Origin: Pleurotus djamor | Taxonomy: Eukaryota > Basidiomycota > Agaricomycetes > Agaricales > Pleurotaceae | NCBI GenBank assembly: GCA_029747585.1 | Contig: JAPEVF010000118.1 | Coordinates: forward strand, 1 to 64,000 | DNA length: 64,000 nucleotides | Direction: 5' to 3' | In this document: positions 1 to 64,000 of the stretch, piece after piece | How the letters are laid out: each line of letters starts with the position of its first letter | How positions within the stretch are numbered: the stretch's first letter is position 1 | The notes under the pieces: model-generated | What the model saw: only the letters and a program-made list of their open reading frames with translations | Databases searched by the model: none | Told to the model about the DNA's origin: nothing | Program-made: the position numbers and the translations under genes

Positions 1-2
1 AC

Positions 3-702
3 GGAAGTAGCACCGGTCTCGCACACGCCATGGAGAAGAGTGCTGCACAGAAACGCCGCTCCAAGTGGATTGTGCGTTCCTTGTACTTTATGTGGTCTGC
101 GGACTGGCGCTCATGCAGGAAACGATTTCTCTAGGTCATCGGTTCAATCATCGCTCTCGTCGGTATCATTGGTATTGCTGTTGGAGTCGGCGTGGCTGTC
201 TCGCAGCGAAACTCTTCTTCTTCGTCATCCTCGTCTTCACCTTCGTCCGGTTCTAATGGACCCACGCAAACGGATCCAAATGACCCAAGTACTTTCGTCA
301 AAGATCCAAAACTTCACAAGGCATTCTATGGAATGGCGTATACGCCAGAGGGCTCGCTGCTCCCAGAGTGCGGTAACTCGCTTGGTGCGTACGGCTATTG
401 GCTATTCCACCGCATACGGAACGGTCAGGCTAACCCGCTTGCATTGCTGTAGAGGCCGTAATCAAAGATATTCAAGTGGGCTCAATTTTAACTGTCTCCT
501 CATGTCCAGATCCTGATGGAAATGCTGCTATTCTTAGGTTCTGTCTCAGTTGACCTCTCGGGTTCGTCTTTATGGCGCAGATTGCAATCAAACTGCGCTT
601 GTGGTATGTGATCACTCTAAGCTGATCTCATCGCATCTCATCGCATCTTTCGCATCCAGCTCGAAGCGATTAAGCAGACGAAAGTCGACATGCAGGTTTA
701 TG
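3..702 (+). CDS. Membrane-anchored GH17 beta-1,3-glucanase-like protein, 5' and 3' partial
   Basis: Spliced reading gives a cytosolic lead containing AQKRRSKW, one membrane segment starting VIGSIIALVGIIGIAVGV, a Ser-rich linker, then the start of a glycoside hydrolase 17 domain: FYGMAYTPEGS, CGNSLEAVIKDIQ, LSQLTSRVRLYGADCNQ and LEAIKQTKVDMQVY. Introns are read at 72-134, 385-452, 476-537 and 604-659, all GT-AG and preserving frame. Family members are type II membrane proteins that remodel cell-wall beta-1,3-glucan. Expected domain sequence stops being recognisable after about 702, shortly before the NN at 853-854, so the catalytic glutamates are missing. The gene also appears to begin upstream of the window. 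Assignment rests on motif recognition. Whether 703-852 is an intron, a broken exon or low-quality sequence cannot be decided. Confidence 0.75.
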
Positions 703-964
703 TCGTCCTTCGCGCATGGATCTCAGAAATTTGTAAGGCGGATTGGACGATGTGAAAATGTGAATCCGTCCTCCAGGCGAGGCAGCGATTGCTTCTGGAA
801 ACAAACTCAACTCCAACATCAATATACCATTTCCCAGATGCCTCCATTCGTTNNTATTATGGAAAAAAATTTATTTATAAAAAAANTAAAAAACATTATT
901 ACTAAAATAAATAAAGTGAACTAAAAATATAATTAAAATAAAATTTATTAAAAGAGGATAAGAA
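703..964. other. Nuclear-to-mitochondrial junction
   Basis: Composition changes from mixed nuclear sequence to strongly AT-rich DNA at the NN at 853-854. The bases just left of it do not continue the GH17 domain in any frame I could follow. The bases to the right lead directly into a copy of the mitochondrial nad2 5' end. A real insertion of mitochondrial DNA or an assembly join would both look like this. Confidence 0.8.
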
Positions 965-1176
965 ATGATTTTTTTAAGTATTTTAATATTAATAGTGGCT
1001 AAGGCCTTAATTTCAAATAATAATTTATCACCAATTTTGTACCCTAGAATTACAGCTATAATTTTTATTTATGCCGGAGTATTATCTTTAAATACTCTTT
1101 ATATTCAGTCAATTGGATCAGGTATAGGAATATATAGCGGTTTATTCCATATTACTTCAATCTCTCAATTTATTGA
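934..1176 (+). repeat. Inverted copy of the nad2 5' end
   Basis: About 243 bp, including the leader and the first ~70 codons of nad2, is repeated almost exactly in inverse orientation at about 4590-4830. The few differences I saw cluster around the codons for LSPI versus LSPV. Similarity ends at the motif AATTTATTGA, which is also part of a short palindromic repeat found elsewhere in this mitochondrial segment. Confidence 0.9.
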
Positions 1177-1549
1177 GAGCTTTATTTATCTCCTAATTTC
1201 ATATTCTTTAGTATTAATTTTTAGTAATCTACCAAAAATTTTAAATAAATTTATGTGTAATAGTCTACCAAAAATTTTTAACTCAAATAACTATTTTAAC
1301 TTTTTTACTATTATTGTTATAATTATTTCAACTTATTATGCATTTTATGACGTTACAATGGTTGACCTTCTTGCAATTTTAATTTTCTTTTTCATGTCTT
1401 TACTGGTTAATAGTTTTATATTAAATAATTTTAAATTTTCCAAAATTTTTATCGTAAAAATTTTACAGAAAATTCTTTTTACATTTATTGCTTTAATAAT
1501 ATTTATCTACTTATTACTATTTTTTTANTATTTTTATTTTTTTACATAA
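965..1549 (+). pseudogene. Chimeric mitochondrial ORF: nad2 N-terminus joined to a membrane-protein fragment
   Basis: The first ~70 residues equal the start of the complete nad2 on the other strand (MIFLSILIL, ITSISQFIE). After that the ORF switches to an unrelated hydrophobic sequence containing NNFKFSKIF and several membrane segments. That second part resembles the N-terminal part of the minus-strand ORF at 4978-6018, which has DNFKFSKLN. It ends near Ns at 1528 and 1563, so the true 3' end is uncertain. It looks like the product of a duplication that captured a nad2 start region, not a functional nad2. Expression is unknown. Confidence 0.7.
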
Positions 1550-1570
1550 AAAAAATTTTTTTNTTTTTTT

Positions 1571-1762
1571 TTTTTGAGAATATTGATGATAAGGTAAGTA
1601 TAAAATTCTTTACCTCGTATTATGAAACAATTAAGACTGTAGCATCAGTTGTTGCTCCTAATATAGGTATCGCTGGCGCCGCAGGCTCAGCCGATTCTGC
1701 CACAATTAAAACCACATCAGGTTTACCTCCTGTACAAAGAGCTGCCGCTGTCACTTTCACTT
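1571..1762 (+). pseudogene. C-terminal fragment of a mitochondrial membrane ORF
   Basis: In the frame beginning after the T-run, the sequence reads as a soluble stretch (SYYETIKTVASVVAPN) followed by GIAGAAGSADSATIK and SGLPPVQRAAAV. This Ala/Gly-rich segment followed by LPPxQRA is reminiscent of hypothetical membrane ORFs in fungal mitochondrial genomes and plasmids. It is separated from the preceding chimeric ORF only by a stop and T homopolymers with an N, so both may be one broken gene. The reading frame runs straight into a GC-rich hairpin element, which probably truncated it. Confidence 0.5.
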
Positions 1763-1965
1763 TCCACACCTTCCCACAGCCACGCCCTCACTGTAACTTT
1801 AGTGTTTGGATCCCCTTTCCCATCCCTTTCCCACCCTACACTTCCCTTCCCTTTCCCTTCCCTACACATCCCTTCCCTTTAGGGTGGGCTGTGAAAGGGG
1901 TGGGTAAGGGTGGGCAGTGTAGGGTGGACAAGTTAAAGTTACAGTGGAAGGGATAAGTGGTAGGG
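1763..1965. repeat. GC-rich hairpin element, copy 1
   Basis: A C/T-rich strand with CCCTTTCCC and CCCTACACTTCCC blocks is followed by its imperfect complement with AGGGTGGGC and GTGTAGGGTGG blocks, giving a long imperfect hairpin. It contrasts sharply with the surrounding AT-rich DNA. A near copy lies at 2150-2372. GC-cluster and double-hairpin elements are known mobile features of fungal mitochondrial DNA. Confidence 0.8.
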
Positions 1966-2149
1966 CAGGCCTGGGCTGGTTATTATAAAAATAAAAACTT
2001 AAAAAAGTAGGCCTAATTGCAAAGTTATTTGTCGCAAATATAAATTTAATCTAACTAATAAAATTTAAACCCCCTGATCGATAAATTTATTCTATGCTTT
2101 ACTAGTAAATATAGCTGATACTAGTACGGCACTAAATATTTCTCTTTAG
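1966..2149. other. Mitochondrial spacer
   Basis: AT-rich spacer between two GC-rich hairpins. A short segment near 1995-2045 can be folded weakly around a GCAAA loop, but no acceptor and T-arm complete a tRNA, so I make no gene call. Confidence 0.5.
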
Positions 2150-2372
2150 ACCCCACCCCCCCCCAACACTTTAACTTTAGTGTTTGGGTCACTATCCCTT
2201 TCACACCCTTTCCCTTTCCCACCCTACACTTCCCTTCCCTTTCCCTTCCCTACACATCCCTTCCCTTTAGGGTGGGCTGTGAAAGGGTGGGTAAGGGTGG
2301 GCAGTGTAGGGCGTGTGTGAAAGGGATAAATTAAAGTTAAATTGGGAAGGGATAGTTAAAGTGAAAGGGATA
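2150..2372. repeat. GC-rich hairpin element, copy 2
   Basis: Same arrangement as the element at 1763-1965: TTTAGTGTTTGG, CCCTTCCC blocks, CTTTAGGGTGGGC at the turn, then complementary GGGTAAGGGTGGG blocks and TTAAAGT at the end. The two copies are direct repeats about 390 bp apart. Confidence 0.8.
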
Positions 2373-2628
2373 AGACTATAATTAAACTAAAATTTTAAGC
2401 TCTCTTTATCATATTCAATTTCTGCACCTTGTACTTTAACATAAAAATAAAAAATGTTGACTTTCATTTTTTTGGTTTTTTTGTTTGTTTNNTTTTTTTT
2501 TTTTTCGTAGCTGCGCAGCAGCTGCGTAGCAGAATAAGAAAACAAGTTGTCACAAGAAAAATGAGATTAATTATAAGATTAAAAGCCAAGGGGGATTAAA
2601 AACAAAAATATTTATTTAAAAATAAAAA
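2373..2628. other. Mitochondrial spacer with a short GC hairpin
   Basis: AT-rich sequence downstream of nad3. A small perfect hairpin, GCTGCGCAGCAGCTGCG, lies near 2510-2527 beside a T-run with NN at 2491-2492. No gene seen. Confidence 0.6.
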
Positions 2629-3001
2629 TTATTTATTATTAGGTTGATCAAAATTAGTTAAAGAGATTGCTCCTGATCCAATTTCTAATACAAATCCTAT
2701 AGTAAGTACAATGAAAAAAANTAATACCAATTGAGAAACCGAAAGTACTTACTTGGTAAAGAGTAACAGCTAGAGGGAATAATAATAAAATTTCAAGATC
2801 AAAAATTAAAAATAAAATAGCTACTGTATAAAAATGAATTTGGAAAGTAGATCTAGTTTGACCATAAATAACAGAGAATCCACATTCATAAGCAGAAACT
2901 TTAGCTTCATCAGGTCTATGAGTAGCTAATAAAACATTTAAACCAAGTAAAGCAAAAGCTAAGATAGGTACAAAAATAAATAACATTAACAAGTTGTTCA
3001 T
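2629..3001 (-). CDS. nad3: NADH dehydrogenase subunit 3 (mitochondrial complex I)
   Basis: Subunit 3 of respiratory complex I, a small membrane subunit near the quinone-binding region. The translation shows the signature [14 protein letters not shown] around residues 29-42, with the conserved loop cysteine, and [10 protein letters not shown] in the second membrane segment. An N at 2721 beside a run of A shifts the raw frame. Reading across it recovers the usual C-terminus, including [14 protein letters not shown] and TNFDQPNNK, with a stop at 2629-2631. The start codon abuts the nad2 stop, the usual fungal nad2-nad3 arrangement and a sign of co-transcription. The frame break is almost certainly a homopolymer error. 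Confidence 0.93.
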
Positions 3002-4801
3002 TTAAAAATTAAATAAAGATAAAGATAATACTTGAGTAATATTTAAGATTATTGAAGGTTTTAGAATAAATAATAAAATAGATAATGTTAGACTAGAAAT
3101 TAAGAAACTATGGAAATTTGTTAATAAATTTACATTTTTAATAGATAAAATATTTTGTGTTTTAATTTCTGATGTTAAGGTATTTTTAGTTATTTCTACT
3201 TCTTCAGATCCTTCGGATCCTTCGGTTGATGTATGAAGAACTTTAATAATTTTTAAATAATAAGAAGCACTTACTACACTAACTAGTATAGCTACAATAG
3301 CAATAAAATAATATCCACTTTGCATTGCTGAATATAAAACAAATTGTTTTGAAAAGAATCCGATTAAAGGAGGCATACCAGCCATAGAGAATAAACAAAT
3401 AGTTAAACTTAAACTAAGTAAAGGATTTGAGAAAAATTGACCTTTAAATTCTGAAATATATTTTATATCTTTTATTTGTTGTAATACACCTATTTCTTTT
3501 AAAGAAGAGAAAGAATTATTATAATTAATTATAGAATTTTTAATAGTATATCCTAAAGCTAATATAATTAAGAACATGTTTAAATTTGTTATTGTATATT
3601 GAATTATATAAAATAATAATGAATCTATTGATTGTTCTGTATTTATAGATAAAGCCAATAAGATAAATCCTACATGAGATATTGTACTATAGGCTAATAG
3701 TCTTTTTATTTTTGTTTGAGCTAAACCTACTATTGTTCCTATTAATAATGAAAGTAATGAACTTATAAGTAATAAATTTTTTATTATTATTGTAGTATTT
3801 ATATCATTTAAAATAGGTAATATTGTTGTTATTTTTGTTATAAATTCTACTCCTGTTAGATTAGAAACTGAAGTTAATAAATTTAAATTATCTATTGCAA
3901 TATATAGACCGCTACCTATTTGAGTATATAATTCTAATAATAAAATTAAAATAGAGATTTTAGGCATTATAGTTAACCAAGTTGTAACTATTGTTGGACT
4001 ATCATCATAAACATCAGGAGACCAATTATGTAAAGGAGCTGCTGCTATTTTAAATAAAAATCCTACAAAAATTAAAGTTAAACCTAAACTTAAACCTTGT
4101 ATTACATAATTAAATTCTGATACTGAAATTAAACTATAAATTGATTCAAAATTAGTTAATCCTGTAAAAGAATAAATTAATCCTGCTCCTAATAAAATTA
4201 AACAAGAAGATAAACCACCTAATAAAAAATATTTTAAACCTGCTGAGGTTGCAGATTCTGAATCTCTAAATAAAGTAGCTAAAATATATAAACCAAAAGA
4301 TTGTAATTCTATACTTAAATACATAGAAATTAAATCAGAAGAAGATACTAATAAAGAAGCTCCTAAAGTACTAAATATTATTACTAAAGAATATTCTGCA
4401 AAATAATTACTTTTATAAAAATCTAGTAATGAGATTGTACTATTATTTGTTTTTTCTTTTAATTGATCTTCTTTTTCAACTGAAGATAATAATACTTTAC
4501 TTAGATCTAAAGAATCTATTGTTTTTCTTTGTAAAACTAAAATAGGCCAAGAGATTAAAATTAAAGAACCTATTAAATAGATAAATCCTTCAATAAATTG
4601 AGAGATTGAAGTAATATGGAATAAACCGCTATATATTCCTATACCTGATCCAATTGACTGAATATAAAGAGTATTTAAAGATAATACTCCGGCATAAATA
4701 AAAATTATAGCTGTAATTCTAGGGTATAACACTGGTGATAAATTATTATTTGAAATTAAGGCCTTAGCCACTATTAATATTAAAATACTTAAAAAAATCA
4801 T
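3002..4801 (-). CDS. nad2: NADH dehydrogenase subunit 2 (mitochondrial complex I)
   Basis: A 599-residue proton-pumping antiporter-like subunit of complex I. The translation is hydrophobic throughout. It contains LSIELQSFGLYILATLFRDSE, the FKIAAAPLHNWSPDVYDDSPT lysine region and FSMAGMPPLIGFFSKQFVL, all typical of nad2. A hydrophilic Ser/Glu-rich insertion (TEGSEGSEEVEIT) sits near residue 525. The gene is uninterrupted and ends exactly where nad3 starts. Its first ~70 codons and leader are duplicated in inverse orientation at 934-1176. Being intact, it could be authentic mitochondrial sequence or a very young nuclear copy. Confidence 0.97.
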   Translation of the reverse strand: MIFLSILILIVAKALISNNNLSPVLYPRITAIIFIYAGVLSLNTLYIQSIGSGIGIYSGLFHITSISQFIEGFIYLIGSLILISWPILVLQRKTIDSLDLSKVLLSSVEKEDQLKEKTNNSTISLLDFYKSNYFAEYSLVIIFSTLGASLLVSSSDLISMYLSIELQSFGLYILATLFRDSESATSAGLKYFLLGGLSSCLILLGAGLIYSFTGLTNFESIYSLISVSEFNYVIQGLSLGLTLIFVGFLFKIAAAPLHNWSPDVYDDSPTIVTTWLTIMPKISILILLLELYTQIGSGLYIAIDNLNLLTSVSNLTGVEFITKITTILPILNDINTTIIIKNLLLISSLLSLLIGTIVGLAQTKIKRLLAYSTISHVGFILLALSINTEQSIDSLLFYIIQYTITNLNMFLIILALGYTIKNSIINYNNSFSSLKEIGVLQQIKDIKYISEFKGQFFSNPLLSLSLTICLFSMAGMPPLIGFFSKQFVLYSAMQSGYYFIAIVAILVSVVSASYYLKIIKVLHTSTEGSEGSEEVEITKNTLTSEIKTQNILSIKNVNLLTNFHSFLISSLTLSILLFILKPSIILNITQVLSLSLFNF

Positions 4802-4977
4802 TTCTTATCCTCTTTTAATAAATTTTATTTTATTATTTTAAAAATAAAAATTGTAATTTAAAATAACAAAAAAAAATTATAATAAAAATATTAAAAGTTT
4901 ATATTATCGAACTGTTTTTTATATTATTAAACATTATTGAGTCAAGGGGGTTATAAAAAAANTCTTTCTTTTCTTAA
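4802..4977. other. Mitochondrial spacer between nad2 leader and downstream ORF
   Basis: AT-rich, with an N at 4962 in an A-run. The part next to nad2 (about 4802-4830) belongs to the inverted duplication. No gene seen. Confidence 0.6.
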
Positions 4978-6018
4978 TTATTTATTTTTAACAAAATTTA
5001 AATATAATTCGCTAAAATCTTCAAAATTTTCTATAAGTATTCCCATATAAAAATAAGAAAAGATATTACAAAATAATAATAGTGATATAATAATAACTAA
5101 AGTAACTGTTTGGGATTTCTCCCAATATTTTAATATTTTTCCTAGTTTTATTTTAAAAATCTTATTATATTTAGATGTTCCAGGAAAAATATAATCTACC
5201 CATTTAAACTCAAAGTTCTTAGTAGAAAGGTATTTTAAAAATAATGAAATTATTAAATTTAAAATAAGAATAATGCTGATAAATTGTAAAAGATGAATCC
5301 CTAAAATTAAGGTTTCAACAGGGTTAGAATTATTTATTAAAGTTTCTAAATAACTAGGCTCATTAATACTTGATGGTGATATTGTAGAAGGAGGACTATT
5401 TCCTCCAAAAGGGCTCTTTGGATTAGAAGTAGAAGAAGAATCATTCTTCAGCATAGCTAAAGTAATAGCTTTATTTGCTGCATTAGCTGTAACATGAGCA
5501 GTCGCACCGGCAAGAGCCCCTAAAGCTACTAATCCTCATTTTTTTATCTTTTTCTCTCTTCTTTTTGTTAATAATTTATTGAGAGAAAAAAAGGCAGGAG
5601 ATCCTGAAACTAAGTTACTCATAGCAGCAGCTCCACCTGCTATAGATACACCTAATCCTAAATTCTCCCCTGCCATAATCAAACCTGTCTTTATTTCTTT
5701 AGCTGCTTCATAAGAAAGATTAACCATAGCAGTCATACTAGGGTTACTATTTTCTATTTCTGTTTTAATTAAATCCTCTCTTGCACAATCTATTTCATTA
5801 ATAATATTATTATTTAATATTAAAAAATAAAAAATAGAAAATATCAGAATTAAAGCTATTAAAGAGAATAGAAATTTTTGTGCTATATTAATTAAATTTA
5901 GTTTAGAAAATTTAAAGTTATCTATTACAAAAGTGAATATTAGATAAAAGATACAAAAAGAAATAATTATTTGTAATATATCATTGTTAAGTATGTTTAT
6001 TAATGTATTTGTTGGCAT
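4978..6018 (-). CDS. Mitochondrial multi-pass membrane ORF of about 346 aa (TGA read as Trp)
   Basis: Under the standard code this looks like two ORFs (5536-6018 and 4978-5454) separated by 27 in-frame codons. The only interruption is TGA at 5536-5538, which encodes Trp in the fungal mitochondrial code, so the gene is one frame. The product has N-terminal membrane segments, a soluble stretch with CAREDLIKTEIENSNPS, a Gly/Ala-rich segment (GLGVSIAGGAAAMSN), a basic KRREKKIKKW turn, GLVALGALAGATAHV, a Ser/Pro-rich loop and two further membrane segments. I do not recognise a defined function. Similar hypothetical membrane ORFs occur in fungal mitochondrial DNA and plasmids. The basic turn is encoded by the dispersed palindromic repeat at 5545-5593. 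Confidence 0.7.
5545..5593. repeat. Dispersed CTCTC...GAGAG palindromic repeat, copy inside an ORF
   Basis: TTTTTCTCTCTTCTTTTTG, a short AT spacer, then TTATTGAGAGAAAAAAAGG. The same motif recurs at about 6905-6970, 7090-7145 and, inverted, at 8328-8388. This copy encodes part of the membrane ORF. Confidence 0.7.
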
Positions 6019-6526
6019 TGTTTTTTATTTTATATTTGTTTAAGGTTTCAATAGGGACTAAATGAAGTGAATAATAAGTTAATATTTATTATTTTAAGTT
6101 AATATTTTTATTATTTCTCTAGATTTATGTGACTTCATTTAATATATCTTAAATTCCATATATATCTAATGGTATACATACGTTCCATTGTCTATACGAT
6201 ATAATGTTTTAATATAATGGATACTATTATATGAATTTAAGATATTAACTAAGATAATTTAGATCCTACACTATAACTTAATGAGGCTCTATCACTTATT
6301 CTAAAAAATAAATTTAATAGATTTTAGATAAGTAAATAATAAATTTATTTATAGTATAAATTTAAATAATTTACGATTAAACATAAGTATCCTTAAATTA
6401 AATTTTATTAATAAAAATTAAAAATTTAAATAAATTATTATTATTTTTTATCTTCTCTTTTAATTTTAATTTAATTAATTTAAATAAGGTTGTGTATTTT
6501 GTTTTTTGTTTTTTGTTTTTTGTTTT
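6019..6526. other. AT-rich mitochondrial spacer
   Basis: No ORF or tRNA seen. It ends in a simple tandem of GTTTTTT units (about 6498-6527) beside the tRNA-Thr gene. Confidence 0.6.
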
Positions 6527-6598
6527 TGCCGAAAACTGGAATTGAACCAATATTTAAATCTTACAAGGAATTCGTTTTACCAATTAAACTATTTCGGC
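6527..6598 (-). tRNA. trnT: tRNA-Thr (UGU)
   Basis: Cloverleaf on the minus strand: acceptor GCCGAAA pairs with TTTCGGC, D-arm GTTT/AAAC, anticodon loop CTTGTAA with anticodon TGT, T-loop TTCAATT, discriminator A. One T-T mismatch in the anticodon stem. CCA is not encoded, as expected. Confidence 0.88.
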
Positions 6599-6824
6599 TG
6601 GGCTATATATTATTTACTTTTACTTTTACTTTTACTTTTACTTTTACTTTCTAAAAAATATTTTTTTATTATTCTTTTTTTATTCTTATTTATTTTTATA
6701 AATTTTTATCCACCTTCTTATAAAATTAAAAATAAAAGAAAATAAATAAAAAANTATAAAGAGTAGGGTAGTAAGAGATGGAGATGTAGCCTTAATTATA
6801 TATTAACTTACTTTTTATATTTCT
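6599..6824. other. AT-rich mitochondrial spacer with simple repeats
   Basis: Holds a run of ACTTTT units (about 6615-6650) and an N at 6754. The apparent ORF through here is low-complexity. Confidence 0.6.
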
Positions 6825-6896
6825 TGCCCCGGGAGAGAATTGAACTCCCATATCTATATCTTCAGAATAGCGCTTTGACCACTAAGCAACCGAGGC
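6825..6896 (-). tRNA. trnF: tRNA-Phe (GAA)
   Basis: Minus-strand cloverleaf: acceptor GCCTCGG/CCGGGGC, D-loop AGTGGTCAA, anticodon loop CTGAAGA with anticodon GAA, T-loop TTCAATT, discriminator A. The closing pair of the anticodon stem is a T-T mismatch. Confidence 0.87.
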
Positions 6897-7351
6897 TTAT
6901 TACTTTACTTTCTTTTTGTCTTTTTTCTCTCTTCTTTTGTTATAATTTAATTTATTGAGAGAAAAAANGGCAAAAACAAATAAAAACAAATAAAATTAAA
7001 ATTAAAATTTAAATTAAAATTAAAATTAAATTAATTAATATAGGATTGTTTAGTTTACTTTCTTTTCTTTTATCTCCTTTTAAATGACTTTTTGTTTTCT
7101 TTTTTTCTCTCTTCTTTTTGTTATAATTTATTGAGAAAAAAAAGAAAAACAAAAAACAAAAATATTTTTTAGTAAAATAATAATAAAAATTTCTACTAGT
7201 AAAAGAAAAAGTTGTAGGCTTTCTAAATAAAATAATAATAAATAAAAAATAAATTAAATAAATTCTTTTATATTTAATTTATTTCTATTTTATTTTAAAA
7301 GAGATGTAACCTTAATTATATACTATATTAGATTAATTAAATTAATAAAAA
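6897..7351. other. AT-rich mitochondrial spacer with two palindromic repeat copies
   Basis: Contains the CTCTC...GAGAG repeat at about 6905-6970 (with an N at 6967) and about 7090-7145. No gene seen. Confidence 0.6.
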
Positions 7352-7436
7352 GGGCAGGTGATCCGATTGGTAATGGTGGTTCTCTGTAAAAGAATTGGTT
7401 AAATGTCCGTAAAAGGTTCGATTCCTTTACTGCTCA
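7352..7436 (+). tRNA. trnY: tRNA-Tyr (GUA)
   Basis: 85-nt class II tRNA: acceptor GGGCAGG against ACTGCTC, anticodon stem GTTCT/AGAAT around CTGTAAA (anticodon GTA), a long variable arm, and T-arm AAAGGTTCGATTCCTTT. The long variable arm supports Tyr. Confidence 0.9.
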
Positions 7437-7749
7437 AAAAAATCTTTAAGCTTATAAATTAATAATTATAAATTTTAAGTAAAACTTTCCTTCTTTTGGA
7501 TCTGATCTAAAAAAAAAGTAAGCTAAATACTCTGGTATTTCCAGCCCTGCCATGCTCATCCACCCTACCCATCCCTACCCTACCCTTCCCTTTCACTGCC
7601 CTTAAGGGATGTGTAGGGTGGGAAAGGGAAAGGGCTGGGAAAGGGAAGGGGTAGAAACAAACCTATGAGAAAAAAGATAAATAATATCTTTTTTATTTTT
7701 TTTTATAAATAATATATTTAATTTTTTTTATATAAATTAATTAAATTTT
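7437..7749. repeat. Mitochondrial spacer with GC-rich hairpin copy 3
   Basis: About 7545-7655 holds another GC-rich hairpin element: CCACCCTACCC and CCCTTTCACTGCCC, then AAGGGATGTGTAGGGTGGG and AAAGGGAAAGGGC. Flanks are AT-rich and gene-free. Confidence 0.75.
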
Positions 7750-7822
7750 AAGACTTTAGCATAATGGTTAATGCAGTTCGCTCATAATGGATATTATAAG
7801 GGTTCGAATCCCTTAGGTCTTA
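7750..7822 (+). tRNA. trnM: tRNA-Met (CAU)
   Basis: Acceptor AAGACTT/AGGTCTT, D-loop with GGTTAAT, anticodon stem GTTCG/TGGAT around CTCATAA (anticodon CAT), T-arm AAGGGTTCGAATCCCTT. Sequence alone does not say whether it is an initiator, elongator or lysidine-modified Ile tRNA. Confidence 0.9.
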
Positions 7823-8202
7823 TATTATAATGTGTTATAAATTTTTTTTTTTNAATCTTCCCACTTGTCCCTTTCACTTTAACTTTCCAATTTAACTTTA
7901 AATTAAGTGGGAGTGCCGGGGTGGAGGGTGTGAAAGTTATATTATGTTTAAATACTTTTAAAAGAAATGAAAATGGAAAAGTTAATAAATTAATAAAAAT
8001 AATAATTATAATTATTTTAAATTAAATTAAAAAAAAATATTATTACTAGACTAGCACTAGCTAATTGTAACTATAAATTATTTTTTTTTTCTATTCTCTA
8101 ATAAATAAAATAACATAAAATAAAATAAAAAAATATAATAAAAATAAAATATTATAAATAAAATAAAATAAAATAATATAATATAAGATAAAAATAAAAT
8201 AA
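7823..8202. repeat. Mitochondrial spacer with a partial GC-rich element
   Basis: A shorter GC-rich hairpin remnant lies at about 7856-7937 (CTTCCCACTTGTCCC ... GGTGGAGGGTGTG), after an N at 7853. The rest is AT-rich with AAATA-type simple sequence. No gene seen. Confidence 0.6.
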
Positions 8203-8288
8203 GGGCATTTGGTCGAGTCTGGTTTATGGCCCTCGTCTTGAAAACGAGTACTTCTTTGAAGTCGTGAGTTCAAATCTCACAGTGCCCG
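8203..8288 (+). tRNA. trnS: tRNA-Ser (UGA)
   Basis: 86-nt class II tRNA: acceptor GGGCATT/AGTGCCC, anticodon stem CTCGT/ACGAG around CTTGAAA (anticodon TGA), long variable arm TACTTCTTTGAAGTC, T-arm GTGAGTTCAAATCTCAC, discriminator G. Confidence 0.93.
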
Positions 8289-8327
8289 TTAAATTACTTA
8301 TTCTTAATTTTTAATTATACTTTTTTA

Positions 8328-8388
8328 TTTTTTCTTTTTTCTTTTTTCTCTCAATAAATTATAACAAAAAGAAGAGAGAAAAAAAAGG
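8328..8388. repeat. Dispersed palindromic repeat, inverted copy
   Basis: TTTTTTCTCTCAATAAATT, then ACAAAAAGAAGAGAG and AAAAAAGG. This is the reverse orientation of the copies at 5545, 6905 and 7090. Confidence 0.7.
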
Positions 8389-8454
8389 CAACAAAAAAAT
8401 AAATAAATAAAAAATAAAAATAAATAAAAATAAATTAAATAAATTAATATAAAA

Positions 8455-10300
8455 GAGATATTAAATATTGCATTAAGCAAATAAAATACGACAATAAACC
8501 TTATTGTACTTTCGGTTCGGTCGAAGGTATTGGGTATTTTTGTTTAAATTACAGGACGAATTTAATTTTGGTTCCGATTGAACGTTTTTCAGTAGTTTTA
8601 AGACATGCAAATCATTGTTCTGAAAATTTTTAATTAAAAAATTAACATTTTTTAACTAAAAAAATAGGAATAAGGTGTAAAGGTGAGTAATGATAAATTA
8701 GATACCTTATAGACTCTCTAAATAGGGGATAAATACTACTCTATTATAATTCTCCATTTTTAATTAAAAATTAGAAGTGTGATTTAATATTGCTTTATTA
8801 ATTTGAATTCTAATGAGGTTCATTATTTATATTAAATTATAAATAAAGTGAAAGTATTGATAAATAAGCTAATTTATTAAAGAAAGGAAATTTTCCGCTA
8901 TAAGATTCGATTTATTTTGTTTAGGTAGTTGGTGGGGTAAAGGCCTACCAAGCCGACGATCAATAGCCAAGTTTGACAGAACAAATGGCCACATTGGGAA
9001 TGAAATGCCCCAAGTAGTGTTAACTACCAGCAGTCGAGAATATTAGTCAATGCTCGAAAGAGTGAACTAGCTAACTGAAATCACATGACTCATTCTTATA
9101 GGTGGTGATTGTGATAAGGTGTAGGGAAAAAAATGATATTACCTCACTAAAAGTGTTGTCCAAATCTGGTGCCAGAAGACTCGGTAAGACCAGAAACGCA
9201 AACGTTAGTCATCTTAATCAGGCGTAAAGGGTATGTAGGCAGCTTTGAAAGTTTTATTTTTNAAAAAAAGCTCTTAAGTAAAAATAAAATAAATTAAAGC
9301 TAGAATCAAATAGAGGAAAAACCAAATAATACTTAGAGTAGGGATGATATCCATAGATACTAAGGGGAATACTAAGGGCGAAAGCTTTTTTTTCTACTAA
9401 TGATTGACGCTGAGAAACGAAGGTGAGAATAGGAAATAGGATTAGATACCCAGATACCTCTCACTGTCAACGATGAATGGTGGTTGTTAGTTTTAATAAA
9501 AACTGGTGACGATGTTAACACGATAACCATTCCGCCTTGCGAGTACGGTTGCAAAACTGAAACCNAAAAAAATTAGTCGGTCTCGAAGCAAACGAAGTGA
9601 AGCATGTTATTTAATACGATAATACGCGTAAAACCTTACCAGACCTTGCATATCTAGCAGACTTATTTGAAATTCTCTATAACTTACTGCTCTCGTAACA
9701 GAAGGTTTAGTTAATTAAAAATAAGAAAGTGAGTATATTTTTTCCCTTTCCCTTTCACACCCTTTCACTTCCCTTAAGGGAAGTGTAGGGCTGGGAGGGC
9801 AAGGTTGAAAATAGTACGCAGATACAGGTGTTGCATGGCTGTCGTCAGTCCGTGTTGTGAAGAGTGAGGTTAACTCCACTAACGGACGCAATCCCTGTTG
9901 TTAATTTATACTTAACAATTAATGATTCTGATAGAGTTTCATTTGGGGCTAAGACAAGCCGTTATGGCCCTTATGGTCTGGGCTATAGACGTGCCACATC
10001 AACTTTTACAAAGTGATGCAAAACTTTACCTCTATTTAATGTTTAAAGCCAAACTTTAAATAGAATAAAAAGGTAATAAGGAATAGCTAATCATTAAAAA
10101 AAAGTTCATTTATTAAATTATAGACGGATTGTCGCCTGCAATTCGGCGGCATGAAGAAGGAATTTCGAGTAATCGTTGATCACTACGCAACGGTGAAGAT
10201 AGCATTCGTGATGAACTAACTGTCTGTCGCTGGGAAGAAGCTTAACTTGGGGGAAACTGCTACAAAAATAAAACTTAAACATAATTATCCATTTCTTTAA
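8455..10300 (+). rRNA. rns: Mitochondrial small-subunit rRNA
   Basis: Structural rRNA of the small mitoribosomal subunit. Conserved small-subunit motifs appear in order: GTGCCAGAAGACTCGGTAA (530 loop, near 9170), GGCGTAAAGGGTATGTAGGC (near 9221), ATTAGATACCC (9441-9451), CGTAAAACCTTACCAG (near 9628), TTGCATGGCTGTCGTCAG (near 9831), GGACGCAATCCC (near 9883) and CTGTCTGTCGCTGGGAAG (near 10219, the decoding-site end). Both ends are estimated from the position of these landmarks. Ns at 9262 and 9565 lie beside homopolymers. A GC-rich hairpin element interrupts the molecule at about 9738-9806. Confidence 0.92.
9738..9806. repeat. GC-rich hairpin element inserted in rns
   Basis: CCCTTTCCCTTTCACACCC is followed by CACTTCCCTTAAGGGAAGTG and GGGCTGGGAGGGC. 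It is the same family as the spacer elements and sits just 5' of the conserved CAGGTGTTGCATGGCTG segment. An insertion in a variable region of the rRNA is likely tolerated. Confidence 0.75.
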
Positions 10301-10445
10301 TAATTTATTAAAGAATTTAGAATTTGAAAATTTTATTTTTAAATTTAATGGTAGTTTTGGATTATTTTATTCTTGTAAATTTTTTAGAAGAAAGAGTAAT
10401 TTTGTAATTTAATTTTTAAATTAAAAACATTTATGTTAGGATATT
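10301..10445. other. End of mitochondrial DNA; second junction
   Basis: AT-rich sequence continues to about 10440, then changes abruptly to nuclear composition at TTAGTATCTGTCCCTGG. Unlike the left junction there is no N here, so the exact point is a judgement from composition. Confidence 0.7.
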
Positions 10446-12240
10446 TAGTATCTGTCCCTGGTATCCAGGTGTAGATGAAAGCACAGGTTGAGAGTGAGAT
10501 GGCGATTCGGTGTCTTCTGGGTGACGACCTGCAGGAACCAAGTTATTGAGCACGTCCCTACATTAAGCCGCGCAAACCAACCCCGATGAGCGAAGAGAGC
10601 ACGTCGGCGCAAAGTTATGTAACATACCATATACGTCCAGAGACAGGCGACCTGTAACCAGCGGGTATCATTTTCAGGCATGAACAATATCAGGAGCGTA
10701 GTGGCACGATCTCACCATTCTTCGAATCTCTTCTGTTGTTCCATACACTTGCGAAGATCTGCCATGACTTTCTCCTGATTCGCTGGCTGGCCGGACCGTT
10801 TTGCAGTCAACAAATTCAATAACAACACAATCCCTGAGATAAAACTTGCTGCCTAAAGTGAAGACGCAAAACCACGCGTGAGTCAGTGAATGCATAGATA
10901 GACGATAGAGAAAAGGGATCCTTACACTTGCTAAAGGAAGATTCAGTGAAGGCACAACGCGGCTGCAGACGTCTATGACATGGACACATCTTCGAGCTGC
11001 GTTGGCACAAATGGCCATTGAAGTCGCTGCTAGGGACGACGAAGTGCGAAGGAATGGTCTGTGGATCACGATTTGGACATAGTAGAACTGAACGTGAAGA
11101 TACGCGGACTGCCTGAAGAACTGGCTGTCTTCGCTATTAGGATCCCAGCGAACTGGACAAAGCAGTTTATTAGATAGAATGTATTTTATGGAGATTTCAG
11201 AGCAACGCACGATGTTCCGGAAGTCTTTCGAGCCACTGGTTGAGGCTGGAGTCCAACTGCGCGACGATGGGCTGCTGCCATTCTCCCAGTAGACCAAGCG
11301 CGACTTTCGATTTGTTCGAGCAATACTACTGATTGCCTTAGCTCAAGGGGATGTCATGAAACAGGAGACACACGATTGTTCTGAGAGCGGTCCCAAGGAT
11401 ATGTTCCAACCGGATGGATTGGTTGAAACTCTCAATAAGAGAAAATCGGTTGCTCGTTCCCTCACCGTAAGGGTTGACTCCGCAGTATTCATCGTCAAGG
11501 GCTGTTGGGAGGTCCAGGTCTAAGCTAGTAGAATCAATCCCATGGTGCGCCCAAGTCAACAGAAGCTAGGGAAACATACTCATCACCCCCGATGGCACAA
11601 GTCCGCCCAAGCATCGAACTGACCAGGCGATCCTCGCAGACAAGCGTCCTAAATAAAGCGTGTCTCCACAAATCATGTTTGCTAAGTGGAAGGCAAACGC
11701 ACCAGAATACTCGTTTCCAAAGTTCGTCTTCGATAGTTGGCTGTGCGTGTTTCTTTCTCTGCAAACGATGGACGCCAATCTCCTGGGCAAGTCGAATTCC
11801 AATGCCGATAAGTAACCAGCACGAATGGCTCTCCGTCGTACCACTCAAGAATTCGAGGGCTAACTAGACATATTGGTGAATCTGTTAGCGTTTAGTTCTC
11901 CAGAAACGAAGGGGGAAGTGGAACTGACACAGTACGCTTGTAAATCATAGAGGGTTGGAGTGAACAAGACGGTGTTGCGCACGAAGGAGACTTGGGAAAA
12001 GAATTTCCATCCTTCGGATTGGTTGGAGTCATCCACGCCATCCAATAAGACGCGTGGATCGTTAGAGTGCCTCGAACCGATGGCACAGACGAGTAAGACA
12101 ATTCCGCCGAAGCCTCGATGGNTCAAGTNNAGATTGNCATATTTAAACATTGTGTCCCGTGGCACGTTGCACCTGACATATGTTTCAGCTTTTTTTCCAA
12201 CATGCTCAATTGAACGCACCTACTTTAATTCCCCAAGCCT
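10445..12240 (-). pseudogene. Zn2Cys6-type transcription regulator, fungal_trans region only
   Basis: Fungal-specific regulators have an N-terminal Zn2Cys6 cluster and a large middle homology domain. Here the middle domain is clear: GGIVLLVCAIGSRHSNDPRV, LYDLQAYC, SCWLLIGIGIRLAQEIGVHR, EDELWKRVFWCV, then LHVQFYYVQIVIHRPFL and QEKVMADLRKCMEQQKRFEEW near the C-terminus. An intron (11864-11928) joins YDLQAYC to a segment preceding SCWLLIG. Ns at 12122-12137 fall in the domain. I found no zinc cluster between 12140 and the next gene, so the DNA-binding part is missing. It is either a truncated or decayed gene or an assembly casualty. It lies downstream of, and in the same orientation as, the Spt5-like gene. 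Confidence 0.7.
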
Positions 12241-12487
12241 TTGTTGCTAGGAAGTCCTCACAATCTCCGTGCCTCAGACTATGTATACAATGAACCGCAA
12301 TGCAATGTCAACTAAATCCGCTTCATTGCCCCACCGCTTCGATTCGGGAGTTGTCTCAAACCTCGCCCGTTGACGACCATGCTACAAAATGTTTCGTATG
12401 CAATAAATCTAGCCACCGACGTGGGTAAGCACCTCTAGTGACTGTGCAACAAGAAAAACCAAGAAGCCCGATCCTCAGCTTTTTCGA
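12241..12487. other. Short intergenic stretch
   Basis: Nothing recognisable. This is where the 5' part of the Zn2Cys6 regulator would be expected, but no CxxCxxxxxxC cluster is seen. Confidence 0.5.
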
Positions 12488-15390
12488 TCAATGGAGTCCG
12501 CCTTGCCATTCCGTGATGTCTCCGGAGAAACAGAGTGATGCAAGGTCGTAATATGCCCACATGTTCGGTTGTATAAAAAGCAATCGTTGGCGCTCTGCGA
12601 GCGGATAGGCACAGGCGCTGATGAAGCCGTATTGGCCTTCATGGGTGGTGTTGCCTTCGACATCAGGACCTATGATGACAACCCGAGCTCCAACAATGAA
12701 GATTGCCGGATTTTGCAGCGGGTACAGATACAAGATCTTGAAGAGACGGTTCGTTTGATCTTGTACCCGTACGTTGACCGAGCTTCTTTCATCCACTAGG
12801 GCCTTCGTCAACACAACCGTGCCTTCCATCCCTTCATATCTTCCAGCGCGGTACGCCGCACGATGAAAACCGTGTACATCTCCCTCAGTCGTTCCTTGTA
12901 CGACAACCTTGACCTTGGAGTGGATTGGCACCTTCAGCAGCCAGTGGACTGTCGCATTGTTAGATATCATCATAGAATAATTTGTATGGTTGAGTGTACC
13001 TTTTTCAGGCCGCGTCCCTTCATGTGGACCTGGACGCCAAATGTATTCCTCGACATCCACATCAGGTTCGACCTCTGGCGTTCGGGCACGCTTGTGACCA
13101 GGAGCAAATCGAGGAGGGTCGACAATGGAACGAGGAAGACGCGCCGCTATTAAAATAGGAAGACCAGTGCTAAGTAGGTGGGTCAGATGCTTCTTTCAGA
13201 GACATTCCATGTGTGTGCTCACCGAAGCTCTTGTAGCTCAGACGGCTTGAACGTGTGTGTGTAATGCGAAATGTTGGTTCCAACTCTGACCTCGAACATC
13301 AAATGCTTGTCATTGGGTTTAGCATTGCTTGATGTTTCTACCGTGTATCGATGACCAACTATTGTTCCAATCCGACCTTTCAAGTCGCTTTGCCCAATGA
13401 TTTGTACCTCCAGGTGTTTGAAACGTTCTGGCCCCGAGGTTTGGCTTGTGACACGTTGAGGGGCGATATCACCACGGGTGACTTCCATAGGAGCAAGAAC
13501 TGCCACGTCTGCCCCCACAGGAATCTGTTAGAAACATCTTTGTTAGTCCCGTGGTACCGCTACAGATAAAAGGGAAGGCACCATTGACATGGTCTCCTTG
13601 ACAAAAACATCCACCTGCCACAGATCATTCTTGACCACAAATCCCATCGTGCCTGCATGTTGACCTCGTAAGACTTTGATGTGATCTCCTACTTGGAAAT
13701 CTCGAGCGATGCTTCTCAAAGCAACTTCACACGACTGTGTCTGCTTTGCACTAGGCTGCAAAACGACGTGATGCTCGTCAATGGTGGACATAACCCGTCC
13801 ATTGAGTCCACTATAAGGCCCCATGACGACGCTGACATGGGTCCCTGGTGTATGAAGGGTTGACGCCGACAGCTCGTCCAAAGGCACCTCTATGGGCGGC
13901 AAGTCCTCGTCAAGGAGGACTTGCAGCACCACGCAGTCCTGCACAATTTCACGGATTGTGCCACGAATGCCTGAGAAGAGACCTGAGACCACAGCGACCT
14001 TTTCACCTATGGAAAAGGTGTTGAGGGATTTGCGGGCACGTATGATCGTCTGCGTGAATCGCTGTGATTTCTCCAAAGTGTGATCCTCAGCCATATCAGA
14101 TGGCCCAACTAACAACTCGGCGTCGAATAACGGCGATGTGCACAGAGCATCCAGCTCCGCACTGGTGGGGTTGACAAAAGTGGTCTGCAAGAGATGTAGG
14201 GGGATACTGTGAATTCGGAGGCCCTCTATGAATTTACGCCTGACATTTTTTGGCCGAGAAACCAGGCCATGGGCCTGATCAGGACGAACATCCATTGCCA
14301 GGGTTTGCTGTGGAGAGGATGACCTGGAACGATAGACCGAAAAGAGCTCTGCGGTGTGTCCGTTTACAGCGTTGACGAAAGCGACATTGTTGCGATTTAG
14401 ACTTCGGTTGCGTATGCGAACCAACGTGGATGGTCGAACTGTTGGCGCCGGGGCAAGGTGCAGGAGAGAGACTCTATCGGCAACATCCACAATCTGAATG
14501 AGGCTTTTGATTTGACGTCGTCGTAGGCGAACTGTGCTGAGATTTTCAATGGCGCGGATGCAGTCGCTGTACGGGCCCTCGATGTACACTACGCCGGGTA
14601 TGTGGTCTCTTTGAAAAGCGCTCTGCAACGGGATAGCTCTCTCCATTGCTTGACTGAGTATGAGAGCCACAGTCTCCACCTCCTTGCCCTCCTGATTGTC
14701 ATAAATACGAGAATTACAACCATGAAATCATGAAATGGTATTCACCTGAACATCGACCTGCCACAAGTCTGGGTCTGTGAGCGACGGCATAAGGCTGATA
14801 CCTGCCCCCCACCCAGACTCGATGGACCATGTTTCAGTGGCAAAAACGGCGCTGCTCGACGCAGTGCGAGGTGGTTCTATGCGTCCATGTCGCATGCGTA
14901 TGGCGGTGGCAGATGCTTCATTGCCAGCATGTTCAGCCTCAGGATCCAGAATTGGCATCGACCGAATGGCACGAGTAGGTGCTTCGTCGTCGCCACGATC
15001 GTCGAGAAAGTCTATTAAATTGATGTGGACGGTGGGTCACAGGTCTCATCATCGGTCATTTGAGACGCACCTCTTTCTGGGACTTCATCATCTTCATCGT
15101 CGTCGGACGGATCAATTTGAGCCTCTATATCGAGGAATTGTCGAATCTTTTGAGTCTTTTATTTTAGGAACGTCTAATACTACTCCCTCCCTCACAGCTT
15201 ACATCTTGATATCTCTTATATTTCGCTGTGGCGACGCTCATGTTGCACACGCTTACACCGAAGGTGGAAGTGCGGGATCAAAAGAGGAAAAAGGTTCCGT
15301 GGGGGACCGTGCGCCACCTGACCATTTCCAACTCGGCATTTTGCGAAAGTCCATGTGGACTCGGCTGGACCCGAGTTGGAATTCTACATA
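12488..15390 (-). CDS. Spt5-like NGN/KOW protein
   Basis: Spt5 pairs with Spt4 and rides on RNA polymerase II as an elongation factor. In transcription order the gene reads: an acidic lead (QIDPSDDDEDDEVPER), an intron, LDDRGDDEAP, then an NGN-like domain (DLWQVDVQ, intron 14692-14745, EGKEVETVALIL, HIPGVVYIEGPYSDCIRAIE). At least four KOW-type segments follow within 13543-14679: PSTLVRIRNRSLNRN, FSIGEKVAVVSGLFSGIRG, HVSVVMGPYSGLNGRV and FQVGDHIKVLRGQHAGTMG. The C-terminal part has VDVEEYIWRPGPHEGTR, FHRAAYRAGRYEGMEG and ARVVIIGPDVEGNTTHEGQ. Lineage-specific Spt5-like paralogues are common in agaricomycetes as I recall. The first exon is uncertain; coding before about 15175 could not be followed. 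The canonical C-terminal repeat of Spt5 is not seen, so this is probably a paralogue and not the housekeeping copy. Confidence 0.78.
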
Positions 15391-15630
15391 GCCCCTGGGC
15401 GCGCTAGCAATGCCTTTTCCCAATCCTCTGTGTTAGGCATGGTGGCATTGTGAGATTCCATAAACTGGTTCGTCGTTGGCACATAGAGTGAACGTAACAT
15501 ATCTTAAATAGTCGTTGGAGAAGTAATCAGTACCTGAAACCCTGCAAGATGACAAGCAAGATACGTCCTAGTTGAAATTGAAGGTGTGGTCCATAAATTT
15601 GTAATAAGATGAGTGGTTGCTCATCCTCAA
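15391..15630. other. Intergenic stretch between Spt5-like and TET/JBP-like genes
   Basis: About 240 bp with no coding signal; it probably holds the Spt5-like promoter and the 3' end of the dioxygenase gene. Confidence 0.5.
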
Positions 15631-16989
15631 CTACAGAAGCGAAACAGGGAGAGAAACAGAAACATCGTTATACCTATCGACAACCTCTGGACGCATGTGA
15701 AGCACAAACCCCACCCGCTCTCCCTCAAACCATCCAGGCGAGTCATGCTCGAAAACGCACCCTGAAAACATCATAGCAGCACCCGGTGGGTACGCAAAGA
15801 TGGCTCCAAGTTGACGAAGTCGTATAACCGTGTCCGCAGTACCGGTGTTGAAGAGCATATCAAACTGGTTGACATCCCCTTTACCATCGACGTGCAAACG
15901 GCTACGACGATTTGCCAACACCGACAGGCATGAAAAAGCGGAAGGCCACCGCTTTGCCCAGTACGCAGTTGAGTCGTCGTCCGACTCCTTCAGCGCATTG
16001 ATTGTACGCTGACCATGTCTATAAGACTGCGAATGGAATAGCGATAATAACACATCGCCGATCGTGAACAATCCACGGAGCTGCTTCAACCAAGAACCAA
16101 CCGGCTCTACGTTTCTCTTGAGACGCAACAATCTCGACGGCTTCGGTGGATGTACCCGCTGTATAGAGGTCATAAATATATGTGTTATAAACAGCTCATA
16201 GCGTCTGACCTTGCTGAATCGAGTATACCATCCCGGTGAGAAGGTCTCCGCCCCTACGACGGACAGACTCCGACCTGGTTGGGCAAAATGCTTTGGAGCT
16301 GTCCTCCACAGTTGTGAACGCTTCTTATCTGTGAGTGGTTTCATCAAGATACTCGAAATCTGCGACACTGATTGGGCCAAGCCCATCTGAAAGTCATAAT
16401 CAGCTTGGTCATAATTTCAGTACAAGGAAACGCGGTACCTGAGACTTAGCAGACATCAAAGCCGGGAGATATACGATCAAGGGGATTCCGTCTGAAGAGA
16501 GCACAAGCAGCGGATTCGCAACGTCCCCGAGCTCGATACCAGCTAGTAAACGAGTTCTTTGGCCTAACGTCGCCTTGGTAAGACGTTCTGCAGTGACAGG
16601 TAACACCACTGTTGAAAGCGAAGTCATAGGTCAGCATCTCACAGAAATGGGGCGAAGGTCTGTGCTTACCGCGTTTGTCGTAGGCCTCAGCTAGATTCGA
16701 CGCAAGCTCTTCCAACCGAAAACCTCTCCAGTGGGCGGGCATGTCGCTAGCCATTCGCAACGTCAACCTCGAACGCACAAACACATCTTTGTTGGATACG
16801 CACGGGTCTGTCTTGCCTAACATTGCCTGTTTGAGGAAGGCTGCAATGTTCTCTGTGCCATAGTACGAACTTGGGTTGCGGATCCTGGACATCTTGGTAG
16901 AGCAGAAAGCCGTGAACAGGGACATCCCCCATAAACATTTTTTTTTCAAAACACCGGGAAGTCTCGCGATCAATGCCACCAAATGACAT
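15631..16989 (-). CDS. TET/JBP-family 2-oxoglutarate Fe(II) dioxygenase
   Basis: TET/JBP enzymes oxidise 5-methylcytosine or thymine in DNA. The catalytic half (15631-16386) shows FSCLSVLANRRSRLHVDGKG, a Phe-Asp strand (NQFDMLFNTGTAD), GAIFAYPPGAAMMFSGCVFEH and then GWFEGERVGFVLHMR. The Fe(II) ligands of the HxD...H motif and the 2-oxoglutarate arginine correspond to H165, D167, H214 and R224 of that ORF, so the active site looks intact. A 51-nt in-frame intron (GTCAGACGC...TACAG) splits WYTRFSK from RVHPPKPSRLL, so those numbers count intron codons. The upstream part (VRSRLTLRMASDMPAHWRGF, ELASNLAEAYDKR, LTKATLGQRTRLLAG) is joined by introns. An A9 homopolymer near 16945 may hide a frameshift in the first exon. 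It lies between, and is co-oriented with, the Spt5-like and H3-mimic genes. Basidiomycete TET/JBP genes are expanded and often linked to KDZ transposons; no KDZ transposase is seen here. Confidence 0.8.
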
Positions 16990-18490
16990 AAAAGACGACT
17001 AATCGATGAAACCAAGCTGCTTATAACGATGTCAGGCGTTTCAGCAGAAGGACGCGTGTATTATGCAAAGGAGTGTAAAGTAATGACAGAGCCGTGCGTA
17101 CAAACTCAAACGGAGTCGCTATGTGATGAGTGACTGACTAGCTGCAAGATTATGTTCTACGCGCGGGAACTGGGTAGGCCTCGACAAACCACTGACCACT
17201 CTGGGTCTTGGGACCGCACTGTCTCCCTTGAATCATGTCCCGAAGGTCGGCGTACTTGCATGGACCTTCCGTCAGAGGAGCGTTACAAGTGACTTGTAAT
17301 TTTGGTTTACCGCCTCGGGTCTTGACCACTTCGATTTTGAGCGATCGAACACACCGACAAATGGGACACATTGTTGGCAAAGTCACCCCGTACGGCGATG
17401 ATCTAGCTTGCGCCCAATAGAAACGCATGGCTAGCATACGTCCTCGCCTTTTCGGATCGCGCGCAATGAGAACCATGTCAGACGATTCTCCCAAGAACAG
17501 AGACCCTCCAAGGATGGTGGGGATTGACACAGGGAAGGGCGAGCATCTGACGTAGGACTGCACAAGATAGTTCCCTACGAAGGTTCGGGCGATACTCGGT
17601 TGAAACGACTGGTCGGTGAAAGAAAAGATTTCCTTGAAGCATCCTCTGAACCAGAGAATGAGGGCCAGCTTAACGATAATGCGCAACGACGTACTTGTTA
17701 ACAGAGTCCAACATCCAATCACGGGTTTGTTCATGTCCGTCTATGCCCTTGCATACGAAGAACATGAGCGTTGAACGATCTTTCTTCTTCATAGGCTGCA
17801 TCAAGTCTTCAACAAACAATCGCGGCAGCAGCTGTGGTATGCAATGCCACACGTCAGTGAGAAATGGGTGACAAGCCGATGTACTTGCCTCCTGCGGATC
17901 GTAACTGGCACCCGGGTCGATGACCTTCCCGTCCTTGTCATGGACGACGGGAGCATGTTGCAAGCAACCACCCTCGCCCACATGAGTCATAAAAATGACA
18001 ATGACCTGCTTTGTGGCATCGCTGAAAGACTAGGTAAGCAACATTGTCACCTCCCATAACATCCACTCACTCTTTAACCGCCTTAATCACACCAGCCAGT
18101 TGGCGTTTGTACTCAGTATCTCCTCGTTTGTTGGAATTGAAGAAAATGGAGAACGTGAGCAGTTGTCCGCCGTCTCTCCCGAAGTATGGTTCCAGGTAAG
18201 AGTGGGCGTCAATCATTGGCTGATCCATTGTCTCACAGCCTTCCAAAGCTAGGAAGAGGAGAACCGTGGTCGGGGTGTTGATGGGGGCAAAGAATACTGA
18301 GCCTGTGCGACGCACTGCCACGACGAGATCCTTAACCGGATTTTTGGCCTTGTCGTAGAATCCCTGGAGACAGTGAGCTTAGCACACTGGAACACATTTC
18401 GTCCCGAAACTCACATAGTAGCTAGTCTTCACCGGAGGAATGTGTGCAGCATCGCGATCGTTGTGGCATCTTGGGCAGACAAAGTCATGC

Positions 18491-18496
18491 TCCTGC
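18491..18496. repeat. Target-site duplication, left copy
   Basis: TCCTGC, repeated directly at 21741-21746 right after the other end of the element. Keeping one copy restores the exon frame of the disrupted gene. Confidence 0.9.
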
Positions 18497-18587
18497 CACT
18501 TCAGGCTGCCACCTTGCTTGACCTATTAGGTCTATCTCTACCACAGAGAAGATAGACCTCGGAGGTCNAAAAAAGGTGGTCACCGCC

Positions 18588-18935
18588 CACCCTCTGGGGC
18601 ATGCCCACCTTACACCATTGTGGGCATGTCCACACCTACTACTTTTGCCTATTTTACTGGGGGGCAGCTCTATGAAAAATCAAGGTGGGCATGTCCACTT
18701 GTCTATATTATTTGTAGGTGGGCATGCCCATACCTATATTTTGGTTAATGGTGGGCATGCCCCCACCTTTACTTCATTCAATGGTGGGCATGCCCCCACC
18801 TTTATTCTGTTTAAAAGTGGGCATGCCCCTACCTATATACTATTTGGTAGTGGGCATGTCCACACCTCTATTCTGTTCAATGGTGGGCATGTCCACACCT
18901 CTATTCTGTTTAATGGTGGGCATGCCCCCACTGAT
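18588..18935. repeat. Subterminal palindrome array, left arm
   Basis: Ten copies of a near-palindrome with core TGGGCATGCCCA or TGGGCATGTCCA, centred near 18601, 18625, 18691, 18723, 18756, 18789, 18821, 18854, 18888 and 18921. The last seven are about 33 bp apart. A mirror-image array with fewer units fills 21345-21645. Such subterminal arrays usually bind a transposase. Confidence 0.85.
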
Positions 18936-18959
18936 AGAACATCTTGTTTGGTTAGCTTA

Positions 18960-21280
18960 ATGATTTATTGACTGTTACAAGAGTAGCATGGTGATAAGAT
19001 AAACATTTTAACAATATAGAAATAATGTCAATATAAGGATTTTAAAGTGTGAGAAATAATTATTGACTGCAAGAATATTGTTGTCACAGTAAGAAAAGTG
19101 TCAAAATATTGGTAGGTGTGAGAAAATTGCAAAAAAAAAAATTGAATTCTGGTAGTTATATTTACTCTGGGAAAAATTACTTACTGTGGGAATTTTAAAA
19201 TAGTGACAAATTCTAAATAACTATGCACGGCCATTCTTCTTATTATACAAAGTAACTGAACAAATGATGCAAAACACCTTTACTGACTCTGGGAAATAAA
19301 TTCACTAATTATAAAAAATTAAAAAGAAGATTTGGAGTTTGGCCATTTTACTAATAACGGCTTATCCATTCCTTGTAGAAATCAACCCACAGTCAATGTA
19401 TCAAAATCATAGAAACTTGGCCTCTCTAATAAAAACTTTGCCCATTCACAGTTAATCCTAACTGTGATAACACCTTGAAGGTACCAATCATGCAGCAAAA
19501 TACCTTATCCATCAAAGACAAACTTTTAAGTCAAAGAAGAACCCCCAGAGCATTTCTAGTTATGGAGCAAAGTAAAATTTACTATAGTAAATTCTGAAAA
19601 GATGTTGGCTACACTGTACATCTACACCATTCACATCACCTTTGATCTGTTGGTTAGCTCTTTATTAATGTATGTTTAGCTTTCATTCTGATGGCTTTCA
19701 CACTAATTAAGAGAATAACCATGTTCCCAAGATCTGGAATACCTTTATACAACCTTGGCTTCAATTTATTATTCACTAGATCTTGCACTTCTATTCATAT
19801 TACTAATCAAAACTTTGTCCATGACAAGACTGTGGAAAATTACTGCTAACTGTGAGAACATTGCACTAACTATGAGACCTTGCCCAATTTTAATGAAACT
19901 TGTACAAACTTTCATAATTTGGTAGATCTACAAATTCTAAGGTCCTGAGTGCAAGGGGAATCCTTGGAGCATATCTAGTTACTGAGACAAATTGAAATTA
20001 TTTTGAGGATTCTGTAGGTTTGATGATTTCAATCATGTATTCTCTCTAGTACTTTCCTCCTTCAACCTGTATATTCTTGCTTCCATCAGCTCCACCTGGG
20101 TGTATAAAGGTTGCTTTGAGCATTCTAGATAAGATTTAGCCTCTCTGATGGCATAAGGAAGATGCACTTACCTTTTCAAATCTTCAACCACAGATATGCA
20201 TCTTTCAGAAAACCACCTTGTATACTCTTTATTTTAGGAATCCCATTCATAGCTTCTCCTTAGAGGCATGATACATATGAAAAGCAAGTTCCTCTCTATA
20301 ACTATAGACTTGTGTGGGAGGAGCAGAACTGGTGGGTGATGGGGGAAAGATATGAATTGCATATATACAGAAAAGTTCAACATTATTGAAGATTGTGATT
20401 AAGCCTGAAGGTATTCCCAATCTTGGGGACATGGTTGTTGCCTTAAACAGTGTAAATCACATCAGATAGAAGCTGAACATGCATCAACATGTACAGAAAC
20501 CAGGAAGCTAACCAACAGACAAATGAAGATGTGAATGATGTGAATGGATTATAGGTGAAATCAAGGTTGTTTCAGATTTCACCAAAGTAAATTCAACTTT
20601 CCTCAATAACTAGAAATGCTCTTTAGCTCTTGCTTTGACTTAGAAGCTTAGAATTCTGAGATATAGTGTTTCACAAATTTTGACACTTTCTTATGATCAG
20701 TAATTTGTTCTCACAGTTGGGGAGGACCCTGAAATGGGCAAGTTTTATTAGAAATTTGCATTTACTCACAGTTTGATAAAAGTTCCCATTAGTACACATT
20801 GTGAGTAATAGATGCATGAACAGAGTTTTGAAAGTTTTTAAGGCAGAAGTAAAGGATTCATAGAGGATGGCTAATATTAATGGCTGGATTGCCTTTTGAA
20901 GATCTTTTTGGGCGATTTTTGATCTCTTATGGTCAGTAAGGTATTTCTCACAATAAGTAAAGCATTTTCCCACGGTAAGTCGAGAGTTTTTACAATAAGA
21001 AATACTTTCTCACAATGAATCAAATTTTCCCACACTTCTGTAAGCTCGCGGTTGCATTTTTTGACAAAGTTCTCACGGTAAGCATATTTTCTCACAGTCA
21101 AATATAACCTATATTGAATCTGACACTTTGAGAATCTTCTCATACTTCTTATGATCACTATTGAGTTTGCACAGTCAGTAAACACCCCTACAAATTGAAA
21201 CCCCTGGATACAGACCTATTTTATGCTCTTTAAAATATCTTCAAACACTATTCTTTAAAGCAAGTGTTTATGGAGGATAA
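18960..21280. repeat. AT-rich core with scattered TCTCACAGTAA-type motifs
   Basis: The left half is dotted with forms like ACTGTGGGAA and ACTGTGAGAAC. The right half has the complementary forms CTCACAATAAGTAA, CCCACGGTAAG and CTCACGGTAAGC. No ORF of interest. The motif direction flips near the centre, consistent with the foldback structure. Confidence 0.6.
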
Positions 21281-22144
21281 ACATGCCTTGCATATTGTGG
21301 CTTTATAGATTGTTTACACTTGTTTTTACAGGCTGATGTTGGGGGCATGCCCACCATTGAACAGAATAGAGGTGTGGACATGCCCACTATCAAATAGTAT
21401 ATAGGTAGGGGCATGCCCACTTTTAAACAGAATAAAGGTGGGGGCATGCCCACCATTGAATGAAGTAAAGGTGGGGGCATGCCCACCATTAACCAAAATA
21501 TAGGTATGGGCATGCCCACCTACAAATAATATAGACAAGTGGACATGCCCACCTTGATTTTTCATAGAGCTGCCCCCCAGTAAAATAGGCAAAAGTAGTA
21601 GGTGTGGACATGCCCACAATGGTGTAAGGTGGGCATGCCCCAGAGGGTGGGCGGTGACCACCTTTTTTNGACCTCCGAGGTCTATCTTCTCTGTGGTAGA
21701 GATAGACCTAATAGGTCAAGCAAGGTGGCAGCCTGAAGTGTCCTGCGCTTTGGCTTCGCTGGTGATTTGGAGACAACCATTGGCGGTTGGATCTTCGATG
21801 AAGAGGCCATCGTCGCGCGGCGGAACAACGACATAGCACATCCATTGGTCGCATAGGCCGCAACATATGACGTCGCCGCCATTTTGACATCCAGTACACA
21901 ACTGTCGAAGATTAGTAGTGCCCTCACAAATATCGCGGCCACTCACAGAGCTCTTATGAACCTCCTTTGGAGGGTCGAGCATGTAAGGACGCATACTCAC
22001 TTTCTGCAAAGAAGCTTTCTTCGCAGCGACAGACGCGGTCTTCTGTACCTTGGATGAAGCGGCCGTCAAAGTAGCGGTCGATGGTGCCTTCCTAGGTGCG
22101 GTGCCGTCTACAGACTTCGACGCTGTTTGCTTGGTCCTTGCCAT

Positions 22145-23696
22145 GGTGTCTTGCCGCCGTTACAGAGGGGAATGGGTGTTAATGGAAGGTTTTAGCCGAC
22201 ATGCGCATTTTATAACCAAGTTCCCTGAGCGACACGGTCACGTGACTTTTTCCACCGACAAAAAAAAGGGTGCGGGCCATGATCGAAGCGGAGACACTTC
22301 CTTGCAAGGCGTCAAATGTATTTGTGGTGGTATGAAGGGCTGTGGGGGCGGTGTGTAAAGTAAAGTCTAGTGCTCAAGCAATGAAGGATGACTGTGGCTA
22401 AAGCACCTGATGACTTCACGCGCGAGGCTCGGGCCCAGCCATCGCACGATCCATCATCCTGTGGTTTCATAAATAGAGAAGCTAATCTACGGCAGGCGGG
22501 AAAAAGCGGTGGGAAAAGGAGCCATGAGAAGCTACACGAAAAGAACGTCAGTACGATATCAGATACCGAGAAGTGGCATACCTTCAAAGACCAGGGGTAA
22601 GGCCGCCACAGGACATAGGTGTAACACACGTGCACGACGAAGCGCAGGACTAAGGAGGAAGTGAATAGTATCAGCGAGGATCAAGTACACACAACAGGGA
22701 CACGGGCTCACCCAAGTAACATACCACCGGACTACCGAACGTCGATTGACGAACGGAAGACTTCTGCTTGTGAAGGGAGACATGGTTGCGAGTCGCGATA
22801 TGAGGTGTTGCATCGTTGCCATAGCTATCATCAATAAGCATGCGCCACAGAAATCAGGGGGTGAATACACATACGTAGGTGCAGTCGTCTTCCAAAACCT
22901 TATGTTGTACTTATGAGGACGCGCCAGAGACAAGGACATAGATGATTTCCAAGGGAATGCTGCGAACGCTACAGTGAGCCCACGGCGACGCGTAGCAACA
23001 GTCGAGACTTACGAGTTTGGGTATACTGGGGGCGTGGGTACGATAGAACACGCCCGAGGGCAGTGAGGAGGGACACGTTGACTCCGATGAAGGACTGTGT
23101 AGGGGGGCAGAAATTAGGTCAAAGGCGAGTGGGGGCGAGTGGGATACGGAAGGGACCAACGACGTTGTTGTTCATGGGGGCATTGGTTAAGGAAAGCACG
23201 CCCGAAGGCAGGGAGAGGCCAGAGGAAAGGTATGTTTCGAGTCATCATCTTGCTCTTGAGTTTCTTCCGATGACTGGTACTTGCGACAGAACTGAATCTG
23301 ACGCGTTCCCGGCAGAGACCCATGCGAAAAGTCTCTGGAGACGAGTTTGGCCGTATGCCAGCTCGTCCCGTACGGTGCTTTCCAAGGGGTCGAACGAACG
23401 CGAATGTCGTCGACCAACCAAACTGCAACGTGATGCAGCCGGTTCGCTACCGAGGAAAGCACCCACTGGAGGCCCCAACCAAAGAGTTGGGGCGAAGAAA
23501 AAAAGCATGGTCTGCGGCCACGCACCTTTTATCAGTTCTGTGGTTCGCATCACGTGTCTGTGATTGATGCCGAACACAGCCTTCGGTCCGTAAGTCACCG
23601 TTGTTTGATCAGTGCGACATGACGTCACTTTGGTTGGATTTTCTCTTTGTATTGATGACGCCCTTTGCAGGACATGGATGTTCGCAATGAACACCG
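22145..23696. other. Gene-poor stretch
   Basis: Includes the promoter side of the H3-mimic gene. Many overlapping short ORFs occur on both strands, but none shows a recognisable domain or coherent intron structure. No TATA-like box stands out. Confidence 0.5.
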
Positions 23697-25348
23697 TTGG
23701 CTTATCATTACAAGGCTAACTACATCGCCAGCCTCGGACAGTGTATGAATGGAGTGATGGGAGAGCGAATTATTCTTCTACCCTTCAATACACATCGTGC
23801 GCAGGTGTTTCCTCTCAAAAGGTCTGAAAAAGTTTCCGACGACCTTGAATACCTCCACTCATCCCCATCCGCCTACACGTCGACCCTAGGCATGGACTTC
23901 GATCGGACTATGTCGTGCCCAACATAGTTTTGTTCACCAAGATCACTTCTTTCCTCCCCGCACCTTAGATTCTTGGTCTCCGTTTTGGGGACCTCTTTGC
24001 GGCCTTGAGGGTAATTCACCGAGGGTTTCTGTCTGAGATCCTAAAGCAGCTGACATCGATACTTGGGTGTTGTGTGACGAAAACGGATGGCTTAACCCCG
24101 AAATGCGATATTTGCTCATCTGCTCACCTTTCAACGGAAAGCTCAGCACTCTCGCGGACCTCACCAACAGCCTCGAGAACACCTACTATGAGGTAAGCTG
24201 CTTAATTCGTTCCCAAAATCGTTTACTCACATTTCAGCTTCCTCCACATTGCCTAGAAACTTTGTCCTCTTCCGCCGCGACGCAGCGGAACGTCGAGCAG
24301 CGCTCTCGCCCCCAAACTGTAAGGAAACTGTAAGGCCTATATAGGTCCGTCGTTCCTGAATTCTACAAAACGCTGATATCAGTTTTCCAAGTGTTCCGTG
24401 ACATAAAAAACCCAGGTTTACCCGACCAACACAAGGTCTTGAATCACTCATTGAAGGCGTTACGATGCCTAATATCACCTATATGTACAGCATGGTACGT
24501 CCCTGAACGAGCTTTGATACCGTTTGCAAAGGCTGAGAACGAGAGGCTGGGCAGTAAGCTTGATTTTCGTCCCCGGTGCGAAATCCTCGATTTCTCTGTG
24601 ACGAGTGTACGTCAACGGATGCGGTTGAGTCTCCTAGAGAGGTACGTAATAGTATATGTTTACGAGAGGCTGACTGCAATGATCATAGTTCTAGGTCGAT
24701 ATCGCTTCCTGGTTAATCCAAAAAATTGCAATTCCCAAACAATCTCAACATATTGAGGTACCACTCCAATTCTCACAGGCTACGAGACTATGCCAGCATT
24801 CAGGACCGACTTTTCACATATCTGGTGTGCGTTTTCAGAGCTGCAGCTCGCATCCTCCCCCACGCCAACAAAAAACGTTCACAACCACCAATGGACGTAG
24901 TTATCACCGCGTACCCGATCTCTAGGTCATTTCCAATCCTTAGTGAGTGATGCCATGGTGTTTTCACAACGATCCATTCACATATTTGATATTTCCTCCA
25001 AGCCCTTGCGTCTAAACGACATTCTTGGATATCTCATCACACACTCCCCCAGTGACTATGCGGCTTGTGGATCCTTGATGGTATGTCGAATCGTTACTTT
25101 GGCCCGGGGCTACTTAAACGTTGGAATGAGTTTTTAAAATGCTGTCAGTGACCAACCGTGAAGCCGTCATATCACAAGACCATGAATACACATCGTGCCT
25201 CTGAATTGCAGCGCGCCAGAACTACACTGCAGACCTCGTACGTACCACGTCTCTCTTTGACGACCGTTGTGAGAGGCTCCGGTCAATTTTAAAATTTTGG
25301 ACCATGAGCCGCCACTTCGTAACGAATGCATCACATAGCCGAAAATAG
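23697..25348 (+). CDS. Hypothetical helical protein, multi-exon
   Basis: Coherent splicing suggests a real gene of unknown function. An exon reading DIDTWVLCDENGWLNPEMRY and FNGKLSTLADLTNSLENTYYE ends at a GTAAGC donor near 24191. The next begins LPPHCLETLSSS. A long exon follows with FQVFRDIKNPGLPDQHKVLN, RCLISPICTAWYVPERAL and SVTSVRQRMRLSLLER. Later exons read RLFTYLVCVFRAAARILPHA, SQRSIHIFDISSKPLRLNDI and YTADLVRTTSLFDDRCERLR, with a stop at 25346-25348. The product looks mainly alpha-helical and soluble, with no motif I can name. The 5' end is not resolved; coding before about 24000 is guesswork. Confidence 0.45.
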
Positions 25349-27778
25349 TATATTCGGCGGTGGGGAGGCGATCTACGGTGTACATGAACGATCTTGTGAG
25401 TAATTCCCGCTTGATCAAGTCATCATTTCACTCACAATGCTAGAATGTTTCAGGCGTGACGGTTCCCCCCCCCCCAACCGACGGCAAATTCATGATTAAC
25501 TCACCAACGCCGAAACGAAGGGAGAATCTAAGAACACCCCCGAGGTACCATGTTCTCTGCGTACATAATCCCTGGTTTGCAAGAGGGTGGATGGCATGGT
25601 CGAAATTTCGCCGACGGAGGATGTCTGATGATTGAATTGTTGAAACGTGCTGGGGCGGGGGGGACGCTGGGAGAGTGTGGCTAGAGCCTGTACGAAGTGT
25701 ATGTGAGTGGTTTCAGTCGTGATAGCTGACATGGTACTTACTGGTTGATGTTGTCCCGTTTTCCCCCTTGGCGAGTAGATGACTTGATTCCTCGCTCGAA
25801 CCTATATAAAACTGATGTGAGTACTTATCATTGAATTATAGGCTAGCTTCTGTCCGTGTACACTGACTACGACCTTCCCTAGCCCTGCATCCCCCTTCCT
25901 ACGGAAATTCACAATATATCATACGCACCGAAACGCCCCCGCCCAGGGGAGTATGCCTCCATGGTCGTACGCGTCCTGGACATGCTCATCCAAGTTCTTG
26001 AAAGATTTCATGAAACCTTGCCGCCAAGAATTATCTTCGGGAAAATTGGAGTTTTTTCTTCTTCAATTGGTCGATTGTCTGGGTCAATGACGGCAACGTG
26101 AGGGATGCTTGAGGTTGTGGTAAGTAAGTCACGTTCATTAGTTTGCGAGGGTATACATTGACTTGGGAATGTGTGAAGGATGAGGGAGGAGAGGGAGGAG
26201 AGAGGGCAATGCGAGGTATGGGGAAGAGTTACAAGAAGCATGAAGAAATTTTGACCTGAAAGGCTCAACATTGCAGTCAACCTCTCGCGAACTCGGTGGG
26301 TAAACTACTGCTCTGATCGCAAACGGCAGCGTAACGATGCCATGAAGCAATCATACATCCCGCGCCGCCGACGTCGTCGATCAAGTTCTATTCGCGACGA
26401 TGCGATGATACACGTCAGCTTGTTGGAAATCTCAGATCATCATGTCGATTGGTTGCAGCTTCAAAGGCACGTTGTTTGCGAAGTGCTCAGATTCAAGGGA
26501 GGTATGTGATGAAAACATGAATCCATATAGACACCCTCTGATTCGAAGCGCCGCAGAGACTATTGAACCTAACTTTTACCCACCCAGACCACCTGTGACC
26601 CACTTTGCGATTTCCTTGGATGACCTTTCAAAAAATCGTTCATGGCATCGTATGACGAATGTTCCAAACAAGCTCGAGGACGGTGGGGACGGTGTCGACG
26701 CGATGTGTAGAGTATATTGAACCATGGGTGAGCGTCCTGATCGTCGTTGAAGGGCTGAGTACTGACTGCTGACTGGGTCATGAATTTCTCTGTTGGCACA
26801 TCATCTAGTTCCTCAGAAATCTCTATGCCATGTTGATGGGGTGTTTCGCTGGACGCTGGACCTTGAAGGTACGCGGATAAATCTACAGTCACCATTGTTA
26901 ACATGAACTCAAAAATCGAGCGTACAAAGTTTCGACATTGCTGGAAAGACGCAAAGACCGGTTTGGAAAGGGAGGGAGGAACTAGAGGGGATTGAATAGA
27001 GGTCAGTTAGCATACTTGCACCCGGTTACGCACCGTCGTTCTAATATTGTGATCATGGTGTTCCTAGGCGAAGAGTTGAACTGATTAAAGTGCGGAAGAA
27101 GAGCTCCGAAGCGAGAAGGATGCCTGAAGTGAGTTGGCTTCTTAATCATTATAAAACGGATAACATACCTCGCCATGTTTAGGAGAGTCTTGGTCACTTC
27201 TCCCGTCGGACATTGCGCCATGAATACTCAGTGGAGCGCTCGATTGCTTCATGTCCTGGTTGGTACGTCGCACAGATAGCCTTGGTCGCGTTTTACGAGA
27301 GGCTAAGTATGATGTTCCTATCATCAGCTGTAGTACACATGATCTGTCGTAGGCACTTGGGTCCTGGGTGACGGAATGTGGATAAGGTTTGTTGTTCCTC
27401 GGGCTGCATATGAATTAGACGATGAGAGGTACAAGCGAAAACGCCCATGAAAGACAGTGAAATGGAAATCGACATGGTCGTGGATCAGATCGTGGAAGCC
27501 GGCACTTTGTTTGGGTTCGTCAACAAGGACCATGGGGAGTGTCGTTTGCGTGTCTTACGATCAAAGGGGGAAGTAGGAGGGAGCCGACGATGATATGTCT
27601 GCTTGTCCAGACATGGGTGAGGTGGAAAATAGTGTCAAAAAGGCATGCAGGCTCTGATTCGATGCATGTGAGGCTGGGCGCCGGCGCGTAAAACGAGCAA
27701 AAAGCTTAAACTTGACTTGCCACCGTACCGATCATCCATCATCCACCAAGTGCCTCCAAACACGAATACTACGCGAAG
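25349..27778. other. Gene-poor stretch
   Basis: No coherent gene seen. It contains a C-homopolymer run (near 25467) and purine-rich runs such as GGGAGGAGAGGGAGGAG near 26186. Short ORFs here look like chance. Confidence 0.5.
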
Positions 27779-28440
27779 ATGGCGTTAGATATCCAATTGT
27801 CCTTGGTGCCTGCCAGCGATTCTCTGAACGCTTATATAGAAGGAGCTTTGACGGTAAGATGGACGTCGCGGAACCTGTATTGTATTTCACTGATCTTGAT
27901 GTGTTCAGGTGACATTGTCGGATACGACGTTGAGCGAGGATGTCGAGATGAAAGACGAGGAGGAGGATATGGCTATGGAGGTTGATGAGAAGGTAGAGAT
28001 GCCGGGTCATTATATGGCTTGGAGCGAATCCAGCGACTGATACGTCGCATCTGCAGGACACATTGATCGTTGATGTGGAAATGAAAGACTACAAGGACGA
28101 CTTGGAAAAGAAGAATGTGGAGGTCGTGTACACGCACTGCGTCGTCACCGACAAGGAGGAGGAGGGGAAGACGGTGTTGAGCGTGTGTGCACATACCATG
28201 CGAGGGATGGAAATTGCTGGCGTGGTGGTAAAGTAAGTGGTTTGCTTGGGGCGGTGTTTGAGATTGACCGGTTGACGGTGTCGTAGGGACACGTTGAATA
28301 GATTAGGCGTTGCAATTCATGAGCACGGCGACGTGTCTAGGCTGGTCAAGCCAAAGACAGTTTCCGTGGTGTCGGTCGCTTTTGAGTCGAACGTTCAAAT
28401 CAATGTTGAAGTCAACGCAGGTACTTTCAACAGCAGCTAG
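27779..28440 (+). CDS. Small acidic hypothetical protein
   Basis: Four exons with clean GT-AG introns. It starts MALDIQLSLVPASDSLNAYI. After the first intron (ending TGTTCAG) it becomes acidic: VEMKDEEEDMAMEVDEK. The third exon has VDVEMKDYKDDLEKKN and HTMRGMEIAGVVVK. The last reads DTLNRLGVAIHEHGDVSRLV and ends NAGTFNSS at 28438-28440. The product is about 155 aa, soluble, with no signal peptide or membrane segment. I do not recognise the family. The repeated VEMKD and the alternating hydrophobic pattern suggest a beta-rich domain with an acidic loop. Start choice is the first ATG of the open exon. Confidence 0.5.
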
Positions 28441-28764
28441 ATGAACTAGGTTAGTGGCGAGACCTTTTTCTTCTGTTTTGTTGACATGCTGATTGTTCTC
28501 TAAGCGCTGCTCAATGTTAATAAATGCTTGATAGAATCACAAAGATGTTGTGTACATTGATCTACTGAGGACTAGACGTGCTTTCGTGTGGTAGCTGCTT
28601 CAACCGGGATGTAAGTGGCCAGGGATAACCAGGTACTTGCCAAGATCGGTGCATGCGGACCACCCTCTTGGCCAATGTCTTGACTGTTTCATAGCGATTC
28701 ACATCATTTCCCATCAAAACATAGTGCCCTGAAAACCCTGACGTACCTGACGCAATGAATCACT

Positions 28765-28905
28765 CGGAATCATAGTGGTTTCATAGCAGTTCACAGCGAT
28801 TCATAGCGATTCATAGGGAAATCATAGATATTCATACCTATTCATACCCATTCATAGTGAATCACTGTGAATCACTGTAGTTCACTGTAAATCATCGTGA
28901 AATTG
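28765..28905. repeat. Degenerate tandem of a TTCATAGCGA-like ~10-bp unit
   Basis: About a dozen units such as TCATAGCAGT, TTCATAGCGA, TTCATACCTA, TTCATACCCA and the shifted form AATCACTGTG. An N at 28915 follows in a T-run. Confidence 0.7.
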
Positions 28906-29119
28906 GACGTTTTTNCATACTTCTGTCCGAAGAGAACCGTCATAATGTGCTAATGACACGAATTTAGATCTCGGGTAGGTACGAGAAGCCGAAACGGAAC
29001 GTCGCGTAGCTACTGGAACAGCCGATCCGGATGTTGATGATATCGACATCCACGGAGATGCCACCATTGTGAAGACCGCGTACAAAACGATGTCGAACTG
29101 GGATCGGGGTGACGAGATC

Positions 29120-29375
29120 AGGTTCGAGGGAGTGGAGGAGCGTCGAGCTCGAAGGCTGGAGAGCCGGGAGAGTCGTCGCGAAGAGAACTAGTCTCGTAGA
29201 TACGAGAATGAAAGATCCTTCTTGAATACGCGGAAGTCTTGAATGAGCTTGAAGAGTACGCGTGAGTCGGACGGCGAAAGGAGGGTCCGCGTAGAGGGAA
29301 GGATGCGTCGAGCTCGAAGAATGTGAGATCTTGAGAGTCGTCGCGAAGAGGAAAAGTCTCGCGAGTACGAGATTA
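29120..29375. repeat. Two-copy degenerate repeat, period about 165 bp
   Basis: GCGTCGAGCTCGAAG, then GAGAGTCGTCGCGAAGAG and GTCTCG...TACGAG, occur at about 29138-29205 and again at about 29307-29372. The GTCTCGxxxxTACGAG end is a small hairpin. Confidence 0.65.
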
Positions 29376-31519
29376 AGGAGTAATTCTCGCATAGTACCAG
29401 GGCAGCCACAAAGCATGTTCGACTAGCCTGCTTGGCTTGAGTGTGGATTTGTACGTCGTTCTAACACGACCTACGATGCGCATGGACCTTGCCCGCTCCG
29501 GAACGACATATCCAAAGAATCGTTGCCAGATCCCTGTTGTACGACCACACGAAGCACGAAGGCACACCGCTCAATTTTTCGCCATAGTATGGAGGCTCTG
29601 GGAGGTGTGTGGGGGGTGAAATGGGCATAGTCTTCTTGAACGGGTTGAAATCGGTAAGTTTCCATTTTGTCGACGACTTTCATTGTTGCTTCGCCCCTTC
29701 CCTTTGACCTGGCTCAATGGTGGAGAGTCTCTTCGCGGCTTTCAATGTCGCTCCACTGCTGCCCAGTCGCTGGGGTCTTGTGCTGGTCTTTTGCGTTCAA
29801 TCGTCTGATGACCATAGAGACTTTCCTCACCGTGCGTCTTGCTTCGCTGCTCTCGTTGAGGCCCGGACTGTGATGTATTGGTTTCCTCCTCGTTTGCGTG
29901 CCCATACATTCCGTCGTTCTTTTACTCCCTTTGCGTCTCCGTCACCCCTTGATCACATATTGAACTTTTGTTTTTCCGTGTAGATCATAGACTCTGTACC
30001 ATGTCAAGCAATGGACCTCCGACGTTACACCACAGAGCATCACCACTATAGCCCCCGTCAATGCCAACGCTGTCAAGCTCTGCCGCGTTCGCCTCAACTA
30101 CGACCACATTTGTCGCAGTAACAAGCTCGCTCACGAATTGATCACACACCGTCCCCATGGATTGGTGCCTTCCCCGCCTCGGATTCATTCACCTTTTCTC
30201 CAGCGAAAGACTCAAGCGCTACTATTGCACATCTCATCCCTCCTCATTGTCACAACGATGTCTGCCTGTACATTTACCATCACCACTGAGCACAGTCATG
30301 CTCTTCGACGGTTCCATCTCCTCATCTCTCCCGTCTCGTTTAGCACGTCCACGATAACCTTCCAACGGCCGTTATTGTTGTATTCCGGTCCTTGACTCCT
30401 TTTCCCTATTTGTCAACGAAGAAATATCGTGTCATGGACGCTTCGGTGCTTCATCGTCACCCTGGTTCGTTGGAAAATTGGGGAGAGCCGCAATTCTGTG
30501 ACGCTAGGCATTGATGGGGGCGATAACGCCCTCGACGCTAGAGTCGATCGCCATCAGAGAGTTACACCGAGCGTCGACGATGAGTGGCGCTCGCTCTTAC
30601 GGTGGTCTCAGTGGGAGCTTGGACAACGAAGATGCCGATGAAGAAGTCGAGGTCGAGGTCATGTCGCTTAAGATGGCCGCTGAAGCGAACACCAGTGGCC
30701 TGAAGATTTCTGAAAATCGTGGTTCGGTGCCCAATGGACTTTGATACGTCTTTTTTTTTACTTCATACTCCTTCTACCTCCATGGTCAATTTTCCATCCT
30801 CATTTTTCTTGTCTCTTGTCTCGTTTTTCATTTGTCATCTGTCATTTCTCGTTTCCCTTTTTTACTTTCCTGCCTTCACCTTCCTCCCTTCTCCCTTCCT
30901 CTGCCATTGGTTCTCTGGTCTTGTCCAGCCGCCACGAACGTCCTCTCCCTCCGCCTCTTGTGACATCTTTCTTTCTTCTCGTCGTAGAGTATACTCCACT
31001 GTCGGCTGATTTCTCTGCATTACTGCCTGCGTCCATACCCCCACCGATGCTACTTACATTTTACAACTCTTCCTTTCCGCCTACATATGCATAGTCCCTG
31101 CGTCCGCTGCCATTACCGCATTCTTCATCTTTATCTCCTTTTCCTATCCCTGGTCCCGTTGTCAATGTGCTCGTCTACATTTCCACCGGAATACAATTCT
31201 CTTTTCCATTCTCCCCTCTGCTCGCCGTTGAGTTGAACTTCTTACCATCGTCGTATGTTGCGCTAGCTATGGTCCCCCTTTTCCTCACCTTTCCTTGACT
31301 GCCCAGCCGTGTTAACACATTCGAGACTCACCCAAGAAGAATGTTCCCTTGCTCGCTCGGTGCGTAGACATCGTTAACCTCATGAACTGCGCCGGACTCA
31401 ACTCTGAAGCTCATAGATGCGCGACCGCTGCCAAGGGACCACATCAGGAAAACCAGAAAATCTGTAAGCCATCTGTACCTCCGCTTTCACTTCGCAATGG
31501 ACTGTTATCGTCTCCTCCA

Positions 31520-32191
31520 GGCGTTTTCGGTTCATGCTAGTGGACCAGGTGGCCCTGTGGGTTACCTTGGTGATTTGCGGAAGTGGGACCACGTCCTCAA
31601 GGCGTCCATCTACGTAACTCAAGAGATCCTTGGAAATGCGGCCGCTGTGAGTCTATTTCTTCTCCTATATTCTCCATTATTCAATTTCTCCACAACCCGT
31701 AGACGTATCGCTGTTTCATCTTATGGAACCGCCAATGGACATTTGTTGCCATCCCGCTCATTCTCTTGACCGGAAGCACAGGTACGTTAGAGAATGTCAT
31801 TCGTTGAGCCAACCACTCAGATTTCTTCGACCGCTCAGTTACCGGCTACGTCGCCTGCGCATTCTTCGCACATTTCAATATTGATCCCAAGGTCTCTCTA
31901 TTTGACCTTCGGCTTCACAATTGGGTCTTGTCGTTCTACGCTATCGCTGTCACACAAAACATCATTACAACTGGACTCATGGCTTATCGTCTCTGGAAGA
32001 CTTCTCATGAAGCCTCGCAGTATCGGGCTTCAGAGAACCGCCTTCTTCCTATCCTTCGAATCATCGTGGAGTCCGCCGCTCTCCAGCTACTCATTGAAGT
32101 CCTGCTCCTGGTCATATATACCCAGGGCTTGGATGCGCAGTATATTCTCCTGGAGATGGTATCACCCGTCGTGGTTACGGGTCCGGAATGA
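31520..32191 (+). pseudogene. Truncated multi-pass membrane protein of an agaricomycete family
   Basis: Three spliced exons are clear. The first (31520-31646) reads KWDHVLKASIYVTQEILGNA. After an intron ending in CCGTAG comes TYRCFILWNRQWTFVAIPLI. After a 39-nt intron comes DRSVTGYVACAFFAHFNID, then SFYAIAVTQNIITTGLMAYR, RASENRLLPILRIIVESAAL and GLDAQYILLEMVSPVV. This resembles hypothetical seven-helix proteins found in many copies in mushroom genomes. The N-terminal helices are not found upstream. The end is aberrant: VVVTGPE and a stop replace the expected next helix. It is probably a gene remnant. Function is unknown. Confidence 0.55.
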
Positions 32192-32421
32192 AATGAAGGC
32201 CCGTTTCTTACGCCTCCGGGCTTGCGCGGGCGCCTTTCTTAAGTGCCATCACATCGCCACCTGTCAACGTCACGGTAAGTATATTAATTACAATTAATGG
32301 CTAGTGATGTCATCAATGTACCTGATCCTTGCATTCGAATTGGTATTGATTGTGGGAATGTTTTATTGACCGTGCGAACCAACCATCTCTAATCNTTTTT
32401 TTTCTACGATGCTACTTAACT

Positions 32422-32744
32422 AGTGACGTTCAAATATGCCTTCAGCTCGAGGGCTCAACGTTTGTTTGGCAAAGTTAGCCGCGCACCAAGCGCGCAGTGA
32501 CCGAGCCTGTGGTCCGATGAATAAGCAAACGGAGTATGAATCCAGGCGGGCAAATAGCTAGTAGATGGGAACGACCTTACTAATTTGGAGGGGACCCTGA
32601 TGGATCCATACTTATATTAGTCAGTTACAAGTGTCAGTATGGCGGTTTAGCCTAGCGGATTTATCGCCTGAGCCTTCTTTTTGCCTCCCAGCGCGCCCAA
32701 ACAAACGTTGAGCCCTCGAGCTGAAGGCATATTTGAACGTCACT
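32422..32744. mobile_element. MITE-like element, 323 bp
   Basis: Perfect 48-bp terminal inverted repeats (32422-32469 and 32697-32744) begin AGTGACGTTCAAATATGCC. They are flanked either by TA (if the element starts at GTGACG) or by ACT (if at AGTGACG); the ends overlap, so the duplication is ambiguous. The interior has no ORF. Perfect arms suggest recent activity. It lies just 3' of the truncated membrane-protein gene. Confidence 0.85.
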
Positions 32745-33299
32745 ACTATTCTACATTCCTGACTTGATATTCCTTGGAGTCCAAGGACGTATACGACGCT
32801 CTCAGCTTACAACCCAAGATTCAGACATTAGAGACAAAAGCCTCAAGGTTTTTGAGAGGTATTAAGTATGTGCCAAAAGGTAAATGTTCCATTTTTTTCC
32901 TCCCACGCGACTTGTCTCTTACCCCCATTACCCGAAAGTGCTCAAATTCAACACACTCAACTGTGGCCGGCTACGATCCGCGCGAAAGGGCTAGGATCCT
33001 TTAGGGGAAGATCTTGGCGGAGTACCAAAGGGGATGGATGAACTGGAGGAAGGGTTGACCGTTGCACTGGACCGTTGCAGCCCACGAATGGTGCGCCTAA
33101 GTATCCCAGCTCATATCTCAATTTTCCACTCACACAGACGACTCACAGACGATGTCTAAGCGAAATATAGTCCCTTTCGGCGCGGTACCCGCACTCCAGG
33201 GTCATCCCCACACCCCACACCCCAGAACCTTCCTCCCCCTCCCCCTACCCCCGAAAACCCAACCTCCCGAAACTACAATCCAAGGGTTGCGCACAGGCT
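32745..33299. other. Intergenic stretch
   Basis: No recognisable gene. A C-rich low-complexity segment lies near 33200-33260. Confidence 0.5.
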
Positions 33300-34700
33300 C
33301 TACATAAAATCTCCGTATACACGAACGATCACCTCAAACAACGACGACAAACGGACCAGCCGCTGAGGAGATATCCAAGGTGGTTGGTTGGCAGGCTGTT
33401 GAGCAAAACGCGAGCAGTGAGTTTTCCTTTGATTTAATCGCTCTAAAAACGTCGTAACTCATCAATTCTACTCTTTGGACATGTGCAGCCGGTCATTCTA
33501 GAGTCCCCAGACCCTAGCTAGCGATAGCCATCCTCCGAGTACCCCCGGAATCACGATCTCCGAAACCGTCGATCCGAGCGCTTAAAATACGCGCTAGAGG
33601 ACGATTATCAATACAAATCAATCATACCAGGAGATGGAGACGAACCGATTAGGCGTTGGGGAGATATCCAATGTTATTGATGGGGCCGGCTCTGCAAAAA
33701 ATTGGATGCGGTGAGTTATACTTGAATTCTCTTGAATTGGGATGGATGGGAAAGGCTTACTGGGAGTGATAGACATGCGTCGCCGCTCTGGATTGGGTGC
33801 CTGAGGTGGTTTTGGTGGTGCTCGACCAGCCCTCCTCTTCCTTGTACCCTAGAACACGCACAAGTCGGATATCCAACTCTGGCGGCGGTTTCCTATGGCT
33901 TAAAGCAGCGTCAATGCGATACGAAGAGGATCCCAGAAAGGATAGACGAACCGTCGAGGCGTTTGGGAGATATCCAAGATCAAAGATAGAGCCGGCTCCG
34001 GGGGAAGTCGAAAATGGTGACTTTTTACAATCTCTCGCTTTGAGAATATGATCCTTGACTTATCATACCACTTAGATGCCTTCAGCTACCCCCTCAATGC
34101 CGCCGTAGACACTGAATCAAGCACCCTCCATCAAGGCCACCTCCTCCGAGTCCTCATACGACGGGGTGCACGACTTGTGGAATCGACTTTGATGGCAATC
34201 TGAAATGCGATGGCGGTGCGTCAGCATATCACGAACATGGTCCCAGAAGGAATAGGCGACCCTTCGCGGCGCTGTCGAGTTTCTGAAGGTCGGGGACGGC
34301 TGGTTAGAAAGTCAAAGATAGTAAGTTTCCATCACGTTTTGAAGGCTTCAGAAGGTTATAACTGACTTACCATCACCCGTAGACACCCACACATTCCCCA
34401 TGGAAGCTGTAGGCACTGAATCGAGCACCCCCCATCGAGCCCACCCCCTCCTCGTACCTTGGAGCGCATACCTCAAAATTTCAAATTTCGAGGTGGTCTC
34501 TCGTACGCTACAGCATCGTTAGCGCTACGCGAACACGGTAAGCACTATAAGGAATAGGCAAAGCTTGCAATGGTCGTTCAGTCGTACAAGTTCAAATGAA
34601 GGGCCGGCTTGGTAGCACATTGAACAAGGTTAGTTGTCATTACGTTTCGATGGCTCGGTATGAATACCACTCACTTAGTATGCTTGCTAGACACCTCTAC
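33300..34700 (+). repeat. Degenerate tandem repeat of about 300 bp, five units, each with an intron-like segment
   Basis: Anchors are GGAGATATCCAAGG (33367), GAGATATCCAATG (33661) and GGGAGATATCCAAG (33965), with diverged equivalents near 34270 and 34575. Preceding each is a related block such as GACGAACCGTCGAGGCG or GGCGACCCTTCGCGGCG. Following each is a GTGAGT or GTAAGT/GTTAGT donor, about 55 bases, and a CTTAG, CGTAG or TGCAG acceptor. Units therefore look like repeated exon-intron modules of a decayed repeat-protein gene. Stops prevent a continuous reading. Confidence 0.55.
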
Positions 34701-36472
34701 CCAATCTATGGACGTTCCTGGTTGCTGTTATAACACCACCGATGCGACTACCCAGCGTAAGCAAACCCATTGAAACCAGATCGAAGGGCGTACACGCAGA
34801 TGAAAAGGAAAGGGGATAGGGCCGTGGAATGCTGTGACGATGTGCAGTGTTTGCTTAGGAAAGGGTGGATATACTTTACTGCCACTCAGGGTGGTGCAAT
34901 GGTATACAGAGGGCACTCTTTTCGTTTAAGTTTCTCTTTCTTTTTGTATAATCTTGTTCATCGTGATATCATCTTTGCTGTTGACTGGTGGTGTTGGTTC
35001 AAGCCGTGCTAATAGTGCCCACGGTCGTTGCGGTTGAAGTTGCGGTGGTCGTGCCGGATGGTCCCATCAGCATACCGCTGGTCGTTGTTGCTGTGGTTCC
35101 TGTGGTGCTTGTGTCCGTCTCGTGTAGCCAGCGACCGCGGCGTCGGTAGAAGTCAAAGATGTAGTACTGCTCACGGTGGCTCTGATCGCCGTACCAGTCG
35201 TGCTACCAGTCGTGTTTTTAACGGTGATCGACCTCATTATACCAGACGCAGCTGGGTATTGCAGCCACCTTTTCTTTCCCTTCCTCTCCCAATCTTTTCG
35301 TCGTTTTACTCCCTTCCCTTCCTTTCTCGGAGACCCGGTTTGCTGACGCCTTTTCTGTATTTGTTTTTGTCAAGTACTTAGTTCACCGCGCTGGAAGGGA
35401 AAGTCATACATGGTACGTCCCACCTTCTCCCCTCCTCTTCCTTTTTCCACTCACAACTTCACTGACTTGTGTTCTCTTCCTAACTTAAGATATCAGAAGA
35501 ACGTTGAATGAATCGAATGAAGCGGGATTTTGGAGTCACACTGGCTACCAGCTGGCAGCTCAACACATCGCCTCCAACGCTGCACACAATCCCCGCGCCT
35601 ACCGCTTCCCGCAAATATAGGAATTGATGCGGCTCTCTTCCTCACGAACGGAGATACAGCCTTCCCTGTGTCGTCTTTGTCTACACTACGACCTGAACAT
35701 CCCAGTCTCAGCAGAGCTTTCATATCCGCCATGGCTGACTCACTGGTTCCTCTAGCGTCTGGAATCCATTAGACGATGTCGGATGGTTGATGAACGCGGC
35801 AAAGATGCGGAGGTCGATGCAGATGTTGAGCTCCTTGAAGTGTTGAATCGATGCAGCGAATGGATTACAATTGCAATTCCTCAAGCTGCTCTACCTACTC
35901 TCAGGGTGGGAAGCGTTGGCAGGCGAGTTAATATTTATATTGCGGACCCGTACATGCCACGCCCGGCGGTGGCCCACACGCACAAGTATGGTCTATCACA
36001 CAAACCTCGAATAGCTCACTGACTATCTTTCACTTTGTCAGGGTATCACTTTCAACGCTATCACTCTCCGCATTCGTCTCAGGACGCTCGCATCGCTTCG
36101 GTCCACGACCGCTGACTTTCAGCTTTCAAAAGTGGAGCCCATCCAGACAATTGGATCCGCACCCTCTCGGAGAGTGAAAATCGGCATCATGACGGAGATC
36201 GAAGGAGAACTCGACACAATAGTGAAGACGCTTACACATCCTGGATCTAAGGCCTAGCTTGTAAATTTTTAGGGACACGATGAGGCGACATCGCTGTTCG
36301 GTACAGTTTCTGTACCGAGGCCATCTTTCGATAAAACCATACACAGCGACAAGCTAAGCTCCCACCTGAGTTGCGCAATTGGCAATGTCAGGATAAAAAT
36401 TGGATAAAAATAGGCAGAGTTCTCAAAGGATTTATCTAGAGTACATGGATTAGAGGCGTAGTAATTCTGTAT
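34701..36472. other. Gene-poor stretch
   Basis: No coherent gene seen. Around 35010-35225 one frame is very Val-rich with GTCGTGCCGG-type repeats, which looks like low-complexity DNA. Confidence 0.45.
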
Positions 36473-37859
36473 TTAATACTGCACATCTTCCCTAGCTCTC
36501 TCCCACCACGACTTTAATGGATTCAAAGGGGTTAAGCGTACCCTCGGATAAGGAGTCGATCGGTAGCGCAGAGAGCGCATGATGACGGGAGGCCCCGCGT
36601 ACGCAGGTAAAAGCTGCTCCACATCGAGGATGACTAGTGTCGTGAAGTGGTCGAAGAGGGTAGTGTGCGCCAATTTGTGAAATATTGTGGATGGGGCGGT
36701 TGACTCAAGGTGTACGTATTTGAGGCGTGTGGAGGGGATGTTGGTGAGGGATGGGATGTCGCTGACATCCTACGATCTGCTCAGCCAAGAGACAAAGGGC
36801 ATACAATAAAAGAACATACAGGGCCGTCGTACATCTTCACCCTAACCGACAGGTACTCAATCTTCTGGAGGTGATGGCATAGCTGAGTAATAAGTGATGC
36901 GCTTTTGGATGTGAGTTGAAGGCTGATGAGATTGTTCAAGATGGGAAGTGGCGGAATGGAGGCTGGATTGTCGTAGATATCATTGATGGATAGGTGCGTA
37001 ATTGCACCGAGGGCATCTACCGATAACCTTCGAGATAAGGCCATCCATAGACTGGTACCAGCCTCCACCGACACCAATCTCGGAAGATCAAGCATACGCC
37101 GAGACGCCCGTCCAAGATAAGAAGACTCTCCGAGTCGGGTACGCTGAAGGCCTTGAGATTTGGAAAGAACTTGAGGAGGAGAAAGGCTTGTTCGTTGCTT
37201 TCTGAGTAGCGGATTCTGATATGTGTGACTTGGAGTGGGTTGGGTAGACTGCGGAGGATTTGTGGCGGGAAAGCCGAAACGCAAGGAACGGATATGTGGT
37301 GGACGGCGGTGAAGACGGACAAGATTCCACGAATATCGTCCCAACCTCTCTTGAGCAAGTACGGGAAACCAGATACTTGATGGGCCTTTCTAGAGAAGGG
37401 ATTTAGGATCACGGACTCGGTGTAAGTCGCTAGGGTTGGATTGCCTGCAAAGGTTGCGAGTAGCTTTGAAAGGCGATGAAAAGGGACAGATATATGAGGG
37501 AAATTAACGTAAGGTGCTGGATTGTCCCATGCTATGGTTGAAATCTCCAGTATGTGAGATACAGAGATGAACTCCTGACTCACTGTCGGTAATTGGAACT
37601 TTGTACCAGCCATGTTCCGCCGCCCAAGTGGGGAAATCCTCCGCCCCCGAGAAAGTTATCGAGATGCAGCTGTATACAAGGGGTGTTACGAGAGCGTAGA
37701 GGTGTTTTGAAGCCATTTGGAGAGGTAAAAGAGAGCTGCGATCAGGGGCATCGTGGCTTGCGATGATCAGATCAAAGAGCTCGACTGGGAGATTTGCTGT
37801 TTGGAGTCAATCAGCGTGTTCTGAAAGTTTAGGTGAATGTGTTAAATGTCACCTGGCAT
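36473..37859 (-). CDS. F-box-like/LRR-like protein, member 1 (subfamily A)
   Basis: F-box proteins recruit targets to SCF ubiquitin ligases. The gene starts with micro-exon ATGCCAG (start 37857-37859), then a phase-1 intron, then ANLPVELFDLIIASHD and SSLLPLQMASKHLYALVTPL, an F-box-like N-terminus. It continues with FPHISVPFHRLSKLLATFAG, NPLQVTHIRIRYSES, LDLPRLVSVEAGTSLWMAL and LQKIEYLSVRVK, a degenerate leucine-rich pattern. The last exon (36473-36673) holds FTTLVILDVEQLLP and SWWEREDV-like residues (LKSWWERAREDV). Subfamily A members share the FPHIxxPFHRLxxLxATxxxNPxLA signature and a C-terminal SWWE or IWWE. Introns are short and GT-AG. No substrate can be guessed. Confidence 0.7.
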
Positions 37860-40282
37860 GTTTGGTCAAAATTCAGTAGGTTGACTTGCGTGGTGGTACC
37901 AAGGACTGAAGATGACTGGATCGTGAATGACGCACTTTTCGTCCATAATAGGGGCACTCCTTGCCCAAAAGAAATGGTTAGACGCCCAAACGGCCTTCGT
38001 CTAACCCTATCCTCGTACGCCAACGAGGCCCCTCCCCACTTGCATCGCATCATCAATGCCCGGACGAAACACTCTACAATGTCACCCTGGCTCAAAGTCT
38101 CGCGAGTCACGACTCACCTTCAGTGTTCTCTCCCTCCTCCCTCACAACCGAGTCTTTGAGAAGGTTCAACAACCTCATCGGAGCCTCATTTACTTCGGGT
38201 GAACCATATCCGTAGCTCCGGGTATGGATGAGGTCTCAATGGCAAATGCTAGCGACTCCCTTCGTCGGCGTTTTCCAGTTTGATTCTTTCCCCAAATCCT
38301 CATGGTATATATGCCCTTTGCCTTCCGTTCGCCTGTTCTGCCCCACTCCATCGACGAAGGCTCTCAATTCCGAGCGCCGAACGCTGATGGATGAACACGT
38401 AAGACAATGGCGTTGAAGGGACTGGGTCCGAGGTTGCCTGTTGGAAGATCATGTCGGTTTTGACGAAGGTGATTTTTCAACGTTTCAACCTTAATGCCTG
38501 ATAGGAACTGTCGTCAACGCTGTCCTTGCCTCGCACTTCCTTCCGAATTCGCTACCTCACCAACGCATCATACTAGCGTAGGTCACACAGACCCTCGAAT
38601 CAACGAAACGTCTTGCCTCCACGTACATCCACTGTTCATGGGGACCGTATTCCATCTCCGGCTCGTCTCATCAAGAACGCACTATCCCTTCTCTCACCGG
38701 GAACCCACTTCGACCTCACATCCAACCGTCCACACTGAACGATACGACCATTTTCCTCTCAACGCTCGCCTTGATGGTCGACATACAAATGTCATATTAT
38801 CAGTACCCATATGCTTTCGCCACCGACACCGAAGCACACAACCACCAACTGGACGATTTCCGCAGCCATAGATGCTTGGAGATGGATCGATCCCTGCCGA
38901 CCTTCGATGTCGTCCTTGGTTCCAGACAGCTGCGTAGTCAGTGGGAGCGGGTAGAGTAAGAATGCGGTGTTTGAGTTATTGGAAGCAGGTTCATAAGCCA
39001 CCACCCTTCAACAAGTCGACATCAACGACTCAACCTTCCTGGTGTGCATACGCTCAGAGTCAGGGAAGGGGGTGACTGTCAGGATACGAGGTGGTGTTGG
39101 AACGCAACGGGCACCGCGATGCCGCGGCGGACGACTATGGCGGAAATCCTAAACATCCTCATCACCATCCTGTCACCCCATCGTATCGTTCTCAGCCCTT
39201 TGTCACTGGTGGCCATCACGACCTATGCCCGCAGTCACAACCCGCTACGCATTTCTGATGAACCGCTTCCGTTGAACTCCGCGACGCTGCGTAGCCTAAG
39301 ATGTGATGTCCAGGGTTGCGGCTAGCCTTCTTCGGTCGCTGGGGCCTTGTACTCTTGGTGCACCGCTGCCGTAGCCACTCCATCTTCAAAGCTAGTAGAC
39401 GGTGGCTATTACCTATTGGGTATCGTGAACAGGCCTACAAGGCTACGCCGTCATAGATACACTGGGTCGTTGCTCTCTGAGTAGCTTTGATTCTTGAAGG
39501 ATGGATATGGACGTAAAACTCGTATGTGAGTGCAGTTCCATTGGCCGGAACCCTAGCAATCAAGCTAAACCATCTCCATGTGCAGGTTTGTTGACTTTAC
39601 ACGCCCCAGGAGTGTACGTCCCGAGAATGACGATACGACGCGTAGGGCACACTCCCTTGATCATCATCGGTAAGTATGGGGTTCCGGTGTCTGAACGTCG
39701 AGTTCACACTGATATATCCAGTCTTCGGCGTCGATTTTACTCCAGAAGCTGGTAACAATCCCTTACGCAAAGTACGTCGGCAACGCCAGCTCGAGTTTTG
39801 AGGAGTCGTAGTTAGAGGTACGTCTCTCGAGCTTCAACGCCTCCTTATTCAGGCTTGCTAACTTCTGTTTCAGTGCTCTGAATTGAGGGGAATGCTGTTT
39901 GCTCGTGAGGTGGACTTGACACTGAGGTGAGCGACCGTCTTGTCCCCGGTTCTTTACATAAGAGGTTACTTGTCCTTCCTATCTCTATAGGGCTCATTCA
40001 TACTGCATAATATGCGTGTACATCGCTCCCAATACCATGCCCGCGCAGCGAGTTTCCAGGCGGCTTGTTTGAATCAATCCGGTTCAGTTCGTGTTTACCT
40101 TTGATGGGCGCAAGTACAGTTGCTGACATGTCGAAAGGCCGTCGATGTTAGTGAAGCCGAAGTAGTTGCCGTCCCTCTGTTAAATTGTGACTCCCCCCGA
40201 TGTATCTTGACCATACTATTACAGTTGCGGACATACCTACATTCGTTGGCAGAAAGGATTATCTCTACATGCACATACTTAC
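37860..40282. other. Stretch without a confident gene
   Basis: Most of it holds only chance ORFs. A possible small spliced gene is listed at 39501-39770. A long open stretch near 38500-38960 has an odd His/Thr/Pro-rich composition in one frame and no family resemblance. Confidence 0.45.
39501..39770 (+). CDS. Possible small hypothetical protein
   Basis: MDMDVKL is followed by a GTATGTGAG donor and a TGTGCAG acceptor, then GLLTLHAPGVYVPRMTIRR and HTPLIIIV. A GTAAGTATG donor and a TATCCAG acceptor lead to FGVDFTPEAG before another GTAACA donor. Splice signals are good but the product is short and its end is not resolved. Confidence 0.3.
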
Positions 40283-41684
40283 CTACTCATTCACCGTAAC
40301 TCGCTCAACTTCCTCACTGGCTTTCTCCCACCATATCTGACCGGGTTCAGGACGATCGTAAATCCACCTGATAGGACCCCACCCTCTACGCAGACACCGC
40401 GTAAAAATGTACCCGAACCTCATATAATCGTCAGAGAATTCCCAATCCACGATTGCAAGCTTTGGGAATCGTTCAAAGAGGGAAGCGACCGTAGGAAGGT
40501 CAACTTGAGTGTCCACTAGAAGGTAGATGTAGACGAGCGACCGGGACGGAATGTTGAAGATGGCGTTGATTTCGGAAACATTCTATTGTGAAGAAACAAT
40601 TGTGGAATGAGGAAGGTTGCTTAACGCAGAGAAAGAAATAAGATGGAATGAGCGTACTTCGTTTATTGCCATGATTGATAGATATTTGATACTACAAAGA
40701 TGGCGACCGAACTGTGCAATAAGTGCTGGGTCGTCGGGTGATAGTCGAAGGCTCTGAAGATTGTTTAAGGTGAGAGTAGCGGGAATGGAAGGAGGGATTT
40801 CGTTGATTAGAGTGATAGAAAGGTGCCTGACTGCACTGAGCGACGGGCTTGACAGTCTAGGGAACAAGGCCGCCCAGACACTCGGGCCTGCCTCAAGCCA
40901 GACTAGTCTCGGGAGGTCGATGACGGGGCTAGCCATGGCAGTTGAAGAAGGTCCCGCAATGCTGAGACTGACAAATTGTAGATTCGAGTGAAATTGAAGT
41001 AGAGAAAGAACGGATTCGTCGCTCTGTAGGATTTCGAGGTGGGTCAGCTTGACTGTGGCAGGAAGGCTGCAGAGGATTTCTGACGGGAAGACCAGACTGT
41101 AGCGAACGGACACGCGTTGGAGGTTTGTGAAAAACGGCAGAATACCGCGAAGTTCCTCCCATCCTTTCTCCACCAAGTCCCTCCATCCATCCACGAGTCT
41201 GACTTTGCCGGAGAAGGGATTGATTGTCAGAGAAACCGTGTATTTCGCTAGAGATGGGTTGCTCGTAAGCGTTGCGTAGAGCCTTGGAAGACGGTGGAAT
41301 GGGATGCAAATATGGGGGAAACTGGTATATGGAGTCTTCGGCTTCCAATCTACAGAGCCTGAATCAGATTGATACAAAGGTGGATTACGGAGGAGATCGA
41401 CAAACCGACACCATTCATACAAATTTGTTGCCCACTCCGTGCGGTGGCCCAGCTTAGGAAGGCGTTTGAGTCCGAAAACGTAATAGAGATTGAGCTATAC
41501 ACAAGAGGAGTGACGAGGGCGTAAAGCTGCTTGGAAGTTCGTTGTAATGGGAGAAGCAAGCTGCGATCATGACTGTCGTGGTTTGCGATGACCAAAGCCC
41601 ATAGTTCAACCGGGAGATCTGCTATTTCCTGTTAGTTACTGAGTTCGAGGACTGACAGCAAACACGATCACTCATACACATCAT
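40283..41684 (-). CDS. F-box-like/LRR-like protein, member 2 (subfamily A)
   Basis: Micro-exon ATGATGT (start 41682-41684) and a phase-1 intron precede DLPVELWALVIANHDSHDRS and LLPLQRTSKQLYALVTPLVY, the F-box-like segment. The central part reads FPHICIPFHRLPRLYATLTS, NPFSGKVRLVDGWRDLVEKG, TVKLTHLEILQSDES and DLPRLVWLEAGPSVWAALFP, with leucine-rich strands. The final exon (40283-40516) has LFERFPKLAIVDWEF and IWWEKASEEVERV. It is closer to the genes at 57587 and 62431 than to member 1, judging from the shared KVRLVDGWRD motif. The product is presumably soluble and nuclear or cytosolic. Confidence 0.72.
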
Positions 41685-43377
41685 TTCAGGGTAGGCCAGC
41701 CTTGGTGGCGGGGATGCGGTTGGATGTACTTAAGAGCAAGAGGAGAAAACCGCGATTAGATACAAGATAACGATCATCGTGTACCCCTAGGTTCAATAGG
41801 GAGAAGGGGCTGTAGAAAAACACGGAAAGAGAACGTTCTTGGTTCGACTCTACGGCGACAGGTATAGCCAAACGTCCACAAAGGGATAGGCAGAATGTTC
41901 GTAAGAGAACATGCAATCATAGGTCCAATGTGAAGTACGAAGGGGATTGGGATACGGTGTCGGTTCCCATTGAGAAAGCCTTCAATATCAATCCCCATTG
42001 AAGCGATCTTCAAGCTTCAAAGGCGAAAAGACTCAAATCTCATGCCCGCTCATGGATCGTCTCCATCCTTCCATTACAAATGACGCCCCCGCGAGTACCT
42101 GGCTTGGGACGGATGATGATCTTCGAGGCTCTGAAATCCGTCGCTTGTGATGCATAAGCAGGACTTGGGGCCAGACTCGGGAGCGCGTCGGTACAGGCTC
42201 GATGTTTTCATCGTCTACCCAGTTGGAATCTGAGATCGCTGTGTGCAACCAGTGGACTATGCGAAGGATTCCAGCGAATGTAACGGCTAGAGATGGTGGG
42301 TTCGATTATAGAAGTGGCGGTGGGTTGGGAATCAACGACGTCGGCTGCCCATCCACGGTCTCGCTCATTCCAAGCCACATCTCTGTCCCATCTATCAACA
42401 CATCCAGCGCAATATCGCCCGTGAGTGGAAAAGATCGACCTTCGTGGCAAGCGCGTTGAAATGGACGAGGAGGAGGGAGGGAGGTAGCTTGCTGAGTCGA
42501 CAGAGGCATAAGCAGTACCAATGTGTGTTGCATTAGAAGAGACGTGGGGACAGATCCAGCTCGACAGCGGGGAGTGGGTTTATCGCGAGATTGTGAGGTC
42601 CTCGTCCTTTTTCGGCGGCAGACGCAATGCATTCGCGAATCTAGAGCAGACACGGGTAATTGTGTCGTAGGACGTGCGAAACTTCATATACATCTGCACC
42701 ACCCTAGTTCAATACCATCCTCTACACGACGAATATTGTCTTGAGACCGGAAGATTTTGATGCGGCCGATATCAGTGCTGAGAGGTCTGTCAGAGTCCCG
42801 GTCAGGCCAAAAAAGATCAAGGAGACCTCACATACCGTCTTGGGAACTTAGGCATCGTATCTAGGTCCTAGCACAGAGCAGCGTAAAAGCAGAAGTACGC
42901 GAGCTCGACAGATCGGAGAGTCTCGGGATTCCGAGTTCAAAAACTCAAGACAGCTATTACCCAAGGATGAATGAATCACCTGAAAAAACAGCGACGAGAT
43001 AATGAATTCATTCTCACTATAAGTTTTGAGTGGAGAAATTCGATCTTACGGGTAAGAGTGGAAAAGCGCATCCTGATCCAACTTCAGGCCTGAAATTTTA
43101 GTGCGGTTGGGCGATTTCTTGGATGAATTTAACAGAGAGAAGAAGTGTTTCCCCATCCATAGTCAAGCGCAGGAGCATGCTGAGGATTTAGTGGAAGGGG
43201 GAGCAGAATGGATGTGGTGCTCGCTTCGTCATCAAAAGAGAAAGAGGGAAAATGGTAAACGGTCCGCGCTTGGTTATGTGCGCTTTGAATAAGGAGCTTA
43301 GGAGTTCAGGGGACTATATCTTTGAGTACCTTGCAGCTAGGTACACCGCGATGCGAGAGCGTAAAGCAGTTCGAGCC
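41685..43377. other. Stretch without a confident gene
   Basis: Short ORFs on both strands, no recognisable domain and no coherent splicing. Confidence 0.45.
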
Positions 43378-44752
43378 TCAAGATTGACCTAGCTGTCCCA
43401 TCACTTTCTTGCCTGTAAGACTCGTAATTGATGGCGAGCGCATGGGACGAAGAGGAAGCGGCTTACCTTCAGCTTCCAAGTCGTCTTCAAGGCGATGCCA
43501 CCACCATCCGAATACTAGCCAAGTCGGACGGCTCAAAAGACCGGGAAGGCGGAGGGACGTTCGAGTATACCGGGCACTCTCATACGCCGGAACATAAAAG
43601 GTCCTTTGTGGACTGGTGAAGTCGACTATTAGAAGAGACAATATTCCTTCGAATACAGCGGCCAAGATGGGTTGATAGCTTGTGTAGTCCCTCCCCTGCA
43701 ATGCGTGAATTGCAAGATATTTGAAAGCCCGGGATGGAATCTGCCGTAAATGTCGAATTAATTCATCGGGCCGATCCTATCAAAGCCACATAGTCAGCGG
43801 GATATCAAAGATAACATCAGATGGACAGCGTACGGTCAAGTCAACCAGTGCTATGCGAAGATGTTCGACACATTTCAGAGTTGGGAAGATCAAGTAGTAC
43901 TTTTCAACGTTGAGATAACCGAAATCCAGGTGCTTGATCTTTGAGTAAGACGGATAAACAAGGGGAACTTGCTCGCCGAATGATCGGCAGGATAGGGATT
44001 GAATTGGAGGCGAAGATTCGTATATACCCTTCCACAAGTCATACGAGCCAATGTATGTATGTAAGCGTGGAAGGTTGAGGGTACATTTGACGGGCGGTTC
44101 GTCGGCGGAATCGGCTGATAAGAACTTCACAGCGAGGACGCGGAGGGATGGCTGGCATTTCAAGAGTTGCAGCACCTCATCGACAGCCTGCGAGGTTATT
44201 CCAAAGTGCGTCAGGACAAGAGTCTTGGGAATGACTTTGTCTAATCGCGTATCGGGGTGGATGTGGTTGAATGATAGTCGCTGAAGGTTGAACAGACCGG
44301 GAGGTAACAAACCAATCCCTTCCATCGTCTGTTTCGCCCTCTCTCCTCGTTCACGCCACAGATCCGGGTGCATGATGAGTGTCTTTATACATGCGGATAG
44401 TTTCGTACCGTTGCGGCTCGATAGGGTAGCATGGAGAAGAGGGATTCGACTAGAATGTATGGATATGGCAGGGACCAACAACGGTGTTGGCTGTGTCTCG
44501 TTTTCGCCATATATAGTGCTTCGGGGCTCTGAAACTATAGTTATAGATTCGTAGAGGATAGGAAGTGTGAGCTCATTCAGTTGTCTCGAGACAAAGATGA
44601 GAGGGATGAGTAGATCTCGTTCATTGGAGCCGAGAGCAGTGACGAAGAGGCGGAGGATCTCCGGAGGAAAAAAGATATCTGAAAAGCGTTATCTACGAGA
44701 TAACAGAGTCAAAGTAAAGTTTGTGCACACCTTTACCTATAGACCCGCGCAT
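43378..44752 (-). CDS. F-box-like/LRR-like protein, member 3 (divergent)
   Basis: First exon ATGCGCGGGTCTATAG (start 44750-44752) and a phase-1 intron are followed by DIFFPPEILRLFVTALGSNE and LIPLIFVSRQLNELTLPILY, an F-box-like start with PPEIL in place of LPxEL. The main exon reads ISIHSSRIPLLHATLSSRNG, LLPPGLFNLQRLSFNHIHPD, TLVLTHFGITSQAVDEVLQL, LNLPRLHTYIGSYDLWKGIY and FPTLKCVEHLRIALVDL, with leucine-rich strand spacing. The last exon (43378-43701) ends WWWHRLEDDLEAEGK and carries a longer tail than its relatives. Same overall plan as subfamilies A and B but alignable with neither over its full length. Confidence 0.65.
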
Positions 44753-45070
44753 GGTGGAGGTACAGGCGCGATATTGGTGATCAGGGCGGCTGATCACCCG
44801 AAGAAGGGGTAAAAGGGACACCCCCTGTTCATAGTGTCGCTTTACTAACTTCCATTATCTTTCCCTCCATATCCAAAAGAGAAAGTGAATCAGTATATCG
44901 TTGGTCTATTAAATCTGATTCCCAAACCTGAACTACCGGATGTCTCTCGTGTGCTGGCCCACCGTCGGATGGTCAACCCAAAGGGTTTGCTTGGGATTGT
45001 TTGCATTCAAAGCTTCTGGCTCCTGCTAGATTCGCTACAACAGATCGATGAATCTGTGCCTCTTCCCAAC

Positions 45071-46304
45071 ATGACTCGAGGTACGCATGTGCTCCAATGA
45101 TCACAGCGCAGAAAACTGAGATTGTGTTCTTTAGTACCTATGCTTCCTCCGGAACTATGGACAATGATCATAATGCAGCTGGGGTCCCCGATTCGAAACG
45201 TCCTGCTTCCTCTGCTCACTGTATCGCGTGCCATGCATGACAGAGTCGTTCGACTCATCTATGAAACGCTTGTCGTCACAGACCTCCGTGAAGACAGCAT
45301 TCCAAGATCATATGGAGTATGTACTCGCCTCCTCTCTTCCAATCTTCGCCGCCTCCATCGATCCCTTGTACGAAACCCAGCTCTTGGTGAATTTACCTCC
45401 ACCTTCATAGAGGATGCGGAATCACCCATCACCTCTATCATCAAGCTTCTCCCCTACCTTCCCCACTTGCGACGCCTCTCCCTCTCACGGACAGACGACG
45501 AAGACATGGTCCTCCAGTCCGTCCCTGAAACTGCAGCCCTCACGCATCTTGAAATACCTATTGGACTTCCCATAGTGATGACAGAGCTACTACGGTCTCG
45601 GAGAAGTTCGCTCCGTTTCCTCAGAATCGACAGCCATATTGGGGACTTGGAGACTTTCCTTCCTCCATACACCAAGATGGACACTTTGCATACGTTTCAG
45701 ATCCTTAATGCTCGTGGCTTGGATGCAATATTTCACATAGCTCCCATTCAGCACCTGTCTGTGATTAACATCGCAGCCAGGTCATTCCTTACACCAGCAA
45801 CAGCTCTGACGAACTTGGTCACACTTCAAGTACACATAGTGTATTCGTCTCAAGTACTATCCTCGCTTTTGCCGCATCTAAAGAGTCTCCAATTGCTAGA
45901 ACTCATGTTCACCTTGGGCGGGAATGGCAAGGTAGCTCCGATTCTATTCGTTTCAAAAGCTTGATAGCAACTTGAAATACTCAATTCCCGCACAGATACA
46001 AGTCCAAGACCTCTTGAATATCGACTCAAAAGCCCTTTCCTACATTCGCATCGGTACGCTCGATACCAACATTCCTGATCTACCGAAAGCATTCATGCAG
46101 CTTGACGAGCTGTATAAGCACTATACATCGTTACTCGCAGTCGACGTCACGTATCGAAGAAGCACGTACTCAGACGAGACATCCATGTCCACTTTCCGGT
46201 ACTTGGACAATGCCGAGGCGCCTGTCCAGATTGATATCCGTCCCGCGGCGAAGTTCGAACAATGGTGGGAGCCTTTATTAGATGACCTGAGTATAACTCT
46301 TTAG
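45071..46304 (+). CDS. F-box-like/LRR-like protein, member 4 (subfamily B)
   Basis: Three exons: 45071-45080 (ATGACTCGAG), 45135-45931 and 45996-46304, all junctions GT-AG. The protein starts MTRVPMLPPELWTMIIMQLG, the F-box-like segment. It continues LLTVSRAMHDRVVRLIYETL, NPALGEFTSTFIEDAES, LLPYLPHLRRLSLSRTDDED, LTHLEIPIGLP, LDAIFHIAPIQHLSVINIAA and IQVQDLLNIDSKALSYIRIG. It ends LDELYKHYTSLLAVDVTYRR and FEQWWEPLLDDLSITL. Subfamily B members share the NPALGEYxSTFxxx signature, HIAPIxHLSxI and a C-terminal FEQWWxPxxDxLxI. About 1.1 kb separates it from the D-lactate dehydrogenase gene. No partner is inferable. Confidence 0.78.
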
Positions 46305-47442
46305 TCAATTTCTTCGATACTGAACGTGAAGAGAAACATCCGCACCATGCTCTCCTAGGTCCCTAATTTCCACGCTCCTGAGGAACCTTCTACGAACACG
46401 AACGAGCGCTCAGCACTTTTGGCTTGCTTCTCACTTGCATTGCGTTTACATCGGCATCTCTTATTCTTGAAGCGGGGTGAAAATATCCCATCCTCTTCTA
46501 TACACCTCATCATCATATAAGACTTGGCATTGCCACGGCTAGAGTTAGAACGGATCATCTCTCAACGTGTACCAATTTCCGTCGCAGACCAGTCTCCTCA
46601 GAGCTCGCTTAACACTCTACAATGTGTGTCATTATTCCTGATAACGGAAACGGAGTAGGCTTATCGTTAGACTTAGCTTCGACGCCTGGACACAACGCGC
46701 TCTACAGAAACCCCTTCGCCATGACGGTAGCCCCATTTTTCACCTGCAATTTCTACGGACGTTCGACGACCCAATCTCCGAAAGCCAAAATCATTTCTCG
46801 CAGCTGACACTCTTGTTGAAGCTCATTGCCTCTGAGGCGGCCGCAGAAGCATCTACCTTCATTACGGCAGTAGGCAACTTGCGTCTCCCCCCCGTGTCCG
46901 TCTAGGTTCACAATCTCACAGTAAGTTGTTCCTTACGCTCACCTCGAAGGACCATGGTTGACGTTAGGTTACATCTAGATTCATTTCATGCTTCCCGAAA
47001 ACGACTGTTCTGTCATCTCTACGCTTGATGACTTTTCTATCTGTAGAGTACGTACATAAGATGCACCTCTGCGGTGACTTATCTTACCAATTTGTGCATC
47101 CATCTCAGCCCTTCCCATCGCTGGCCAACGTAACCCGAGTATTCGATCCGTTCCTTCGATATCGGAGGTTTTTCCCCTCCTCTCCCATTCCCATGAGCCA
47201 TGATGATGATGATGCATGATGCACGAATATGATGCGTCTATGGAAGCCCGCGCGTGTGACCGGGGTTGTACTTATATGTCAGGGTCCTGGAACAGATGAC
47301 CATACCTATTACCCAGGTTAGCACCCCAGTACGGCATCTAATTATGCCATACCCGGTTCAAGTCTCATTCGTACTCACACAATATCTCTCCTTTCTTTTC
47401 TTCCACAGTCTCGTCCCTCTTTTGCGCTCAAACGATCCTTGA
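46305..47442. other. Intergenic stretch
   Basis: No supported gene. Short ORFs here lack domains. An ATGATGATGATG run lies near 47198-47210. Confidence 0.5.
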
Positions 47443-50059
47443 ATGTCACTGTCTCTTTGGGGTCGTACGACGGGTCTTTGTGCGCGACGACTTGAACTCA
47501 GAACGACAACTCTATCGCGACTACGTCCCCATGTTGGATCTACCCGCCGTCAAACCCATACACACCCTTCACATGGACGCGAACACACCAGTCATTCAAA
47601 GTCTTCACGACGCCCTGTAACCTTTCTCGCACTCTCAGGGTCCCTGGTGGCTGGAGTGATCGGGTATGCCGTTGGAACTAGGTGGTCATCAGGTTCACCT
47701 GAGGCTGCGACTACGTTCAATCCACAGTACGGTACACCCAAGGACTTTGAGTCTGCTATTCGAGAGCTCCGAGAGGTGTTACCGAAAGAGGGAATGGTAT
47801 CGCGGGATGAAGAGGACTTGGAAAGACACGGATTTTCGTTGTATGATTATCATCCTGGTGAGCCATTCCTTCCACCTTGTGGGTTCGACTTTCACGGAGC
47901 TCATATTCTGCTTGGTACGCACCGCGTAGGTGCTCTGCACAGTGTGATCGTGTACCCTTTGACCACTGAGGATGTCGTCAAAGTGGTCAACATATCAAGA
48001 AAGTACAAGATGCCCGTTATACCCTATTCGGGCGGTACTTCGCTCGAAGGGCATAATAGAGGGGTAAGTTACTAAAGTATCAATTACCGCTTAACGCTAA
48101 TTTTTACCTTGTTCGCGCTGTTTTTATTTAGCACGCATCGGGTGGTATCTGCGTAGATATGTCGCAGATGCATCGAATTATCGAGATTCACGGTGATTCC
48201 CACCTATTTTTGCTTGTCGTCGAGCTCGTCTGATTCCTTGACCACAGAGGCGGATTCGGACGTTGTATGTCAGCCTGGCCTTCGATGGGTCGACCTTAAC
48301 GAGACGCTGAAGAAGCAAGGTACGCTCTTGCTTCCATCATTAAATCAAAAGCTTCGCGCAGGCTGATAGTCAGTTAACTTTAGGAATACCGTTGTTCTTC
48401 CCCGTAAGACCCTTCCATTTGGTCCCTTTCTACTTAATTCCTTCGGTTCTGATTAACGTAAACGTAAACGCTGTGAAAAGCTTGATCCTGCACCTGGAGC
48501 GACGATTGGTGGGATGCTTAGTACGGGGTGTTCTGGAAGTAAGTTATGCTATGTCCGTTCAAAAGCGTGTTTCGAGGCATTGATTCGTGGCTCATGGAAT
48601 TGTAGCGAATGCTGTTAGATATGGTACGGCGAAAGGCGAATGGTTTCTCAACGCTGTAAGTCTCTGCTCCATTTCCCGCTTTTCTCTCGAAAAATCGACG
48701 GCCACCATTTATAATCGAGTACAGACCGTGGTCCTACCATCTGGCGAAGTCATAAAAACCCGTAGACGGTCTAGGAAGTCGTCTGCTGGGTTTGATCTTA
48801 CCAAGCTGTTTATCGGCGCTGAAGGGACGCTGGGTATTGTGACGGAAGGCATGTATATTCGTGCTCTATCCTAGGGTTCTTTCACTCACCATTTATCTAG
48901 TTACTATCCGCCTTACACCCGTTTTACCAACGACGGTCGCTGTGGTCCATTTTCCGGATGTCAAGAAAGCCACCGAGGCAGTTATCGACGTGCTGAATCA
49001 AGGTGTCGGGATCCGTACGTCCTTCACGTATTCGTTCTTTCAATTACCCAGTATCTAACCGCCACTTCATTGTTCATTTCACTTCACCCAACTATAACAT
49101 TCTAAATCCTAAATTCTAAATCAGAATGCGTCGAACTCCTCGACGACACCTTCATGGCCGCCACCAACAAATACGGCATGTCCACCCGCAAATGGCCAGA
49201 AAAAGACTCGCTGTTCTTTAAATTCCAAGGCCACTCCCCCTCCTCCCTACAGGAAACCGCCCGTATAGTGAAACAGGTGGTGGGGAAGTACGGTGGTTAT
49301 GGGTTTACGCTTGCGAAAGATGAGGAGGAGGCGGNGAAGTTGTGGGCTGATAGGAAGAATGCGTTGTTTTCGGGGTTGGCNTTGTTGGAGGGGGAGGATG
49401 GGAAGGGGTGGAGTACGGATGTTTGGTAGGTGTTTTGATCTTTTGAGTGATGTTTCTGGGATGAGTGTCGTTGCCCGGAGCTGGTTTTGTGTGGGCTCGG
49501 TATGCGTGTGTGTATGACGCTGATTCGTGANTTTTTTTTGTTGCTTTTTGATTTAGTGTCCCGGTTTCGAAACTCCCGCAGCTTGTCTACGAAACAAAAC
49601 AAGATCTCTCCGAAATCGGGTTGATCTGCACGATCGTCGGACACGTCGGGGATGGCAACTTCCATGCGCTCTTACTCTTCAAGACCGAGGACGAACTGAA
49701 AGTCGCGAGAGAAGCCGTTCATCGGATGGTCGAGCGGGCGATTGCGTTGGATGGTACATGTACGTTCAGCGTCTTCCAATTTATTTGACCGTGGCTTTGG
49801 TTTGACTGATATGGTTGGGTTGGTTGTTGAAGGTACCGGCGAACATGGTGTGGGTATTGGGAAGAAACAGTATTTGTACGAAGAGTTGGGCGTTGGATCG
49901 GTCGAGCTGATGAAATCTATAAAACGGACGATCGACCCGCTGGGGCTGTTTAATCCTGGGAAGGTAATGTACCTCGTTCGCGTCGTCCGTGGTCGACGCA
50001 CTGAGAAACTTGGCTAGCTATATCCTGAGTCTCCTGAGGATGCGAAGAAAGGTCATTGA
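47443..50059 (+). CDS. DLD1: D-lactate dehydrogenase (cytochrome), mitochondrial FAD enzyme
   Basis: Oxidises D-lactate to pyruvate and passes electrons to cytochrome c at the inner mitochondrial membrane. The N-terminus is rich in Arg, Ser and Thr (targeting-like), followed by a membrane segment ([19 protein letters not shown]). The FAD-binding domain has [20 protein letters not shown] and EGHNRG, then, across several introns, [56 protein letters not shown] and [13 protein letters not shown]. The C-terminal oxidase domain has [38 protein letters not shown] and [15 protein letters not shown]. The last exon ends [12 protein letters not shown] at 50059. At least ten short introns are present. 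Ns at 49335 and 49381 are single ambiguous coding bases. The family assignment is strong. Confidence 0.92.
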
Positions 50060-50626
50060 TGGTGCTCTAGATACACTCGTTTCTGAAGGGACATACTATA
50101 GGATGCTCCACGTAGAACTGAAAAGTGGCAAGGGAAATCAGGAACTCGGGTAGAACGGCCTACCGCCACAATTCCCTGGTTCACCTTGTACCATACTACT
50201 CTATACAGCTGGGTAGAAACTTAAAACGCTTAGAATCGCGTACACATGGTCGAACGCAGTGAAAATAGCGCAAGCTTCTGGTTGAAACACGCTTGAAGCT
50301 GTGGGGAAGTGATGTCTCCTTAGCCCCTTTATCCCCTAGCTCAACCCATGGGCGCCTCAACCCCGTTCGAAGCGCACAAGCACCGCTTTGTTCAACACCA
50401 CGCTGACCCTCGCGCCCAAAAATCAGCAATCTTCCCGGAACGATGACCTCCTGCGGACTTATCACCAAGAGATGCGACATCCTCGGTGCCTTGATGGATG
50501 ACAGACCTCATGGCTTTTCCGGACATATCTTTGACATAAGTTTTCGACAGTTGGGGCTTGGGGGTTTGGTATAAAAGGCATGGTTAGGTTGGAACGCGTC
50601 TTCAAGCTTCATCCTCGACCACCATC
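50060..50626. other. Intergenic region and promoter of the FAD oxidase gene
   Basis: No ORF of interest. The distal part leads to the TATA box at 50570. Confidence 0.5.
50570..50576 (+). promoter_or_regulatory. TATA box of the BBE-type oxidase gene
   Basis: GGTATAAAAGGC lies 57 bp upstream of the ATG at 50627, a usual fungal distance. A pyrimidine-rich stretch (CGTCTTCAAGCTTCATCC) follows before the start. Confidence 0.55.
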
Positions 50627-53240
50627 ATGGCTGCTTCGCGAGGGATATTCGTCGCATTGAACGTGCTCGCTGTCGTCGAGGCGGTGCGCGGTGCCCAGTT
50701 GACTTCGCATCCTTTGCAACACACGTCGGACGCCTTGTGGGCCGGGCTCAGGTCGGAGGTGCAGGGTCGCTTGTATGAGGGCGCTCCAATGGCAAAAACT
50801 TGCTTTGACGATCCGGAGTTGGAGGAGTGTCATGTGGTCAGAGCAACTTACGGCGACGAAAGTGAGTTCTCATATTGCTCTTCAAAGAGCTCGCCACTCA
50901 ATAGCATACATCCTAGCATCGAGGTCGAACGTATTTGGCGGGTACATCAACACGCAATGGGAGACATGCCAGGTCACTGGCGAGCAGTGTCTTCTGGACT
51001 ACACGAACCCGAATTCGACGCTACCAACGTCACCTCCGAATAAATGCAAGCTGGGGAGCATTTCGAATCACTACGTGAGGCATCGACTTTATGCTGCCAA
51101 CTCGCGTAGTACTGACTTCTTTCTAGATCGATGTGCGCTCGCCAAGGGATATTACAAAGGCGTTCAAGTTTTCGAAGAAGACTGGGGTCCCAATCGTCGT
51201 CAAAAACACCGGGGTGAGTTCAGCTGTTTACTGCGCTGCTTTGAGACGCTGAAGCGAACGACTCTAGCATGACTACAAGGGTCGTAGCAGCGCACCGTCG
51301 TCCTTGGCTCTCTGGGTATGTCCTGATACTCGTTCTGGTATCGCATGGATGCTGATTGACCACGGCTAGACCCACAACTTGAAAAACGTAACGTATATGC
51401 GACATTTACCACGCATACATGCTGAACAACCATGCTAGATGTCGTACCATCCCTCATTTGTACCTTCAGGCTGCCCTCGCACAAAGTCTAGTCCCGGAAT
51501 GACAGTCGGAGTAAGCTCAGAACGCGCTTCACCTTCTAGCCTTGATCTAAACCGTGTTTCTAGGCAGGTACTCAATGGGGAGAAGCTTATGCCTTCGCCG
51601 AAGCCCACAATATCACTGTGGTGGGTGGTAGCGACAAAAATGTGGGCGTCGTCGGTGGGTGGTTGCAGGTACATTTTTCGTCCCTCTCTCATCTACCATC
51701 AACATCACTCATCAGATGGATATGGCTGTGTAGGGCGGTGGTCATGGAGCGCTATCGAATGTTATGGGCCTGGGTGTTGATCGGGTGGTGCGTTACAGCG
51801 TTTCCTCGGCCGGGTATGCTTTCTCACCGACGGTGTAGCTCGAATACAAAGTCGTTACGCCTGATGGCGTTCTCAGGACGGCGAATATGTGCCAACACCA
51901 GGACCTATTTTTCGCGCTCCGAGGCGGTAAGGCTTCTGCGCCCGTGTTCCGGTTTTTGTGATCGCTGATTGATTTTTACTATTGCTGTAACTCTAGGTGG
52001 TGGTGGAACGTTTGGAGTGGTGACTGAGGCAACCATATTGGCGTCACCACAGGTTACACTTCAGGCTGTGATTCTCATATTCCCGAGACCGCCGACTGGT
52101 ACACAGTCCAACATCACGCGTGATATGTTCACGGTTATGGTGAACAATACCGTTCGCTGGGCTGAAGAGGGGTGGGGTGGGATCGCGAATGGCTTCACTG
52201 CGATATACATTAACCCTCTGCTGTCGCCCGAGCAGGCTGCTGTGTCGATGAAGCCATTGATTGATTTTGGTAATAATGCGTCTGCTCGCGTTATCGTCAC
52301 CGAGTTCCCCAGCTGGGGAGCGTACTTTAACTTCTTTGCCAACAGCTTCGTCGCTGTAAGTGCCTTTTCTTTCGTCCCTATTGGCATCACTCATGCTTAC
52401 TTTGTTTAGGCTGTCGGACAGAGCCTTGCGCTTGCTTCCCGGCTAGTCAACGAAGACAACTTTGCCTCCCCTGCGAACCAAAAGGACCTCGTCGACGCTC
52501 TCGTTGCCGCCAACACAGCAACCAGCAGCCTCATCCTCCTGATTTCCCCGCCGTACAAATTCTCCAAGGATGGAGTGGCGAAGCATATCAAGGCGAACGA
52601 TGAGAACACTAGTGTTACCCCGTTTTGGAGATCTAGGTACGTAACAGAGTTTTTTTGTGAGGTGGTTGACGTCAATTTTCGTTTTTTGTTTGTAGTCTGT
52701 TCCATACTACGGTTGTCTCCCCGTGGAACTGGAACGCGACGTTGGAAGAGAAGAAGGCGCAGTATGATCGGTCGTCGGCTGCGATGGCTCCGCTGAGGAA
52801 GATTACGCCTGATGCTGCTTATGTTGTGAGTTTCCCTTCCTCCCGCCTCCTCCTCCTCCTCCTTCTCCGTCTCCTATCGAACGCATCACAAGGCTGACCG
52901 CCCTCCCTTATTTTGACGATGTAGAACGAAGCGGATGTTCATGAAAAAGACCATGAGCGGGTGTTTTGGGGGAAGCATTACCCGGAGTTGCTGAGGATTA
53001 AGAGGAAGTAGTAAGTCTCCTCTCTTCTCCCCTCGTGCTGGGGTATTCTAGAGTAAGTGACGGGTTGCTGATTGGTTGGTTTTCGATGGCATTTAGTGAT
53101 CCGCATCATTTGTTGGATTGTTGGCATTGTGGTAGGTCTCCTCCCCGTCAGTTTGTTATGTGGGATGGCTGACGGGGTATTTTTGCTTTTTGGTAGTTGG
53201 GTTCAACGAGAGATCGTCGCGGTTCTCTTGTTATATCTGA
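50627..53240 (+). CDS. Secreted BBE-type FAD-linked oxidase
   Basis: A flavoprotein oxidase of the VAO/BBE superfamily, probably extracellular and acting on sugars or alcohols. It starts with a signal peptide (MAASRGIFVALNVLAVVEAV, cut near residue 22). Spliced domains in order: INTQWETCQVTGEQCLLDY, IDVRSPRDITKAFKFSKKTG, the FAD motif NTGHDYKGRSSAPSSLALW with the likely 8-alpha-linked His, TVGAGTQWGEAYAFAEAHNI, VVGGWLQGGGHGALSN and FFALRGGGGGTFGVVTEATI. The substrate-side part has ITRDMFTVMVNNTVRWAEEG and NPLLSPEQAAVSMKP. The C-terminal BBE segment reads VFWGKHYPELLRIKRKYDPH and LLDCWHCVGFNERSSRFSCY. Where doubly linked family members have Cys, GLGVDRVV has Val, so single covalent FAD attachment is likely. 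About a dozen introns. The stop is at 53238-53240. Confidence 0.85.
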
Positions 53241-53986
53241 GTGTTCAAACCTCAGGTATTCAGCAGGTCAGGTTGGTTGCGATGGACTTCGGCCTTGGTT
53301 CCTCCCTTTCTTCATTTCGTTACGCGTTGGTTTATCTTCCTTTCTCTCCGCTTTCTCTCTCTGTCTCTCTCTCTGCATTCCGCCTCGCACACGCTACATA
53401 CGCACCCGCACCCGCTTTTGAGCNTTTGAGTTTTGACTGGATCCTTCGCGTGTTGGTTACATGACCTTGTTATTTCTGTGGATACGCTTATACTTTAGAG
53501 TACGCTTTACTTATACGCTTATGGACACTTCACGGATACATGATACACGCATACTCTGGAGTAGACTTTCCCTTTGCTTTTGCGTTAAGACTGGTTTGTC
53601 GTACGTAGAGTTTGGAGTAGATTTCATGATTGAACGAACTTCCTTACTTACGTCCGGACTACCTTGAATATGAAGGAGTGGGTCGTACCATGATTTGGTT
53701 ATTTCCTCCCTTTTGGACTTTGACGGTCACCTTTCGTCCTTGTTTTATACGGGTGGTACATAGAGTACATTCCCCGACGCGACCGCAGAGTCCTGAACAC
53801 AGAGTCTAAGTCTCGACGCAGCACAAATTCGCTTGAGGTTGTCAGTGAGGATACAATCACGATGCACGATGGAGGACCTTCGATGGTAGGTGCTAGGCTA
53901 GGTACCGCCCAAACGTGTATTCATAGAGCGGATATTCCTACATCAACGCGATCATTGGATGTTGGACGACTTAACAGCTATCCAGG
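53241..53986. other. Intergenic stretch
   Basis: T/C-rich 3' region of the oxidase gene with a CTCTCTCTGTCTCTC run near 53356, an N at 53424 and repeats of CTTATACG. No gene seen. Confidence 0.5.
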
Positions 53987-55183
53987 CTATTCAGAAATGC
54001 CTAGACTTCTTCGCAACGGCTCCCACGAATGTTCGAAAGTCGTAGGATAATCATATCCGGGGAGAACAGGGGAAGTAAGATGATTGAGATACCGGAAAGT
54101 ATGGGAAAGGGGGTCGTGAGTGGATGTGCTTCTCGAATCCTTGACGTCGACGGCGACAAGGGAGGGATATCGGTCATATAGGGTCTGTACATCGGGAAAG
54201 GGGGTGATGGGTTGGATGGGCTTTATAAGGCTTATATGGGGGTTGACCCGCGCGAGGTGGATGTAACGAAGAGATTTTGAGGGAATATTCAAGATATCTT
54301 GGATTTGGATCTGGAGTGGGTGATGAGTGAAGGTGAGCAAGCAGTGTTGTAATATTCCTGGGGACGTACGTACATCTTCGGTCTCGTCCATGGTGAACGA
54401 TAGATGTAATGCTTCGATTTTCTTGAGATATGGGCAAAGCATGCAAAGCGCTTGACGTGAGGATACCCTGTGGATGAAGAGCGTGGTCAACTTGCTCATG
54501 ACCATCTCCGGATTGTCTATTGAATCTTCGGAGAGATCAATCAGCGAAAGATGGCGAATAGGAGCAATCTTGAATATCGCATCTAAACCAGCAACCAGTG
54601 TGACTTCGAAAGTGTGGAGACTATCAAGGGTCGTGTTGGAAGGGAGGTAAAGAGATAGATCCGCGACTTCGCCCAGTTGTAGAGAGCGAAGTGATTTTCT
54701 TTGACTGTAGAGGAGGTTGGACAGCGGTTCGGGAGAACACATTGGTATTACGAGATGGGTGAGGGACACTGATGCTGCAATGGACTGTGGGACAACGAGA
54801 TCGTCTCCTAGGATATGGAGCAGCCGCTGCAGGCGGGGGAAGCAAGTTATCATCTTGCGATGATCACCGTAGCAGTAATAGAATTCTTCTGCGACGAAGG
54901 TGGTGGTGTATTCACCAAGAGCTGGGTTCTCCTTGAGGGTGGAATGAAGGTAATGAACGTGGAAAGCTGAGATAGCGGAGCATGGTCCGTGTGTTGCTAC
55001 CAGCCCGTCTGCGCGGGATGAGAGGTAGGATGCAGCTTGGTAGGGAATGACGATTGTTTCGTATATGAGGGGCACGACGATGGAATACATTCCACGCGAA
55101 ACGGTGAGGAGGGGACGGAGGGCATTGCGATGGGGATTTTGCGCTACGATCATTCTCCATAGTTCCGGATGAAGTACGTTCAT
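53987..55183 (-). CDS. F-box-like/LRR-like protein, member 5 (subfamily B)
   Basis: Starts MNVLHPELWRMIVAQNPHRN, matching the F-box-like start of members 4 and 6, but no micro-exon could be placed upstream, so the ATG at 55183 is used. It continues LLTVSRGMYSIVVPLIYETI, NPALGEYTTTFVAEEFYYCY, FPRLQRLLHILGDD, LTHLVIPMCSPEPLSNLLYS and LDAIFKIAPIRHLSLIDLSE. A 63-nt in-frame intron (GTACGTACG...CTCCAG) separates the last leucine-rich exon from IQIQDILNIPSKSLRYIHLA. The C-terminus reads LYDRYPSLVAVDVKDSRSTS and FEHSWEPLRRSLGISE, where WW is replaced by SW. With member 6 it forms a tandem pair. Confidence 0.77.
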   Translation of the reverse strand: MNVLHPELWRMIVAQNPHRNALRPLLTVSRGMYSIVVPLIYETIVIPYQAASYLSSRADGLVATHGPCSAISAFHVHYLHSTLKENPALGEYTTTFVAEEFYYCYGDHRKMITCFPRLQRLLHILGDDLVVPQSIAASVSLTHLVIPMCSPEPLSNLLYSQRKSLRSLQLGEVADLSLYLPSNTTLDSLHTFEVTLVAGLDAIFKIAPIRHLSLIDLSEDSIDNPEMVMSKLTTLFIHRVSSRQALCMLCPYLKKIEALHLSFTMDETEDVRTSPGILQHCLLTFTHHPLQIQIQDILNIPSKSLRYIHLARVNPHISLIKPIQPITPFPDVQTLYDRYPSLVAVDVKDSRSTSTHDPLSHTFRYLNHLTSPVLPGYDYPTTFEHSWEPLRRSLGISE

Positions 55184-55391
55184 TGTAGCAGCCCCAGAAG
55201 AGGTATGATTCTGGGCTTGTTTGTCTGGATGTTGCGTAAATATTGGAGAGGGGTCGCTTTGAGTCGTGGTTGGGAGAAGGAAACGGTCTCGGCGGCTCTT
55301 TTAGCGCGCGATGTNTTTTTTTTCTTGTACAACTCGAGTTGCATGGCACCTTTCATCGAACGGACAAAACGAACTAAATCAGAGACATCAT

Positions 55392-55690
55392 ATGAAAACG
55401 AGAGGTTAAATATTCACCACCGTATAAATCTCCTTACAGCTTCGTAACCTCCATGTAATTATAGGCGATTTACCCATTGAACTCTGGAGGTTAATCATCG
55501 CGAACTACGACTGTCATCATCGCAGCTCTCTCTTCCCCCTCCGGTTGGCTTGCAAGAGGCTACATGGATCCATACCACCCATTGTCTGCAGTTCGCTTGC
55601 AATAGCCCCCTCAGACTCAGACGAATTTATCGACTGGGCCGCATCCCACACCGACCGCCCACGAGTCCGTATGACAATGCTCGGTTAGTC
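55392..55690 (+). pseudogene. N-terminal fragment of a subfamily A F-box-like gene
   Basis: A micro-exon ATGAAAACGAGAG and an intron ending ATTATAG precede GDLPIELWRLIIANYDCHHR and SSLFPLRLACKRLHGSIPPI, then DSDEFIDWAASHTDRP. No LRR-like sequence follows. It is a truncated copy wedged between members 5 and 6. Confidence 0.6.
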
Positions 55691-55933
55691 GTCTTTCCAA
55701 TTGCCTTCCTTCTTATCAAACTCATCATAGCTGTTCCACGTATCCTGGGACTGTATTCTACGGGTCACTACCACTGGAGCAAGCGGTTTTACGAGCATGA
55801 AGAACGGGGTAAGGAATGCGATGGGTTGTTCCTCAGGAGCGTCTTTAGGGACATAGGAGATTTAGGGACATAGGAGAGAATGGCGCAGACGTTACCATAC
55901 GCGTGTTTTTTACACGCTCGTTACTGGTACTGG
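55691..55933. other. Short intergenic stretch
   Basis: A small direct repeat TAGGGACATAGGAGA occurs twice near 55849-55876. No gene. Confidence 0.5.
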
Positions 55934-57174
55934 TTATAAAGTTATACCAAGGCCATCCATGAAAGGCTGCCACCATTGTTCGAATCGTGCTTGCCGACGT
56001 ATATACGTCCGCACAGGCAGTTCGGCGTTGCTAAAGTACCGGAAAGTGGGCAAGTACGACTCAAATAGAGATGCAGCCTCCCGGTACGTAACGTCGACTG
56101 CGAGTAGCGAGGGGTACCGTTTGTAGAGCTCGCCGAGATCCATATTGACTTGAGAAGGATCAATGGTGGTGGAGGTGAGCCTACATATGTGAATGTAACA
56201 TAGTGATTTCGAGGCGACATTCAAGAGGTCTTGAGGTTGAATCTACCCAGGAATCGAAGATTTTAGCTCAGTGAGACGAAAATAGAACGTATGGAGTAGA
56301 AGTTACCTCGTTGCTTTCATCCATGGTGATGGAGAGGTACAACAAGCGAAGATTCTTCAGGTATGGGGAAAGCGAGGAAAGTCCTTGTCGAGAGTATATT
56401 CTGTGGACTTGAAGCGTGAGCAGGTTGCTCAGAACTGCTTCTGGTCTCATAATTGAGTCGACTTTAAGGTCAACGACAGAAAGGTGCTGAATGGGAGCGA
56501 CCCCAAATATCGCGTCCAAATTGCGAGTACGGATGACTTCAAACGTGTCTAGGCAGTTCATATTCGCGTTACTGGGCAGGAAATCCGCCAAGTCCCTGAT
56601 GTGACCGCTGAGGCTGAGGAAGCGGAGCGAGTTGGTACAAGAGCATAGGAGTTTTTTCATCGTCATAGGCATGGCAAACGGGATCTTTAGGTGAGTGAGG
56701 GTCCCAGATTCTGGGATTGACTCCAGGACAGCATCGTCAGGGCCTGTCGAAGAGAGAGAAAGGCGCTGCAGGTAGGGAAAGTAGGATATAATATTGTTGA
56801 TATCCGTGGTAAGAGAGGCGGGGTTTGCTATGAAGGTGGATGCATATTCACCGAGAGCTGGATTGTGGGCGAGGGATTCATAGAGGTGGCGAAGATGCGT
56901 AGGCGGTACCTGAGTGCATGCTCCGTAGGTGATTGACGGATCGCCTCCATCGAAATATGCGATGACGAGTGTTTCGTATATGAGGGGTACGACCATGTCA
57001 TACATGGCGTGTGATACGGTGAGAAGAGGGTGAAGAGCGTTACGACACGGGGACCCTAGTTGTATTATGACCATCGTCAAGAGCTCTGGAGGAAGCTTGG
57101 GGACTACAGGAATCATCGAAGAAACTCAGTCTACCCTGCGCTGGAAATTAGAACAAAGGCGTACCTCGAGTCAT
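55934..57174 (-). CDS. F-box-like/LRR-like protein, member 6 (subfamily B)
   Basis: Micro-exon ATGACTCGAG (start 57172-57174), identical in sequence to that of member 4, then a phase-1 intron and VPKLPPELLTMVIIQLGS. Main exon: LLTVSHAMYDMVVPLIYETL, HNPALGEYASTFIANPASLT, YFPYLQRLSLSSTGPDDAVL, LTHLKIPFAMPMTMKKLLCS, LDAIFGVAPIQHLSVVDLKV and LKNLRLLYLSITMDESNEV. The last exon begins at IQPQDLLNVASKSLCYIHIC and ends LGELYKRYPSLLAVDVTYRE and FEQWWQPFMDGLGITL. It is the closest relative of member 4 on the opposite strand about 10 kb away, suggesting inverted duplication. All signature blocks are intact. Confidence 0.8.
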
Positions 57175-57586
57175 GTTGGAAAGAGACACGCATCCATCAC
57201 TTGTTTGGAACGGGTCTTTGACGAGTCTGGTAAGAGCTTCAAAAACAAACAACCCTAATCCTCGATCTTCTCTTTAGCAAATTATAGGGGAGCCTCCCTT
57301 TTATCCCTTAACGTATCCACAAGGAGCCGCCCTCGCCTGCACTTTCGCCTGCCTATCGTACTCCTTACTCGCGTTGAGTGTGCTACTCTCCGCGCCATTT
57401 TATCTGATGAGAGCAAACAAACAGAGAAATTACGCCCCTTACTGAGCTCGGCCTCTCTGACCCTATAATAAGTCCCCAGGTTCAGGGTGTGAGATATAGA
57501 GCGGCATCTCCCTCTCCCTCTTCCTCATACCACCACAAACTCGAAGTTTCAAATTTGAACGGTTAAGGCGTCATACCAGAACTAAA
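57175..57586. other. Divergent promoter region
   Basis: Lies between the starts of members 6 (minus) and 7 (plus), so it serves both. No clear box seen; a CTCCCTCTCCCTCTTCC run lies near 57508. Confidence 0.5.
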
Positions 57587-58968
57587 ATGATAGGTCAGAG
57601 TGATCATGTCTTTCTCATGCCTAAATCAAACTAACGCAATGCACAGTAAATTTCCCAGTGGAACTTTGGGGCTTGATCATCATGAACCACGACTCTCATG
57701 ATCGTAGCTCTCTACTACACCTCCAGCTAACTTCCAAGAAGCTCCATGCGCTCCGTAACCCCCCTTATCTATAGCACGATCTCGATAACGTTTTCGGACT
57801 CTGACGCCTTCATCAAATGGGCAACAACACTTCGTATGACCACTTTTGGTCAGTCGTTCGTTTCAACAGTCCACTTGGTCATCAAGCTGATTGGAATTCA
57901 TACTGTAGCTTGGAAGCCGCAGCCTCCATTTACAAGCTTCCCCCATATTTCCATTCCGTTTCATCGCCTTCCAAAGCTTCACGCAACGTTCGCGAGCAAT
58001 CCGACCCTGGCGACGTACACGAATTCACTGATCCTGAATCCCTTCTCTGGAAAGGTCCGACTCGTAGATGGATGGAGAGATGTGGTGGAGAAAGGGTGGG
58101 ACGAACTTCGCAGAATCTTACCGTTCTTCACAACGATCTCCCGCCTTTCCGTTTGTTATAATCTCAGCTTCCGACCAGAAATCCTCCGCAGTCTACCTAA
58201 TCCCAGCCAGTTGACACGCCTCGAGATCTTATTCGCGGAGAGTATCAAAGCCGTTCTTGAGCTCCTCAGGCTGCACCCAAACCTTCAGTATGTCCACATC
58301 CCACTCTCGAAAAGTCTTTCAGTTCCAAAAGACCTGACCGGTGTTGTGGAGCTCCCGCGATTGTTTTCTCTGGAGGCTGGCTCGACTCTTTGGAAGGCCT
58401 TACCCCGAGTATTGTCACAGTCATCGATGAGCACGATCAGACACTTGGATGTTGACGACATCTCGGCAATCCCTCGACCTGGTCCTCTTATGAACAAGCT
58501 CATAAGCTTTCAAATATTATCTGAAGACCCATCACTTTTTGCGTCGCTCTCCCACCACCTCTGTAATGTTGAATTTGTCTCTATCCGGGGAGCAGAGACC
58601 GAGGCAAGTAGCACCACCCCTCTTGGCAAGTTGACGATCAATGTATTCACGCTGCCACCTATAAGCACGACGCCGACATCAAATCCCTTCTAAACATCCC
58701 TTCTCCATTCCTCAAGTACATCTATCTTGAATCATGCATTCCAATTGCTACGATTCAGACATCTACCCTTGCTCTCTTCCAGAAATTCCCGAAACTAGTG
58801 TTCTTGGACATAGAAGACCTGTCTGATGAGTCTGGGGACTTATCTATGCGCTTTCTGCGCAACCAGCCGAATCCGGCGGAGCTGGCTCCCGTCCGTTTTG
58901 AGCCATTCCGGAGTTGGTGGGAGTTAGCAAACGAGGAAGTTATGATGAACCAGTATCCGTGTATGTAA
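57587..58968 (+). CDS. F-box-like/LRR-like protein, member 7 (subfamily A), possible frameshift
   Basis: Micro-exon ATGATAG (57587-57593), phase-1 intron to 57646, then VNFPVELWGLIIMNHDSHDR and LHLQLTSKKLHAL. At about 57750 one extra base shifts the frame before VTPLIYSTISITFSDSDAFI, so it is either a sequencing error or a pseudogene. The rest is intact: FPHISIPFHRLPKLHATFAS, NPFSGKVRLVDGWRDVVEKG, LRSLPNPSQLTRLEILFAES, ELPRLFSLEAGSTLWKALPR and HHLCNVEFVSIRG. A later exon reads LLNIPSPFLKYIYLES, FQKFPKLVFLDIEDLSDESG and FRSWWELANEEVMMNQ, ending at 58968. It is the closest local match to member 2, sharing the KVRLVDGWRD block. Confidence 0.7.
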
Positions 58969-61900
58969 CCCCCTCCATCACCAGAGACAGAGAGACGAAA
59001 GGGGAGTAAGTGGGTGGAGGCGACACAAGAGGGATTCTANGGGGGGAAAGTAACCGTACAAGCGTACAGGCGAAGAGACGTACGTAGAGATTTCCAAGCG
59101 ATATAATGGCCATCGTACACGAAGTTGAACAGGTGTTGGGCGAGCAATTAAGTATGTGGACATGACGGAGGGGAAGGAGGTACGAAACGACGAGTGTATG
59201 GGGTAGGTAAACAAGGAGCGAACAGGAGCAGAACCAAAACAAGAGAAAAGAAAAACGACCATAAATGAATGGAAAACGAGAAACGAAAGTGGGTTAAGGT
59301 CCATCGAGGAATAATAGGATTGGAACCGACGAACATCACGAAGGCCATCAAATCCCCTCCCGTACTCGATTGCCCATGTTGACTTCAGTACCTTCCTCGC
59401 ATCTTAGCGTGGCGGGACCCCAATATCTTCATCGTCCTACTCATCACCACCCTTGAACCAACAGTCTCAGTCCACGCCATTGAGGCGTGACCCTCATGAC
59501 CATCGGGCTCTGCGTTAGACTGGGCTTCAGCGACAGGATCATCATCATCAGACGCTAGCACACGTAGGTGGACCCCAACCCCCATCTTCATCGAGGTACT
59601 CGTCTATCCCGATTCTTCGAGTACCATGGGTCGCTGTTGATGATGACGGTCATCGTCCACGATGGCGTAGTGGGGACAAAAGCGATAGAGACAGGGACGG
59701 GAACTGAGACGAGATGATGGAGTCGAGGGAAGGTGGCTCGACCTCGCGGGTATGAGAGCGAGGTGACGACGAAGACAAGGCGTGGCGAGCTGCAGCATAG
59801 GTTTGAGGTTTCGCAAAGGCCACCGCGTCAACTGCGTCAACGAACCCAACCTCCGCATTGACCTCCACGTCTTCTTCGGCATCTTCATCGTCCTACCCAC
59901 CACCATGACCACAGTTCCTCCTCACACCAGCCGCCTGAGCCATCTCCCAGAGAGGATGACCCTCAGCACCGCGTCAATACCAACTTCAGCTTAGTCGAAG
60001 TCGCTGTCACCTCGACTCTGGAGCACGTAGGTGAGCCCCCATTGACGTCCAACCTGATCGAGCCAACCACCCGTTGCGATCGTCCCGAGCTGTGGTGATA
60101 CGGGAGATGGAGGGCGGGAGCACGCTGGCATGCCACCAGTGAGTAGCCGTTGGGACTGCAAAATGCCCCTCGAAGTCGAGAGATTGTCATCAAGAAGAGG
60201 CGCCGAAAGCGGTGGAGGGTAAGAACGAGAAGAAGACGGTGGCAGATGTTGCGCAGTAGCAGCGGCTGCTTCTGTGTTAGCGATCGCCAATATGCTAGGC
60301 TTCGCACTTGAATCTCTTTCTTTTTGCGTAAAGGATGATCGATCGTGACGGTGGTGGTAGATTTCTCTGAGCATTTGCTCGATGCGATGGAGCGGTCGCG
60401 GGTGCGTAGATTGTGGCTGAGCATTGGCAGGATTAGCTGCTACTGTTGCAGCTCCTAAGGCGACAGCGGTGGAATCGTAAGGTCGCTATTCATTTGACGT
60501 CATTCATCCGGCTGTACCTACACATCGAGAAGAAAAAGGGCCAGGTCAGTATAGAGTACGTTGATTAAGGTGCAAAGAAGCAAACGACAAAAGGTATTGA
60601 GAAAACATGCGGAAACATGCCAGGGCCTGAAGAACAATAGGTCCAGTGCTTCAGCGTGAACGACACTTGCATGTCAGCGCCAACAGCAACGCCTACGCCG
60701 ACAGGGAAACATGAACACGAAAACAAGAGCCTCAAATGAAGAATACCCAAAAATAACACCAGGACGCACAGAGGGAAACAAAACGAACGCAGACTCACCT
60801 GTTTAAGAGCGCGTCAAGCTTCTCTGAACGCACTTCTCTATACCATTCTTGGACGTGTATGATCGAGCACCCACACCACCGACAAGTCCGTTGTCCCAGC
60901 AGTTTTGTGGCCAGGAAAGTAGGAGGGACCACCATCGAAACATCCAGGACTGGGACGACGCTGAACTACCAGCAACGCAGGTACTGGAGATGTTGTGCCG
61001 GGAGGGAGCCTGTCGTAGAAAAGAAAGGCGTTAGAAAACAAAGGGAAACACGATGAGAATAAGAAAAGGGAGACTTACCTGGCGTAGCTACCTGCCCTTG
61101 AATGGCGCATGGGTGACAAATCTATANCCCCCAACTGGGCGAAAGACTGAGTGATGACGATGGTATGTAGCATCAGCGATGAAGTCGTCTGTGCAAGCCC
61201 GCAATTAGCAAAGAATTAAGGCAAGGCCAAGACGTGGAGGACGGATCGTGAAGAGGGTAAGGAAGGAATAAGAAAAAGGAGAGAACGTACCGAAGGATAC
61301 GGATTCTTGCTTTCCTACATGGGCCGTCCAGCTAGGAGAGCTGGATTGGGATGCTAAACATACTCTACACAATGTCCCCTAGTGGTCCTACCCCACGTCC
61401 TGCTGCGGTTTCCTCCCGGAATGGTGAGCGCCGACAGAGGGGTAGCTCGTGGCTGACCATACGGTCGCGTGTCCGTAACGGGTACAAGACGACGGTTATG
61501 GTGAGGGAACGGCCGTCGGTCGTGGTGTCGTTTCGAGGTCAAGCAATCGAGCTGTGAGCCAAGGATGTCAGATTCAGAAAGACATCAACCCATAAGACCA
61601 CGGGTCCGAGAAAAGAGCGAAAAGAAGAAAGAAAAAGGCAAAAAGAGAAACCGACGAAAAGTCTGACAAGGGACGAGGGAGTGAAAAAGAGTTCAGAGAG
61701 CAAACTCACCAAGTCCCTCGCCCTTAGTTCACGTATTCCTCTCGTACACGGATTCGGTATTCCCCAACGCGTATGCTGTAGCCAACCTGGCAACGTCGCG
61801 TTGCTCGACCTTCCTCTGTGTAATTGAGTGACTTCGGCGTCATTTGCGACATTTTCGGACTTCCAAGGAGAGCTTCAACACCAGAAACGAGAAAAGACGC

Positions 61901-62430
61901 GACAAGAAAGGGTGAGAATATACTTGATTCTCTGAGTCTGTGTCTCCGAGATCCTGAGATTCGAGGTTCTGGTGAGAAACGCTGGACGAGCAGATCCAGC
62001 AGTTACTCCCATCCCATCTCCTCACGGTCCCTCTTTGAGACGACTCAGAGGGAATGTACGTAGCCCGTGATGAAGGTAGAATAGGTGACCAGAATCAGGA
62101 AAAAGTGGTTTGCGTGCAGCGCCTAGTTTGCAGGATTGAGTGCTTTCGAAGCTGTCCATATCCAGGGTAGAAGCAGCCTCAATTTTCTAATCCCTGGCAT
62201 CTTCGTCGCATATTTGGGTAGTCGATGAACGTCGCATGGGAGTGTAAATGGTGAAGAGAGAGTTAAACTCCGTTTATTGGCGCTTACGCGTGTGCCGAAG
62301 GTTCAATCTCAGTCTCAACTCCGAAGGGGTGACAGGAGGCGACCTACTCCCAGTCGTCATTGATTGGCGCTGTGTCAAGCTTCTTCAACCAAAACATCCA
62401 CTGAAAATCTCGAGGCCGTTCTACCACAGA
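58969..62430. other. Stretch without a confident gene; possible low-complexity coding on the minus strand
   Basis: On the minus strand between about 60480 and 59400, one series of frames looks coding-like: ATVAANPANAQPQSTHPRPL, LREIYHHRHDRSSFTQKERD, AIANTEAAAATAQHLPPSSS, then DDEDAEEDVEVNAEVGFVDA and ASDDDDPVAEAQSNAEPDGH. It is rich in Ala, Ser, Pro and Asp/Glu with no domain. Splicing could not be fixed, so I do not call a gene. Ns at 59040 and 61127. The remainder shows nothing recognisable. Confidence 0.35.
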
Positions 62431-63676
62431 ATGATAGGTGAGGATCAGCGCATTCACTCAACATCTGAGCTGCAACTAAGCGCAAACAGCGAACTTCCCC
62501 GTGGAACTATGGGCATCGATCATTGTTAACCACCATGATTGCAACGCGCTCTTGCCCCTTCAACGGGCTTCAAAACAGTTATACGCTTTGTCGACTCCCC
62601 TCATCTACAGCTCGATTCTCATAACGTTCTCTGACTCGGATTCCTTTGCCGATTGGGCTACATCACTCAGCGGACATGCAGTCACCGAGATACCAAGCAT
62701 TATTGGTGAGTCGTCCCTTCCGGTTGTCTCGATCCGTCCAACCCGTTCAATGTATCATAGCTTGGAAGCCACAGGATCCATATACTACTTTCCCCCACAT
62801 ATCTATCCCATTCCATCGCCTTTCAAAACTCCACACGGCGTTCTCAAGCAACCCTTCGCTCGCAGCGCACACCAGTTCACTTCTCCTCAATCCATTTTCT
62901 GAGTTTGCTAGACTAGTGAATGGATGGGAGGGGATAGTGAGGCAGGGATGGACGCAGCTTCGTGCTATCATGCCGTTCTTCGCAAACCTCCAACGGGTCT
63001 CCATCCCGTACTCCCTAAGCTTCCCACCACAAATTCTCCACAGTCTACCGACTACATGCCAGTTAACACATATCGAGCTTCAATGTGCGGAAAGCACCGA
63101 AGCCATTTTTCGCCTCTTCAAATTGCACCCGAATCTTCAATCTGTCATTGTAAGGGATTCAGTCGCATCCTCGACTGTCCTTCCCGCCAATACTGTCATC
63201 GACCTCCCAAGGTTGGCTCGCTTTGACGTAGGCGCGGCCATCTGGTCAGACTGGATTTGTAGGCTGTCAATCCTGCCCTTGCGCGCAGTCAGACACATAT
63301 CCCTCACTATTATCGAAGACATCCCTACCTCAATTCCCCCAACGCAAACTTTGAACAATCTCCTCAGCCTTCGACTCTCGCTCGAGGACCCATCACATAT
63401 GACACAGATTTGCCTCCACCTTCGTAGCGTCGAGTACATCTCAATCAAAGCAATGTACCACGTACGTTTNCCCCCGTTCNTTTTCTTCTACATATTCTAA
63501 TTTTGCAACACATGCAATAGGATGCTTCCGACATCCAGGACATCTTCAACATCCCTTCCGAATCTCTCTTGTATATCCACCTCTTATTAAGTACTACCTC
63601 ACAGCGTACGGCGATTGGAATAACTGAAGATGAACGGGATATGGTATTGGTACCGAATAAAGCGTGGTTTTTCTGA
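62431..63676 (+). CDS. F-box-like/LRR-like protein, member 8 (subfamily A), truncated C-terminus
   Basis: Micro-exon ATGATAG (62431-62437), as in member 7, then a phase-1 intron and ANFPVELWASIIVNHHDCNA and LPLQRASKQLYALSTPLIYS. It continues with FPHISIPFHRLSKLHTAFSS, LVNGWEGIVRQGWTQLRAIM, LPTTCQLTHIELQCAEST, DLPRLARFDVGAAIWSDWIC and LHLRSVEYISIKAMYH. An intron containing Ns at 63470 and 63480 leads to DASDIQDIFNIPSESLLYIH. After that the family C-terminus (SWWE block) is absent, and an unrelated tail ending NKAWFF stops at 63676. The break comes just before the palindromic end of the window, so a misjoin is likely. Confidence 0.65.
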
Positions 63677-63764
63677 GGGAAAACCATTGCTGGTCAAAAA
63701 GAAAAACTAATTAGTAAATAAATTATTTACCGAAGGGAATAACTCATGGAATTCGGGTTGTTTA

Positions 63765-64000
63765 TATTCGTGGGAACTCAAAGGGAGACTTATCGTTTAT
63801 CAGTGCGATTAAGTCAGTAAAATCAATTGGATTTCCGGTGCATATGCCAGTTGGGAAACAATTAGAATTCCGATTGCTTTATCTTTTTCAATCGGAATTC
63901 TAATTGTTTCCCAACTGGCATATGCACCGGAAATCCAATTGATTTTACTGACTTAATCGCACTGATAAACGATAAGTCTCCCTTTGAGTTCCCACGAATA
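63765..64000. repeat. Perfect palindrome: 112-bp arms, 12-bp spacer, running off the window
   Basis: Arm 63765-63876 is the exact reverse complement of 63889-64000, separated by CTTTATCTTTTT. The window ends inside the second arm, so the true length is unknown. The sequence is unlike the neighbouring gene and has no recognised family. Confidence 0.9.

Follow-up and report, generated by a model that had tools for sequence, protein, structure and literature searches.

Gene Content and Structure of the Locus

The window, by which we mean the whole 64,000-nt stretch of Pleurotus djamor (pink oyster mushroom) DNA analyzed here, is part of contig C200 of a 55.9 Mb genome assembled in 1413 contigs, and the locus within it is also referred to as C200. 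It carries on the minus strand a gene whose predicted protein begins like the tail of histone H3 (the H3-tail gene), followed 257 bp downstream on the same strand by a gene for a TET/JBP-like 2-oxoglutarate oxygenase (the partner gene). The window copy of the H3-tail gene is broken by an insertion. The features of the locus, in the direction of transcription, are the following:

22236–22246, minus strand: promoter motif GTCACGTGACC, common to the family
21947–22144, minus strand: exon 1, H3-like tail (residues 1–19) and start of the linker (open reading frame, splice models, junction in P0001)
21741–21901, minus strand: first part of exon 2, with the PHD-like cysteine finger as far as the insertion and the GCAGGA copy at 21741–21746
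18497–21740, no strand assigned: inserted transposon-like element of 3.2 kb (inverted terminal arms, target duplication)
18415–18496, minus strand: second part of exon 2, with the remainder of the finger (CPRCH) and the GCAGGA copy at 18491–18496
18071–18363, minus strand: exon 3, start of the middle domain (junctions from splice models)
17889–18021, minus strand: exon 4, encoding the invariant middle-domain His (splice models, alignment)
17695–17831, minus strand: exon 5, encoding the invariant middle-domain Cys (splice models, alignment)
17150–17645, minus strand: exon 6, end of the middle domain, Cys-rich C-terminus and stop codon (open reading frame, splice models)
15631–16892, minus strand: partner gene, encoding a TET/JBP-like 2-oxoglutarate oxygenase in which HxD, His and Arg are all found

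Read on the minus strand from 22144, the H3-tail gene starts with MARTKQTASKSVDGTAPRK (longer reading MARTKQTASKSVDGTAPRKAPS). The first-pass annotation, made from the letters of the window, had claimed that 14 of the first 18 residues match histone H3 and that the differences fall at R8, T11, G12 and K14; comparison with ARTKQTARKSTGGKAPRK and direct reading of the residues bear out both statements. The chance of 14 or more matches to H3 is 1.5e-14 for one copy with the residue composition of the family's bodies. The further claim that the protein is not a histone also holds, with no histone match in Pfam and with H3 likeness at the N-terminus alone. A histone gene or pseudogene was rejected, because no histone fold was found after the tail with Pfam or with a profile search of the PDB.

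Regarding exon 1, its proposed start at 22144 stands, whereas its end lies most likely at 21947 rather than around 21990. The same first junction is used in the annotated near copy P0001, and the spliced models of relatives place it identically, leaving a most likely intron of 45 bp (21946–21902). The GTGAGT found at 22000 of the window is not present in the near copies at C688 and C710-44470, where Ala is read. Across the empty insertion site, splice models predict a protein of 497 residues encoded by six exons. All gene models of the family are predicted from sequence in this way, and several copies carry stops or damage.

The inserted element is bounded by inverted arms of 401 nt that are 99% alike (18497–18897 and 21340–21740) and flanked by the target duplication GCAGGA, and C688 is uninterrupted at the same place. 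The arms contain 33-bp tandem repeats of the GGTGGGCATGCCCACC type. No transposase was recognized by eye within the element.

Elsewhere in the window, the first part (approximately 1–10,000) is A/T-rich and contains a mitochondrial-type NADH dehydrogenase frame at 3002–4801 (Proton_antipo_M, 214.8 bits), which would correspond to a mitochondrial insert or an assembly join. Many open frames between approximately 36,000 and 63,500 look similar by eye, for example those at 40583–41422 and 57746–58693; three frames tested from this part, including 53987–55183, gave no Pfam family at E up to 0.01.

Occurrence of the H3-Tail Family in the Genome

Searches of the P. djamor genome, whose counts are lower bounds, revealed at least 18 H3-tail loci with a readable start, in addition to two 3′ pieces at contig ends (C1300 and C186). 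Some of the 18 may be allelic or recent duplicates. The copies at C200, C688 and C710-44470 are near-identical, and body identity to the window protein falls to 27–30% in distant members. The domain order in the family is an H3-like N-terminus, a variable linker, a PHD-like cysteine finger, a middle domain and a Cys-rich C-terminus. Two members are annotated in P. djamor, namely ONZ45_g10558 and ONZ45_g10879. A protein search gave two proteins, both from P. djamor (E up to 0.001); most paralogues of this very genome escaped it, so it is a poor guide to the situation in other species.

Judged by eye, the start is H3-like at all 18 readable loci, and it is thus conserved among diverged relatives within this genome, as the first-pass annotation had proposed to check in homologues. 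The observation that the annotation named as refuting, homologues without the H3-like start, was made in part: five of the 18 loci lack the ARTK end, although all five retain KQTAKK[ST]T or IQTARKTSGAPA. Starts of the M[A/P]RT type were found at 13 of 18 loci, and MARTKQTA is exact at eight (C200, C688, two in C710, C712, C1318, C944 and C889). The remaining sequences include MARTRQTAKKTTGG at C669, MARTKVQPAHKSTDG at C983 and C28, MARTKIAAASKSTDG at C1283, the MPRT start MPRTTQGAKKTTGAPA at C1196, and MAGPSIQTARKTSGAPATKRQL at C630, while the genes at C658, C771, C1264 and C691 have an MPPK start followed by four residues and then KQTAKK[ST]T. In the whole genome, DNA encoding MARTKQTA occurs in 12 places, which are four H3 genes and eight members of this family, and DNA encoding KQTAxK[ST]T occurs in nine, which are four H3 genes and five family members; the control (for MARTKQTA, the reversed pattern) gave 0 in each case.

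Thirteen of the 18 H3-tail loci carry the motif CACGTG between −80 and −121 relative to the ATG. For the longer motif GTCACGTGACC, 94 strand matches were counted genome-wide, with some sites matching on both strands, compared with 15 for the reversed control. On C464, C785, C1089 and C1125 it occurs in pairs approximately 537–566 bp apart and is perhaps part of another repeat. A separate long open frame, unrelated to the family and without any Pfam family over the cut-off, contains tandem H3-like stretches (RTKVTARRSCGGNAPRRPLATR and PRQSTGDDAPRKAIA) at C1382:46338–46409, minus strand (L044).

Conservation and Origin of the Tail

When the PDB was searched with a family profile of 11 rows, histone H3 tails were found at E 1.5e-5, and the H3 matches reached only profile positions up to approximately 42 of 496. 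Among the 12 loci with a MART start, Ala1, Arg2 and Thr3 are unchanged in all 12, encoded by four, six and four different codons, respectively, with Arg2 using all six Arg codons. A crude count over tail codons 2–8 (seven distinct loci, 21 pairs) gave a mean pS of 0.75 and a mean pN of 0.055, and silent changes in these codons are saturated. The H3-like N-terminus is held by purifying selection in a non-histone family.

Conservation is uneven along the tail. K4 is a lysine in 11 of the 12 MART loci, R8 is retained in two of them and K14 in none, and K9 is replaced by Q in two. It is the free end, ARTK(QTA), that is conserved, and not the K9 site. A bait for K9 methylation is disfavored by the state of R8 and K9.

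A tree of 17 bodies has five main clades: four of them, situated on either side of the midpoint root, contain MART starts, and the fifth is made up of the MPPK genes (support 91/94). The ARTK start appears to be ancestral. Recent capture or gene conversion from H3 is unlikely because the tail codons are unlike those of the H3 genes seen and because the 40-nt first exon of four of the five modelled H3 genes ends in codon 14, whereas the H3 likeness of the family reaches approximately residue 18. As for a viral or prokaryotic source, no relative was confirmed among 77 pattern matches in viral contigs and 57 in prokaryote contigs.

Cysteine Finger and Middle Domain

The finger has eight Cys and a final His that are invariant in the alignments (11 rows of A1, 12 of A5), and its end is damaged at the last pair in C688 and C712. 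It was earlier described as a PHD-like finger following the H3-like start, and the PDB agrees to the extent that the nearest solved sequences are PHD fingers with weak matches: CHD4 (E 0.0092), PHF21A (0.021), TRIM33 (0.046), AIRE (0.061), SP140 (0.066) and TRIM66 (0.081). These matches cover mainly the first half of the profile (approximately positions 3–22 of 69), and some non-PHD proteins stand lower in the list. The window finger scores 19.3 bits against a Pfam PHD cut-off of 24, and Pfam PHD lists nine of the 12 fingers at E up to 10, with 0.00075 as the best value. From its sequence, the finger may be called PHD-like only.

Most of the PHD fingers in this list, those of CHD4, PHF21A, TRIM33 and AIRE among them, are readers of the unmodified H3 end. 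The P. djamor finger shares with these proteins, which head the PDB list, the C-x2-C ... GG ... C-x2-C pattern, and differs from them in having Cys for the usual His, a long variable insert before the last pair and a weak overall match. Two positions of the finger are presumably Arg2-holding sites, by likeness to UHRF1 and AIRE. An acidic residue stands at such a position in nine of the 12 members with Arg2 and in one of the five without it, an association with a one-sided p of 0.06 and a two-sided p of 0.10 that the relatedness of the rows makes weaker still. The acidic residue that holds K4 in AIRE or PHF21A was not seen in the family finger. An AlphaFold2 model built from two sequences was unusable (mean pLDDT 26.6).

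The middle domain contains an invariant His and Cys approximately 58 residues apart, each after a hydrophobic stretch (alignment A1), and both residues are also present in further splice models and in C630. Searches of three family libraries (Pfam, PADLOC and NCBIfam) and of the PDB gave no credible match to it, and an hhalign comparison with a metacaspase encoded in this genome reached a probability of 1.4% with the two dyads unaligned. Assignment to the caspase-like peptidases of clan CD is unsupported, no profile or fold likeness to a known member having been found.

Linkage to TET/JBP-like Genes

A genome search with the window partner gave 20 places, and at 17 of these an H3-tail gene of the same strand is situated immediately upstream. 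Regarding the other three, a remnant of an H3-tail gene lies upstream of the C1399 copy, and the copies at C1116 and C51 are situated at contig ends, with their upstream side beyond the contig. Counted from the other gene, a TET/JBP-like gene directly follows the H3-tail gene at 15 of the 17 loci that could be tested, a number that leaves out the C710 copy at 44470, which runs off its contig. One exception is C688, which shows no TET/JBP-like gene and whose annotated protein continues into sequence like the window open frame at 12488–13060; the other is C630, with no TET/JBP-like gene in 26.8–33.5 kb. The multicopy nature of the family and its pairing with TET/JBP-like genes go beyond what the first-pass annotation had described.

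HxD, His and Arg were found in 19 of the 20 partner copies (16 by pattern and three by eye); in the C1264 partner, the Arg falls outside the alignment shown. The window partner remains below the Pfam Tet_JBP cut-off (17.9 vs. 34.9 bits), and six linked paralogues pass it (C1196, C669, C889, C944, C28 and C710). The 33 Tet_JBP matches in the genome comprise 13 linked copies, C1399 and 19 that are away from all listed H3-tail loci; because of these 19, the pairing is taken to concern one branch of the TET/JBP-like genes. Known fungal TET/JBP genes are associated with KDZ transposases. The partner resembles the fungal TET/JBP oxygenases in its HxD, His and Arg and in the scores of its six linked paralogues, and differs from the known cases in that its branch is paired with an H3-tail gene.

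An Spt5-like gene follows in C200, C1300 and C1318. In the window it occupies 12488–14679 on the minus strand, with KOW4_SPT5 just above the Pfam cut-off and NGN below it, and it belongs to a dispersed multicopy family (20 matches).

Possible Function of the H3-Tail Genes

H3-like N-termini outside histones are known from other systems. The VRTK N-terminus of PAF15 (PCLAF) is held by the PHD finger of UHRF1, and the SNAG domain of SNAI1 and GFI1 is held by LSD1. The P. djamor family resembles PAF15 in carrying such an end, whose core is likely Arg2-Thr3-Lys4, on a non-histone protein; a single match to the Pfam PAF domain, over residues 1–53, was weak and not significant (E 6.1). Unlike PAF15, it combines the mimic and a reader-like finger in one chain and is multicopy, fungal and located beside TET/JBP-like genes. 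With SNAG it shares a free N-terminus imitating the H3 end, and it differs in that its likeness spans approximately 18 residues and matches H3 itself. Known histone mimics are mostly single proteins of animals and viruses.

On the basis of these sequence features, we tentatively favor, as possible and short of probable, a reading in which the ARTK end is a built-in ligand of the protein's own finger, the latter being of the type that reads unmodified H3, and in which the two together act as a switch in a two-gene chromatin unit. Removal of Met would free the ARTK end, which would then bind the finger in the same or a neighboring molecule, and the free H3-tail protein would thereby occupy its own finger and stay inactive. 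On a nucleosome, an unmodified H3 end would take the place of the tail, and the partner oxygenase would then act only on chromatin with such an end. Contact between the H3-tail protein and the oxygenase is suggested by the gene order. This reading would explain the joint occurrence of mimic and reader-like finger in a single chain as well as the fact that no other piece of the tail is conserved as strongly as the free end; it accounts less well for the four MPPK genes and C630. The interplay is not possible in every copy, because C658, C771, C1264, C691 and C630 lack ARTK and the finger is damaged in C688 and C712.

The nearest alternative, which we regard as somewhat unlikely, is recruitment: the ARTK end would be held by a host complex that binds H3 tails (LSD1-, SET1- or UHRF1-like), and the complex would be brought to the oxygenase or the reverse. 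It is consistent with the free end being the most strongly conserved piece of the tail, whereas among the 12 MART loci K14 is never kept and R8 only twice, and with the MPRT start of C1196, which resembles SNAG ends. It leaves the PHD-like finger in the same chain unexplained; no result separates recruitment decisively from the built-in ligand. A decoy that sequesters readers or modifying enzymes of histones, such as those encoded by invading elements or those silencing these loci, would agree with the many dispersed copies and with selection on the tail, but it would need an abundance comparable to that of its target, and the K9 methylation site is mostly spoiled. Since only two of the 12 MART loci retain R8 and two have Q for K9, the tail is not a general H3 bait, and we judge the decoy to be improbable.

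Another reading concerns the middle domain, which would be a peptidase of the caspase-like clan CD, with the tail as its pseudosubstrate or as a self-cleaved signal. The spacing of the invariant His and Cys, with a hydrophobic stretch before each, speaks for this proposal, but given the fruitless searches of the family libraries and the PDB and the failure of hhalign to align the dyads with those of the metacaspase, we consider it very improbable. Finally, the H3 likeness could be an accident or a frozen, functionless fusion, as the broken window copy and the stops, truncations and damaged fingers of some other copies might suggest. Such an origin is hardly credible against the 1.5e-14 calculated for one copy, the H3-like start at 18 of 18 loci, the saturation of silent sites, and the restriction of the 12 MARTKQTA-coding sites to H3 genes and this family, with none in the reversed control.

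Returning to the built-in ligand, its wider form would be a two-gene unit, multiplied across the genome, in which the oxygenase is governed by a partner that carries an H3-type reader finger, a copy of the H3 end serving as its on-board lock and perhaps also a new type of His-Cys catalytic domain. The unit would amount to a nucleosome-sensing switch equipped with an imitation of its own signal; we put this forward as a rather unlikely proposal. The 18 natural variants of one mimic provide a ready mutation series for learning which H3 residues a reader needs, and the pairing offers a concrete lead to how the TET/JBP-like enzymes of mushrooms might find their target chromatin.
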